Of a DNA stretch of 64,000 nt, positions 1 to 64,000 are shown piece by piece. Where the stretch lies: NCBI GenBank assembly GCA_905250025.1, contig CAJNOJ010000073.1:199879-263878 (forward strand), read 5' to 3'. The first letter of the stretch is position 1. The number at the start of each line of letters is the position of its first letter. Position numbers and translations under genes: made by a program. The notes under the pieces are model-generated. The model was not told the origin of the DNA. It searched no databases and saw only the letters and a list, made by a program, of their open reading frames with translations. The stretch is from Adineta ricciae. Taxonomy: Eukaryota > Rotifera > Eurotatoria > Adinetida > Adinetidae.

Positions 1-1
1 T

Positions 2-781
2 ATAAGTGTTCTGAATGGTTATGGTAATGGTATGTTTACTTCTCGAACGACGTACTCGACCAGTGCAGGTGCACTTTCTTCAGTTTTTGCTGACTTTAAT
101 AATGACAAACGCATGGATATAGCTGTCATCTGTTCGGGCGTGTCGAAAGTCGATGTGTTGTTTGGATCCATCAGTCAATCATTTGTCAAACAAACAACCT
201 TAAGAACTGGCAACGGATCACGACCAAGATCGTTAGTTACAGGCGATTTTAATAATGATAATTACACAGACATTGTGGTGGCAAACTCAGGTACAAATAG
301 CATAGGTCTGTTCCTGGGCTATGGAAATATCTCTTTTACCAATCAAACAGCTAGTACTCTTGGTTACTCGCCATGGTCCATTGCTAGTGGTCATCTGAAT
401 AACGATGCACTATTGGATATCGTCGTTGCTGATTATTATAATGGTAGTATCAGTGTACTCGTTGCATCTGTAAATACTTCATTTGCACAGCAACAAGTAT
501 TGTTAACCGGTGTCGAATCAAAGCCATACGCCATTGTCACAGCTGATTTTAATAATGATAACTCGCAGGATATTATTGTTGCTAACTATGGCAGCAATAC
601 GATCAGTCTTTTCCTCGGCTATAGCAATGGCTCCTTCAGCAGTCGAATAAAAATTCCAAATGGTTATGGTACTAATCCATTTTACATTGTCGTTGGTGAC
701 TTTAATAACGATTCTAAACTGGATTTTGCCGCTATCAATGAGAGCACGGATAATTTAAAAGTTTTCTTACAAACTTGCTAG
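2..781 (+). CDS. FG-GAP/VCBS repeat protein, 3' end (copy 1)
   Basis: The reading frame is already open at base 2 and ends at TAG 779-781, so this is the C-terminal ~259 residues of a longer protein that starts outside the window. It consists of ~47-residue repeats, each with a D-x-N-x-D-x-x-x-D type loop (for example DFNNDNYTDIVVA) followed by a G-x-G-N hairpin. This is the pattern of FG-GAP/VCBS beta-propeller blades, whose aspartate loops bind calcium in integrin-type propellers. An extracellular or adhesive role is inferred. No membrane segment follows the last repeat. A poly(A)-type AATAAA lies at 821-826. The second copy at 12698-14137 keeps the frame with scattered substitutions, which supports coding. 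Confidence 0.85.
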   Translation: MSVLNGYGNGMFTSRTTYSTSAGALSSVFADFNNDKRMDIAVICSGVSKVDVLFGSISQSFVKQTTLRTGNGSRPRSLVTGDFNNDNYTDIVVANSGTNSIGLFLGYGNISFTNQTASTLGYSPWSIASGHLNNDALLDIVVADYYNGSISVLVASVNTSFAQQQVLLTGVESKPYAIVTADFNNDNSQDIIVANYGSNTISLFLGYSNGSFSSRIKIPNGYGTNPFYIVVGDFNNDSKLDFAAINESTDNLKVFLQTC

Positions 782-1912
782 GCTATAAATGAACATATGT
801 ATTTTTGGCGATTAACTGTGAATAAAATCTATTAAGTGACGAAATCACCCAGCTATATGCTTTGAGTTAACTCCACCTAACACAGTATAGTAAACGAAAA
901 TATGTCATCCGGGCAGCTATGCCCGAATGCGATGATATAGATCACCTACTACGTTTCTAAATAATCAAAATTCAAGTTCTTCAAACAGCCTTCGACTGGT
1001 AATAATGAGCAACCATTCAATTACTAGCCGCGACATGACAGTATCGTGAATTTATGCTGAACGATGAAAAGTAAACGCATAAATTCTATGACAGCGATAC
1101 ACCGTAATTACTAGATCTGTTATTAAAGATCCATTAATATGGAGTTTTACACAAACAAGTAGCGCTCATCCGTTGGATTCGCTGACCCTTTTCTGAAAGT
1201 GTCAGAAAACTAGTTGGGTTCGAATTGAAGTCAGTTTTATGCTCATTCTTTCATTTTCTGCTTTATTCATGTCAGATTATATTTTCAATTCATTTGCCCA
1301 AAGACGTAAACAAAACGAACACCGATTATGTGTACCATCATCAATAGATAATTTGTAAATAACATCGAATGTGCATAAATTGTATTGATATAATGAAATG
1401 ATTGGTTGCCATTCAGTGTTTCACCGCATTTACTGAAATGTATATGACTTGAATAAATGGAGAAAAATGATGAAAATTTCTTGTAATTCGATAGCTGGAA
1501 GCTTTGTTTATAAACTGGTTCAATTGCTACGATAATCAATGACGATAAGTTTGCAAGGACATGGATAAGATTCAGAATAATACGTCAAAAGTGTCAATTA
1601 ACATCAGAAGTATAAATTATAGTTTATAGTTGCTTGATACATTGCTACAAGGCACAACAGTAATTGATATAAATCTAGAGCGTTTTTTAAATGATGTAAG
1701 AACAGTTCGCATGAAATTTTTCAACTTAAATAAACTATAATTCAATCGAACATAAAACTTTCATTCATAGCTTATCTAAATTTGAATATGAATTTAGTGA
1801 AGTGTAAATATCAATTATTATTTCAATCAACGTCTTGGATAAGATCTATTAGATTGTCATTATTATTTGAAAGAAAAACAAAAAGAGAAGTCAGTTCATC
1901 ATCTCTATTCCA
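782..1912. other. Intergenic region between convergent genes (copy 1)
   Basis: About 1.1 kb of AT-rich sequence lies between the ends of the FG-GAP gene (+) and the peptidase gene (-). I see no supported gene. Bases ~1155-1235 contain a short sequence (begins AAGTAGCGCTCATCCG) that recurs at ~14538 and ~17161, so it is a small dispersed repeat or a duplicated fragment. Confidence 0.6.
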
Positions 1913-3185
1913 TTACTGATCATATTCTCCTTGATTATCATCATAGTTAAATTGATCATTTTTATTCCATGAGTTATCATCAACATAACCACGAGCACTA
2001 TCATCAAACGAATCAATTTCAAAATCGTTTTCGTCAAATTGTTCAATTGTACGATAATCATCGCTATTATCCTCATCATAATTATAATTATCAATATTTT
2101 GATAATCAATTTCATCATTATAATCCCAATTTTCTTTTCCAAAATCATTATTCGATACTTTACGAATCGTCCATACGTCAAAACAAAGATCCGAATCAGT
2201 CAGATAATCATATGGAATATAACAATATCCACGATCACCCTACAAAATATCAATCAAAAATTCGCCTTAGACATCCCTCGAAGAATTTCTTACCCAATCT
2301 TCTCCCCAAGAATTTCGAACAATAAATGATTGAGATTGATCACTATAACCAACAGCTACCAATGCATGGCTAATAACAATAGAAGAAAATAAGCTTTGTA
2401 AATTGAAGAAAACTTTGTTATACCTTCCATCAGATTGACGATTACGATCGTTAGAAGTTGGCATTGGTACAACACCTGTTTTAGCTGCTTTGTCAAATGA
2501 TGTAAATAGATGAAGTCCAAATACAAAAGGAAAACCTTGAGCAAGACATGATTTCATTTCATGTAAATTAATATCGACTTGAAGTGCTTGTGATATTGTA
2601 TGAGATTTAGCTGATGTATATACTTCTTCATTTGGACGTGTATTTACTTTAGAAATATCATAGGGCCATAATGATTCCAGACAAGTGCCAAGTTCTTCAA
2701 GTGCTTCAATAGCAGATGTCATTGAACAACCTGAATCTGTAATTGGTTCTGATGGTTGATCTTTTTCACGACTATTATAATAAATAAATAATCGACTAAT
2801 ATCAATACTTTCACCATGAAGTTTCTTTATTAAATATTCATATGCTCCTATTCAGAAAACTCTCAATTATAAAATTGTATTTGGAATTAATTTTTACCTG
2901 CTAGGGCATTAGCTGAACTAAAATCAAGAACAAAGCAATCAATATTATTGTTAAATCTATTTTGAAATGTAATTACCAACTACCAATACTTGATTGATTT
3001 TCTACCGTTGTCATATCATTTCGAAGATCAACTTTCGGTGGGAGTTCTTCAGGAGTATAAGTTACACGATTGTTGAAAGATTGACATAAATTTCCTTTGT
3101 TTGGTAAACGATTTGAAGGCCAAATACCATTTAGACGATATTTACGATTAGAAAGCTTGTTTATTAAAAATGTTTTTCGTGACAT
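1913..3185 (-). CDS. C1A (papain-like) cysteine peptidase, four exons (copy 1)
   Basis: Proposed join on the minus strand: 3185-2977, 2917-2898, 2847-2294, 2239-1913. All introns are GT-AG and the frame is kept, giving 369 aa. The papain triad is complete: Cys70 in QSSIGSCSANA, His237 in SHALVAVGY and Asn255 in VRNSWG, with the oxyanion Gln64 six residues before Cys. The Cys70 codon is split by intron 1 (TG|T) and the second exon is only 20 bases. There is no signal peptide and only a short N-terminal part. The C-terminal ~85 residues form an unusual Asp/Asn/Tyr-rich acidic tail. The DLR..M..VENQ..IGSC.ANA type is more familiar from bacterial C1 enzymes than from lysosomal cathepsins, so past transfer is possible (inference). 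I chose the ATG at 3185; an upstream in-frame ATG at 3206 is the alternative. Confidence 0.85.
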
Positions 3186-3945
3186 TATATTAACGTAATT
3201 ATACACTGTGTGAAAAGAAATAAATTATCTGTTCTTTTTCTCGTTCACTCTCACCGACTATATTTTTTATTCGTTTCAATGATTTGCACATGTATAAATA
3301 TATATTTAGTTAGGAAGAAAAAATATTTTCTTTTCAAATATAATTGATCGGTTATAATAATGACATCACAATTAGTTTATTTAGTAATGGATAAATGAAT
3401 AATCATTACGTTTCTAATCAAATTGGATGAATAATTATTTAACATTGTTTGTGGTGATTTTTGCAATGGAGAAATATCATAATGTTCTTTGAAATTTGTT
3501 TTTGTTGAAGTTGTCATAAAGTATAGAGTTCCGAGACTATACTGCTACGTCTTCATCTAATTCGTGTGGCGCAGGAACATTACGGAATCCATTACGACAC
3601 TTTTCAGGATAACATTTTTGTCGAAAAAAAATCAAATCTTAAATAATGACACAAAATTTCTTAGAAAAAAGATTTCTTATGAGCAGATGATTGTGCTAGA
3701 GGATAAGAATAATCGTCAATTCTACGTGATTTGTGGTGAAGAAAACGATTGTATCTTCGCGAAAGGTAAAACAATTGTTTATTCTTTGAGGTTCTGCTTA
3801 TAAAAAAAAACGAGTGTATTTCAATGTATTATTTCAAAGTTTTTTACTTAGAAAGATTTTTTTTCAATATAGTAAAATAGATAGAACACACGCGATACTT
3901 TAAACATGAAGCGAAATTTGCAAAGGAAAGCTGACATGAAAGTTA
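3186..3945. other. Intergenic region upstream of the peptidase
   Basis: AT-rich region holding the presumed promoter of the peptidase and the 3' flank of the large receptor gene. A 79-codon frame at 3564-3803 (+) is not kept in the second copy, where an extra A shifts it, so I do not call it a gene. Similarity to the second copy stops near 3755/17144. Confidence 0.5.
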
Positions 3946-6900
3946 TTATTCATTCAAGATTTGTTTACCATTTGATTTTTTAGCAGTTTGGCATCGACAA
4001 ATATTAAAAGATCGTTTAAAGTTTTTCATATATAAACTCGATGGTATGACAAAAATAACAAAGGTAAATATCGATGGTGTAAATGAAAAGAAATAAGCCA
4101 TAAGATATATCCAAATATTTTTTGATGTTCGTTTACAACCAGATAATGATGAAATAATTAAACGAGGCATTGTTAAAATAAGTAAAATAATTGGACTTAT
4201 AATTAAATGCTTATGTTCATGTAATTGTTGACGAAAATGTTCTTGCAAAGATTGATTCGTTTGTGCTGTTGATCGTTGACGTGCAGTTTGAAAAATAATA
4301 AATAAAGCTGAAAATAGATTAGCAAGAAATGGAATTATAAGATGAAAATATAATATTCCAGTATTATAATATTGAATAGATGATGAATAACGAACTACAC
4401 ACCAAAATTGTCGTTGAGTTGTACTTTGATAAATTGTATCGATAAATGTTTTATTTCTTACATCGAATAAAGGACTATCACTTTTATTAACATAAGCTTT
4501 GCCTGTTTCAGTGTTATATTCAAACATATTTCGATGTAAAGGTTCATGAATAAGACTAGCCATAATACACAATGGTAAAATGAAGATAATACATTGAACA
4601 ATACGTTTACTCTTGTTTCTATCAAAATTAACTCCACTAAAAACTCGGCCTGCTCGTTCAATTGCAATACAAGCATTTAGCCAAGTATCATAATAGAGAA
4701 AAAGTTTAAGAAGAGGTTCAATAACCAAACGACCTCCGCGAAGTATTGAAATATCAGTCACGAAATGAATTTCAGTAATTAAAGAAAACCAAAAATTAAC
4801 TGAAAACATACACGATGTTATAAAAGAAGTAATTGATAATGTAAATAAATATAATCCACATCCATTTTGTCGTTCTTCTTTACTTTTAAATGTTAAAAAA
4901 CAAAGTAAACTATTTATAAATCCAATAATAAACATAATAATTGTAAAAGCAGCACTTATTTTAATTGAAATTGATTGATTAGACAACGTTATATTTGATT
5001 GAATTTCACCGCGTAATATATCATCAAGAGGTAAACCAATTGTTGTAGAATAAAAATGACAACGATCTCCAATTGAACAACTTTGTTGTTTTGAATCTAA
5101 ACAATATTATTCTCATAAAAATTAAATAATTATCATAATAAAGAACATACTAAAACGATTAATAGTAACATCATTATCACCAGATATAAAAATAGAGAAA
5201 TTTCCTGTATGATTTGGATAATATGTTGTTATAACTAATATATATTTTATATTTGCTTCAAGATCAACAAAGAATTTCAATTGATGTTGATTACATTTTC
5301 CACTATGTTGAAAAAGTAAATTACCAAATGGTTGTAATGGATCAAAATTATCTTTATAAAGATAACCGTATGTATCATATTCACTTTCACTCCAAATTAC
5401 ATATGGACCAGGTTTTTTAACATTAATTTCTAATGTTTCATAATGATAACTTCGACTTTTGTAATCACGACAGTATTTTGGACTATTCGTTGTGATTTCA
5501 GATGAATAATTTGATTGAATAGTTATTTGTGAAGCTATTTAATTACAAATAAAATGCATTTATTCTAAGATAAAATGATACATTCCTTGGAAAAATTTCT
5601 CAAACAAAGATAATAGTTAAACATACAAATATTTCAAGGTCAATTCTCTTCGCCAATGATGAAAGTCCACTGTACTTTCGCCAATACATCCCTAACCTTT
5701 CACCATTGGCGAAGTTCCGATACCCCAACATTTTATATTATCTATTAATGAAATAATATCTCAAATACTTACAAAGACGTGTAACAAGAACATGCCTAAC
5801 ACCCGACATATGAACTATAATATTCCCAGTGATCATTGGAGAATATGTTGTGACAACTAATATGTATTTTGTGTCATTGTAAAGGGGAAGGTCAAATTTA
5901 AATTGATTCTCAGATCCTCCATCGTCATTTTTTGTAAAAAGATGTTCATCTGGATTAAGTGGATTAAAAGTCTCTTCATAAATATAACCATATGTATCAA
6001 TGGCCGAACTACTCCATATTGTATAATAACGATTTTCAGGTACTTTGATCTCAAATGATTCATAATAGTAACTTTCCCTATCACAACCTTGTGAATAGAT
6101 TTGACTATTTTTAGCTAATATTGATGAATTTGTCCATTCAATAACTGAAAACATATCTATAATAATAAAAAAAAACTTTATTTAAATCGAAATTCATATT
6201 GTTAATAAATCATTAGAATGTTCTGAATGATTTTCATTACAACTTACCACACGAATTTGATGAATATTCAAATTTTTGTATTCGATGATTTCCTGAATCA
6301 ACAACAAACAAATTTCCAAAATTATCAAAAGCAAGACTAGTTGGAAGGAGTAATTGAGTAGATTTTATATTAAGTCCATCACATCCGATAACACAAAAAA
6401 TGTCAGTGGGTCCTGATCGAAGAATTCGACGATTCTTTGAATCAACAATAAATAAAAATTGTTGAATATCTAATATAATTGCAGTTGGACATGAAAGTAA
6501 GTATTGACGTTTCGCAAGTAATGTACTTCCTACTAACGTAGTACCTTCCATTTGCCCAGATGAAATTCTTTGAATTCGATCATTTCCACAATCTGCTACA
6601 TATGTATCGAATTTTATATCAACGAATATTCCACGAGGATCATTAAGATGAACTGATGTTGAACCCTTTTCACTTGTTCCAGCGACGGCTTCCCATCCCA
6701 TGACAGGACTATAAATGTCTTTTTTGATAACTAAATGATTTTTAGACATTGAACAATATAAAAAGTTTTTTATATCAATAAATAAATCGAAACAAGAAGA
6801 AGAAACTATCATTACAGTGGTTGATACATTCCTATTAAATATCCATTTTTCAACCCGACCGTTTATTCCATTATCAATAAAAATTTCACCAATTGATGAA

Positions 6901-9900
6901 ACAAATAAAGAAGATGAATTATCATAATTAGTAGGAATCTTTTTTGATGGAGCACTATCATTTTCATTCCAAAATAAAATTTGTTGTTTTTCTCGATTAA
7001 TCGAATAAATTGAATTTTGTTTATTAATAAAGATTGAAGAAGGATTTAAACCAAGCTGAAATTGATCGGCAACTGTTATTCCATTTCGATTCCAAACTGA
7101 TTTTGAACAAATTTCTGGTTGATTGAACGGAAAACCTGTATATGAAAAGAGACTTTGAAATGAAATATATTTATATTTGATAAATTTAATCTCCTAGTTT
7201 CATTCATTCAATATTCATTATGAATAATATACATAACTATCATATATCTCTTCTTAACGTCAAACAAAAAATTCGTTAATTTTTCATCAAAACTATAACA
7301 AATGAATAGATAACTCTTATTGCTTTTTGTGTCAAATCTTAGCTGATTTCACAAGGGCTAAACAACGAAATCCCGAAATCCTGGAATATCACGCAATCCA
7401 AACGACTTTATGGAATCCAGTGGAATCTAACGGAATCCGAAATTATAATCTTTCCCAAAAAAAAAGAACACTTTTGTTCTTTTCTGGGAATATGTCCCGA
7501 AACAGAACAAAAGTGTTCTGTTTTGAGAAAGAATTTTAGAGAACTTTAAGGAATTCTATAGAATTCCAGGGAATCCTAAGGAATTTGTGGAATCTTAAAG
7601 AATCGTAAGAATTCTGAGAAATCCAAAGGAATCATAATTTTAGGATTGCGTTGTTTATATCTTGTGATTTCATCAAACTTATTCGGTTTCTTTAATGAAA
7701 ATACGCATGCACTGAACCCGAACGTTCGAGTTCGAGTAGCTGCCTAATTCGACTCATAATATAAGTGACCAAATCCTAGTACCCTTAGGAATAGAAATAG
7801 ATTTAGTTTTACTTATACATATACACCCACGCTCTCACTTATACTATCTCGATTGAGGGTGCTGCGGTGGGTGTGAATGTGAGGGTGAGGCTGTGGGTGT
7901 GTATATGTATAAGTAAAACTAAATCTATTTCTATTCCTATCTACTCATTTGTTATAAGTGTTATATAGATATCTATTTATATTCGAATTGATACTAGCCT
8001 GTCGGAGGTGGACCTATAATATAAGTCGAATTAGGCATCTCATGCTCGTTTGCCGATTTATATTTCTCTTCATCGAAGTCAGATGTTATATTTACTTACC
8101 ACAAGAATTTTCTATAGAGAATTTTAGAATTTCATCACCTGCGAGAACGAACATATTACCAAAATTGTCAAAACTTATAAGCATTGCATGTGCCAGTTGA
8201 GAATCTCCTCCTTCTCTTTCATAACAGCCAACTAAACATCGAAAACCGTAAGGTCCTTCTCCAACCACACGTTCTGCCGCCGATTCAACAATATATAAAT
8301 ATTTATTAGCATCCAAGGTAATCGCCCTAGGATTATGAAGTGATATAGTTGGACTTACTGACTTTTCACCAGCAATTGTAGTGGCATTGGTTGCTCCATA
8401 TGAAAAGAGTTGTATTCGGTTATTTTCATAATCTGCCACAAATAAATCGAAGTTCACATCAACGAAAATCCCTTCTGGCCAAGAAAGCTCATTACTATTA
8501 GATCCTTTATTACCTGTTCCAGCGACAGGAATGGATGTCATCGAAGAATCGTTTAAGTTTTTTTTCACTACTTGATTTTCCTCAGGCAATGAACAATACA
8601 AATTATCATTGATATCAATAAAAAGAACATAACACTCTGAATTTACATTCATAACAGTTTCAAAAGTGCTTCTCTCTGAATCCCATTTCTGTACTGTTCT
8701 ATTCCCATCATCTCCAACATTAAAATAAATATTACTATTTGATGTTACAAATAGATATCTGGGTTCTAAGAAGTGACTCAAATTAATATATCTCACATTA
8801 AGACTATTTTCATTCCATATTATAATCTTTTTTTGCTGCTTATGAATTGTATAGATTGTATTATTCGTATTAATGAATAAACCGTCAGGGGTCCATTTTC
8901 CGATAATGGATGGATTAACAAATGTGATACCATTTCGATTCCAAGTTTGGTTTGGACAAAATTGAGGTTGATTAAGTGAAATAACTAAAATATAAAGAAA
9001 TCAAATAAAAAAAGAATTTTTCAGCAAATATTTCAATGTATAATTCAAATCGCGAGACAAACCTGACAATGTTAATGAATAGTTCATAAAGTTAAGATTA
9101 ATAACTAATTAAAAATGATTAAAAGATTATAGAATGAAACAAAGGTGTTCCGAGGTCAAAAAAATGGGGGGCATCGAAAAAATTTCGAAAATTTTAGAAA
9201 GAAAACTTCGAAATCGTTTTCAATTCTGAGAAAAATTCGACGCTACCTGCGTGTTTTTTCATAAATTCCAAGTCTATGTCTAAAATTTTCCAAGATTGAG
9301 AGGGCGACGTCCCCCTCCCCCTCTTGGAACATCTCTGGAATGAAAATGGTACATTTTATTAGAATTAATTTTCTTTGCACATCTATCGACTTATTTCTTT
9401 AATTATTTATTTATTTATAAACAGTTGTCTCACTTTCACATTCTTATTGATTAATTTAAAAGGAATTGAAGTTCCGAAACTTTCTATCTTAAATATTCTC
9501 TATTTAAAAAAAGATTAAAATTACTCTTAAAAATCAGTTTTAGTTATCAAATCTTATCAATTAATTTATAAGCAGAGAAAATAGTTTTATTTTAGATTTA
9601 AACAATTAATCAAAGAAAAAATGTTTTCAAAGAAAAGTTCTTCAATAGATTTGAAAAAATAATCAAGATTTTTCAATTATTCTTATTTCCATATTTATAT
9701 GTTAGAAAAAGACTTTTACTGTAATATTCATTTTAGAAATTGATTTCTCTTTATTTACTCACCAGAAGAGATAAGTTCAAATTTTTGAATTCGATTGTTT
9801 CTCGACTCCACAACAAAAATGTTACCAAAAGTGTCAAAACTCATAGCTATTGGACGCTTCAATTGATTCGATTGAGAACCTCCTCCTTTTTCTTCGTCAC

Positions 9901-10809
9901 CTCCTACACTATAACATCCAACTAAGCATCGAAAACCGTAAGGTCCTTCTCCAATCACACGATGATTCCCCCTATCAACAATATATAAATATTTATTAGC
10001 ATCCAAGGTAATCCCATCAGGTTTTAAAAGTGGTATAGTGAGCTTATAAGATCTTTCACCAGCAACTGTAATCCCATGGGTTTCTCCATATGAAAAAAAT
10101 TGTACTCGATGATTATTAGTATCCGCCACAAATAAATCGAAGTTCACATCAACAAAAATGCCACCAGGATTTGAAAGTTCGTTACTATTAGATCCTTCAG
10201 AACCTGTTCCAACAATAGGAATGGATGTCATAGAAGAATCGTTTAAGTTTGTTTTCATCACTTGATTTTCCTCATACAATGAACAATACAAATTATCATT
10301 GATATCAATAAAAAGACCAGAACATGCTGAATTTACATTCATAACAGTTTCAAAAGTGTTTGTCTCTGATTTCCATCTCTGCACTGTTTTATCTCCCCAG
10401 CTATCACTAATATAAATATCGGCATTTGATGTTACAAATAGATATGTGGGCACTGACAAATTATCCAAATCAATAGATGTTAAATTAAGATTATTTTCAT
10501 TCCATATTAAAATCTTTTTCTCGTGCATATGAATTGTATAGATTGTATTATTCGTATTAATGAAAATAGCCTCGGGCGTTTTCCCAATAACGGATTCATT
10601 AGCAAATGTGATACCATTTCGATTCCAAGTTACAGTTGAAGATAAATTTGGTTGATTAAATGAAAGAGCTAAAATATAATTTAAAGAAAAATTTTTTATT
10701 AAAAACTTCATTTTTCAAAAAAAATATGTTAAAACTTTTAAATAAACTTACCAAATGATTTCTTATTATAAATAAGAAAAAAAGTAATTAAAATAGATAA
10801 ATTTAACAT
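3946..10809 (-). CDS. Chimeric receptor: signal peptide, three NHL propellers, two beta-sandwich modules, 7TM domain (seven exons)
   Basis: Proposed join on the minus strand: 10809-10752 (signal peptide, MLNLSILITFFLIYNKK), 10668-9763, 8984-8100 and 7135-6248 (three NHL propeller exons of 906, 885 and 888 bases), 6156-5773 and 5534-5151 (two related ~128-aa modules, both 384 bases), 5096-3946 (7TM). All junctions are GT-AG in phase 1, every internal exon is a multiple of three, and the total is 1551 aa. NHL blades are explicit, for example GIFVDVNFDLFVADTNNHRV. The 384-base modules carry a conserved IWS..DTYGYLY...F core and resemble CUB/PPC-type beta sandwiches (weak assignment). The last exon has seven hydrophobic segments, with IER in place of the class A DRY motif, and ends about 45 residues after TM6/7. 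The role is probably surface sensing of a ligand through the propellers. Alternative: three separate genes, or alternative 5' cassettes spliced to one 3' part. Introns 2 and 3 are ~780 and ~960 bases. Confidence 0.72.
7346..7670. mobile_element. Inverted-repeat element with GGAATC-type microrepeats and a central hairpin
   Basis: The ends are inverted repeats: the left end reads ATTTCACAAG then TAAACAACG then AATCC, and the right end gives the same on the other strand with few changes. The interior is full of degenerate GGAATC/GAATTC units. At its centre GAACACTTTTGTTC (7466-7479) pairs perfectly with 7505-7518. There is no coding capacity and I see no clear target-site duplication. It looks like a MITE or foldback element lying in an intron of the large receptor gene. 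Confidence 0.6.
7733..8044. mobile_element. MITE-like element, TGCCTAATTCGAC family, copy 1
   Basis: Terminal inverted repeats of ~25 bases (TGCCTAATTCGACT... at 7741 and its complement ending at 8037), plus long subterminal inverted arms (AATAGAAATAGATTTAG on the left, complement near 7915-7940 on the right). The flanks GAGTAGC on the left and TCTCATG on the right recur around the second copy at 10985-11375, so the true ends may lie a few bases further out. It is non-coding and sits in the intron between NHL exons 3 and 4 of the receptor gene. Confidence 0.65.
9000..9762. other. Long AT-rich intron between NHL exons
   Basis: No exon is recognised here. The sequence is very AT-rich with runs of A and T. 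A tiny frame, MNYSLTLS, just upstream of the exon at 8984 ends in a GTTTGT donor in the right phase. It could be an alternative first exon, but it is too weakly hydrophobic to call a signal peptide. Confidence 0.4.
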
Positions 10810-10984
10810 TTTTTTTTTCTTGAATAAAATATCTTTTTCGTTCTGAATTGATTTTATAAAAATCTTTCCTAAAAAATAAAAGACAAAAAAGCTGAATTTC
10901 TGGATTAATAATAAAATATTTCTGTTTATTTTCTCAATAAATAAATCATTATTAGTTTTATAGCTATTTTTGACTGAAAAGTGA

Positions 10985-11375
10985 GGAGTAGCTTCCTAAT
11001 TCGACTTATAATATAAGTGACGAATTCCTAATACACTTCTACACATACTTAGGAATAGATAACGACAGATTTAGCTGTGCCTATTCACCCATGCCAGTTT
11101 AGGAATAGATATGGATAGGCTCAGCTCTGCCTAAGCCCACCTTCATTTGTGTTTAGGAATATACAGGAATAGATTTTGTTATACATAGTCGTAGGAATAC
11201 ACTCAACCGAGCTATATGTCAGCCTATGTCCATCGGTGCACACAGGTATAACTAAATCTATACCTATCTATTCCTAAACTTGTAGGTTTATATAGATATA
11301 CATCTATTTATATTCAAACTGGGATTAGTCTACCAGATGTCCATTTATAATATAAGTCGAATTAGGCAACTCATG
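10985..11375. mobile_element. MITE-like element, TGCCTAATTCGAC family, copy 2
   Basis: Inverted ends (left CCTAATTCGACTTATAATAT from 10995; right complement ending at 11368), with the same outer flanks as copy 1 (GAGTAGCT on the left, ACTCATG on the right). The interior has several AGGAATAGAT units. At ~376 bases it is longer than copy 1. It is non-coding and lies ~190 bases upstream of the receptor gene's first exon, so it may touch its promoter. Confidence 0.62.
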
Positions 11376-12646
11376 AAAGTGAGATATATATATACACATG
11401 TAGAAGAAGAGTTCTTAGATCTGATTGTATGTATATTGTAAAAGTCAATAGGATAACAATTATAGATTTGAATATAGGTGAGAAGTGTCATGATCATTAT
11501 ATACATCTACCATGAACCTAAAAAAGTATGTGATGAAATACATATTGTAATAAATATCAAAAATAGATAAAATAATTTTTGAATAAAAAAACGTTGGAGA
11601 TTTGAAACAGTACAGGAACACATGGAAAAGTTACCCACTCTAATAAATCTTCTTGAAGAAAAGATCAGAACAAGTCATTAAAACAGGTAACGCGGCCTAG
11701 TAGCCGCTAAAACTTCTACTGAAAGGATAGTATTAGGGCGCTACTATTCGTCCAAAGAGAGAAAAAAGTGATTCCAGTTGAACGATATGATCGTTTGATA
11801 ATTTGTCAGAATGTCTTACATAGATCAATTTCGCTTGTTGAGTCCGCCTCTAGCAAAGTTGCCGAAATTCTTCACAGCTTCGTGACCTACCGTACCTTAG
11901 AAAAATTATGGACACTATGCGACAGTCTTATCAATCTCACTTTTCAACTAATTTTCAAAAGAAACATCTAGTCATTCGTCGGCCTCCCTTCGGTCGGCCA
12001 CTCACGGCTAGCTGTTCCCATGCGTACTCATTTTACTATCTTAACTTCATTCGGACGAAGACGCGTTCCGAAAATGAGCCCTTTTCGGAAAATCAATTCA
12101 TAATCAAAAACTTAGAAAGCTCACATAACTATATGATTCTCTGGAAAGGTTTCCATCTTCACTCCACCACGTGGAACCTTAAATAGCCGCTGGCTATGTT
12201 CGTGCAGAGCAGCGATTAAGTTCTGTCCAAGGGATCTTAAAGCTCTATAAAAATCACAAAATTTATTCTGGAAATCAACGACTAGTCGCTCGTCGGCCAC
12301 TCGCTGCTAGCGTTCCATGTACATTTTCACTCTCTCATTTAGTCTGCAGCCACTTTTGAAAATAATCCATTCATTCTCTTCCATTCCCTCTTTAAAGGTC
12401 ACCCTCTTTGTGCTACCGTGGCTCTCGAAGACAACACTTTACAAGCGAAACATTATTTTGAATGACTGGCATCAGATGATATTTGTATAGTATAGGCGTT
12501 TATAAAAGTGTGTGATCTCATTAATATACTGATGACTATAGAGATCCAGCGATCGGACGTCAGTCAGCTATTACATTTTGTTCTACATATTGCCGCTTAA
12601 AACATTATCGTCTAAAAAATTGATTCTCTGTCGTAAAAAACGGATC
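11376..12646. other. Intergenic region before the assembly gap
   Basis: No gene is supported. Two related GC-richer stretches (about 11968-12020 and 12281-12325) share TCGTCGGCC...CACTC..GCTAGC, so a degenerate repeat about 310 bases apart is present. The last 149 bases (12498-12646) are identical to 17858-18006. Confidence 0.5.
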
Positions 12647-12697
12647 NNNNNNNNNNNNNNNNNNNNNNNNNNNNNNNNNNNNNNNNNNNNNNNNNNN
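12647..12697. other. Assembly gap (51 N)
   Basis: A run of 51 N interrupts the sequence. The 149 bases before it recur exactly after the single N at 17857. The true neighbour of 12646 is therefore probably 18007, and the segment 12698-17856 may have been placed in a gap. Confidence 0.95.
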
Positions 12698-14137
12698 TTT
12701 GTAGTTGTCAGTGACATTAATAAAGATAATATCTTAGATATTATCATTGCTTCTCGAACTGCAGATCGAATAAATGTTTTTCTTGGTTACGGCAATGGAA
12801 CTTTTCGAGATCCAATGAAGTACGCTAATGGGGGTATGCCATACTATCTCAGTGTAGGAGATTTCAATGATGATACATACTTGGATGTCGTAACCAGTAA
12901 TGCAAATAGCGATGATATGAGTATTCTGCTTGGCTACGGCAATGGCTCGTTCAGTAATCAAGTGAGATATCCAACCGGTTCACTTCCACAGTCTATACTT
13001 GTTGGTGATTTTAACAACGATCAACGACTTGATATTGTTGTTGTAAATACAAACAATGATGATATAAGTGTATTTTTAGGCAACGGAAATGGATCGTTCC
13101 AAGCTCAAAACAAATATCGTACTGGTACGAGTCCGGTATCCCTTGCTATTGGTGACGTTGACAATGATACACAATTGGATATCATAGTTGCAAATAGTGG
13201 AAGTAATGATATAAGTGTCTTGCTTGGCGTTGGTGATGGAACTTTCAAAAATCAATCAAGATATTCCACTGATTCTCAACCAAACTCAATAATCATCGGT
13301 GATTTGAATAACGACACATTCCTCGATATTATAGTTGCGCATTCGGTTAACAGTAGTATAAGTGTTCTGAATGGTTATGGTAATGGAATATTTGCGTCTC
13401 GAACGACGTACTCGACCAATGCAGGTGCACTTTCTTCAATTTCTGCTGACTTTAATAATGACAAACGCATGGATATAGCCGTCGTTTGTTCTGGTTCGTC
13501 GCAACTCGATGTGTTTTTTGGATCCATCAGTCAATCATTTATCAAACGCACAACCTTAAGAACTGGCAGCGGGTCACGACCAAGATCGTTAGTTACAGGC
13601 GATTTTAATAATGATAATCACATAGACATTGTGGTGGCAAATTCAGGTACAAATAATATAGGTCTGTTCCTGGGCTATGGAAATATCTCTTTTACCAATC
13701 AAACAGCTACTACTCTTGGTTACTCGCCCTGGTCCATCGCTAGCGGTCATCTGAATAACGATGCTCTATTGGATATTGTCGTTGCTGATTATTACAATGG
13801 TAGTATCAGTGTACTCGTTGCATCTGTAAATACTTCGTTTGCACAACAACAAGTGTTGTTAACTGGTGTTGGATCGAAACCATATGCCATTGTCACAGCT
13901 GATTTTAATAATGATAACTCGCAGGATATTATTATTGCTAACTATGGTAGCAATACGATTAGCCTTTTCCTCGGCTATAGCAATGGCTCCTTCAGCAGTC
14001 GAATGAAAATTTCAAATGGTTATGGCACTAATCCATTTTCGATTGCCGTTGGTGACTTTAATAATGATTGTAAACTGGATTTTGCCGCTATCAATGAGAG
14101 CACGGATAATTTAAAAATTTTCTTACAAACTTGCTAG
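12698..14137 (+). CDS. FG-GAP/VCBS repeat protein, 5' end lost in gap (copy 2)
   Basis: Open from the gap to TAG at 14135-14137, about 479 residues. It has around ten ~47-residue FG-GAP/VCBS blades with D-x-N-x-D loops (for example DFNDDTYLDVVTS and DVDNDTQLDIIVA). The last ~259 residues match copy 1 with mostly conservative changes. The open frame drawn through the N run and back to 12578 is meaningless upstream of 12698. A signal peptide and N-terminal module, if any, are missing. The protein probably folds as one or more beta-propellers outside the cell (family inference). Confidence 0.85.
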   Translation, partial: FVVVSDINKDNILDIIIASRTADRINVFLGYGNGTFRDPMKYANGGMPYYLSVGDFNDDTYLDVVTSNANSDDMSILLGYGNGSFSNQVRYPTGSLPQSILVGDFNNDQRLDIVVVNTNNDDISVFLGNGNGSFQAQNKYRTGTSPVSLAIGDVDNDTQLDIIVANSGSNDISVLLGVGDGTFKNQSRYSTDSQPNSIIIGDLNNDTFLDIIVAHSVNSSISVLNGYGNGIFASRTTYSTNAGALSSISADFNNDKRMDIAVVCSGSSQLDVFFGSISQSFIKRTTLRTGSGSRPRSLVTGDFNNDNHIDIVVANSGTNNIGLFLGYGNISFTNQTATTLGYSPWSIASGHLNNDALLDIVVADYYNGSISVLVASVNTSFAQQQVLLTGVGSKPYAIVTADFNNDNSQDIIIANYGSNTISLFLGYSNGSFSSRMKISNGYGTNPFSIAVGDFNNDCKLDFAAINESTDNLKIFLQTC

Positions 14138-15404
14138 GCTATAAATGAACAGATGTATTTTTGGTGATTAACTGTGAATAAAATCTATTAAGTGACAAAA
14201 TCACTCAGCTATATGCTTTGAATTAACTCCACCTAACACAGTATAGTAAACGAAAACATGTCATCCGGGCATAGCTGCCCGGATGCGATGATATAGATCA
14301 CGTACTAGGTTTCTAAATAATCAAAATTCAACTTCTTCAAACGGCCGTCGCCTGCTAATAATGAGGAACCATTCAATTACTAGCCGCGACATGACAGTAA
14401 TAACAGTACAAATAGTGAAAGTATCATGAATTTATGCTAAACGATGAAAATTAAACGCATAAATTCTATGACAGCGATACAACCGTAATTGCTAGATCTG
14501 TTATTAAAGATTCGTTGATATGGAGTTTTATACAAACAAGTAGCGCTCATCCGTTGGATTAGCTGAGCCTTTTCTGAAAGTACCAGAAAACTCGTAGATA
14601 AACGCTCTCACTTAGATCTCAATCTAATTGGGTTCGAATTGAAGTCAGTTTTATGCTCATTCTTTCATTTTCTGCTTTATTCATGTCAGATTACTTTCAA
14701 TTCATTTGTTCAAAGACGTAAACAAAACGAACACCGTTTATGTGTACCATCATCAATAGATAATTTGTAAATAACATCGAATGTGCATAAATTGTATTGA
14801 TATAATGAAATGATTTGTTGCCATTCAGTGTTTCACCGCATTTATTGAAATGTATATGATTTGAATAAATGAAGAAAAATTATGAAAATTTCTTGTAATT
14901 CGATAGCTGAAAGCTTTGTTTATACACTGGTTCAATTGCTACGATAATCAATGACGATAAGTTTGCAAGGACATGGTTAAAAGTATATTTATACATTCAA
15001 TGTTTTGAATAAGTTTTTGGTTACTAAAAAGGACTGATAAATATACCTATAGATAGCATTTAGAATAATACGTCAAAAGTGTCAATTAACATCAGAAGTA
15101 TAAATTATAATTAGTCTATAGTTGCTTGATACACTGCTGCAAGACACAACAGTAATTGGTATAAATCTAGAGCGTTTTTTAAATGATGTAAGAACAGTTC
15201 GCATGAAATTTTTCAACTTAAATACACTATAATTCAATCGAACATAAAACTTTCATTCATAGCTTATCTAAATTTGAATATGAATTTAGTGAAGTGTAAA
15301 TATCAATTATTATTTCAATCAATGTCTTGGATAAGATCTATTAGATTGTCATTATTATTTGAAAGAAAAACAAAAAGAGAAGTCAGTTCATCATCTCTAT
15401 TCCA
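14138..15404. other. Intergenic region between convergent genes (copy 2)
   Basis: Counterpart of 782-1912 with several small insertions relative to copy 1, the largest about 86 bases near 14976-15060. It contains the second AAGTAGCGCTCATCCG repeat at ~14538. No gene is supported. Confidence 0.6.
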
Positions 15405-16677
15405 TTATTGATAATATTCTCCTTGATTATCATCATAGTTAAATTGATCATTTGTATTCCATGAGTTATCATCCACATAATCACGAGCGCTATCATCAAA
15501 CGAATCAATTTCAAAATCGTTTTCGTCAAATTGTTCAATTGTGCGATAATCATCGCTATTATCCTCATCATAATTATAATTATCAATATTTTGATAATCA
15601 ATTTCATCATTATAATCCCAATTTTCTTTTCCAAAATCATTATTCGATACTTTACGAATCGTCCATACGTCAAAACAAAGATCCGAATCAGTCAGATAAT
15701 CATATGGAATATAACAATAACCACGATCACCCTATAAAATATCAATCCAAAATTCGCCTTAGACATCTCTCGAACAATTTCTTACCCAATCTTCTCCCCA
15801 AGAATTTCGAACAATAAATGATTGAGATTGATCACTATAACCAACAGCTACCAATGCATGGCTAATAACAATAGAAGAAAATAAGCTTTGTAAATTGAAG
15901 AAAACTTTGTTATACCTTCCATCAGATTGACGATTACGATCGTTAGAAGTTGGCATTGGTACAACACCTGTTTTAGCTGCTTTGTCAAATGATGTAAATA
16001 GATGAAGTCCAAATACAAAAGGAAAACCTTGAGCAAGACATGATTTCATTTCATGTAAATTAATATCGACTTGAAGTGCTTGTGATATTGTATGAGATTT
16101 AGCTGATGTATATACTTCTTCATTTGGACGTGTATTTACTTTAGAAATATCATAGGGCCATAATGATTCCAGACAAGTACCAAGTTCTTCAAGTGCTTCA
16201 ATAGCAGATGTCATTGAACAACCTGAATCTGTAATTGGTTCTGATGGTTGATCTTTTTCACGACTATTATAATAAATAAATAGTCGACTAATATCAATAC
16301 TTTCGCCATGAAGTTTCTTTATTAAATATTCATATGCTCCTATTCAGAAAAATCTCAATTATAAAATTGTATTTGGAATTGATTTTTACCTGCTAGGGCA
16401 TTAGCTGAACTAAAATCAAGAACAAAACAATCAATATTATTGTTAAATCTATTTTGAAATGTAGTTACCAACTGCCAATACTTGATTGATTTTCTAACGT
16501 TGTCATATCATTTCGAAGATCAACTTTCGGTGGAAGTTCTTCAGGAGTATAAGTTACACGATTGTTGAAAGATTGACATAAATTTCCTTTGTTTGGTAAA
16601 CGATTTGAAGGCCAAATACCATTTAGACGATATTTATGATTAGAAAGTTTGTTTATTAAAAATGTTTTTCGTGACAT
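15405..16677 (-). CDS. C1A (papain-like) cysteine peptidase, four exons (copy 2)
   Basis: Join on the minus strand: 16677-16469, 16409-16390, 16339-15786, 15731-15405, the same structure as copy 1 shifted by 13492 bases. Every splice site, the 20-base exon, the split Cys70 codon (GGC AGT TG|T), His237, Asn255 and the acidic Asp/Asn tail are kept. The gene is therefore intact in both copies, and changes sit mainly in introns and at silent or conservative positions. The former reading past the last donor (RNCSRDV) differs from copy 1, as expected for intron sequence. The enzyme probably acts in the cytoplasm or an endomembrane compartment, as no signal peptide is visible. Confidence 0.85.
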
Positions 16678-17322
16678 TATATTAACGTGATTATACACTG
16701 TGTGAAAAGAAATAAATTATCTGTTCTTTTTCTCGTTCACTCTCAACGACTATATTTTTTATTCGTTTCAATGATTTACACATGTATAAATATGTATTTA
16801 GTTAGGAAGAAAAAATATTTTCTTGTCAAATATAATTGATCAGTTATAATAATGACATCACGGTTAGTTTATTTAGTAATGGATAAATGAATAATCATTA
16901 CGTTTCTAATCAAATTTGATGAATAATTATTTAACATTGTTTCTGGTGATTTTTGCAATGGAGAAATATCATAATGTTCTTTGAAATTTGTTTTTATTGA
17001 AGTTTTCATAAAGTACAATCAAATCTTAAATAATGACACAAAATTTCTTAGAAAAAAAGATTTCTTATGAGCAGATGATTGTGTTAGAGGATAAGAATAA
17101 TCGTCAATTCTACGTGATTTGTGGTGAAGAAAACGATTGTATTGCATACTGTTGAGTACAAGTAGCGCTCATCCGTTGGATTCGCTGACCCTTTTCTGAA
17201 AGAATTTAAAAATTAGTAGATAAAAACTCACTTAGATTTCAATTTAAGCGACTTCGAGTTGGAGTCATATATACAATGGAAAAATTGATTCATTGTTCGA
17301 CCTTTTTCATCATTAGATATAT
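16678..17322. other. Intergenic region with duplication breakpoint
   Basis: Matches 3186-3755 up to about 17144, where similarity to the first block ends. It is followed at ~17161 by a third AAGTAGCGCTCATCCG repeat. No gene is seen. Confidence 0.5.
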
Positions 17323-17526
17323 TTAACGAAGTAATCGAAGCAGGCGGCGACCGACGAAAGATAAGTTAGCAGTAAAATCGAGTTTATGCGTCGTATAATT
17401 ATCGACTGCATGATGAAAATGTTTGCATACGAGACGAATTGAATGGAAGATGGTGAAAGTATCACAACGATCAAAAATGCAGTAGAGTACTTCGAGTGGT
17501 ATTTTCAAAATATCTGTATTCGCCAT
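17323..17526 (-). CDS. F-box protein fragment
   Basis: A 67-codon frame begins at ATG 17526 (MANTDILKIPLEVLYCIFD...) and shows the F-box core L-P-L-E-V-L-x-x-I-F-D followed by S-I-R-L-V-C-K-x-F. F-box domains bind Skp1 and bring targets to SCF ubiquitin ligases. Only the F-box and ~20 further residues are present before the stop at 17323-17325. Full-length relatives carry a substrate-binding domain after it, so this is a truncated gene or a first exon. The frame is open 17 residues further upstream, but that part runs toward an LTR that ends 53 bases before the ATG. Confidence 0.55.
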   Translation of the reverse strand: MANTDILKIPLEVLYCIFDRCDTFTIFHSIRLVCKHFHHAVDNYTTHKLDFTANLSFVGRRLLRLLR

Positions 17527-17578
17527 GAAAGTGCCAAAGCTTGCTAACAATATCTCGATAAAAAATAAGAATAGCACG

Positions 17579-17803
17579 TGTCCGTATGTTTATTACGAAT
17601 GTCTATCTATAGAACGGAATAACACTCATATATATATATGGTAGAACTAGATAAATCCATATATGAGTATTAGCGTTGTCTTCGCTCGAGAGACGAAACT
17701 CAATCTGTTTATTCGAAAACAGAACAAAGAAGAATGTAGAAGAACGATAAGAGAAAACAGATGGAGAATGATGTGAAGGTATGTTATGAACATGCCTGTA
17801 ACA
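17579..17803 (-). mobile_element. LTR of a retrotransposon, minus orientation (3' LTR)
   Basis: Read on the minus strand the LTR starts TGTTACAGGCATG and ends CATACGGACA (TGT...ACA), 225 bases, with AATAAA in the middle. Immediately before it on that strand is GGTGGGGAGGTA, a typical polypurine tract, so this is a 3' LTR with a stub of internal sequence (17804-17856) cut off at the N. The first 120 bases are identical to 39261-39380, and a diverged copy starts at 63863. Confidence 0.75.
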
Positions 17804-17856
17804 TACCTCCCCACCAATGAAAAATGTGTCCACACATTAAGAAATAACAACGCGTA
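17804..17856 (-). mobile_element. Internal end and polypurine tract of the LTR retrotransposon
   Basis: On the minus strand this reads into the 3' LTR and ends with GGTGGGGAGGTA. No coding part of the element is present, because the N at 17857 ends it. Confidence 0.6.
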
Positions 17857-19446
17857 NGTTTATAAAAGTGTGTGATCTCATTAATATACTGATGACTATA
17901 GAGATCCAGCGATCGGACGTCAGTCAGCTATTACATTTTGTTCTACATATTGCCGCTTAAAACATTATCGTCTAAAAAATTGATTCTCTGTCGTAAAAAA
18001 CGGATCAGAAAGTGTTCATGAAAAAACTAACACCGGATTCGAGTTCCTCGGCCTCGATTACCCTTCAGTCAACCCTTCTTAGTCGGAGATGTAGACTGCT
18101 TTTTCGTTAGTGTAAAGTACGTGAACGGACGAACGCGCGGACAAGCGAACGAACTTTAGCTCAAATTCTGTGTATACCCTCCTTTCAGCAGGTAAATTTC
18201 CGATTAGTACAGGACGGGTTCCAGTCTTGCTTGCTGTTTGGTTATAATACGAATCTATGGGATTTCTTCCGATTTAGGATCCTACTTTCATGAAATACCC
18301 AAAAGATCGTGGATTCGAGCCGGATTTTTTCACATGCACTATGGATTCTTTCTGATTTTCTTATATCCATTTCGATCCTGACCAATAAGGAAAAGACATG
18401 TCTCTGATTATCATATAATTAAAAAAACTCACAGAATTTAATAGAATTCGACTCTTTTCTACTTTTCTTATGCTTTATCGTATTCTTTCGGATTCTATTG
18501 GATTTTATGGGCTGTTCAAGACTTTACAAGCCTTTTAATATCTGCTAATTAGTAATATAGTGAATATATTGTGTATTAATTTTGTGAAATCTTAAGTATT
18601 CTTAAGATGTGAAATGTCTTACTATTCCCTACCTGATATTGAACAGAACGGTTAAAGTAACTCAAATGAATAAAGAAAAATGCTAGCTCTTATATTTTCT
18701 ATAAAGTATTTCATAGAAAAAGAGTTTGACTAGATTTACGAATAATAAAAATGATAAATCGGTCATGTTTCTCGACGAATAAAAGAAAATATGATCAAAT
18801 ATTTATATAAATAAATAATGTTCAGTCAATATAACATCCAACCATAAATGTAGAACTATAAGATAAAATTATTTGAATTTGTAGTTCTTATACTTTTTTA
18901 AGTAGAAACTACTGATGTTTTAATTATTTTCTCATAAACACAAAATCAGTTCTTTTTCAATTGCTGTTCTACAGATATGATCATCTTTCAGAAATAAATT
19001 TCGATAAAAGTATTTGTTTAAAGAGATGCATTAAGAGGAGAATGAGCATATATGTATTGAAAGATAGGAAAATAAATGAGGAAATATGTTTATTTTGAAT
19101 CAGAGAGCAGAAATATTTTTATGATCTTGTGATTATATTTCGTTAATAAGAATAAATTCTATATTAAAAGTATATTTTTGCACTTCAAATGAAATTATGC
19201 GATTACACTAATACGACGTCATAGATCTTTTCTCTCTCTCCCTCTCTCTATTCTTTCATTCTGACATAACGTATTCATTTATCAAAAACTATCGTCATGT
19301 GCGTTCTCCTTGAACGCTTGACTATTTCACATATAAACGCAAAAAAAAGGCGACGAGTAGAGAGACAAAATACACGTTTTCTTATTCGGTCGACAAGTAC
19401 ATCTCTATTGCCTTCAGCAAATATTAAAAGACGTTCTTTGTGAAAC
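17857..19446. other. Scaffold join and intergenic region of unit A
   Basis: A single N at 17857, then 149 bases identical to 12498-12646, then unique sequence. It includes a GGATTC/GAATTC-rich stretch (about 18240-18520) reminiscent of the element at 7346-7670. Homology with unit B begins near 19163 (39726 in B). No gene is supported before 19447. Confidence 0.55.
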
Positions 19447-19761
19447 ATGTCCAACATAAGTATTCAAGTTGGAAACGATCGAATTCAAGGGAAATCTATC
19501 GGATCGAATCGATGCCAATTCTGGTTACACGATAAACGATTCAATATTGATTCTTCTGATGCAGTTGATGACGCTATAGAAATACTAGCCGACCGAGAAA
19601 TTACCGTGGAAGGAAAACTGGTCCGTCCAAATGTATGGACAGCAGAATATTCGTTCTATGGCGCTTCATCATGGGGTACCGTTTATATACAGTACACTTT
19701 GCAATTCGATACAACATCGATGAAAGGAACTGTCAAAAGTGAAACAAACGTCGATGCTTAA
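19447..19761 (+). CDS. Conserved hypothetical 104-aa protein (unit A)
   Basis: Starts MSNISIQVGNDRIQGKSIG and ends ...VKSETNVDA, stop at 19759-19761. No family recognised. It is soluble, without signal peptide or membrane segment. Charged and aromatic residues alternate (W-x-A-E-Y-S-F-Y, V-Y-I-Q-Y-T-L-Q-F), which suggests a small all-beta fold. The unit B copy at 39999-40313 has the same length with only about five residue changes (such as C23W, D50E and E55G), far fewer than in the flanking DNA, which argues that it is a translated gene. It precedes the LDLa/EGF receptor on the same strand by ~440 bases. Confidence 0.7.
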   Translation: MSNISIQVGNDRIQGKSIGSNRCQFWLHDKRFNIDSSDAVDDAIEILADREITVEGKLVRPNVWTAEYSFYGASSWGTVYIQYTLQFDTTSMKGTVKSETNVDA

Positions 19762-20195
19762 TGAAAAAAAACGACTAATAGAGAGTCCAAGATTTTCCAT
19801 TTTTCACTAGTTGAACTAATTACATATAGAAAAAAAACCTATGTCTATTTACTAATAATTACAATATGCGAAGTTCATTTTCCAGGCTAACTAACATTTA
19901 CCATTCAGAACAACTCTAGCTTTAATCAGTCCGATAAAAAATTATGATATTGCGCGATATAACAGCTTTTTTTCTCTTAAACCTACTGAATATCATGCGT
20001 TTGTTGATATTTACAATTGCGTTTTAGTTGTTGATTAAATATCCGTTAGTAAAAAAAATCATGAGGCAAAAAACTATATGGCTTATGACGTATCTATCAT
20101 TAAATCTCGAGTTCAACTAAGATAAAATATTATACAGATACATAGTTTTCTTCTACACTCGTATGTTCTCACTTTCATATATATATATTATTTTC

Positions 20196-23100
20196 ATGAT
20201 GAAGCGCATATTGATCGTTATTCTTTGGAATATATTCATCGTTTCAGGCTCGGACATATCGCAGCCGACCTACAACCTTTACAATACCGACACGATGACA
20301 AATGACGTTGACCACGTTTGTTTCTATTTGCCAATCATTAATAATCTCGATATCCATGAAAGATCGGCAATAAGTCAGCAGAATGTGGAATACTGTATTC
20401 GAACAAATGAGGAAGGTGTGAGTGATGTCAATGAAAACGCTATATCATCTATATTACCTTTCGATGAATTAAAAAAGAGAAATATTACTTCTGAAAATCT
20501 CTTGAAATGGTCGGCTCCTATTGATACTGTCGAACATTACGAACATTATTTACAAACGAACAGATCCACATTATTTATTCAATTTTATAATTGTACTCTG
20601 CCATGGTTTGGACCGTTTTGTCAGTATAGAATGATTTCATATCGACCGTTTTCTCATTTCGTTCAAATGAGACTTACCGATAAACAAGTATGGTACAAGA
20701 GTACGAAAATAGCCTGTTACATGCATATTCAGTGCAATACTAATCCAGCTTTACTTTGTCTTGACTGGCGTGAGGTATGCGATGGAAAGATTGATTGTTT
20801 AAACGGTGGCGAGGACGAAAAAGATTGCTTTGAACTTGAAATCAATCGCTGCGAGGAACACGAATATCAATGTCGGAATGGGATGTGCATTGACAAAGAG
20901 TTTCTGCTCGACGGATATGTCGACATGAATAACATGGAATGTTTGGATGGCTCAGATGAAACCGGACATCGTCCGCTGACTTCCTGCTCAAGAGATTCGT
21001 CTTTTTCATGCGAAGATATCTTCTCTCCTCGCTTGACAGACTTTAATTGTGGAGATGGAACATTTCTCAGTGTACTCATATCACAAAATCACATCAATTG
21101 TGCAAATGAACGAAATCGAGCACTTAATTACTTATCTGATTGGCACAATCCGGGAAGTTCACATTATCCGCGTTGTTTCAAAACTCTCATGTGTGCATCA
21201 GGTTTGACATTATTACACAATTTCGATCTGTATTGCAAGAATTTATGTAATAGCAGCGGAGAATGTAAACTTCATACTCTCCAACATTGCCCATCTGCAT
21301 TTCTCGCACCTGACTTTCCGATATGGCACGGGCATGTTAAATACGGCTATTTTTCGAATCAGACTATTGAAAATATAGGAAATATACCGCACTTTGTATG
21401 CTATGACGAGACTCTCTGTCCACACATCGCTTCAACATTCATGCTGGAAAATTCTACGTGCTTACATGTCAACCAGTCAGATCCAAAAGCGATTGATACT
21501 GTGTATAGCATATTTCGCTCATGCGATAACACCTTTCAAACCGGAAATGAGGTTAACTGTACGGATTCAACAATGGTGCGTTGTGTGAACACAAATCGAT
21601 GTATACCGAAGCGTCGAATTATGGACGGTGTTGTAGATTGCTATCATGCTTTTGATGAATCACTTTCGATTGATTCGTGTGCATTAAATGATCAATATCG
21701 TTTTCAATGCACATCTGAACAGAAATGTTTAGCGCCGATTTTGGTCGATGATAAAAAAATACATTGTAATAACAGAGAAGATGAAACTAACCTAATGGGA
21801 GTTGCTAGAGACATTCATACACTACCGTTTATTGCCTTTTGCGATGGGAAAAATGACCTTTTATCGGTGAATAACGAAACGGAAGAAACTCACTGTGAAG
21901 CATGGCCATGTGCAAATGCATATACACGCTGCGATCATTATTGGGATTGCCCAAATGGTATTGATGAAGTTAATTGTTCAACAGTTTTTTCATGTCCTGC
22001 AAACCATCATCCTTGTTGGTTACCGCAGACTCATAAGATGGGTTGTTTGCATATCGATCGTGTCGAAGATGGAATTATGGATTGTCTTGGAGCAACAGAC
22101 GAACCATCCTATTGTAAAGCATTCGATGTAGGAAACAAGTTTCTACACTACCGTTGTTGGAATGATACTAAGTGTGTATCAGTGGCAACTGTTTGTCTAT
22201 ATTGTCATGACATCAATGATGTTAACCTATTATGTAACAAATCTAATCCCGTTGGCGTAGCTTTCATTCGCTACTTTGCTGATCGGGATTTTGCTGGTGC
22301 TACTCTAATGTCAAAAGCAAAATTTTCTCATAAGTCATCGTCTGTGTACCCTTCGATTCAATCACCGTCAACAGTTCATAAACAAATATCCAGTAACATG
22401 ATAAAAACGGAGAAAACATCTCACATTCAACTGCTTGACGACTCCAGATTGTGGTTATGCAACAAAGGTCTCGTAATTCTCGTTGGTAAGAAAGAAACCG
22501 AACAATGTCTCTGTCCAGAAACTTACTATGGTGATCATTGCCAGTACCAAAATCAACGCGTTAGTCTTACTCTTCGATTACATCAAGAAAAATTATTCAA
22601 ATTCACTGTGATTGGCATTATTATCAGACTTGTGGATACAACAGGTTTTATTCAATCCTATGAACAAATTACCTACGTTCCAGTGACTAATTGCAATGCT
22701 AAATACAATATGCATCTTCTTTATCACCATCGGCCGAAAAACACAACGGAAAACTATACAATTTATATTGATGCTTATGATAAAGTAGATCTTCTCTATC
22801 TCACGAGTTGGATCTATCCAGTGAAATTAAAATTTATGCCTGTCAATCGTATGAGTGTTCAATTGATTATACCTGCAAAGCAAGACTGTCGGTTGGTATG
22901 TAGTGAGAAATACTTCGAACTATTAAGAAACGACCATCGCCAATCCTGTCGGTGTGTAAGTCGAATACAAGCAACTGTCGACAAGTGCAACTGTTCTTCT
23001 CAATCGATATGTGTTGGTATGAAAGAAAACCGATCTATCTGTCTTTGCCCTCTGCACAAAACAGGACCACGCTGTTATTTGAGTTCCATCTGTGAAACCA

Positions 23101-24833
23101 ACAATTCATGTGTAAATAAAGGCATTTGTGTACCTCATGATTCGCGACATTCTCCGACAAATTATACTTGCGTATGTCCCGATGGATTCTTTGGTAAATA
23201 CTGCGAACAAACGGACGTGAAAATCAATGTTTCAATTTCGGGTATTGAAACTCCGCAGTCGACACTAATTCATTTCATCGATGTTGCTCAGAGTGCGTCA
23301 ACAAGAATCAAACGCGATGTAACTCAAACAACAATATTCAAGAGGATCGGAATTAATGAAAATGTTTTAATTTTAAACATGTCGTTATCATTTCATCTTC
23401 TGTTTGTTCAGTTCGAGCATTCTTATTATCTTGCGGTTCTTCAGCATGATTACGTACCATCAGTTGTTATTTTATCCGAGATCTCTCCGTCAAGACGTTG
23501 TCCGGTTGTCCACGAATTGCTGGACTCATCTATTCTAGCTTATTCAGTTCTACGTCGTGTGAACCGCTATCATTCAATATGCAAACAGTATGCTGAACTT
23601 GATTGTTTTCATGATAATTACACGTTTATGTGCTTATGTACAAATGGGCGAGATGCGAACTGTTTTCATTTCAACTACAACACAACTCATAAATGTTCAG
23701 GACATAGTAATTGTGAAAATGGCGCACGTTGTTTTCAAGATCATCCACATTGTCCAACGAAAACCATGTGTGTCTGCCAGGAGTGCTTTTATGGTGATAA
23801 ATGTCAATTCACAAGCCATCATTTCGGTCTTTCACTCGATTCGATTTTAGGTTATCATATTTATCCGCATCTCACATTCGCTGAGCAATCTTTACCCGTA
23901 AAAATTAGTATAATTTTATCGACGATAATCGTTGTAATTGGTCTCATTGGTGGTATTCTATCAAATCTAACATTTCAAGTGAAGTTAACGCGACAGACGG
24001 GCTGTGGTATGTATCTGTTTGCGTCATCGATAACATCGATTATGATCGTTCTCTTGCTCTATGTCAAAGTTTGGCTGCTTATTATTTCACAAATGCAAAT
24101 TCTCACTTGGCGATTGATTCTTTTCTTCAACTGCACTCCGGTTGAGTTTGTGCTTCGACTGTTGTTGACTACAACAGATTGGTATCATGTTTTCGTCACC
24201 ATTGAACGCTTTCTCGTAGTTTTTCTTGGCGTGCGTTTCGATAAATCCAAAAGTCGAGCATTCGCTAAGGCACTCATACTAATCAGTCCTGTACTCATCG
24301 CTGCATCGATTCTTCATGATCCGATTCATCGTCATCTAATTGATGATGTTGAAGATCAACGAACATGGTGCATTGTTACATTTGCATTTCAAACGGAAAC
24401 CTACAATAGATTTATCAATATTTTCCACTTCATCATTCCGTTTTCGCTCAATCTTATTTTAACCATTGGGATTATATTTATCACTGCCAGACAACGCTCG
24501 TCAGCAAAGAGACAATTCACTTTTGAGCAACATTTGAAAAGTCAATTTTATCGTCATAAACATCTGATCGTTAGTTCGATTCTATTGGTTGTTTTCATAT
24601 TACCACGTCTAGTAGTTTCCTTTCTTTCGAATTGTATGAAATCAGCAAAAGACTACAAATTATTCTTAGTTAGTTATTTTATTTCATTCTTTCCGCCTAT
24701 ACTCCATTTCTTCATTTTTGTTCTAACATCGGAAATCTACAAAAAGCAATTCAATGCAATGATCCGACGGAAATGGAAAAAATACCGACGTTGTCTATTT
24801 CTGCGACTAGCTTTATCGAAAAGACAGAAATGA
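20196..24833 (+). CDS. LDLa/EGF 7TM receptor (unit A)
   Basis: An intronless frame of ~1545 aa from MMKRILIVILWN (signal peptide, cleavage near SGS-DIS). The frame is open 11 codons further up, but the unit B copy differs there, so I start at 20196. Two adjacent LDL-receptor class A modules lie at ~residues 175-260 (CDGKIDCLNGGEDEKDC, then CLDGSDE), and further LDLa-like units to ~residue 680 (for example CPNGIDEVNC). EGF-like modules follow (CPETYYGDHCQ near 780; C-x-C-x-x-G-F-F-G-K-Y-C near 1000; CVCQECFYGDKCQF near 1200). Then come seven hydrophobic segments from ~residue 1235. TM3 ends with IER where class A receptors have DRY. TM7 lacks NPxxY and ends PPILHFFIFVLTSEIYKKQF. The 7TM part matches the family in the last exon of the gene at 3946-10809. 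Probably a ligand-binding cell-surface receptor. Confidence 0.85.
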   Translation: MMKRILIVILWNIFIVSGSDISQPTYNLYNTDTMTNDVDHVCFYLPIINNLDIHERSAISQQNVEYCIRTNEEGVSDVNENAISSILPFDELKKRNITSENLLKWSAPIDTVEHYEHYLQTNRSTLFIQFYNCTLPWFGPFCQYRMISYRPFSHFVQMRLTDKQVWYKSTKIACYMHIQCNTNPALLCLDWREVCDGKIDCLNGGEDEKDCFELEINRCEEHEYQCRNGMCIDKEFLLDGYVDMNNMECLDGSDETGHRPLTSCSRDSSFSCEDIFSPRLTDFNCGDGTFLSVLISQNHINCANERNRALNYLSDWHNPGSSHYPRCFKTLMCASGLTLLHNFDLYCKNLCNSSGECKLHTLQHCPSAFLAPDFPIWHGHVKYGYFSNQTIENIGNIPHFVCYDETLCPHIASTFMLENSTCLHVNQSDPKAIDTVYSIFRSCDNTFQTGNEVNCTDSTMVRCVNTNRCIPKRRIMDGVVDCYHAFDESLSIDSCALNDQYRFQCTSEQKCLAPILVDDKKIHCNNREDETNLMGVARDIHTLPFIAFCDGKNDLLSVNNETEETHCEAWPCANAYTRCDHYWDCPNGIDEVNCSTVFSCPANHHPCWLPQTHKMGCLHIDRVEDGIMDCLGATDEPSYCKAFDVGNKFLHYRCWNDTKCVSVATVCLYCHDINDVNLLCNKSNPVGVAFIRYFADRDFAGATLMSKAKFSHKSSSVYPSIQSPSTVHKQISSNMIKTEKTSHIQLLDDSRLWLCNKGLVILVGKKETEQCLCPETYYGDHCQYQNQRVSLTLRLHQEKLFKFTVIGIIIRLVDTTGFIQSYEQITYVPVTNCNAKYNMHLLYHHRPKNTTENYTIYIDAYDKVDLLYLTSWIYPVKLKFMPVNRMSVQLIIPAKQDCRLVCSEKYFELLRNDHRQSCRCVSRIQATVDKCNCSSQSICVGMKENRSICLCPLHKTGPRCYLSSICETNNSCVNKGICVPHDSRHSPTNYTCVCPDGFFGKYCEQTDVKINVSISGIETPQSTLIHFIDVAQSASTRIKRDVTQTTIFKRIGINENVLILNMSLSFHLLFVQFEHSYYLAVLQHDYVPSVVILSEISPSRRCPVVHELLDSSILAYSVLRRVNRYHSICKQYAELDCFHDNYTFMCLCTNGRDANCFHFNYNTTHKCSGHSNCENGARCFQDHPHCPTKTMCVCQECFYGDKCQFTSHHFGLSLDSILGYHIYPHLTFAEQSLPVKISIILSTIIVVIGLIGGILSNLTFQVKLTRQTGCGMYLFASSITSIMIVLLLYVKVWLLIISQMQILTWRLILFFNCTPVEFVLRLLLTTTDWYHVFVTIERFLVVFLGVRFDKSKSRAFAKALILISPVLIAASILHDPIHRHLIDDVEDQRTWCIVTFAFQTETYNRFINIFHFIIPFSLNLILTIGIIFITARQRSSAKRQFTFEQHLKSQFYRHKHLIVSSILLVVFILPRLVVSFLSNCMKSAKDYKLFLVSYFISFFPPILHFFIFVLTSEIYKKQFNAMIRRKWKKYRRCLFLRLALSKRQK

Positions 24834-26393
24834 CTAGAAATCTGTTGCGTTTTGTATAATGTATGTAAGAGTTCTGATTCTAATGAGCTTGTTTTTCTAT
24901 GAGCGATCATGAAATATTTCGAACAATAAAGACAAACGTAAAAAAACCTACGAAGAATATAGTGTAGATCTTTAATTTATTGGTAATTATTTCCACTTTC
25001 CGGAGCTACTCGTTTCGTCTTCCATTTTCGAATGATATACGCGGTTAGGTTGACAACTAACGGTACAGTAAGTTTTAACGCTGTTGCTAAACCACCGACT
25101 AATCCAAATAATGTGGTAATTATGGAGATAAGTTCATTTCTTGTTATTCGATTGTCAGAAAATCTAAGCGAAATTGGTTTCGTATATTTATTTACTTCTT
25201 TCATGCAAGTCTTTCGAATGCGTTGATCTGTTATAATGATCTGAATGAACAACATATGGATTATATTGACTTCCTCTCCTCTATTTCAATGTCGCTGATT
25301 GGTGCTGTTAGTACAAGAAGAAGAAAAGGTAGACCTATTCACTTTTCTACTCAAAAGCAGAGACGAATTCAAATGCCAACGAAGAACAAATCTTTATGAA
25401 CTTGATTATTAGCACATATGCCTCTTGTTGGACTCAAAGGAGAGTATGAATACTGCAGCACTAAAGCTCGTCCGATATTTAGTAACATAAAGTGCAGTTT
25501 TTGTGCTATCTCTTTACGTGTAAAGCAGCATAAAAATTGCTTTTTTTCTATTTCATGAAAACATAGCATACGTTTTGCAATTAAGAAACTTCAACAGTTA
25601 AAATTTCCGTTCAGCCTACTTAAAGTTCAAGGGAACTTACTTTGCGCAAATCGACTAATCATCTGTAAGAAAACATGAGATATATCTAACATATACTTGT
25701 ATATTTAGAAGAAGCTAAGCAAATGATTAACTCGAATTCAATTCAACATAAAAGAATTCGGAAGTCAAATGATTAAACAGTGTGTATTACGCGAACTAAG
25801 TCTGATAAAGTGAGAAATAATCTGTAGGCGAATAGGAAGCGAGAGCGAGAGAAAAAAGACGGAGAACAGAGATGATGTGAGACAATGACTAATACAAACA
25901 CGTCTAACTTACAGAAGTATAACTGCAGTTTTTCAGAGTACAAATGAATATCTAAAAAGTACGTTTTCAGCCTATATTGTTTAATCATGAAGGGATCTGA
26001 TGACTTTAACGTATCATGTTCTTTCTATCAAAATTGAATATTTAATTATTTAAAAAATGTTATTCCGTTCAAAGAAGAGTAGAAAATGACGTGACACCAC
26101 CTGGTAAAAATAACTCCCTCTGTCATAATCAAAGGAATTTTACTATACAAATAAAGAAATTAATTAAATGATGTTCCTATCCTGAAAATACGATGATTGT
26201 TTTGTTACTCAAATGACTTAATCTGCTATGCCAATTATTATAATTCGCGACGCTATTATTTATACTTGATCTAACAATATTAATAACTTTGCCATATTCT
26301 TTTTATTATATTGGATATTCTACCCTTGTAATGGAGCTTTCTCCTTTCTCCTGTTCCCTATTCATTTTCTGACTTATTTTTCAAACTAAGTGT
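24834..26393. other. Intergenic region with a possible last exon on the minus strand (unit A)
   Basis: At 24977-25255 (-) an open frame ends with a hydrophobic stretch (ISIITTLFGLVGGLATALKL) and a basic tail. It looks like the C-terminal membrane segment of a larger protein. In unit B the frame stops early at 45599, so it is decayed or not coding. Nothing else is recognised. An ~70-base A/G-rich stretch at ~25826-25890 is absent from unit B. Confidence 0.4.
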
Positions 26394-27317
26394 ATGTCTT
26401 CGTTAAATAGCACTCTCTCCTCGATCTCTCCTTCAACAGAAATCGTTCGTTTTCAATTTATTCTACGACTAGTTGTGGCTGTATTCGGTATACCGATTCT
26501 CCTCGTTGGTATACTCGGTAATACAATCAATATTCTCACTTTTCTTAAACTAGGACACTACCGGCGGAACGTTTGTTCACTTTATATCCTTTCTCGTTCA
26601 GTTTTTGACTTAATTCTTCTTATCACTGGCTTGGGAACGCGTATTCTTAGTCAAAGCTTCGAAATCGATTTTACGCTAACTTATCGTCTCTGGTGTAAAT
26701 TACGTGTGCCCGTTATTTATATAAATACTCTCAGTTCATATACATTTTTATGCTTGCAATCAATCGATGCCTTCTTCGTCACCTCATTATCCGTTTCTTA
26801 CCGACAAAAGAGTAACATACAGGCCGGTCGATATTTACTCGTCAGTTTCGTCGTTATCTGGACATTTGAAGAATTGGTATACGTCTTCTATCAGGATTTA
26901 ATCATCAGTTCCGATGGAAATAGCCGTATGTGCGTACCAATTAACTCAACCTATGCGAAATATCGAATTTACGTCGTGTATCTATTTCTAACGACAATTG
27001 TTCCGCTTGCTTTGATCATTCCCTTCGATATTCTCACATATCGACATCTTCGAATGCATTCTCTGCAAAGACAACGCCGATTACTTTCCGTTCTTGCACG
27101 ACAAATGACCATGATGACTCTATTTCATATAAGCGCCGTGTTTCTATTCCAAGCACCGTTTGCTGCAGCACAATGCTATTTTCTCACTTTCGGGCTCAAC
27201 AAAGAGCCTGTTCGAAACGCACAAGAACAGATTATTCAGCAGTTTTTCAACATACTTGGCTACGGAATCTATGCTGTAAGTGCAATAACCTCTCTTCTTT
27301 TTTCTGTCATGCAGTAA
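26394..27317 (+). pseudogene. Small rhodopsin-like GPCR, frameshifted before TM7 (unit A)
   Basis: 307 codons. Six clear membrane segments start with VAVFGIPILLVGILGNTINIL (the G-N of TM1), with the TM3 end reading SIDAFF in place of DRY. Two extra bases around 27290-27305 relative to unit B change the frame, so the protein stops after ...SAITSLLFSVMQ and loses TM7 and the cytoplasmic tail. The tail sequence remains readable in another frame (RHRSTATSSHRN...). The copy at 46868-47938 is intact. Function is probably peptide or small-molecule sensing (class inference). I call it a damaged copy, though expression of a 6TM product cannot be excluded. Confidence 0.7.
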
Positions 27318-27545
27318 ATGTGTACTTATGTAGACATCGTTCTACTGCTACATCTTCTCATCGAAACGTTTTCGTGAACAAGTACGGAGTGTTTTTCCAT
27401 GCCATCAACCCGCAGTCAATCGAATACAGCCGACTTAGGAATCGCCATGAAGCGAATTACATGTAATTGCATCATTGTTTGTCAAGAAACATGTGGCAGT
27501 TTTGTGAATGAAAAGAAAGAAAATATCGACAGAACATTTCATCAG

Positions 27546-28706
27546 ATGCAAACAGAAGACGTTTTTATCATTGCCGGAGCGGGCATTGGCGGCTTAGCTA
27601 CCGCGCTAGCGCTTCAAAAGAATGGATTTTCGTATGAGATTTATGAACGTGATGCAGATTTTTATTCACGTCGACAAGGTTATAGTTTAACAATTCAAAA
27701 GAATGGCTTCGAAGCGTTACAAGAACTTGGCGTAGGCGAACACGTACGAGAAATGGGCAAAGACTCGGTAATTTGTGGAACAACAACATATAATCATCGC
27801 GGCGAAATTATTTTCTCTAAAGCAAAGCGAAAGAACAATCGATACGATTTCAATAATTTTGCAGTTCCACGACAATCTCTCCGCGAATGTTTAATGAGAG
27901 AATTGAAGCCAAACATAATTCAGTGGAACAAGGAAATACTTCGATACGAACTGATCGAAGGCGATCCTCATCGGATTCAAGTTATCTTTACTGATCATAC
28001 GTCGACATTTGGCTGTGCATTGATCGCTTGCGATGGAGTTCACAGTGCAATTCGTAGGCAAGCGTTAGGTGACGATTTGAACTATCTTGGCGTATGGGCG
28101 ATCAATGGTATTGCATCTCATCAACAAAATCCAATTTTCGTAAATCAAACTGTTCAAATGCTTGATGGAAAATCTCGTTTGTTTATCAAGCCTTATTCTC
28201 TTGATAAATCCATGTGGCAATTGACCTTTCAAGTGTCGAAAGATGACCATACTTACAACCAGAATGATCTGAACGATTTATTGTGCAAGGCGAAATACAC
28301 TACGAAAGACTGGCATGAACCAATGATGAAACTAATCAGTGATACATCAGTATCTGATGTTCGTGCTGGTCCCATTTTTGATCGAGATCCATTAGAAACT
28401 ATTGGAAAAGATCTAGCGTGTGTAACCATGCTAGGCGATGCTGTGCATCCAATGAGTCCTTTTAAAGGCCAAGGTGCTAACCAAGCATTGATGGACGCTA
28501 TTGATTTAGTGAAGTTTCTGATGAAGTATAGAGGAAAAAGAAATGGCGTTGAACAAGGGTTTTCTGACTTCGAAGTTGAAATGCTCAAACGTTCAAAACG
28601 CTATGTTTTACAATCAAGATCAGCCGTCGAGTTTCTTCATACAAACAATGCGTTGCGAAACGAAACTATGTCTCAATTTGTTAGAGAAAAGCTTCTACAA
28701 GAATAA
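27546..28706 (+). CDS. FAD-dependent monooxygenase, TetX/UbiH-like (unit A)
   Basis: 386 aa from ATG 27546 (MQTEDVFIIAGAGIGG). The N-terminal GAGIGGLATALAL is the dinucleotide-binding GxGxxG motif. ACDGVHSAIRR is the DG motif that also contacts FAD and NAD(P)H. GDAVHPMSPFKGQGANQALMD is the GD motif binding the ribityl chain. Family members (class A flavoprotein monooxygenases) hydroxylate aromatic or polycyclic substrates; the substrate here is unknown. It is intronless with bacterial or fungal-like domain order, a common profile for transferred genes in bdelloids (inference). The frame is open 147 bases further upstream to 27399, overlapping the 3' part of the preceding GPCR, but the conserved fold begins at MQTEDVF, so that start is preferred. 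Confidence 0.85.
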   Translation: MQTEDVFIIAGAGIGGLATALALQKNGFSYEIYERDADFYSRRQGYSLTIQKNGFEALQELGVGEHVREMGKDSVICGTTTYNHRGEIIFSKAKRKNNRYDFNNFAVPRQSLRECLMRELKPNIIQWNKEILRYELIEGDPHRIQVIFTDHTSTFGCALIACDGVHSAIRRQALGDDLNYLGVWAINGIASHQQNPIFVNQTVQMLDGKSRLFIKPYSLDKSMWQLTFQVSKDDHTYNQNDLNDLLCKAKYTTKDWHEPMMKLISDTSVSDVRAGPIFDRDPLETIGKDLACVTMLGDAVHPMSPFKGQGANQALMDAIDLVKFLMKYRGKRNGVEQGFSDFEVEMLKRSKRYVLQSRSAVEFLHTNNALRNETMSQFVREKLLQE

Positions 28707-30316
28707 ATTTACTAGAATCTTTTTGGACCAATTGCAATTAACACGTCCTCGATCGGCTTGTTCGTTGATTTACTCGACAGTGGTCTAAATATTTCTCCTC
28801 TTTGTTTCATATACGATGACCTTCGGACACTATACTTCTTTATCCAATGAAAGTACATGTACTATACATGAAAACAATCGAAAGCGAACGTATGTTCTTC
28901 AGTCACAGTTGAATAATCATTCTCGCCACGTTATCTTCAATAATAATTGAAAAGGAGAAAAAAAGAAAAAGAGATACTCCTTCAAATCATTTGACCGTTT
29001 GTTGAGAAGACAATAGGGAACTACAATACTTAGGATGTCTCTTTTTCAGACAACTCCAGCGAGTTCAATCTAATTGTAATTTGATAATCACTGCTTCGAG
29101 TATTTCTTCTAACGTCATATGTTACAACACGGAAGAAAACAATTTGATTAACTGCCGATTGTTGTGACGGAAGTAAATGTTTCGATTCAATCTTGCGAAA
29201 TATAATATAAGCTTGGACATTTTTAGTTTTTCGTCTGTTTAGTACCAACACAACCATCTTTGCAACTTATTATAGTAAACTGATCACAATCGTGCAACAA
29301 AAACCACATCGACGATCGTTAAGTAAACACTCACCGACCTTCTGTTACATTGCATTTATATTAATTCATATCCTCGAAACATCACGACCAAGAGATATCT
29401 TAACAGAACAGCGTTATTCCCTCCTCTTCTAATAAAGATCTTGTTCAGCGATATTTTTCTTCAACTATCTATGTATCAATACTATTAGTCGCCTGGTTTG
29501 ATCGTTCGGCCGAAACCAATTCTTGAAAATGCTTATTTATTCAGCCAGAATGATTTAACACTATTTTGTTCAAATTTTGTAGCCAGGCAGCCCTGTATCA
29601 AATCTTTTCAATAAACTTATGGCTCGAAATAAAATTGACAACAATTAGTCATTCGTTGCAGAATTGCGTCTTCCTTCAAAATACGCATAAAAGAAAGGAC
29701 GACCATTGTTCCCTTCTAAGTGTTCGAGCACCGCATTCCAATCTGAAAAATATTAGAATCAATTTTTTTTCAGTTAGGGAAATATTGTTTCATCCGCATT
29801 GATCTGCTTGTTAGTTATTTGCTCACTTGTTTTAATATCCAGATGTGATTGTGTTCTACACAAGTGCTTACTCAACACTCAAAACAATGATAACGATATT
29901 TTTTTGAAAGAAAGAGTCTAGTGCAGGAAAATATTTATTCGAGCTCAAATATTCTGTGCGACTTTGATGGAAACAAAGACATGGGCGATTGTCTTGTTTG
30001 TAAAATATTTTCTCATAGTAGCGATTAATAATAATTCTTTCATTTGGTGAATCACGATTCTGTCCAACAGCAAGTTGGAGGCCGTATGGAACTACGTTCG
30101 CAAAGGCGGTCACTGCTCCGGACAGTTCTCTATGCATTACAACTAATAACTCAGTTTATATTGCTTCCTCAGGCAACTGTGATGTTTGTTTTTCGTTGAA
30201 CATTTCTATGGAGCCGAGAAAAATAGTGTCACGTACAATCGAAAGATGGACACGAGTCAAATGTTTCCGTTCCCGCTATGTAGACTCCTTCAAGGTCTGC
30301 ATATCTTTTCATTGCT
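28707..30316. other. Intergenic region with one copy of a dispersed ~250-base module (unit A)
   Basis: No firm gene. Bases ~28799-29060 match, in the same orientation, two other stretches in the unit (32286-32570 and 35282-35500). An 89-codon frame on the minus strand (29868-30137) is kept in unit B but with many residue changes. I leave it uncalled. Confidence 0.45.
28799..29060 (+). repeat. Dispersed module, copy i of unit A
   Basis: Shares an ordered set of blocks with the copies at 32286 and 35282: CTTTGTTTCATATACGATGACCTTCG, then a CAGTTGAATRATCA...CCACGTTATCTTC block, then ATTTGACCG...GAGAAGAC, then TTTCAGACAACTCCAGCGAG. It lies just downstream of the monooxygenase gene. Diverged but collinear. 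Confidence 0.5.
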
Positions 30317-30720
30317 ATGAACAACACTTTATATTGTTCATTGATAAACTATGACAAAGCTGTGAAAGAAGGGCTAGGCAACAACGTTGTTGATAACAGT
30401 TGTCTTCACATTGAAATTCTGGATTGTCGTCTTCGAGTATTCCTTCATATGGACCAACGACTAAATGCATGCGTTGCTTGTGAACGAGCAATCATAGTGA
30501 TGAAAGGCGCGCGTTTCGTTAAGAGAAAAAGTCGACAAACAGCGCAATTCGTAATGACTGTGCTATGCCACTTATCCATCGTCTCGTTTTCAAAGTTATA
30601 ATACCGGTCATGCTTACTTTCGTTATTTTTGTGTTATCATCAACATTTTATAGAAAGCAATTTTGCCGATCACTTGATCAATATCGGAATAGGATTCAAC
30701 ATCACTTTTATATTTTTCTG
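30317..30720 (+). pseudogene. 7TM receptor relic (unit A)
   Basis: Remains of the same 7TM family as the two large receptors. A TM3/ICL2 part (RLNACVACERAIIVMKGARF then KRKSRQTAQF) and a TM7/C-tail part (MLTFVIFVLSSTFYRKQF, in another frame from ~30609) survive. The segments between TM4 and TM6 are gone, and the reading frame is broken. Unit B (50600-51128) keeps extra pieces, including a TM2 part and the extracellular loop HNSIHRNLFDE...RVWC, so unit A has lost a further ~100 bases. Confidence 0.6.
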
Positions 30721-30886
30721 TAACAATAACAACGAATGGATGCTTATTTCTATTGTATTCACATCATTCCTCTTGCATTCTGTCTATATCGTGTTAATCT
30801 TCATCGATTAAAAAGCAGTTAGAAGTCGGCCACTCGATTTTTATTGGTATTCTCTCATCAGAAAATCGATTTAAGAAGAAAACAAA

Positions 30887-31789
30887 TTAGATGAGTAGAG
30901 AAACCTTCAATTGTCGATTGAGAATATCCATTTTAAGTGCATCAGCTTCTTCTTTTGGAATTGCATTGTTTTGGACAACCAAAAACTGAAGATAAGGCAA
31001 ATTCAAGATATTTCTTGGAACATGAGTGATTTTTGTATTAGCTAGGTCCAAAAATGAGAGGCGTTTGAGTAGAGCAATGTGAGAAGGAATCATTGGAATA
31101 TTCGAGACAGCAATTCTGATTTCGGTGATGTTCTTACAAAGTAAAAGGTAAGACATATCCATGACCGGATTGTGATTCATATCAAGTCGACCAAGTGCTT
31201 CAGGTATTTCGAGCATTGGAATCTCAGTGAATTGATTTTTGTAAAGTGACAATGATCGAACTTTTACCAAACCTTCAAGTTGAGTTAAACGATTGTTTGG
31301 AAGACTAACCGTAGTCAGATTCTTCAATTCGCTAAGACTTGGCAACTGAGTAAGTGAACAATTGTCTAACATTAAACTTTGAAGTTTCACGAGACTTGAT
31401 AATTTCTCGGTCATTTTAGTAATGGGTGTGTTCGCTATACCAAGAGTATGAACTTCTTGAAGATTTGATAGAGCATCTGGAACAACACCATCGACGAAAA
31501 GCATATTTCTGATATCTAAAGCTTGAAGTTTCTTCAAACAGAAGACGCTTTCAGGAACGAATTTTCCGGCTTGTCGAAGTTGAATCATGTTGACAGTTGA
31601 ATTTGTCGGATCTAAGATAGCCGTACTCCTGTCAGGTCCTTGTTTTTTATAATCCAGACCAACAGGAAATGGTAACTTAGAAAGAATATCCAAGTCATTG
31701 GCATATTGATCACATCGTACATCTGCATGGCATTTCGTCAAAAAGCCACAGAAGATGAAGAAGAGAGCAACAATCTTGATTTGCACCAT
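30887..31789 (-). CDS. Secreted leucine-rich-repeat protein (unit A)
   Basis: 300 aa from ATG 31789: MVQIKIVALFFIFCGFLTKCHAD is a good signal peptide (an in-frame ATG 33 bases upstream is less suitable). A Cys-containing N-terminal cap (CDQYANDLDIL) is followed by ~8 LRRs of the LxxLxxLxLxxNxLxxLP type (for example LKNLTTVSLPNNRLTQLEGL and LKRLSFLDLANTKITHVPRN). There is no membrane segment or GPI-type tail. Probably an extracellular protein-binding LRR; partner unknown. A short frame on the opposite strand begins close to its 5' end. Confidence 0.85.
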   Translation of the reverse strand: MVQIKIVALFFIFCGFLTKCHADVRCDQYANDLDILSKLPFPVGLDYKKQGPDRSTAILDPTNSTVNMIQLRQAGKFVPESVFCLKKLQALDIRNMLFVDGVVPDALSNLQEVHTLGIANTPITKMTEKLSSLVKLQSLMLDNCSLTQLPSLSELKNLTTVSLPNNRLTQLEGLVKVRSLSLYKNQFTEIPMLEIPEALGRLDMNHNPVMDMSYLLLCKNITEIRIAVSNIPMIPSHIALLKRLSFLDLANTKITHVPRNILNLPYLQFLVVQNNAIPKEEADALKMDILNRQLKVSLLI

Positions 31790-31848
31790 TGTTCTTATCT
31801 TTTCAATTGATTTGATTGACATATATTTTCTGGCTATATATGATTCGC

Positions 31849-32052
31849 AATACAGAACAAAACCTGACTTTGAGAAACATTACGGGTATTATGGGATGTG
31901 CATTTAATAGAATTGTAATCGATACACTTGACATTAAAAAGTACTTTCAGCTGGGCGAGGATTACATACAAATGGTTCTATTTACGGAGGCGGCCTGTTA
32001 TTTTCATTGCAACTTTGTGACAAATTTTACATATGAAAAACAAAAGGAGTAG
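31849..32052 (+). CDS. Possible small hypothetical protein opposite the LRR gene (unit A)
   Basis: MIRNTEQNLTLRN...FTYEKQKE, 67 codons, head-to-head with the LRR gene. The frame is retained in unit B (MIRNTEQ... to 52516) with about six residue changes. No family, signal peptide or domain is seen. It may be a chance frame in the LRR 5' region. Confidence 0.25.
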   Translation, partial: NTEQNLTLRNITGIMGCAFNRIVIDTLDIKKYFQLGEDYIQMVLFTEAACYFHCNFVTNFTYEKQKE

Positions 32053-34964
32053 AACAAAACAAACGTGTGACACGTCGAGCACCGACTAGTTGAGTTTAGT
32101 TTCAATCCTAGTTGATAATTCATCATTCAATTGTAAGTCAAATAAGTGTTCTCTATCAAAAGCAGATCATTCAAAACTCATGGGAATCTCATTTACTTAC
32201 TTCTGATGAGCTATGAAAGAATAAACAACAAGACATCCTTTTTGGATTGATGTTCCTTTCAAACCGTTGACAAAGTGTATCATTTTCTTCTTTGTTATAC
32301 ATACAATGACTTTCGTACATTATAATTCATTGTTCAATGAGAGAGAGAGAGAGAGAGCATGTATTAGATGAGAACAAAGACACAATTCTCGGTCACGATT
32401 GAATGATCACCATCACCATTCTGTCTTCGACAACAATCGTGAGAGACAAAAAAATCAATACAAAGATACTCATGCGATTGATTTGATTGGTGAGAAGACG
32501 ATGATTAGGTGCAAATCGTATTTTCGTTTGTTTCGACTTTTTTTTAGACAACTCCAGCGAGTAGTCAATGTTTCAAGCGTTTTCTTCGACGCCATCTACT
32601 GGAATGTATATATTCACTAGTTAATGTATAAATTTGCTTCTACCAAACGATAAGTAGTAACTATACTCGTCGAGAATACATAGCAGAGACAGGAAATATT
32701 GGATTAACATTCCTCAGTGATAATACTTGATGTACATCATCAATGTGAATAAATTCCATAGTGTTAATTTTTTGCCTGCAGATTACCAGTACTTTTGTCT
32801 TGCGGACATCATCCATCAAGATATAAAAGTTGCATGTAACACGTTATAGTACAAACTGTATATGTGAAACAATTGCCCAGCGTTTATGTAATTAACACAG
32901 TGGGCTTGTTTTCCATCTCAACATTATTGATTCCTGCCATACAAATGTCATTTGTTCAACGGAAGTTACAAGAAGAATGATATTGTTTCCCCGCTCGGTA
33001 AAGATTGAGTTTATAAATAACTTTCTCAGAGATATCTCGTCTGTAAAATACTTTTAGCCACTCAGACTGGTCGGCAAATTAAAAATTAGATTCCTCAGCA
33101 TTTTGCTAAAGGTAATATAAAAACTCTAATCAAACAAGTCCAATTCATTCACTCATGTTTATCATTTCATTTAGATCTCCTCCTAAACATTTCTTCCAAC
33201 GTATTACAGTCTGATAGTTGGACAACAAACATGTGCAGAATAAAAGAATTCGAATGGACCGAACGACTGACCGACCAGAACTCCGGCTGAGTAATCACCA
33301 GCGTGATTCATTATCGGAAAATTCCAGCCGCATAGTCACAGCCTTGCAAAAAAGGACTTGTTACTCCATCTAAAACTAATATAAAACCTTCCTTTGACAT
33401 GCATAAATTGCTAAAGTCTCATTATTCTTCAATTTATTTTCAATAAATCGGTCTATCGGAGAAGCTTTCTTTTACCCGAACTCTGTCATGATGTTGATAG
33501 CAACTAGCGCACCTGATATACTAGGACGTATCAGAACTGCATTATTCTCCCGACAATATATACAAACAAAAGGAAATAATGACGGTCATCCTAATCAGAA
33601 GTCGAATTTTTGCAAGCTCGGTGCATCGAAGAGATCGACTAGCTATTCAATAATTGCCTGTAGAATTCAATTTGGTGACGCGAAAAGTCAACAGTGTTTA
33701 ATTTCAGCTCTTTCAACATTCGCCTGTCCGAACAAATTAAAGTAAAGATCGATCGTTTTCTCTCTAAAACAGATTTTATCTTCGGCAATCGTTAGAAGAA
33801 AGTTTTGTCGAAAAGATTCGTGTACACAGGTGGTACAATGGCAAGAATGTATAATATCTTCGTCGGTATCTCAATGACACTTCAAATCGACTTCTTGGCT
33901 GGTCAAATGAAGAAAGATGTTTATTTTCACTTGAATGAGTTGTACATACAGCAGCAGTATTCAATCTGTCAATCATTTCATATGAGTCAAAGGATAGCGG
34001 ATATGTTTGTGAACTTTGCGGCTCATTAAAAGATCTTCGAACAGATCTTTGCGAACTTCATCGATTAGATTGAGTGATTCAGCTACGAATGACACTTTTG
34101 TTACTCTTTGAATAGACATTCTTTCAACAGAAAATATTCCTTTTCAATCTCGATTTTAACCAATTCATTTCTACAGTAATTCTCATCTTCTCGTTTTTGC
34201 TTTTACGTATCTTTCTCAATTGATCCGCATAATTGCTTATTTACTATTGATTCTTTATTCAATTTGCAGTAAAATTCAATTGATTCTCAAGCTAAAATAG
34301 AAATATTTCATCGAACTTTGCTCAATAATAGAGTTCGGTTCCATCATCTATTCGATTTCAATGATTCTTGCTTCTTTTTATATACGACTAAATTTCTTAG
34401 TTCGATTTATTTTCTGTTTCTCTCAAGACTGAATTTCTGCTCAACGTTATTGAAAACCTGCCAAATGTTCTTCGAATCAGTTATCAAGACCACGGATCTT
34501 TTCTTGGCCGATTAACATTAACTCTGTTCACTCCGGCAGTCTGCGTCTTGTATATGAGAAAGTCACGGACAATCTAGAAGTGTTTTCATATATGTTCGGG
34601 AAGATTCTTCGATAGATGATAGGTAAAGATACCGTTCGGACTGTCGTTCAAACGAATCTTTGTTTCACAGGACTACGAAAACGACCGGAGTACGGAAAGT
34701 GGTCAGACAATTCGTTCGCAATGTTTACAGACAGTGGATGCATTAACAGTCAGAACAAGTCAATCGAGTAAGAATCTTTATTCTTAAATCTGACTTCATG
34801 TTTCCTCCTTTCAGACGTATTTTAACCAACGAATAACAATAGTAGAGGAAATACGATCAAACTACTAAATTTCTTCACACTCAACGATGCGCTTGCCCAC
34901 AGAGAACTTCTTTTGGAATAGCTTGAATAGCAAACTCTTTATTGACAAACAAAACGAGATCAAA
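32053..34964. other. Long intergenic region (unit A)
   Basis: Mostly featureless AT-rich DNA. It contains a (GA)n tract at 32339-32357 (shorter in unit B) and dispersed module copy ii (32286-32570). It also holds the empty site CTCAGAGATATC near 33025-33036 that carries a transposon in unit B. A 74-codon frame at 33805-34029 (+) is retained in unit B with an in-frame two-codon deletion but many substitutions on both strands, so its coding status is open. Confidence 0.5.
32286..32570 (+). repeat. Dispersed module, copy ii of unit A
   Basis: Collinear with copies i and iii: CTTTGTTATACATACAATGAC, AAAGACACAATTCTCGGTCACG, a CACCATTCTGTCTTCGACAACAATCGTG block, GATTTGATTGGTGAGAAGACG, then TTTTAGACAACTCCAGCGAG. 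It lies upstream of the LRR gene. Confidence 0.5.
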
Positions 34965-35279
34965 TCAAATAGCTGAACATCGAGAAACATTGCTAGTGCA
35001 ATAAATACCAGATATATATCCGACACCGCCTTGGTTTAAATTCATCTCGTACCATTTGTTGTTAGTTAACCCATCTCTCGTTACATTTTCACCTTTGACC
35101 CAACAATTAACTAAAAATTCGTCTTCAATACGAACAGTTCCTACAGACGCACATCGAGTGTTACTGCAGATAGAAATGCTGGTGTTTTGTTCGCATTGAA
35201 TGAAATCAACAACAGCAAGGATTGTATGAGTGATGTTCAGAAGCCAGAATATGATCAAAACGATAGAAAAGATGTACAT
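34965..35279 (-). CDS. Small secreted SH3b-like protein (unit A)
   Basis: 104 aa from ATG 35279: signal peptide MYIFSIVLIIFWLLNITHTILA, then a Cys-rich domain. The core VNCWVKGENV...NKWYEMNL...GVGYISGIYC matches the bacterial-type SH3 (SH3b) pattern, which in bacteria often binds cell-wall peptides. The cysteines probably pair (secreted fold). A role against, or derived from, bacteria is a guess. The frame is open 16 codons upstream, but the hydrophobic leader favours this start. The unit B copy at 56194-56508 is intact. Confidence 0.7.
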   Translation of the reverse strand: MYIFSIVLIIFWLLNITHTILAVVDFIQCEQNTSISICSNTRCASVGTVRIEDEFLVNCWVKGENVTRDGLTNNKWYEMNLNQGGVGYISGIYCTSNVSRCSAI

Positions 35280-35281
35280 AT

Positions 35282-35500
35282 TTTTCTTCTTTGTCTCATA
35301 CAATGACCTTCGAAAACAAAGACACAATCTTTGGTCACGGTTGAACGATCGTTATCACCACGTTGTCTTCAACAACAATCATAAAACGAAAAAAAACTGA
35401 TTGGAAGACATTCATTCGATTGGTTTGACCGCTGAGCAGACAAAACTAAAATTTAAAGCATTTGTCTCTATCAGCGATGTTTTTAGATGATTTCAGCAAA
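35282..35500 (+). repeat. Dispersed module, copy iii of unit A
   Basis: Lies directly upstream of the SH3b gene start. It contains CTTTGTCTCATACAATGACC, AAAGACACAATCTTTGGTCACG, a CACCACGTTGTCTTC block and TTTGACCGCTGAGCAGAC, followed by TTTTTAGATGATTTCAGC, in the same order as copies i and ii. Confidence 0.5.
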
Positions 35501-35588
35501 TATAATATGGTGTTAATTTTATAGTTCGTGTTTCAAATATTGCCTTCCTAGGCAATCCATAAAAATCATACTTCCATCTAGGTAGCCG

Positions 35589-35843
35589 ATGAACATAACG
35601 ACCTATTGTCTTCAACCATGGAAATTACTAGGCCGTCGAGCAAATACTATGGAAAAGTGCTCGCCTAACTTTGATACAACAGCTGCAGCGTGGATATTGA
35701 GTCATTTTACACATGAAACAATTCTACCGCATATCAATGCATGGCTAAACTTCCAAGGTTTGGTTTCTTTATGTAATGGATGCAAAAATATTTATCTCGG
35801 CAAACCTATACGTTATGTGAAGTCAATCGGAGTAAGACATTGA
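35589..35843 (+). pseudogene. Hypothetical protein fragment, nonsense mutation (unit A)
   Basis: A Cys-rich frame (MNITTYCLQPWKLLG...) that stops after SIGVRH. In unit B the same frame runs 22 codons further, because a TGC codon there is TGA here. No family is recognised and there is no signal peptide. It may be a remnant or a spurious frame. Confidence 0.3.
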
Positions 35844-36565
35844 ATTCAATGCCGTGGAGAAAAACAGCCAGCGCTGTTATGCTCGATGTTATCAGTTTTT
35901 GTTTAAATTGCATTTTTATTATTCGGTAAATACTCGATTTTCACACTCTTTATGTCGACAGCTCATACGTGAATACTTCTAGACTTCCCAATTTATCAGC
36001 ATATGTAAGCACAGCTTCACCTTTCTGTTGGGACATATTTTAAAGTAATTTATGAACTCCAGCCAAGTAAGTTCGATTGACCAATCGCTATTTACCTAAC
36101 TTCGAACCGAAAACTTCTGTTATTTAGAATATGAAAACACGAAAGTGTAGAGTTAGACGATGTATCTGCACAGAATTATCACGAGCGTGATATATTATCG
36201 GAAAAATGATAACATCACTGAAAATGTTTCTTCATCCGACCACAAGCCAAATCAGCATTAGCTCATTACAGTGTGTCATCGCCATTATAATAATGATATG
36301 ACCTCTTCCAATTCGCTTTTAGTGAATTGATTACTTGAGAGACTGATCGTAATCGAATTGTAAAATAGGCATATCAACCTACCGTGCAAAGTTTCCACAA
36401 AATATCATCGAATTCTATGAAAACAATCCTTTGAAATCGTTCTTCAAGAATATTTTCTGGTACGATTTAATACTTTTTCAATAGTGTGTTTCACAAAAGA
36501 ATAAAAACGATTTCAAAGCAGTGAATAGTTGATGATTATGAGTTATCCGTTCGTGTATGAACGTC
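35844..36565. other. Intergenic region (unit A)
   Basis: No gene is seen. Around 36170-36215 a GCGTGAT..ATTATCGGAAAA sequence resembles one at ~33300-33320, a further sign of ancient local duplication inside the unit. The site TCAATAGTGTGTTTC (36478-36492) is the empty counterpart of a solo LTR in unit B. Confidence 0.5.
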
Positions 36566-37867
36566 TCACACACATCCGCATGCAACGTCATTGAATTCTT
36601 CAGGAAGTTTGTATTCATTTACTAATGTATCATGTTCTGCATCAACAACAATGACCCAACGCAGGATTTGCTCCGGACTTTTGATACAGAATTCGTCACG
36701 GATCTCATCGACATGATTGTAATAAACCGTATCATACTCGTCCCACCACGAATCTGTATTCCGTACTTTATCTAGTTCATTCTTCGTTACTTGTAATACT
36801 TTACCCATCCGAATCTCTGCACATATAATAGCACCTCCGTGTCTCGCTTTGCCTAAAGTAGATGCTTGTGATCGAGCGAAATATATACCGAAGCCGAGCA
36901 TTTGCGGCGGCTTGTTGCTAATTCGAAAGTCACTGTGGGCAATGCTTGCTGCAGCTTGGACACTTGTTTGGTGAAAACCAATGTAGCGGCCGTGTTCGCG
37001 CGTATGTATCTCTCGTTTGCGCACTTCTGACCAGCGAAGTTGAGGTGTATGTGCATCACGATGAAAGATTAGTACATGTTCCATACTCCTAACAGTGCAC
37101 TCCTGCCCGTTATCACATGGTTGATCGCCGAGTTTCATTGTTCGATTATTGCCGAGAAGGTGGTGAGGAATGTAACGTCTGTGCTTTTTTGATAGCGGTT
37201 CAGTACTTTTGTTTTCCAATTCGTATGACGGTAAATAATGCCACCATATTCGATAATGCAGTACTTGAAGAAGAATTGCCAAAAGCAAGAATAGCCACGA
37301 TGCACCACACAATCCTGCCAATGAGTTTCCTGCCGACTTAATTCCTGCCGCTAGATAGATAATAAATGCTGTAAATCGACAGACCAAGCAGAGAAACAGA
37401 AGAACCATCCGAATCACAAAACGATGCTTTGGTCGAGTGACATAACACGGACAATTACAATTCAATGTAACGAAACGTTGCACAGCAGGACTATGGCACA
37501 TTTGTCCGATGCATTCTAGTAATTCGTCTTGTTGCTTTTTCTCTTTTTTCGAATCGTAGCAACATACCACGCACAGAATATAAGCGCATGATGCCGAAAT
37601 AAAGAACAGCATCACCAATGCAATAGCTGATCCAATCATATCGATTATATATCCAATTAACGCTGTACTATTGTCTCCCACGCTCTTGTTCTTGCCATTA
37701 TCATCTCGGTAGCCGGAGTAGAAAATTATTATTCGGATGAATGCAAATATACTGTCCAAAATAACTACTGTTATGTTGTAAGAATGTAAACGTCGATAAG
37801 AGCTTACATCACGAAATTTAGCAGAAGACAGTGTCGACCTCAACCACATCGCTGAACAAACCGGCAA
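36566..37867 (-). CDS. Membrane-anchored PARP-like ADP-ribosyltransferase (unit A)
   Basis: 433 aa. Four hydrophobic segments lie in residues ~30-220 (VVILDSIFAFIRIIIFYSG; ALIGYIIDMIGSAIALVMLF; FVIRMVLLFLCLVCRFTAF; GLCGASWLFLLLAILLQVL). A C-terminal domain with the PARP catalytic signature follows. His near 298 (YIGFHQTS), Tyr near 328 (GFGIYFARSQAS) and Glu near 392 (RDEFCIKSPEQILRWVIV) give the complete H-Y-E triad, so mono- or poly-ADP-ribosylation with NAD is likely. The GA-I-I-C-A-E beta strand of the fold is also present. A 4TM-PARP arrangement is unusual; known membrane PARPs are tail-anchored. It is intronless and divergent from the ankyrin-ART gene, with ~470 bases between the starts. 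Confidence 0.8.
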   Translation of the reverse strand: MPVCSAMWLRSTLSSAKFRDVSSYRRLHSYNITVVILDSIFAFIRIIIFYSGYRDDNGKNKSVGDNSTALIGYIIDMIGSAIALVMLFFISASCAYILCVVCCYDSKKEKKQQDELLECIGQMCHSPAVQRFVTLNCNCPCYVTRPKHRFVIRMVLLFLCLVCRFTAFIIYLAAGIKSAGNSLAGLCGASWLFLLLAILLQVLHYRIWWHYLPSYELENKSTEPLSKKHRRYIPHHLLGNNRTMKLGDQPCDNGQECTVRSMEHVLIFHRDAHTPQLRWSEVRKREIHTREHGRYIGFHQTSVQAAASIAHSDFRISNKPPQMLGFGIYFARSQASTLGKARHGGAIICAEIRMGKVLQVTKNELDKVRNTDSWWDEYDTVYYNHVDEIRDEFCIKSPEQILRWVIVVDAEHDTLVNEYKLPEEFNDVACGCV

Positions 37868-38337
37868 GCAACTGATCTCGAAACAAGTGTGAAAGCGAAT
37901 GTCGCATTCCAGGTGCTTATAATTATATCATAGGACTAAATACCAGACCTCAGATAAGAATTCTACCGTTACTTCGTTTTGTTTGCCTAGAAAGTGTTTT
38001 ATGTTTGTAACGGTGTCAACTTCATCGTTGCACGGTATTTCAAGGTTAAGCCAACGGAATGCGTTGTCATATACTTATAGTCAAAAATCGAAGTTTTTCT
38101 ACGGAATTAAATTCTTGTCTGTCGTGAATCAATCATTTGTATTTAATTCTACTAAGACATTTTTGAGAAAAGAATGTTGTGTTTTGATAAATGCAGATGC
38201 TTCTTATCAGCATAAGAAAGATACATAAAACATTTTTCAGCGAAATCTTGCTCGATACTCTTCTAGATAACAGTTAAGTATTCTTCTCTTCACATGCAGC
38301 TTTAGTGTATCAGTTCGAAGTCAACAACAATATAACA
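37868..38337. promoter_or_regulatory. Shared intergenic region of the PARP-like and ART genes (unit A)
   Basis: 470 bases between two divergent starts, so a bidirectional promoter is likely. No TATA or factor site is certain. An 81-codon frame inside it is not supported. The equivalent in unit B is 59471-59940. Confidence 0.4.
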
Positions 38338-39259
38338 ATGGGAACAAGCAACAGTCGTAAGTTGGAGAATTTCTATTCAGCTTGCTGTACGAATCAAATC
38401 AGCGAAGTAAAAGAGCATTTAAATAAACTATCAATAAGCGAATTAAACCAACATCACGCCAATGGCAATACGGCCTTACACACTGCCTGTCAGAATGGTT
38501 TTCACGAAATCGTTCAAATGTTACTCAGGAAGGGCGCTTCTAGTACAGCTCTCAATGATGATCGACAAACACCTGTTGATCTTGCAAAAACACCTCAAAT
38601 AAGAGCACTTTTTAAACAAGCAGCAGGAAGCCGAGATCGAGCACGTTTTGGTGCATTGTTAGGACAAATAGAATGGAATTTTTCGAGCGATCATGCGAAA
38701 TGGTACTGTCAATACAGCAAAGCGAGTTTTGCAACCCATGAAATAACACTTGATCAAGTTGTATCTCGAGTGTTGACCGATAAAGAAGTACGAAGATTTA
38801 AAGAAATGAGCAATGTAAGAAGTATACTTAAAGAATGTCAGACCAAACAAGACCCTAATTATTTACTGAGAGCTTATACCTGTGATTCGGACTTTTACAA
38901 AGAACTTAATAAAACTTTGGCTAGAGAAGATGGAGTAGTTGAGAAAGAAGACGTGCTCAAACGTTGGGATTTCGTGTATACTGCGGCAATTTTAAACCGA
39001 CCGGATTTGAAAACATTTCAATACAAAGGCATCACTTATCGTGGTATGTGGATCACTGAGGAAGACTTAGCATCATACAAAGTTGGTGCAAAAATGTATA
39101 ATAAAAGCTTCTTGTCAACATCGAAAATTATCGAAGTCGCCGAAGATTTCCTATACAAGCATATGGATTTAAGTAAGGCACCTGTCATATGCGAGTATCA
39201 TATCAGCACACCAAAGATTTCGTTAGACATTTCGAAATACTCTGTATTTGAAAACGAGC
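38338..39259 (+). CDS. Ankyrin + ARTC-type ADP-ribosyltransferase, cut at scaffold N (unit A)
   Basis: Starts MGTSNSRK, a good N-myristoylation signal, so membrane attachment is plausible. The frame is open 11 codons upstream. Two ankyrin repeats lie at ~residues 37-88 (GNTALHTACQNGFHEIVQML; DDRQTPVDLAK). The R-S-E type ART domain follows: Arg in YRGMW (~235) and Ser-Thr-Ser in FLSTSK (~262). The final ExE motif (EQE) is missing here because the sequence meets an N at 39260 and then an unrelated LTR. The unit B and C copies show the missing end. ARTC enzymes transfer ADP-ribose from NAD to arginine. Confidence 0.8.
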
Positions 39260-39260
39260 N
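39260..39260. other. Single N, probable contig join
   Basis: Coding sequence of the ART gene stops at this base and LTR sequence begins on the other side, with no transition. It marks a join between contigs or haplotypes. Confidence 0.8.
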
Positions 39261-39380
39261 GCTCGAGAGACGAAACTCAATCTGTTTATTCGAAAACAGA
39301 ACAAAGAAGAATGTAGAAGAACGATAAGAGAAAACAGATGGAGAATGATGTGAAGGTATGTTATGAACATGCCTGTAACA
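39261..39380 (-). mobile_element. LTR fragment (TGTTACAGG family), minus orientation
   Basis: The 120 bases match the first part of the LTR at 17684-17803 exactly. Its TG end is at 39380 and host-like sequence (ATGAGTCATA) follows directly, so this is the outer edge of a 5' LTR or a solo LTR whose other half was lost at the N. Confidence 0.7.
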
Positions 39381-39998
39381 ATGAGTCATATATCTGAAGG
39401 TTGGAAATATCTAAAAATTTTCTTTCATCTGAACGGTGATTTTAATGGAGATGGTGTAGACATCATATATACACTAGAATGTATGCTATTATCTATTGCG
39501 CCTTCTCCACAATCGCTTCGTTCTCATACTAAGATCATGTTAAGGTGCGGCTTCACAATGCACGACATAGGACGAGAAACGAAAAGACAATTAAGCAGCC
39601 GATATTCATGATACAGCTCGGTCAGAAACGCACAATAAAAATTACTCATTAAAATGTGTTAATTAATGATGAAATGCGCTCTTCGTATTTGAATAACATT
39701 TGATCTGATGTTCTAATGCAATAATAAGTATATTTTTGCACTTCACATGAAATTATACGGTTACAATAATACGACGTCATAGATCTTTTCTCTCTCTCTC
39801 TATTCTTTCATTCTGACATAACGTATTCGTTTATCAAAAACTATGATCATGTGCGTTCTCCTTAAGCGTTTGATTACTTCACATATAAACGCAAACAAAA
39901 GGTGATGAATAGAGAGACAAAATACACGTTTTCTTATTCGATCGACAAGTACATCTCTATTGCCTTCAGCGAATATTAAACAACGTCCTTTGTGAAAT
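39381..39998. other. Intergenic region at the start of unit B
   Basis: No supported gene. An 82-codon frame starting in the LTR (39363-39611) has no recognisable domain. Homology with unit A begins near 39726. Confidence 0.5.
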
Positions 39999-40313
39999 AT
40001 GTCCAACATAAGTATTCAAATTGGAAACGATCGAATTCAAGGGAAATCTGTCGGTTCGAATCGATGGCAATTCTGGTTACACGATAAACGATTCAATATT
40101 GATTCTTCTGATGCAGTTGATGATGCTATAGAAATACTAGCCGAACGAGAGATTACCGTGGGAGGAAAACTAGTCCGTCCAAATGTATGGACAGCAGAAT
40201 ATTCGTTTTACGGCGCTTCATCATGGGGTACCGTTTATATACAGTACACTTTGCAATTCGATACAGCATCAATGAAAGGAACTGTTAAAAGTGAAACAAA
40301 CGTCGATGCTTAA
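39999..40313 (+). CDS. Conserved hypothetical 104-aa protein (unit B)
   Basis: Same length and frame as the unit A protein; starts MSNISIQIGNDRIQGKSVG. Differences are few and mild (V8I, I18V, C23W, D50E, E55G, T91A). Silent differences exceed these, consistent with purifying selection. Function unknown. Confidence 0.7.
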   Translation: MSNISIQIGNDRIQGKSVGSNRWQFWLHDKRFNIDSSDAVDDAIEILAEREITVGGKLVRPNVWTAEYSFYGASSWGTVYIQYTLQFDTASMKGTVKSETNVDA

Positions 40314-40732
40314 TGAAAACAAAACGACCAATAGAGAGCCTGGCATTTTCCATTTTTCACTAGTTGAACTGATTACATATAGAATAAACCTATGTCTATT
40401 TTTGATAATTATAATATGCGAAGTTCAGTTTCCAGGCTAACTAACATTTATCACTGAAGACAACTCTAGCTTTAACCAGTCAGATAAAAAATTATGATAT
40501 TGCGTGATATAATAGCTTTTTTCTCTTAAATCTACTGAATATCATGCGTTTGTTGATATTTACAATTGCGTTTTAATTGTTGACTAAATATCCGTTAGTA
40601 AAAAAAGAAAAACTGTCATGGTTTATGATACATCTGTCGTTAAATTTCGAGCTCAACTAAGAATAAAATATGACGCAGATACATAGTTTTCTTCTACACT
40701 CATTTGTTCTCGCTTTTATATATATTATTTTC

Positions 40733-43700
40733 ATGATGAAGTGCTTATCGATCGTTATTCTTTGGAATCTATTCTTCCTTTCAGGCTCGGACATATCGCA
40801 GCCGACCTATAACCTTTACAATACCGATACGATGACAAGTGACGTTGATCACGATTGTCTCTATTTTTCAATCATTAATGATCCCGATATCCATGAAAGA
40901 TGGGCAATAAGTCAACAGGATGTGGAATACTGTATTCGAACAAAGGAGGAAGGTGTGAGTGACGACAATGAAAACGCTATATCATCTATATTACCTTTCG
41001 ATGAATTAAAAAAGAGAAATATCACTTCTGAAAATCTCTTGAAATGGTCGGCTCCTATTGATACTGTCGAACACTACGAACATTATTTACAAACGAACAG
41101 ATCCACATTATTTACTCAATTTTATAATTGTATGCTGCCATGGTTTGGACCGTTTTGTCAGTATAGAATGATTTCATATCGACCGTTTTCTCATCTCATT
41201 CAAATGAGACTTACCGATAAACAAGTACACTACAAGAGTACGAAAATAACCTGTTACATGCATATTCAGTGCAATATTAATCCAGCTTTGCTTTGTCTTG
41301 ACTGGCGTGAGGTATGCGATGGAAAGATTGATTGTTTAAACGGTGGCGAGGACGAAAAGGATTGTTTTGAACTTGAAATCAATCGCTGCGAGGAACATGA
41401 ATATCAATGTCGGAATGGGATGTGCATTGACAAAGAGTTTCTGCTCGACGGATATGTCAGCGCGAATAACATGGAATGTTTGGACGGCTCAGATGAAACC
41501 GGACATCGTCTGCTGATACCCTGCTCAAGAGATTCATCTTTTTCATGCGAAGATATCTTCTCTCCACGCTTGACAGACTTTAATTGTGGAGATGGAACAT
41601 TTCTCAGTGTACTTATATCACACAATCACATGAGTTGTGCAAATGAACGAAATCGAGCACTTAATTACTTATCTGATTGGCACAATCCGGGAAGCTTGCA
41701 TTATCCGCGTTGTTTCAAAACTCTCATGTGTGCATCAAATTTGAGATTATTAAATAACTTCGATCTGTATTGCAAAAAATTATGTAATAGTAGTGAAGAA
41801 TGTAAACTTCATACCCTCCAACAATGTCCATCGGCATTTCTCGCACCTGATTTTCCGATATGGCACAGTCATGTTAAATACGGCTATTTTTCGAATCAGA
41901 CTATAAAAAAAATAGGAAATCTACCGCACTTTGTATGTTATAACGAGACTCTCTGTCCACACATCGCTTCAACATTCATGCTCGAAAATTCTACGTGCTT
42001 ACATGTCAACCAGTCAGACCCAGAAGCGATTGATACTGTGTATGACATATTTCGCTCATGCGATAACACCTTTCAAACCGGAGATGAGGTTAGCTGTACG
42101 GATTCGACAATGGTGCGTTGTGCGAAAACAAATCGGTGTATACCGAAGCGTCGAATTATGGACGGTGTTGTAGATTGCTATCATGCTTTTGATGAATCAC
42201 TTTCGATTGATTCGTGTGCATTAAATGATCAATATCGTTTTCCATGTACATCTGAACAGAAATGTTTAGCGCCGATTTTGGTCGATGACAAGAAAATACA
42301 TTGTAATAACAGAGAAGATGAAACTAGCCTAATGGGAGTTGCTAGAGACATTCATAAACTACCGTTTATTGCCTTTTGTGATGGGAAAAATGACCTTTTA
42401 TCGGTGAATAACGAAACGGAGGAAACTCACTGTGAAGCATGGCCATGTGCGAATGCATATACACGCTGCAATCAGTATTGGAATTGTCCAAATGGTATTG
42501 ATGAAGTTAATTGCTCATCAGTTTCTTCATGTCCTGTAAACCATCATCCTTGTTTGTTACCGCACACTCATAAGATGGGTTGTTTGCACATCGATCGTGT
42601 CGAAGATGGAATTATGGATTGTCTTGGAGCAACAGACGAACCGTCCTATTGTAAAGCGTTCGATGCAGGAAACAAGTTTCTACACTACCATTGTTGGAAT
42701 GATACTAAGTGTGTATCAGTGTCAACTGCTTGTCTATATTGTCATGACATCAATGACGTTATCGTATTATGTGACAAATCTAATCCCGTTAACGTAGCTT
42801 TCTTTCATTACTTTGCTGAACGAGATTTTGCTGGTGCTACTCTGATGTTAAAAGCACAATTTTCTCATAAGTCATCGTCTGTGTACCCTTCGATTCAATT
42901 ACCATCAACAGTTCATAAACAAATATCCAGTAACATGATAACAACAGAGAAAACGTCTCGCATTCAACTGCTTAACGACTCCAGATTGTGGTTATGTAAC
43001 AAAGGTCTCGTAATTCTCGTTGGTAAGAACGAAACCAAACAATGTCTCTGTCCAGAAACTTACTATGGCAATCATTGCCAATACCAAAATCAACGCGTTA
43101 GTCTTACTCTTCGATTACATCAAGAAAAATTATTCAAATTCACTGTGATTGGCATTATTATCAGACTTGTGGATACAACAGGTTTTATTCAATCCTATGA
43201 ACAAATTACCTACGTTCCAGTGACCCATTGCAATGCTAAATACAATATGTATCTTCTTTATCACCATCGACCGAAAAACACAACGGAAAACTATACAATT
43301 TATATTGATGCTTATGATAAAGTAGATCTTCTTTATCTCACGAGTTGGATCTATCCAGTGAAATTAAAATTTATGCCTGTCAATCGTATGAGTGTTCAGT
43401 TGATTATACCCGCAAAGCAAGATTGTCGGTTGGTATGTAGTGAGAAATACTTCGAACTATTAAGAAACGACCGTCGCCAATCCTGTCGGTGTGTAAGTCG
43501 AATACAAGCAACTGTCGACAAGTGCAGTTGTTCTTCCGAATCGATCTGTGTTGGTATGAAAGAAAATCGATCCATCTGTCTTTGTCCTCTGCACAAAACA
43601 GGACCACGCTGTTATTTGAATTCCATCTGTGAAACGAACAATTCATGTGTAAACAAAGGCATTTGTGTACCTCATGATTCGCGACATTCTCCGACAAATT

Positions 43701-45370
43701 ATACCTGCGTATGTCCCGATGGATTCTTTGGTAAATACTGCGAACAAACGGACGTGAAAATCAATGTTTCAATTTCGGGTATCGAAGCTCCTCAGTCGGC
43801 ACTAATTCATTTCATTGATGTTGCACAGAGTACGTCAACAAGAATCGAACCCGATGTAACTCAAACAACAATATTTAAGAGGATTGGAATTAATGAAAAT
43901 GTTTTAATTTTAAACATGTCGTTATCATTTCATCTTCTGTTTGTTCAGTTCGAGCATTCTTATTATCTTGCAGTTCTTCAACATGATTACGTACCATCAG
44001 TTGTTATTTTATCTGAGATCTCTCCATCAAGACGTTGTCCGGTTACCCACGAACTGATGGACTCAACTATTCTAGCTTATTCAGTTGTACGTCGTGTGAA
44101 ACATTATCATTCAATATGCCAACAGTATGCTAAACTTGATTGTTTTCATGATAATTACACGTTTATGTGCTTATGTACAAATGGGCGAGAAGCTAACTGT
44201 TTTCATTTCAACTACAACACAACTTATAAATGTTCAGGACATAGTAATTGTGAAAATGGCGCACGTTGTTTTCAAGATCATCCACATTGTCCAACGAAAA
44301 CCATGTGTGTCTGCCAGGAGTGCTTTTATGGTGATAAATGTCAATTTACAAGCCATCATTTCGGTCTTTCACTCGATTCGATTTTAGGTTATCATATTTA
44401 TCCGCATCTCACATTCACTGAACAATCTTTACCTTTAAAAATTAGTATAACTTTATCCACGATAATCGTAATCATTGGTTTCATTAGTGGTATTCTATCA
44501 AATCTAACATTTCAAGTGAAGTTAACGCGACAGACGGGCTGTGGTGTGTATCTGTTCGCATCATCGATGACATCGATTATGATCGTTCTTTTGCTCTATG
44601 TCAAAGTTTGGCTGCTTATTATTTCACAAATGCAAATCCTCACTTGGCGATTCATTCTTTTCTTCAACTGTACTCCAGTTGAGTTTTTGCTTCGACTGTT
44701 GTTGACTACAACAGATTGGTATCATGTTTTCGTCACTATTGAACGCTTTCTCGTAGTTTTTCTTGGCGTGCGTTTCGATAAAGCCAAAAGTCGAGCATTC
44801 GCTAAGACACTCGTACTAATCAGTCCTGTACTTGTTGCTGCATCGATTCTTCACGATCCGATTCATCGTCATCTAATTGATGATGTTGAAGATCAAAGAA
44901 CATGGTGCATTGTTACATTTGCATTTCAAACGGAAACCTACAATAGATTTATCAATATTTTTCACTTTATCATTCCGTTTTCGCTCAATCTTATTTTAAC
45001 CATTGGGATTATATTTATCACTGCCAGACAACGCTCGTCAGCCAAGAGACAATTCACTTTTGAGCAACATTTGAAAAGTCAATTCTATCGTCATAAACAT
45101 CTGATCGTTAGTTCGATTCTATTGATTGTTTTCATATTACCACGACTAATCATTTCCTTTCTTTCGAATTGTATGAAATCAGCAAAAGACTACAAATTAT
45201 TCTTAGTTAGTTATTTTATTTCATTCGTTCCGCCTATACTCCATTTCTTCATTTTTGTTCTAACATCGGAAATCTACAAAAAGCAATTCAATGCAATGAT
45301 TCGACGGAAATGGAAAAAATACCGACACTGTCTATTTCCGCGACTCGTTCCACCGAGAAGACAGAAATGA
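40733..45370 (+). CDS. LDLa/EGF 7TM receptor (unit B)
   Basis: Intact ~1545-aa frame from MMKCLSIVILWN, with the same domain order as the unit A copy: signal peptide, LDLa modules (CDGKIDCLNGGEDEKDC), several Cys-rich units, EGF-like modules (CPDGFFGKYC, CVCQECFYGDKCQF) and seven membrane segments. Extra codons upstream (MTQIHSFLLH...) are not shared with unit A and are excluded. Residue changes between the copies cluster in the N-terminal third of the ectodomain, while the part around residues 760-1010 and the 7TM region are nearly unchanged. The N-terminal third may be the ligand-facing variable part (inference). Confidence 0.85.
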   Translation: MMKCLSIVILWNLFFLSGSDISQPTYNLYNTDTMTSDVDHDCLYFSIINDPDIHERWAISQQDVEYCIRTKEEGVSDDNENAISSILPFDELKKRNITSENLLKWSAPIDTVEHYEHYLQTNRSTLFTQFYNCMLPWFGPFCQYRMISYRPFSHLIQMRLTDKQVHYKSTKITCYMHIQCNINPALLCLDWREVCDGKIDCLNGGEDEKDCFELEINRCEEHEYQCRNGMCIDKEFLLDGYVSANNMECLDGSDETGHRLLIPCSRDSSFSCEDIFSPRLTDFNCGDGTFLSVLISHNHMSCANERNRALNYLSDWHNPGSLHYPRCFKTLMCASNLRLLNNFDLYCKKLCNSSEECKLHTLQQCPSAFLAPDFPIWHSHVKYGYFSNQTIKKIGNLPHFVCYNETLCPHIASTFMLENSTCLHVNQSDPEAIDTVYDIFRSCDNTFQTGDEVSCTDSTMVRCAKTNRCIPKRRIMDGVVDCYHAFDESLSIDSCALNDQYRFPCTSEQKCLAPILVDDKKIHCNNREDETSLMGVARDIHKLPFIAFCDGKNDLLSVNNETEETHCEAWPCANAYTRCNQYWNCPNGIDEVNCSSVSSCPVNHHPCLLPHTHKMGCLHIDRVEDGIMDCLGATDEPSYCKAFDAGNKFLHYHCWNDTKCVSVSTACLYCHDINDVIVLCDKSNPVNVAFFHYFAERDFAGATLMLKAQFSHKSSSVYPSIQLPSTVHKQISSNMITTEKTSRIQLLNDSRLWLCNKGLVILVGKNETKQCLCPETYYGNHCQYQNQRVSLTLRLHQEKLFKFTVIGIIIRLVDTTGFIQSYEQITYVPVTHCNAKYNMYLLYHHRPKNTTENYTIYIDAYDKVDLLYLTSWIYPVKLKFMPVNRMSVQLIIPAKQDCRLVCSEKYFELLRNDRRQSCRCVSRIQATVDKCSCSSESICVGMKENRSICLCPLHKTGPRCYLNSICETNNSCVNKGICVPHDSRHSPTNYTCVCPDGFFGKYCEQTDVKINVSISGIEAPQSALIHFIDVAQSTSTRIEPDVTQTTIFKRIGINENVLILNMSLSFHLLFVQFEHSYYLAVLQHDYVPSVVILSEISPSRRCPVTHELMDSTILAYSVVRRVKHYHSICQQYAKLDCFHDNYTFMCLCTNGREANCFHFNYNTTYKCSGHSNCENGARCFQDHPHCPTKTMCVCQECFYGDKCQFTSHHFGLSLDSILGYHIYPHLTFTEQSLPLKISITLSTIIVIIGFISGILSNLTFQVKLTRQTGCGVYLFASSMTSIMIVLLLYVKVWLLIISQMQILTWRFILFFNCTPVEFLLRLLLTTTDWYHVFVTIERFLVVFLGVRFDKAKSRAFAKTLVLISPVLVAASILHDPIHRHLIDDVEDQRTWCIVTFAFQTETYNRFINIFHFIIPFSLNLILTIGIIFITARQRSSAKRQFTFEQHLKSQFYRHKHLIVSSILLIVFILPRLIISFLSNCMKSAKDYKLFLVSYFISFVPPILHFFIFVLTSEIYKKQFNAMIRRKWKKYRHCLFPRLVPPRRQK

Positions 45371-46867
45371 CTATAGAAATCTGTTGTGTTTGTATAATGT
45401 ATGTAAGAGTTCTGATTCTAATGAGCTTATTTTTCTATGAGCGATCATGAAACATTTCGAACAATAAAGACAAACGTAAAAAAAGCTACGAAGAATATGG
45501 TATAGATCTTTAGTTTAAATTGGTCATTATTTCCACTTTTCGGAGTTATTCGTTTCATCTTCCATTTTCGAATAAGATAACGCGATTAGGTTGATAACTC
45601 ATGGTACAGTAAGTCTTAACACTGTGGCTAAACCATCGACTAATCCAAATAATGTGGTAATTATGTCGATAAGTTCATTTCTTGTTATTCGATTGACAGA
45701 AAATCTAAGCGAAATTGGTTTTGTATATTTATTTACTTCCTTCATGTAAGTCTTTCGAATGCGTTGACTTGTTATAATGATCTGAATGAACAACATATGG
45801 ATTATATTGACTTCCTCTCCTCTATTTCAATGTCGCTAATCGGTGATGTTAGTACAAGGAGAAGAAAAGGTAGGCCTGTTCACTTTTCTGCTCAAAAGCT
45901 GAGACGAATTCAAATGACAACGAAGAATAAATCTTTATGAACTTGATTATTAGCACATATGTCTGTTGCTGGACCCAAAGGAAAGTGTGAATATTGCAGC
46001 ACTAAAGCTCGTCCGATATTTAGTAGCATAAAATGCAGTTTTTGTGGTACCTCTTTACGCGTAAAGCAGTATAAAAATTGCTTTTTTCTGTTTCATGAAA
46101 ACACTGCATAAGTTTTGCAACTAATAAACTTCAACATGTGAAATTTTCGTTCAGCCGACTTAGAGTTCAATGTAACTTACTTTGTACAAATCGACTAATC
46201 ACCTGTAAGAACACATGGGATATATCTAACATATACTTGTATGTCTAAGGGAAGCTGATCCAATGCTTTACTTGAATTCAATCCAACATAAAAGAATTTG
46301 GAAATCAAATGGTTAAACGGTGTGTATTACGCCCATTAAATCTGATAAAGTGAGTCAATGACTAATACAAACACCTGTAACGTACAGAAGTATAACTGCT
46401 TTTTTGAGAGAATAAATGAGGATTCGAAAAAAACGCTCGCAGCTTATATTTTTTAATCAAGAACGAATCTGATGACTTTACCGTATCATGTTCTTTCTAT
46501 CAAAATTGAATATTTAATTATTTTAAAAAACATTATTCCGTTCAAAGAAGAGTAGAAAATTACGCGACACCACCTGCTAAAAGTAACTCTTTCTGTTAAT
46601 AATCAAAGGAATTTTTCTACACAAATGAAGCAATTAATTAAATGAGGTTCCTGTCCTGAAAATGCGACGATTGCTTTGTTACTCAAATGACTTAATCTGC
46701 TATGCTAATTATTATAATCCACGACGTTCTTATTTGTACTTGAACTAGCAATATTAATAACTTTGACATCTACTTTTTATTATAATGGATATTCGACTCT
46801 TGTAATGGAGCTTCCTCCTTTCTTCTATTCCCTATTCATTTTCTGACTTATTTTACAAACTAAGTGT
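45371..46867. other. Intergenic region (unit B)
   Basis: Counterpart of 24834-26393. The minus-strand frame at 45599-45796 is shortened by a stop relative to unit A. The A/G-rich stretch of unit A is missing here. No gene called. Confidence 0.5.
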
Positions 46868-47938
46868 ATGTCTTCGTTAAATAGCACTCTCTCCTCGATC
46901 TCTCCTTCAACAGAAATCGTTCGTTTTCAATTTATTCTACGACTAGTTGTGGCTGTATTCGGTATACCGATTCTCTTCGTTGGTATACTCGGTAATACAA
47001 TCAATATTCTCACTTTTCTGAAACTAGGACACTATCGACGGAACGTTTGTTCACTTTATATTCTTTCTCGTTCAGTTTTTGACTTAATACTTCTTATCAC
47101 TGGCTTGGGAACGCGTATTCTTAGTCAAAGCTTCGGAATTGATTTTACGCTAACTTGTCGTCTCTGGTGTAAATTACGTGTACCCGTTATTTACATAAAT
47201 ACTCTCAGTTCATATACATTTTTGTGCTTGCAATCAATCGATGCCTTCTTCGTCACCTCATTATCCGTTTCTTACCGACAAAAGAGTAACATACAAGCCG
47301 GTCGATACTTGCTCGTCAGTTTCATCGTTATTTGGATACTTGAGGAATTGGTATACGTCTTCTATCAAGATTTGATTATCAGTTCCGATGGAAATAGCCG
47401 TATGTGCGTACCAATCAATTCAACCTACGCGAAATATCGAATTTATGTCGTCTATCTATTTCTAACGACAATTGTTCCGCTTGTTTTAATCATTTCCTTC
47501 GATATTCTCACATATCGACATCTTCAAATGCATTCTCTCCAAAGACAACGCCAATTACTTTCCGTTCTTGCACGACAAATGACCATGATGACTCTATTTC
47601 ACATAAGTGCCGTGTTTCTATTCCAAGCACCGTTTGCTGCAGCGCAATGCTATTTTCTCACCTTCGGACTCAACAAAGAGCCTGTTCGAAACGCACAAGA
47701 ACAGATTATTCAGCAGTTTTTCAACATACTTGGCTACGGAATCTATGCTGTAAGTGCAATAAACTCTCTTTTTTTCTGTAATGCAGTATATGTGTACTTG
47801 CTTAGACATCGTTCTACTGCTACTTCTTCTCATCGAAACGTTTTCGTGAACAAGTATGGAGTGTTCTTCCATGCCATCAACCAGCAGTCAATCGAATACA
47901 GCCGACTTAAAAATCACCATGAAGCGAATTACATGTAA
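46868..47938 (+). CDS. Small rhodopsin-like GPCR, intact (unit B)
   Basis: 356 aa with seven membrane segments: TM1 has GNTINIL; the TM3 end reads SIDAFFVTS instead of DRY; TM6 is ISAVFLFQAPFAAAQCYFL; TM7 carries SAINSLFFCNAVYVYLL, an NSxxF version of NPxxY. Extracellular cysteines in WCKLR and RMCVPIN can form the usual disulfide. The Ser/Thr- and His-rich tail (RHRSTATSSHRN) is a plausible phosphorylation region. The ligand is probably a peptide or small molecule (class-level inference). The monooxygenase ATG follows 80 bases after the stop on the same strand. Confidence 0.85.
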   Translation: MSSLNSTLSSISPSTEIVRFQFILRLVVAVFGIPILFVGILGNTINILTFLKLGHYRRNVCSLYILSRSVFDLILLITGLGTRILSQSFGIDFTLTCRLWCKLRVPVIYINTLSSYTFLCLQSIDAFFVTSLSVSYRQKSNIQAGRYLLVSFIVIWILEELVYVFYQDLIISSDGNSRMCVPINSTYAKYRIYVVYLFLTTIVPLVLIISFDILTYRHLQMHSLQRQRQLLSVLARQMTMMTLFHISAVFLFQAPFAAAQCYFLTFGLNKEPVRNAQEQIIQQFFNILGYGIYAVSAINSLFFCNAVYVYLLRHRSTATSSHRNVFVNKYGVFFHAINQQSIEYSRLKNHHEANYM

Positions 47939-48017
47939 TTACGTCATTGTTTGTCAAGAAACATGTGGCAGTTTTGTGAATAAAAAGAAAGAAAATATCG
48001 ACAGAATATTTCATCAG

Positions 48018-49178
48018 ATGCAAACAGAAGACGTTTTTATCATTGCTGGAGCTGGCATTGGCGGCTTAGCTACCGCGCTAGCGCTTGAAAAGAATGGATT
48101 TTCGTATGAGATTTATGAACGTGATGCAGATTTTCATTCACGTCGACAAGGTTATAGTTTAACAATTCAAAAGAATGGTTTCGAAGCGTTACAAGAACTT
48201 GGTGTAGGTGAACACGTACGAGAAATGGGCAAAGACTCGGTGATTTGTGGAACAACAACATATAATCATCTCGGTGAAATTATTTTCTCTAAAGCAAAGC
48301 GGAAGAACAATCGATACGATTTCAATAATTTTGCAGTTCCACGACAATCTCTCCGCGAATGTTTAATGAGCGAATTGAAGTCAAACATAATACACTGGAA
48401 TAAGGAAATACTTCGATACGAACTGATCGAAGGTCATCCTCATCGGATTCAAGTTATCTTTACTGATCATACGTCAACATTTGGTCGTGCATTGATCGCT
48501 TGCGATGGAGTTCACAGTGCAATTCGTAGGCAAGCGTTAGGTGACGATTTGAATTATCTTGGCGTATGGGCAATCAATGGTATTGCATCTCATCAACAAA
48601 ATCCAATTTTCGTAAATCAAACCGTTCAAATGCTTGATGGAAACTCTCGTTTGTTTATCAAGCCTTATTCGCTTGATAAATCCATGTGGCAATTGACTTT
48701 TCAAGTGTTGAAAGATGACCATACTTACAATCAGAATGATTTGAACGATTTATTGCGCAAGGCGAAATACATTACGAAAGATTGGCATGAACCAATGATG
48801 AAACTAATCAACGATACATCAGTATCTGATGTTCGTGGTGGTCCCATTTTTGATCGAGATCCATTAGAAACTATGGGAAAAGATCTAGCGTGTGTAGCCA
48901 TGCTAGGCGATGCTGTACATCCAATGAGTCCTTTTAAAGGTCAAGGTGCCAACCAAGCATTGATGGATGCTGTCAATTTGGTGAAGTTTTTGATGAAATA
49001 TAGAGGAAAAAGCGATGGTATTGAGCAAGCGTTTTCTGACTTCGAAGTTGAAATGCTCAAACGTTCAAAACGTTATGTTTTACAATCAAGATCAGCCGTC
49101 GAGTTTCTTCATACGAACAATGCGTTGCGAAACGAAACTATGTCTCATTTTGTCAGAGGAAAGCTCTCACGAGAATAA
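48018..49178 (+). CDS. FAD-dependent monooxygenase, TetX/UbiH-like (unit B)
   Basis: 386 aa from MQTEDVFIIAGAGIGG. All three flavin motifs are intact: GAGIGGLATALAL, ACDGVHSAIRR and GDAVHPMSPFKGQGANQALMD. It differs from unit A at scattered surface-type positions (such as K76S and D101H). The frame is open upstream to 47856, overlapping the last 83 bases of the GPCR in another frame, as also seen in unit A. Confidence 0.85.
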   Translation: MQTEDVFIIAGAGIGGLATALALEKNGFSYEIYERDADFHSRRQGYSLTIQKNGFEALQELGVGEHVREMGKDSVICGTTTYNHLGEIIFSKAKRKNNRYDFNNFAVPRQSLRECLMSELKSNIIHWNKEILRYELIEGHPHRIQVIFTDHTSTFGRALIACDGVHSAIRRQALGDDLNYLGVWAINGIASHQQNPIFVNQTVQMLDGNSRLFIKPYSLDKSMWQLTFQVLKDDHTYNQNDLNDLLRKAKYITKDWHEPMMKLINDTSVSDVRGGPIFDRDPLETMGKDLACVAMLGDAVHPMSPFKGQGANQALMDAVNLVKFLMKYRGKSDGIEQAFSDFEVEMLKRSKRYVLQSRSAVEFLHTNNALRNETMSHFVRGKLSRE

Positions 49179-50599
49179 ATTCAATAGAGTCTTTTTTATC
49201 CACTTGCAATTAGCACTTTCTCGACTTGTGCTATTCTCAAACGGTTGATTGTTCGTTGATCTACTCAAAAATCTCTTCAATTCGTTTGTCCTATGAAAGT
49301 ACATATACTATTCATGAAAACAAATACATGTTCTTCATTCACAGTTGAATGATCACTCTGGTCACATTATCTTCAATAATCATCGAAAATGAGAAAAGAG
49401 AAAAAGAGATACTCCTTCAATTCATTTGACCGCTTGTTGAGAAGACAATGGGAAACTAAAATATATGGCATGTCTCTTTTTCAGACAACTCCAGCGAGTT
49501 CAATCTAATGGTAATTAGATATAATCACTGTTTCAAGTAGTTCTTTCAATGTCTTATATCACAACGCGCAAAGAACCAATTTCACCAAATTACAAATCTT
49601 ATAATGAAAACTACTATTTCGATCCAACTTTGTGAAATATGATGCAGTCTTGGTTGTGATCGTTGGATCGAAATCCTATGTCAATTAGTTGTGTAATTAC
49701 AGAAAGTACGGCGCCCACTTTAATCTGCTGAGTAGAATTTAGCTATTTAAATCTATTATATTCAGTTATTACCGTAACAACCAGCGTGATACATCATTGC
49801 ATCAAGAAACAAAGTCGTGAATATGCTTATTCATCCAACCAGAATGATTTAACACTGTTTTGTTCAAATTTTGAAGCCAGACAGCCCTATGTTAAATCTT
49901 TTCGGTAAATAAATGATTGAGATAAAATTGATAAAAATTAGTCATTCGTCACAGAGCTACATTGCTCCTCGAAATACACATAAATGAAATGACGAGTATT
50001 GGTTTCTTCCAAACATTCGAAAGTCATATGCCTATCTGAAAAACATGTGAATTAGTTTTTTGCAGTTGGAAATATTGTTTTCTCTGCATCGGTCTCTTTG
50101 TTGGCTATTTGCTCACTTTTCAAAGGGGTGGTAACGTGAACATAATTGATGAATAAAAGAACCACTTTTTTGTATCCAGATGCGATTCCGTTCTAAATAA
50201 ACGCTGACGCAACTCTCAAAACGACGATAACGATATTTTTTGAGAGAAAGAATCTAGTGCAGGCAAATGTTCATTTGAGTTCAAATATTCTGTGCGATTT
50301 TGATGGAAACAAAGACATGAGCGATTGTCTTGTTTGTAAAATACCCTCTCATAGTAGCGATTAATAATAATTCTTTCATTTAGTGAATCACGATTCTGTC
50401 CAACGGCAAGTTGAAGGCCGTATAGAACTATATTTGCAAAAGTGATTACTGCTGCGGACAGTTCTTTATACATTACAACTAATAACTCAGTTTATATTGT
50501 TTTCTCGGGCAACAGTGATGTTTATTTTTCGTTGAATGTTCCTATGGAGTCGAGGGAAATAATGTCACATACAATCGAAAGATGGACACTGATCAAATG
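49179..50599. other. Intergenic region with dispersed module copy i (unit B)
   Basis: Module copy i lies at ~49283-49510 (TATGAAAGTACATATACTATT ... TTTCAGACAACTCCAGCGAG). A minus-strand frame at 50216-50473 parallels the one at 29868-30137 but is poorly conserved. No gene called. Confidence 0.45.
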
Positions 50600-51128
50600 T
50601 TTCCGTTCTCGCTACGTAGACTCCCCCACGGTCTGCCGACATCTTCATTGCTAAACTATCACAGAGTTGTGAAAGAAAGGCTAGACAACAATAACATCAC
50701 TTCGATGACTGCAGTTAGAATCGAATTACCTGGAATCGGGATTGGTGCCTGTCCGGTAACAACGTTGTTGATAACATTTGTCTTCACATTGAAGTTCTGG
50801 ATTGTCGTCTTCGTGACTAAACGCATGCGTTGCTTGTGAACGAGCAATCATAGTGATGAAAGGCGCGCGTTTCGTTAAGAGAAAAAGTCGACAAATAGCG
50901 CAATTCGTAATGACTGTGCTCTTGATTTTCAAAATTCTCGTATTTATTCACAATTCCATTCATCGAAATTTGTTCGATGAGATCGATGAAGACGAAAATG
51001 AAAAACGAGTTTGGTGTACTGCTACTTATTCGTCGTCTCGTTTTCAAAGTTATGATACCCAGCCATGCTTACGTTCGTTATTTTCGTGTTGCTATCAACA
51101 TTTTATCGACAAGAATTTTGCAAATTAA
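50600..51128 (+). pseudogene. 7TM receptor relic (unit B)
   Basis: Pieces of the large-receptor 7TM family in shifting frames: a TM2 part (IGIGACPVTTLLITFVFTLK), a TM3/ICL2 part (MMKGARFVKRKSRQIAQF) and the second extracellular loop (NSIHRNLFDEIDEDENEKRV then WC). TM4-TM6 are missing and several frame breaks are present, so it cannot make a receptor. It preserves more than unit A. Confidence 0.6.
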
Positions 51129-51342
51129 TTGATGGATATCGAACTATGTTACAACGTCATTTTTATATTTTTCTGTAACAATAACAACGAATGAATGCTT
51201 ATTTCTATTGTATTCACATCATTCCTCTTGCATTCTGTCTTTATCGTGTTAATCTTCATCGATTAAAAAAGCAGTTAGCAGTCAGCCACTCAATTTTTAT
51301 TGATATTCTCTCATCAGAAAATCGATTTAAGAAGAAAACAAA

Positions 51343-52245
51343 TTAGATGAGTAGAGTAACCTTCGATTGTCGATTGAGAATATCCATTTTAAGTGCATCA
51401 GCTTCTTCTTTTGGAATTGCATTGTTTTGGACAACCAAAAATTGAAGATAAGGCAAATTCAGGATGCTTTTTGGAACACGAGTGATTTTTGTATTCGCTA
51501 GGTCCAAAAATGAGAGGCGTTTGAGTAGAGTAATGTGAGAAGGAATCATTGGAATATTCGAGACAGCAATTCTGATTTCGGTGATATTTTTACAAAGTAA
51601 AAGGTAAGACATATCCATGACAGGATTGTGGTTCATATCAAGTCGACCAAGTGCTTCAGGTATTTCGAGCATTGGAATCTCAGTGAATTGATTTTTGTAA
51701 AGTGACAATGATCGAACTTTTACCAAACCTTCAAGTTGAGTTAAACGATTGTTTGGAAGACTAACCATAGTCAGATTCTTCAATTCGCTAAGACTTGGCA
51801 ACTGGGTAAGTAAACAATTGTCTAACATTAAACTTTGAAGTTTCGCAAGACTTGATAATTTCTCGGTCATTTTAGTAATGGGTGTGTTCGTTATACTAAG
51901 AGTATGAATTTGTTGAAGATTTGATAGAGCATCTGGAACAACACCATTGACGAACAACATATCTCTGATACCTAAAGCTTGAAGATTCTTCAAACAGAAG
52001 ACGCTTTCAGGAACGAATTTTCCGGTTTGTCGAAGTTGAATCATGTTGACAGTTGAATTTGTTGAATCTAAGATAGCTGTGCTCTTGTCAGGTCCTTGTT
52101 GTTTATAATCCAGACCAACAGGAAATGGAAACTGAGAGAGAATATCCAAATCATTGGCATATTGATCACATTGTACATCTGCATGGCATTTCGTCAAAAA
52201 GCCACAGAAGATGAAGAAGAGAGCAACAATCTTGATTTGCACCAT
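51343..52245 (-). CDS. Secreted leucine-rich-repeat protein (unit B)
   Basis: 300 aa from ATG 52245 (signal peptide MVQIKIVALFFIFCGF). The frame is open 51 codons further up but that part overlaps the 5' flank and lacks a leader. LRRs match unit A, with changes mostly at exposed repeat positions in repeats 1-4 (for example LKNLQALGIRDMLFVNGVVP). A poly-TA tract in the 5' flank is longer than in unit A (52295-52306). Confidence 0.85.
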   Translation of the reverse strand: MVQIKIVALFFIFCGFLTKCHADVQCDQYANDLDILSQFPFPVGLDYKQQGPDKSTAILDSTNSTVNMIQLRQTGKFVPESVFCLKNLQALGIRDMLFVNGVVPDALSNLQQIHTLSITNTPITKMTEKLSSLAKLQSLMLDNCLLTQLPSLSELKNLTMVSLPNNRLTQLEGLVKVRSLSLYKNQFTEIPMLEIPEALGRLDMNHNPVMDMSYLLLCKNITEIRIAVSNIPMIPSHITLLKRLSFLDLANTKITRVPKSILNLPYLQFLVVQNNAIPKEEADALKMDILNRQSKVTLLI

Positions 52246-52309
52246 TGTTCTTATCTTTTCGATTGACTTGATTGACATATATTTTCCAGCTATATATATA
52301 TATATGATT

Positions 52310-52516
52310 CGTAATACAGAACAAAACCTGACTTTGAGAAACATTACGGGTATTATGGGATGTACATTTAATAGAATTGTAATCGATACACTTGACATTA
52401 AAAAGTATTTTCATTTGGGCGAAGATTACATACAAATTATTCTATTTATGGAGGCGGTCTGTTATTTTCATTGCAACTTTGCGACCAATTTTACATATGA
52501 AAAACAAAAGGAGTAG
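52310..52516 (+). CDS. Possible small hypothetical protein opposite the LRR gene (unit B)
   Basis: Frame MIRNTEQNLTLRN...TYEKQKE, counterpart of 31849-32052. No recognisable domain. Kept open in both copies, but short enough for that to be chance. Confidence 0.25.
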   Translation, partial: RNTEQNLTLRNITGIMGCTFNRIVIDTLDIKKYFHLGEDYIQIILFMEAVCYFHCNFATNFTYEKQKE

Positions 52517-53440
52517 AATAAAACAAACGCGTGATACGTCGAGCACCGATTAGTTGATAATTGATCATTCAAAATTCGTGAGAATCTCATTTACTTACTT
52601 CTGATGAGCTATGAAAGAATACACAACAAGACATTCTTTTCTTTTTATTAATGTTCATCTCAAACCGTTGACAACGTGTATTATTTTCTTCTTTGTCTTA
52701 CATAGTTACAATGACTTTCGTACATTACAATTCATTGTTTAAGGAGAGAGCATGTATCACATGAGAACAAAGACACAATTCTTGGTCACGATTGAATGAT
52801 CACCATCACCACTTTGTCTTCGATAACAATCGTGAAAGAGACAAAAAAAATCGATACAAAAATACTCAAGCGATTGATTTGATTGGTGAGAAAACGATGC
52901 TTAGGTACAAATCGTATTTTCGTTTTTTTTGACTTTTCTTTAGACAACTCCAGCGAGTAGTCAATGTTTCAAGTGTTTTCTTCGATACAATCTACTGAAA
53001 CGTATATATATATATATTCACTGGTTAATGTATAAATTTGCTTCCATCAACGATAAGTAGTAACTACTACTCGTCGAGAATACATAGCAGAGACAGGAAA
53101 TATTGGATTAACGTTCCTCAATGATAATACTTGATGTACATCATCAATGTGAATAAATTCCATAGTCTTATAATTTTTTGCCTGCTGATTACCAATATTT
53201 TTGTCTTGCGGAGATCATCCATCAAGATATAAAAATTACACGTAACAAGTTATAGTACGAACTGCATATGTGAAACAATCGTCCAGCGTTGACGTAATTA
53301 ACACAGTGAGCTTGTTTTCCATCTCAATACCATTGATTTCTGCCATACAAATGTCGTTTGTTCAACAGAAGTTATAAGAAGAATGATATTGTTTTCCTCG
53401 CTCGGTAACGATTGAGTTTATAAATGACTTTCCCAGAGAT
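52517..53440. other. Intergenic region with dispersed module copy ii (unit B)
   Basis: Module copy ii at ~52690-52960. The (GA)n tract of unit A is reduced here. No gene. Confidence 0.45.
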
Positions 53441-54100
53441 TAGGGGTGGACCATTTAATTTAATTTGAGTTAATTAACGGGTATTAATTAACGGAATTAT
53501 TTAACGTTAATATTAACGGTTAACGAAATAAGGAAAAGTCGTTAACCGTTAAGATCAACGGTTAACGGAATCCGTTAATCTTAATATTAACGTTAAATAA
53601 AATCCGTTAACGTTAATATTAACGTTAAGTAAAACCCGTTAATGTTAATATTAACGTTAAGTAAAAGACGTTAACGTTAATATTAACGGTTAACGGGTTT
53701 CAGTAAATCCGTTAACCGTTGATTTCAACGTTAACGAAACTCATTAGCGTTAATATTGACCTTAACGACTTTACCTAACTAGGGCTATGGTATCTAATTT
53801 AATTTGAGTTCATTAACGACCATTAATTAACGGCTTTCGTTAACGTTGAAATCAACGGTTAACGNTAATATTATCGGTAACGTCGTTTACTTAACGTTAA
53901 TATGAACGTTAACGGATTTTACTTAACGTTAATAGTAACGCTAACGGATTTTATTTAACGTTAATATTAAGATTAACTGATTCCGTTAACCGTTGATCTT
54001 AACGGTTAACGACTTTTCCTTATTTCGTTAACCGTTAATATTAACGGTTAACGGAATCCGTTTACGTTAATTTCAAATAAACGTAAATGTGCCACCCCAA
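53441..54100. mobile_element. Palindromic hAT-like non-autonomous transposon with TTAACG arrays
   Basis: 660 bases bounded by inverted ends TAGGGGTGG...CCACCCCAA and flanked by an exact 8-base duplication CCAGAGAT (53433-53440 and 54101-54108). Unit A has the single uninterrupted site (near 33025-33036). An 8-base duplication with TAGGGGTG-type ends is typical of the hAT superfamily. The interior is a large inverted repeat made of TTAACG/CGTTAA units such as AACGTTAATATTAACGGTTA. At ~53779 a second left-end-like sequence (TAGGGCTATGG...TTTAATTTGAG) suggests an internal duplication or nesting. There is one N at 53865. No coding capacity. Confidence 0.88.
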
Positions 54101-54108
54101 CCAGAGAT

Positions 54109-56193
54109 AACTCGTCTATAAAATATTTTTAGTCACTCCGGTTGATCGGCAAACTAAAGATCGTATTCTTCATTACTTTGCTAAAGGTAATATATAAACT
54201 CTAATCAAACAAGTCCAACTCGTTCACTCATGTTTATCATTTCATTTAGATCTCCTCCTAACCATTTCTTCCAACGTTTTACAGTCTGCATAGTTGGACA
54301 ACAAACATTTGCAGAATAAAAAAAAATTTGAATGGACCGAACGACCGATCAGAACTCCGGCTCAGCAATCACCAGCGTGATTCGTCATCGGAAAATTGCA
54401 GCAGCATAGTCACAGTCTTTCAAAAAAAGGATTTGTTACTCCATCTAAAACTAATATAAAACCTTTCTTCAACATGCGTTAATTGCTAAAGTTTCATTAT
54501 TCTTCAATTGGTTTTCAATAAATCGGTTTATCGAAGAAGCTTTCTTTTACTCGAACTCTGCCACGATGTTGATAGCAACTGGCGCAGTTGATATACTAGG
54601 ACGTATCAGAGTTGGATTATTCTCCCGACAATATAAACAAACAAAAAGAAAAAATCAGGAAATAATGGCGACCATCCTAATCAGAAGTTGAGTTTTTTAA
54701 AGCTCGGTGCATCGAAGAGAACTATTACGTCAGTTCAAGTAGTGAGACAAAGTAGTGAAAATTCGAGATTTTCTCTCGGTCGACTGTTTGCCAACTCACT
54801 GTTTGTATCACGTATGTCGATGGAAACTTGATTCGATCAAATTTCATTGTCGAGAACAGACTATTTGCGAAAGAAAAAAAGATCTTTTATTGACGTTGTA
54901 TTAATCCTATTCAATAATTGCCAGTAGAATTCAATTTGGTGATGTGAAAAGTCAACAGTGGTTAATTTCAGTTCTTTCAACATTCGTCTGATCGAACAAA
55001 TTAAAGTAAAGATCGATCATTTTCTCTCTAAAACAGACTTTATCTTCGGAAATCGTTAGAAGAAAGTTTTGTCGGAAAGATTCGTGTATACAGATGGTAC
55101 AATGGAAAGAATGTTAAATATCTTCGTCGGTATCTCAATGACACTTCAAATCGACTTTGGTCAAATGAAGAAAGATGTTTATTTTCACTTGAATAAGTTG
55201 AACATACGGCAGCAGTATTCAATCTGTCAATTATTTCATATAAGTCAAAGGATAGTGGATATGTTTGTGAATTTTATGGTTCATTAAAAGACCTTTCGAA
55301 CAGATCTTTGTGAACTTGATCGATTAGATTGGATTGATTCAGCTACGAATGACACTTTTGTTACTCTTTGAAGACATTCTTTCAATAGAAAGTATTCCTT
55401 TTCAATCTCGATTTGAACCAATTCTTTTCTACAGTAATTCTTATCTTCTCGTTTTTGCTTTTACATATCTTTCTCAATTGATCTACATAAGTGCTTATTT
55501 ACTATTGATTCTCGCAAGCGAAAATAGAAATATTTCATTGAACTTTGGTCAATAATTGAGTTTCGTTCCATCATCTATTCGATTTCAATGATTTTTGCTT
55601 TTTTTTCTTCTTATATATGATTAAAGTTCTTTGTTTGATTTATTTTCTGTTTCTCTCAAAACTGAATCTCTACTCAACATTACTGAAAACCTGTCAAATG
55701 TTATTCGAATCAGTTATCAAGACCAGGATCTTTTCTTGACCGATTAACATTAATTCTATTCACTCCGACAGTTTGCGTCTTGAACGTGAGAAAGTCACGG
55801 ACGATCTAGAAGTGTTTTCATGTATGTTCGGGAAATTTCTTCGATAGAAAGGTAAGAATACCGCCTGGACTGTCGTTCGAACGAATCTTTGTTTCACAGG
55901 ATTACGAAAACGACTGGAGTACAGAAAGTGGTCAAGAAATTCGTACACAATATTTACAGACAGTAGATGCATTAACATTGAGAACAAGTCAATCGAGCAA
56001 GAATCTTTATTCTCAAATCTGACTTCATGTTTCCTCCTTTCAGATGTATTTTAACCAATGAATAACAATAGTAGAGGAAATACGATCAAAATAATAAATT
56101 TCTTCACACTCAACGACGCGTTTGCCCACAGAAAATTTCTTTTAGAATAGCTTGAATAAGAAACTCTTTATTGACAAACAAAACGAGATCAAA
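54109..56193. other. Intergenic region (unit B)
   Basis: Continues the unit A match. About 180 bases at ~54721-54905 have no counterpart in unit A (insertion here or deletion there; no clear inverted ends). A 72-codon frame at 55069-55287 parallels 33805-34029; coding status is undecided. No firm gene. Confidence 0.5.
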
Positions 56194-56508
56194 TCAAATA
56201 GTTGAACAGTGAGAAACATTGCTGGTGCAATAAATACCAGATATATATCCGACACCGCCTTGGTTTAAATTCATCTCGTACCATTTGTTGTTAGTTAACC
56301 CGTCTCTCGTTACATTTTCACCTTTGACCCAGCAATTAACCAAAAATTCGTCTTCACTACGAACAGTTCCTACAGATGCACATCGAGTGTTACTGCAGAT
56401 ACAAATATCGGTATCTTGTTCGCATTGAATGAAATCAGCAACAGCAAGGATTGTATGATTGATGTTCAAAAACCAGAATATGATCAAAACGATAGAAGAG
56501 ATGTACAT
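56194..56508 (-). CDS. Small secreted SH3b-like protein (unit B)
   Basis: 104 aa: leader MYISSIVLIIFWFLNINHTILA, then CEQDTDICICSNTRC and the SH3b core VNCWVKGENVTR...KWYEMNLNQGGVGYISGIYC, unchanged from unit A. Differences fall in the first disulfide loop (QNTSISICS versus QDTDICICS, adding a cysteine). Selection therefore seems to hold the SH3b core while the N-terminal loop varies. Confidence 0.7.
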   Translation of the reverse strand: MYISSIVLIIFWFLNINHTILAVADFIQCEQDTDICICSNTRCASVGTVRSEDEFLVNCWVKGENVTRDGLTNNKWYEMNLNQGGVGYISGIYCTSNVSHCSTI

Positions 56509-56842
56509 ATGTTTCTTCTTTGTCTCATACAATGACCTTCGAAAACAAAGACACAATCTTTGGTCACGGTTGAACGATCGTTCTCACCACGTTGCCTTCA
56601 ACAACAATCATAAAAGGAAAAAAAAACTGATTGGGAGACATTCATTCGATTGATTTGACCGCTGAGCAGACGAAATTAAAATTCAAAGCATTTGTTTCTG
56701 TTTTCATTTGCATATTCATCTCTATCAGCGATGTTTTTAGATGACTTCAGCGAGTATAATCAGGTGTTAATTCTATAGTTCATGTTTCAAATATTGCCTT
56801 CCTGGACAATCCTGGAAAATCTTACTTTCATCTAGATAACTA

Positions 56843-57160
56843 GTGAATATAACGACTTATTGTCTTCAATCATGGAAATTACTAGGTTGTCGAGCAATTA
56901 CTATGAAAAAGTGCTCGCCTAACTTTGATACAACAGCTGCAGTGTGGATATTGAGTCAATTTACGCATGAAACAATTCTGCCGCATGTCAATACATGGCT
57001 AAACTTTAAAGGTTTGGTTCCTCTATGTGACCGATGCAAAAATATTTATCTCGGCAAGCCTATCCGTTATGTTAAGTCAATCAGAGTAAGACGTTGCATT
57101 CAATACTGTGGAGAAAAACAGCCAGCGCTGTTATGGTCGATGTTATCAGTCTTTGTTTAA
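56843..57160 (+). CDS. Hypothetical Cys-rich protein fragment (unit B)
   Basis: 105 codons (MNITTYCLQSWKLLGC...ALLWSMLSVFV). Unit A has a premature TGA in the same frame. Cysteine pairs (CDRC) are present but no known family. Could be an exon of a longer gene or a decaying one. Confidence 0.3.
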   Translation: MNITTYCLQSWKLLGCRAITMKKCSPNFDTTAAVWILSQFTHETILPHVNTWLNFKGLVPLCDRCKNIYLGKPIRYVKSIRVRRCIQYCGEKQPALLWSMLSVFV

Positions 57161-57802
57161 ATTGCATTTTTATTAATTCATACCATCCAAATATGAACAG
57201 CAAGCGATGACGAGAATTGGTAAGTTTTATTTATTGCTCGATCAATACTCAATTTCTACACTTTCTATGTCGACAACTTATGCGTGAATACTTCTAGATT
57301 TCCCGGCTTATCAGCATATATAAGCACAGGTTCATCTTTCTATAGGAACATATTTTAAAGTAATTTATGAACTCCAGCCAGGTAAGTCCGATTGATCAAT
57401 CGATATTTACCTAACTTCGAATCGAAAACTTCTGTTATTTAGAATATGAAAACACGAAACTGTAGAGTTAGACGATATACCTACACAGAATTATCACGAG
57501 TGTGATATATTAACGGAAAAATGATAACATCACTGAAAATGTTTCTTCATTCGACCACAAGCCAAATCAGCATTAGCTCATTACAGTATCTAATTATCAG
57601 TACAATAATGATATGATCTCTTCCAATTTACTTTTAATGAATCGATTACTTGAAAAAGTGATCATGATCGATTTGTACAATAGGCATGTCAATCTACCGT
57701 GCAAAACTCCAACAAAAATTCATTAGATTCTATGAAAACAATCATTTGAAATCATTCCTCAAGAACATTTTCTAATACGATTTAATACTTTTTCAATAGT
57801 GT
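57161..57802. other. Intergenic region (unit B)
   Basis: No gene seen. Matches 35880-36488 of unit A with small indels (an extra ~50 bases near 57180-57235). Confidence 0.5.
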
Positions 57803-58086
57803 TGTGACGATTCATAGTTAGCATCCACTTTGTACTCACTCTTTTTGCACTTAGTTTCTACACCTCGAGCATATCGAGCCATATGCTCGGTACTCATCTT
57901 TGTACTTTTACCTGTACTAACCTTTTTCTCACAGCTGATTATATATGGCGTGATACTGTACATTCCGAGGACTATATAAGGACTGAGGATTGTACACTAG
58001 AGTATGCTTGATTTCGGATAAGAAATAAACTCATCTCTCATCAGCACCTTCTTCTCTCGGATTAGTGAACGAAGGAATTCGTCACA
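57803..58086 (+). mobile_element. Solo LTR (TGTGACGATTC...GAATTCGTCACA)
   Basis: 284 bases starting TGTGACGATTC and ending GAATTCGTCACA, flanked by an exact 5-base duplication AGTGT (57798-57802 and 58087-58091). Unit A keeps the single site (TCAATAGTGTGTTTC). Inside are a TATA-like GACTATATAAGG and a poly(A)-type GAAATAAAC, in promoter-then-polyadenylation order for a + strand element. This is a complete solo LTR left by recombination between two LTRs. It lies 86 bases past the 3' end of the PARP-like gene. Orientation is inferred from those two signals. Confidence 0.9.
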
Positions 58087-58171
58087 AGTGTGTTTCACAA
58101 AAGAATTAAAAAAAGATTTCAAAACAGTGAATAGTTGATGATTATGAGCTATCCGTTCGTGTATGAATGAC

Positions 58172-59470
58172 TCATACACAGCCGCATGCAACGTCATTGA
58201 ATTCTTCAGGAAGTTTGTATTCATTCACTAATGTATCATGTTCTCCATCAACAACAATAACCCAACGCAGGATTTGCTCCGGACTTTTGATACAGAATTC
58301 ATCGCGGATCTCATCAACATGATTGTAATAAACCGTATCATACTCGTCCCACCACGAATCTGTATTCCTTACTTTATCTAGTTCATCCTTCGTTACTTGT
58401 AATACTTTACCCATCCGAATCTCGGCACATATAATAGCGCCTCCGTGTCTTGCTTTGCCTAAAGTAGATGCTTGTGATCGAGCGAAATATATACCGAAGC
58501 CGAGCATTTGTGGCGGCTTGTTACTAATTAGAAAATCACTGTGGGCAATGCTTGCTGCAGCTTGGACACTTGTTTGGTGAAAACCAATGTAGCGGCCGTG
58601 CTCGCGCGTATGTATCTCTCGTTTGCGCACTTCTGACCAGCGAAGTTGAGGTGTGTGTACATCACGATGAAAGATTAGTACATGTTCCATACTCCTAACA
58701 GTGCACTGCTGCCCGTTATCACATGGTTGATCGCCGAGTTTCATTGTTCGATTATTGCCGAGAAGGTGGTGAGGAATGTAACGTTTGTGCTTTTTTGATA
58801 GCGGTTCAGTACTTTTGTTTTCCAATTCATATGATGGTAAATAATGCCACCATATTCGATAATGCAGTACTTGAAGAAGAATTGCCAAAAGCAAGAATAA
58901 CCACGATGCGCCACACAATCCTGCCAATGAGTTTCCTGCCGACTTAATTCCTGCAGCTAGATAGATAATAAATGCTGTAAATCGACAGACCAAGCAGAGA
59001 AACAGAAGAACCATCCGAATCACAAAACGATGCTGTGGTCGAGTGATATAACATGGACAATTACAATTCAATGTAACGAAACGTTGCACAGCAGGACTAT
59101 GGCACATTTGTCCAATGCATTCTAGTGCTTCGTCTCGTTTCTTTTTCTCTTTTTCCGAATCGTAGCAACATGTCACGCACAGAATATAAGCGCATGATGC
59201 CGAAAGAAAGAACAGCATCACCAATGCAATAGCTGATCCAATCATATCGATTATATATCCAATTAACGCCGTATTATTGTCTCCCACGTTCTTGTTCTTG
59301 CCATCATCTAGGTAGCCGGAGTAGAAAATTATTATTCGGATGAATGCAAATATACTGTCCAAAACAACTACTGCTATGTTGTAAGAATGTAAACGTCGAT
59401 AAGAGCTTACATCACGAAATTTAACAGAAGACAGAGTCGACCTCAACCACATCGTTGAATAAGCCGACAA
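58172..59470 (-). CDS. Membrane-anchored PARP-like ADP-ribosyltransferase (unit B)
   Basis: 432 aa with four membrane segments and a full H-Y-E PARP domain (YIGFHQTS, GFGIYFARSQAS, RDEFCIKSPEQI), intact like unit A. The catalytic domain differs from unit A at only a few positions, including R to L in the segment HSDF(R/L)ISNKPPQ. Most changes are in the N-terminal leader and first loop. The solo LTR downstream may supply polyadenylation or antisense signals. Confidence 0.8.
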   Translation of the reverse strand: MSAYSTMWLRSTLSSVKFRDVSSYRRLHSYNIAVVVLDSIFAFIRIIIFYSGYLDDGKNKNVGDNNTALIGYIIDMIGSAIALVMLFFLSASCAYILCVTCCYDSEKEKKKRDEALECIGQMCHSPAVQRFVTLNCNCPCYITRPQHRFVIRMVLLFLCLVCRFTAFIIYLAAGIKSAGNSLAGLCGASWLFLLLAILLQVLHYRIWWHYLPSYELENKSTEPLSKKHKRYIPHHLLGNNRTMKLGDQPCDNGQQCTVRSMEHVLIFHRDVHTPQLRWSEVRKREIHTREHGRYIGFHQTSVQAAASIAHSDFLISNKPPQMLGFGIYFARSQASTLGKARHGGAIICAEIRMGKVLQVTKDELDKVRNTDSWWDEYDTVYYNHVDEIRDEFCIKSPEQILRWVIVVDGEHDTLVNEYKLPEEFNDVACGCV

Positions 59471-59940
59471 GCAACTGATCTCGAAACAAGTGTGAAAGCG
59501 AATGTCGCATTCCAGTTGCTTATAATTATATCATAGGACCAGACACCAAACATCAGATAAGAATTCTACCGTTACTTCGTTTCGTTTGCCTAGAAAGTAT
59601 TTCATGTTTGTAATGGTGTCAATTTCATCGTTGCACGGTATTTCGAGGTTAGGCCGACGAAATGCGTTGTCATATACTTATAGTCACAAATCGACGTTTT
59701 TCTACGGAATTAAATTCTTGTCTGTCGTGAATCAATGATTTGTATTTAATTCTACTAAGACATTTTTGAGAAAAGAATATTGTGTTTTGATAAATAGAGA
59801 TGCTTCTTATCAGCATAAGAAAGATACATAAAACATTTTTCAGTGAAATCTTGCTAGATATTCTTCTAGATAACAGCTAAGTGTTCGTCTCTTCACGTGC
59901 AGCTTTAGTGTATCAGTTCGAAGTCAACAACAATATAACA
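59471..59940. promoter_or_regulatory. Shared intergenic region of the PARP-like and ART genes (unit B)
   Basis: 470 bases between the divergent starts, the same length as in unit A and well conserved, fitting a common bidirectional promoter. No specific motif is claimed. Confidence 0.4.
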
Positions 59941-60954
59941 ATGGGAACAAGCAACAGTCGTAAGTTGGAGAATTTCTATTCAGCTTGCTGTAAGAATCAA
60001 ATCAGCGAAGTAAAAGAGTATTTAAATCAACTATCAATAAGCGAATTAAACCAACATCACGCCAATGGCAATACGGCCTTACACACTGCCTGTCAGAATG
60101 GTTTTCACGAAATCGTTCAAATGTTACTCAGAAAGGGCGCTTCTAGTACAGCTCTCAATGATGATCGACAAACACCTGTTGAGCTTGCGAAAACACCTGA
60201 AATAAGAGCACTTTTCAAACAAGCAGCATGAAGCCGAGATCAAGCACGTTTTGGTGCATTGTTAGGACAAATAGAATGGAATTTTTCGAGCGATCATGCG
60301 AAATGGTACTGTCAATACAGCAAAGCGAGTTTTGCAACCCATGAAATAACGCTTGACCAAGTTGTATCTCGAGTGTTGACTGATAAAGAAGTACGAAGAT
60401 TTAAAGAAATGAGCAATGTAAGAAGTATACTTGAAGAATGTCAGACCAAACAAGACCCCAATTATTTATTGAGAGCTTATACCTGTGATTCGGACTTTTA
60501 CAAAGAACTTAATAAAACGTTGGCTAGAGAAGATGGAGTAGTTGAGAAAGAAGACGTGCTCAAACGCTGGGATTTCGTGTATACTGCGGCAATTTTAAAC
60601 CGACCGGATTTGAAAACATTTCAATACAAAGGTATCGCTTATCGTGGTATGTGGATCACTGAGGAAGACTTAGCATCATACAAAGTTGGTGCAAAAATGT
60701 ATAATAAAAGCTTCTTGTCAACATCGAAAATTATCGAAGTCGCCGAAGATTTCCTATACAAGCATATGGATTTAAGTAAGGCACCTGTCATATGCGAGTA
60801 TCATATCAGCACACCAAAGATTTCGTTAGACATTTCGAAATACTCTGTATTTGAAAACGAGCAGGAAGTTTTGATTCTGCCGTATACACCTTTGAGAATC
60901 AAAAAACGACGTAAAGATGGCGACAGGACACGAATTACGATCGAAACTCTTTGA
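59941..60954 (+). pseudogene. Ankyrin + ARTC-type ADP-ribosyltransferase with nonsense codon (unit B)
   Basis: The same gene as at 38338, complete at its 3' end. A GGA codon of unit A is TGA here (60229-60231), exactly between the ankyrin repeats and the ART domain, so only the ~96-aa myristoylation/ankyrin part is translated from the first ATG. The following 723 bases stay open to 60954 and carry all ART motifs: YRGMW, FLSTSK and the catalytic ExE in ENEQEVLI. The ART part has no good ATG of its own before the conserved fold. Alternatives: a recent null allele, stop-codon readthrough, or a sequencing error. Confidence 0.75.
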
Positions 60955-61869
60955 TGTTTTCTTTTTCTTTTAAAGAATTTTTCATATTTGGTTAACGTGT
61001 GTCCGTTTGTAATCTGTTCCCTTCGAATACAACTGCAGTCCTTTGTGCTTTTATTGTTTCCCTGTACTATCATGCGGAAACATATTTTCGTTTATCTTTC
61101 ATCCGGTACGAATTCCGAATGGAAAAGTGAACTATTTGAAGAAGAATCCTGCAGTCGACAGCGCACTTCACTTTTTATATTATCGCTCTGTATCCGTTGT
61201 GGGTAAACTAATACTACTAGATTTCGACACATGGTTATACTCGTGAGTGTCGTAAGAAAAGACGTGAAAAAGTCAATTTATTTGCGTTGTATTTCAATGA
61301 TCAGTATATTATTTTATGTTGAAAAACTGTTATATATATATATACTATTTATCTCACCAATTTAAACAGATTTTTACCAATCGGTGGTGCGCCATAAACA
61401 TCACTGTCAATTCACGGAAATAGCCCCTAGAGTTTAGGAATTGCTTACCAACAAATCAATAGAGGGCAGCTCTACATAAGGTTTCAGAGATAGTATGGTG
61501 GACATAAAACTATAAGACAACCTGAACCACACCCTCACCCTTCGCGGAAAAAGAAATTTTGCTCGTGAAGAAACAGGGGATGTGATTCATTCTCTTTTCA
61601 ATTCTGTTAAAATACTGATTTTCCGCAAAAATGACAATAGAATATATGAACAGCGTTTCCTTGGTAAGCCATGTCTAACCAAAACATTATATACAATATA
61701 TGTGAACGAAGCATGAGCGTTCGTTCGTTTTTTCCCTGCTTGCTCAACCGGTATAGTTGTTAAAAATCCTTTCTATTGCATTGCATGTAGCTTTTTTTTC
61801 TGTTTTTTCTTGCGTAGCGAATATCATAATGGACGTGATTTTCAGTTTTGAATTCACAAATACATGTGT
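60955..61869. other. 3' flank of the ART gene (unit B), repeated in segment C
   Basis: Non-coding. It matches 62193-63209 with two sizeable indels: C has ~60 extra bases near 62555-62615 and ~50 near 62830-62880. It contains a TA microsatellite (61330-61344). It ends at the N of 61870. Confidence 0.6.
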
Positions 61870-61870
61870 N
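61870..61870. other. Single N, probable contig join
   Basis: Upstream sequence (AATACATGTGT) stops here and the next base lies in the middle of an ART coding region equivalent to ~60633. Similar joins occur at 17857 and 39260. Confidence 0.8.
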
Positions 61871-62192
61871 TATCGCTTATCGTGGTATGTGGATCACTGA
61901 GGAAGACTTAGCATCATACAAAGTTGGTGCAAAAATGTATAATAAAAGCTTCTTGTCAACATCGAAAATTATCGAAGTCGCCGAAGATTTCCTATACAAG
62001 TATATGGATTTAAGTAAGGTACCTGTCATATGCGAGTATCATATCAGCACACCAAGAATTTCGTTAGACATTTCGAAATACTCTGTATTTGAAAACGAGC
62101 AGGAAGTTTTGATCCTGCCGTATACACCTTTGAGAATCAAAAAACGACGCAAAGATGGCGACAGAACACGAATTACAATCGAAACTCTTTGA
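61871..62192 (+). CDS. ART domain, 3' part only (segment C)
   Basis: Begins in mid-gene after the N. It contains YRGMW, FLSTSK and ENEQEVLILPYTPLRIKK, so all three catalytic elements of the R-S-E class, and ends with the same TLstop as unit B. About three residue changes separate it from unit B (H to Y in KYMDL, A to V, K to R). It is a third allele or paralogue, incomplete because of the join. Confidence 0.8.
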
Positions 62193-63376
62193 TGTTTTCT
62201 TTTTCTTTTAAAGAACTTTTCATATTTGGTTAACGTGTGTCCGCTTGTAATCTGTTTCCTTCGAATACAACGAACGTTATACAACTGCAGTCCTTTGTGC
62301 TTTTATTGTTTCCCTGTACTATCATGCAGAAACATATTTTCGTTTATCTTTCATCCAGTACGAATTTCGAATCGAAAAGTGAACTATTTGAAGAAGAATC
62401 CTGCAGTCGACAGCGCACTTCACTTTTTATATTATTGCTCTGTATATGTTGTGGGTAAACTAATACTAGATGTTGACATGTGGTTATACTCGTGAGTGTC
62501 GTAAGAAAAGACGTGAAAAAGTCAATTTATTTGGGTCGTATTTAAATGATCAGTATTTTTACGAATGATCATTTTGATTTGTTGATCAATAGAATTTGAA
62601 TTTTTTATCAGTTTATTATTTTATGTTAAAAATCTGTTATATATACTACTTATCTCAGCAATTTAAACAGGTTTTTACCAATCGTTGGTGCGCCGTAAAC
62701 ATCACTGCCAATTCACGGAAATAGCCCCTAGAGTTTAGAAATTGCTTCCCAACAAATCAATAGAGGGCGGCTCTACATAAGGTTTCATAGATAGTATGGC
62801 GGACATAAAATTATAAGACAATCTGAACCACATCCGCATAGATTAAAAAATTCTGTATTGTGTGTGTTCACGGCAATAAGAACTTTCGCAGAAAAAGAAA
62901 TTTTGCTCGTGAAGGAAAAAAAGGATGTAATTCATTCTCTTTTCAATTCTGCCAAAATACTGGTTTTCCGCAAAAATGACAATAGAATATATGAACAGCG
63001 TTTCCTTGGTAAGTCATGCCTCACCAAAATATTATATACAATATGTGAACGAAGCATAAGTGTTCGTTCGTTTTCTCCCTGCTTGCTCAACCAGTATAGT
63101 TGTTAAAAAACCTTTCTATTGCATTGCATGTAGCTTTTTTTTCTGTTTTTTCTTGCGTGGCAAATATCATAATAGACGTGATTTTCAGTTTTGAATTCAC
63201 AAATACATGGGCGCGCTTCGCTTCAATAAATGCTTGTTGAACAATGTTCGCCACTTTTGACGATGATTAAATATTAACTAAAGAGTTTTTTCAGAGAATG
63301 AAAAGAAAGCGATGTCATAGAATTTTGGTAAAATAAATATTAGACATAATTGTGTAAGTAGAAAAAGAAATAAAAC
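62193..63376. other. 3' flank of segment C
   Basis: Repeats 60955-61868 up to AATACATG near 63210, then unique sequence. No gene is supported; small frames here are not kept in the B counterpart. Confidence 0.55.
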
Positions 63377-63676
63377 ATGCTGTGGAAATTTATTATTTTA
63401 TCGTTATCCGCAATTGCTGATTGTGTCAAAATCGGGAAAGCGGATAACTATATAATGATAGGGAACATCAATAGAACACTGGTAAATGTTACGATAGATC
63501 AATGCAAGTGCGAAATACTACAATTAAACGAGACGATTTGCGCTTTGAATTATTTCCTAACAAATCAAAGTTGTCAAGTATTGTGTTCTTATACAAATGT
63601 AATACAAGTGCAATATCAGCCATATTCTACATTACTATTTTTTAATCGATCAGTAATATCGATTACTGCTAATCAA
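63377..63676 (+). CDS. First exon of a secreted Cys-rich protein
   Basis: A leader (MLWKFIILSLSAIADCVKIG) is followed by INRTLVNVTIDQCKCEILQL and ALNYFLTNQSCQVLCS. The spaced cysteines look like a PAN/apple-type module. The frame VNG is followed by GTAAGC at ~63684, a good splice donor, so this is exon 1 of a larger gene (open frame to 63703 if unspliced). Such N-terminal modules commonly precede FG-GAP or NHL repeats in this type of genome (inference from family experience, not shown here). An LTR begins 160-190 bases downstream, possibly interrupting the gene. Confidence 0.5.
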
Positions 63677-63862
63677 GTAAATGGTAAGCACATACATAAG
63701 TAGATCGCATTAATCTTCACGTACAAGGCAATGTTCTCGTTAATTATATGATCGACATGAGATAGAATAGGGGGGAGAAACCAACTCACATAATGTAACT
63801 ATATGGAAAGATATTTGAATTTTGACCACTCGCTGAAGAATAGGAAAGTGGGAATTCATGAC

Positions 63863-64000
63863 TGTTACAGGCATGTACGTATACATGCCTTCACATCCTT
63901 CTCTTCATCTGTTTCTGTTATCATCATGATACATGTTTTTTCATATCGTTTCCAATAGACAGATTGAGTTTCGTCTCTCGATTGAAGACAACGCTAATAA
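63863..64000 (+). mobile_element. Start of an LTR (TGTTACAGG family), plus orientation, runs off the window
   Basis: Begins TGTTACAGGCATG and follows the reverse complement of 17671-17803 with many substitutions and an insertion (CATCATGATACATG). It is an older or different subfamily member. Host flank before it: ATGAC at 63858-63862. Confidence 0.7.

Follow-up and report, generated by a model that had tools for sequence, protein, structure and literature searches.

Results

A seven-exon gene with one reading frame

The window, by which we mean the whole stretch of 64,000 nucleotides that was analysed, carries on its minus strand, from position 10809 down to 3946, seven exons that splice into one frame with a CDS of 4656 nt, 1551 amino acids and the terminal stop codon as its sole stop. 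Exon 1 (10752..10809, on the minus strand like all the following ones, 58 nt) supplies the start codon and a hydrophobic leader, MLNLSILITFFLIYNKKSF. It is followed by three exons for putative NHL propellers, NHL1 in exon 2 (9763..10668, 906 nt), NHL2 in exon 3 (8100..8984, 885 nt) and NHL3 in exon 4 (6248..7135, 888 nt), then by two exons of 384 nt for a candidate PPC-like beta module, M1 in exon 5 (5773..6156) and M2 in exon 6 (5151..5534), and finally by exon 7 (3946..5096, 1151 nt), which encodes an EGF-tail-like stub, QSCSIGDRCHF, a linker, a predicted seven-helix core and a short C-tail. The region from 3946 to 10809 contains zero Ns, and an AATAAA is found at 3783, approximately 160 nt beyond the stop codon.

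All six introns have GT..AG borders and all six are in phase 1, which by simple arithmetic would have a probability of (1/3)^6, approximately 0.0014, if intron phases were random and even. Reading through any of the six introns from its donor leads to a stop after 2 to 11 codons. The exon number, the GT-AG borders, the lengths of the internal exons, the junction coordinates (given as last and first exon base) and the phase-1 introns on both sides of every internal exon are exactly as an earlier note on this DNA had given them. That note also described the gene as built only from symmetric phase-1 exons, which is correct for the five internal exons (each of phase 1-1) and has to be given up for the two terminal ones. 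Since all six introns are in phase 1, the frame is kept whichever of the five internal exons are included (32 of 32 subsets), as had been foreseen for the propellers; this is a consequence of the symmetry and no evidence of actual skipping.

A gene of this composition might be the product of an error in which two neighbouring genes, one for a secreted protein with NHL and PPC-like parts and one for a short 7TM receptor, have been joined through GT-AG sites read across the interval between them. Within intron 1, an ATG in frame with exon 2 is indeed found together with a leader-like stretch, MKFLIKNFSLNYILA, and therefore exon 2 might also act as a first exon and start a product alone; moreover, the paralogues described below carry the 7TM core in a gene devoid of an NHL part. 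Against this, for none of the NHL2, NHL3, M1, M2 and 7TM exons does the open frame that precedes the exon contain an in-frame ATG, and when both strands of the window were scanned for first exons (an ATG, a length of 37-239 nt, a hydrophobic leader and a phase-1 GTRAG donor), one candidate only was obtained, the proposed exon at 10809-10752. Furthermore, the phases agree at all six junctions, and the 7TM core of the paralogues likewise follows an ectodomain of very large size, encoded with it in one frame without interruption. Separate genes were rejected on account of the lacking upstream ATG for the later exons, the lack of another first exon and the matching phases, and we regard the joining of two genes as very unlikely. 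It follows from the same observations that single NHL exons with signal peptides of their own, an outcome considered in the earlier note, find no support for NHL2 and NHL3, while the ATG in intron 1 would permit such a start for NHL1. The start is ambiguous in a second respect, as the 29 codons that precede the ATG at 10809 showed no in-frame stop. We consider it probable that the locus is an intact gene whose product, a seven-helix receptor, is synthesised as one polypeptide that follows a hydrophobic leader.

Three NHL propellers

The Pfam NHL model was matched above its cut-off by all three NHL exons, with E-values of 8.6e-15 for NHL1, 3.9e-4 for NHL2 and 4.3e-9 for NHL3, the match of NHL2 being barely sufficient (20.7 versus 20 bits). 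Six blade motifs could be placed by eye in each exon, with spacings of 42-56 residues in NHL1, 42-52 in NHL2 and 41-52 in NHL3, blade 6 of NHL2 being degraded, and four cysteines are common to the three exons. A profile of the three exons matched solved NHL propellers, among them the designed Pizza6 (2e-25), TRIM71 (2.2e-23) and a teneurin-like propeller (1.5e-20). The best stretches lie mostly in the second half of the profile, and the first blades therefore rest on the motifs placed by eye. From the Pfam matches, the repeated blades and the structure matches, exons 2-4 are predicted to encode NHL beta-propellers.

The amino-acid identity is 63% between NHL1 and NHL2, 40% between NHL1 and NHL3 and 39% between NHL2 and NHL3, and the two 384-base exons are 39.5% identical to each other, so that the relatedness within both groups of exons is borne out and points, as was earlier suggested, to whole-exon duplication. 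In a simple Nei-Gojobori analysis dS and dN between NHL1 and NHL2 are 0.30 and 0.23, and dS is 1.17 for NHL1/NHL3 and 1.13 for NHL2/NHL3, which suggests a recent copying event for NHL1 and NHL2 and a greater age for NHL3. The dN/dS ratio is 0.75 for NHL1/NHL2 (bootstrap range 0.54-1.09), 0.43 for NHL1/NHL3 (0.29-0.60) and 0.66 for M1/M2 (0.36-1.09, with a dS of 0.83); because the ranges of NHL1/NHL2 and M1/M2 include 1, constraint is shown for NHL1/NHL3 only.

The likeness of NHL1 and NHL2, which share 79% of their nucleotides over the aligned codons, could also have arisen by gene conversion between two old propeller exons instead of a recent exon duplication. On the acceptor side the DNA match extends 11 nt into the intron, and on the donor side it stops within the exon, at 9897/8204. 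The identity is uneven along the exon: counted per 25 codons it varies between 0.72 and 0.92 over codons 1-275 with a peak at codons 101-150, and then drops to 0.65 and 0.44 at the end, where the last 50 codons show a higher divergence (dS 0.56, dN 0.43). Such a pattern favours conversion, with the reservation that the exon end itself has diverged, and the donor side therefore cannot locate the breakpoint. In the 60 nt of intron past the last 11 on the acceptor side, the likeness is not above that of two-base-block shuffles (0.66 of 500 reach the score); when this stretch was mutated at 23% or 35% of its sites, the mean scores were 32 and 19, respectively, versus 3 observed. This again speaks for conversion, but the simulation was made without indels, insertions can renew introns, and intron 3 does have palindromic repeats. 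In none of the six comparisons of intron flanks did the likeness exceed that of shuffles. We consider gene conversion a serious contender, if the less probable one, next to duplication with later turnover of the introns; the related exons as such point to whole-exon duplication.

Two beta modules

No Pfam match above cut-off was obtained for M1 or M2, and no match to PPC (PF04151) was seen. Structure prediction, which the earlier note had proposed for each exon, was applied to the modules and to exon 7: the AF2 model made from two sequences (M1 and M2) is a beta structure with a pLDDT of 74.5, and the model of exon 7 has a pLDDT of 39.8 and is unusable. Foldseek returned 1567 matches for the module model at E 10 and 0 at 0.001. 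The top matches include a p24 GOLD domain, the Tk-SP beta domain, ColG collagen-binding domains and a PPC domain, with E-values from 6e-3 to 1.9e-2 and a probability of 1.00; the top folds are mixed, with GOLD, calpain, CBM and virus capsids alongside PPC and ColG, and the best E-value is 6e-3.

A genome scan, in which the E-values are relative to candidate stretches only, gave 15 bacterial loci with related modules. An alignment of M1 and M2 with modules from 14 of the 15 loci (L006 was omitted by choice) has four invariant residues, namely D, T, G and Y of DTYGY. The Pfam PPC cut-off was passed by one of five bacterial relatives tested, and narrowly so (26.0 versus 25.9 bits). An NDDGG loop is kept in M1, as it is in several of the bacterial relatives, and is absent from M2. 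In NCBIfam M1 and two bacterial modules match the same end of one model, all of them below its cut-off, and no match in NCBIfam reached a model cut-off. A profile search of PDB with the M modules and their bacterial relatives gave nothing at E 1, and with M1 and M2 alone it gave one chain at E 0.96. We describe the 384-base exons as encoding a predicted, PPC-like beta module that is probably related to bacterial PPC-type repeats.

The data on the internal exons bear on the question of whether the gene might be a decaying copy, with the receptor out of use and its propeller exons drifting freely. Part of blade 6 is missing from NHL2, which is barely above the NHL cut-off, the dN/dS ranges for NHL1/NHL2 and M1/M2 include 1 as stated above, and decayed 7TM fragments occur elsewhere in the window. 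Against decay stand a frame of 4656 nt without internal stop, interrupted by six GT-AG introns, and the dN/dS range for NHL1/NHL3, which lies below 1. Decay thus appears unlikely, and we continue with the reading of an intact receptor gene.

A divergent seven-helix core and its paralogues

Exon 7 alone matched nothing in Pfam at E 10, including 7tm_1, and phmmer found no match for it in PDB. A hydropathy scan at 1.3 gave six peaks in the 7TM part, where it failed to pick up helix 3, and three weaker ones in the ectodomain. The family assignment comes from paralogues. Using tblastn, four other 7TM places were found in the window, two of them intact (23778-24752 and 44315-45289) and two decayed, the latter at 30416..30565 on the plus strand (38% identity over 50 aa, E 1.8e-6) and, within a duplicated block, at 50820..51095 on the plus strand (29% over 127 columns, E 7.9e-10). 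The intact cores are 38% identical to that of exon 7 and are part of long stop-to-stop frames on the plus strand, paralogue A (20121..24833, 1570 aa), in which an LDLa/EGF ectodomain precedes the related 7TM core without interruption, and paralogue B (40667..45370, 1567 aa), its copy in the tandemly duplicated block. The two are 93% identical at the DNA level; being copies within a tandem block, they count as one independent case. None of the four places showed relatives of the NHL or M modules at 0.01 in tblastn.

Segments of paralogue A match the Pfam models for LDLa (2.9e-10) and EGF (3.8e-6), and in scans of the whole frames LDLa is just at the cut-off in A and below it in B. The 7tm_1 model is matched above cut-off by the paralogue cores, at 7.7e-10 for A and 4.1e-10 for B; in the whole 1570-aa frame of A it is unlisted at a Pfam E of 0.1. 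As 7tm_1 is found only on the isolated 7TM part, receptors of this kind may be under-annotated. A joint profile of exon 7 and the two paralogue cores matches melatonin receptor 1A at 6.5e-6, in an alignment that covers helices 1 to 7. Since exon 7 has no 7tm_1 match of its own and the paralogue cores do, the link of exon 7 to class A goes through homology only.

Class A receptors are recognised by the D/ERY and NPxxY motifs and by a disulfide bond between helix 3 and loop 2. Exon 7 has IER at the DRY place, prolines in helices 5 and 6 and the loop-2 cysteine. At what we take to be the corresponding positions, NPxxY is absent, a serine replaces the aspartate of helix 2 and the helix-3 cysteine is missing; the residue 25 positions before the arginine of ER, presumably the place of this cysteine, is R in exon 7 and C in the paralogues. 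Our reading of exon 7 is accordingly that of a divergent, class A-like core with seven predicted helices. No relatives of the 7TM exon, the NHL profile, the M profile or the 7TM profile were found in viral contigs.

The stub at the start of exon 7, QSCSIGDRCHF, aligns with CVCQECFYGDKCQF of the paralogues. Just before the linker to helix 1 these have CVCQECFYGDKC, and exon 7 starts with the matching QSCSIGDRC half. We take CVCQECFYGDKC to fit the tail pattern of EGF modules, a pattern that is also found in 77 of 10000 shuffles of the paralogue cysteine-rich stretch. Pfam called no EGF at the juxtamembrane stretch of the paralogue, and the matches of this stretch to PDB are weak (neuregulin 0.06, reelin 0.11). 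We read the stub as the apparent vestige of an EGF-like module cut at the phase-1 intron, although it would be simpler to assume a conserved disulfide stalk. The paralogous core on an entirely different ectodomain and the EGF-tail-like stub therefore seem to reflect an exchange of the ectodomain within a receptor family.

Surroundings of the gene

Two copies of a collinear tandem block of approximately 20 kb lie at 19165-39259 and 39722-60862, with matching pieces that are 83-96% identical. Both carry LDLa/EGF-7TM and 7tm_1 receptor genes, and they have matching frames for LRR, PARP-like (below cut-off), ankyrin and, by eye, FAD-oxidase-like proteins, the LRR, PARP and ankyrin calls being from a scan of the first copy. 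An ordinary rhodopsin-family receptor is found in both copies, at 26373-27317 (2e-14) and 46847-47938 (7e-15), with an open frame of 314 aa in the first versus 363 aa in the second.

The receptor gene itself is flanked by a duplicated block with FG-GAP and, by eye, cysteine-protease-like frames (1-3754 and 13357-17142, pieces 91-98% identical), and the match between the copies ends approximately 190 nt past the receptor stop codon. A search for a receptor remnant beyond the other copy, at 17000-19400, gave nothing better than E 0.25 (limit 10). Related palindromic, MITE-like repeats occur at 7734-8044 in intron 3 and at 10986-11375 upstream of exon 1, and another palindrome is located at 7460-7524. 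A run of 51 Ns at 12647-12697, near the start of an FG-GAP frame in the interval that separates the receptor gene from the second duplicated block, is probably an assembly gap.

Discussion

The symmetric phase-1 exons, each carrying one module, support the suggestion that the locus encodes a cassette-built receptor. What can be read directly from the DNA is the anatomy of the gene, and from this we infer topology, ligand and coupling as follows. The three NHL propellers and then the two PPC-like modules, the latter acting as a stalk, would make up an ectodomain outside the cell, and this ectodomain, presumably through its propellers, may bind a protein, peptide or glycan ligand from other cells, from prey or from microbes. 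The class A-like core would then signal, probably through G proteins, though several of the canonical class A switch residues are missing. As to the origin, the ectodomain of an EGF-bearing ancestor may have been replaced by phase-1 cassettes placed in front of the 7TM exon, whereupon the propeller exon would have been copied, with NHL3 splitting off first and NHL1 and NHL2 last, and the stalk exon would have been copied too.

In a wider sense there may be a rotifer receptor family in which the 7TM core with its EGF-like stub serves as a docking exon, and in which whole symmetric cassettes (NHL, PPC-like) or an LDLa/EGF mosaic are exchanged and copied in front of it, perhaps with a choice among them by alternative splicing, leading to diversified recognition with one signalling core. 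We put this forward tentatively, as a speculation that is somewhat doubtful at present.

The expanded families of Adineta vaga include 7-transmembrane receptors and proteins with LRR, NHL and FG-GAP motifs (PMC3846280); these kinds are named side by side, and the passage in question makes no mention of a fusion. All four occur in the window, and together with the general habits of such families this makes a bdelloid rotifer the probable source of the DNA. In our literature search we came across no account of a 7TM receptor that bears NHL propellers, and such proteins may already be annotated in rotifer proteomes. If confirmed, the gene would join the NHL fold to a class A-like seven-helix core, and its ectodomain would be one assembled from frame-neutral cassettes, whose gain, loss or skipping would leave the reading frame intact. 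Ectodomain exchange and exon copying would then become testable in a lineage described as having gene conversion and expanded 7TM, NHL, FG-GAP and LRR families (PMC3846280).

Among known systems, adhesion GPCRs resemble the receptor in having a long modular ectodomain before the 7TM part, but the core of the receptor resembles class A. No GPS or GAIN match was obtained for exons 2-7 at E 1 or for the two paralogue frames at E 0.1, for which reason the assignment to adhesion GPCRs was rejected; one window paralogue has a weak likeness to the GPR128 N-terminal model, below cut-off (0.0011). The NHL fold is known mostly from intracellular TRIM proteins and from teneurins, which are cell-surface proteins with one membrane helix and other domains. 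Teneurins and TRIM/NHL proteins thus have the propeller in common with the receptor, but lack a seven-helix core. With the rhodopsin-like class A GPCRs, of which melatonin receptor 1A is the nearest solved one, the receptor shares a family profile that can be aligned from helix 1 to 7, the IER at the DRY place and the prolines of helices 5 and 6. It differs from them in that exon 7 alone misses Pfam 7tm_1, in the absence of NPxxY, in the serine at the helix-2 aspartate and in its ectodomain of approximately 1150 residues. Large ectodomains with LDLa or leucine-rich modules are found on class A receptors of the RXFP/LGR type, which likewise have a modular ectodomain before a class A core, and LDLa is also carried by the window paralogue; the receptor described here would differ from this type in having NHL propellers and PPC-like modules in the place of the LDLa or leucine-rich ones.
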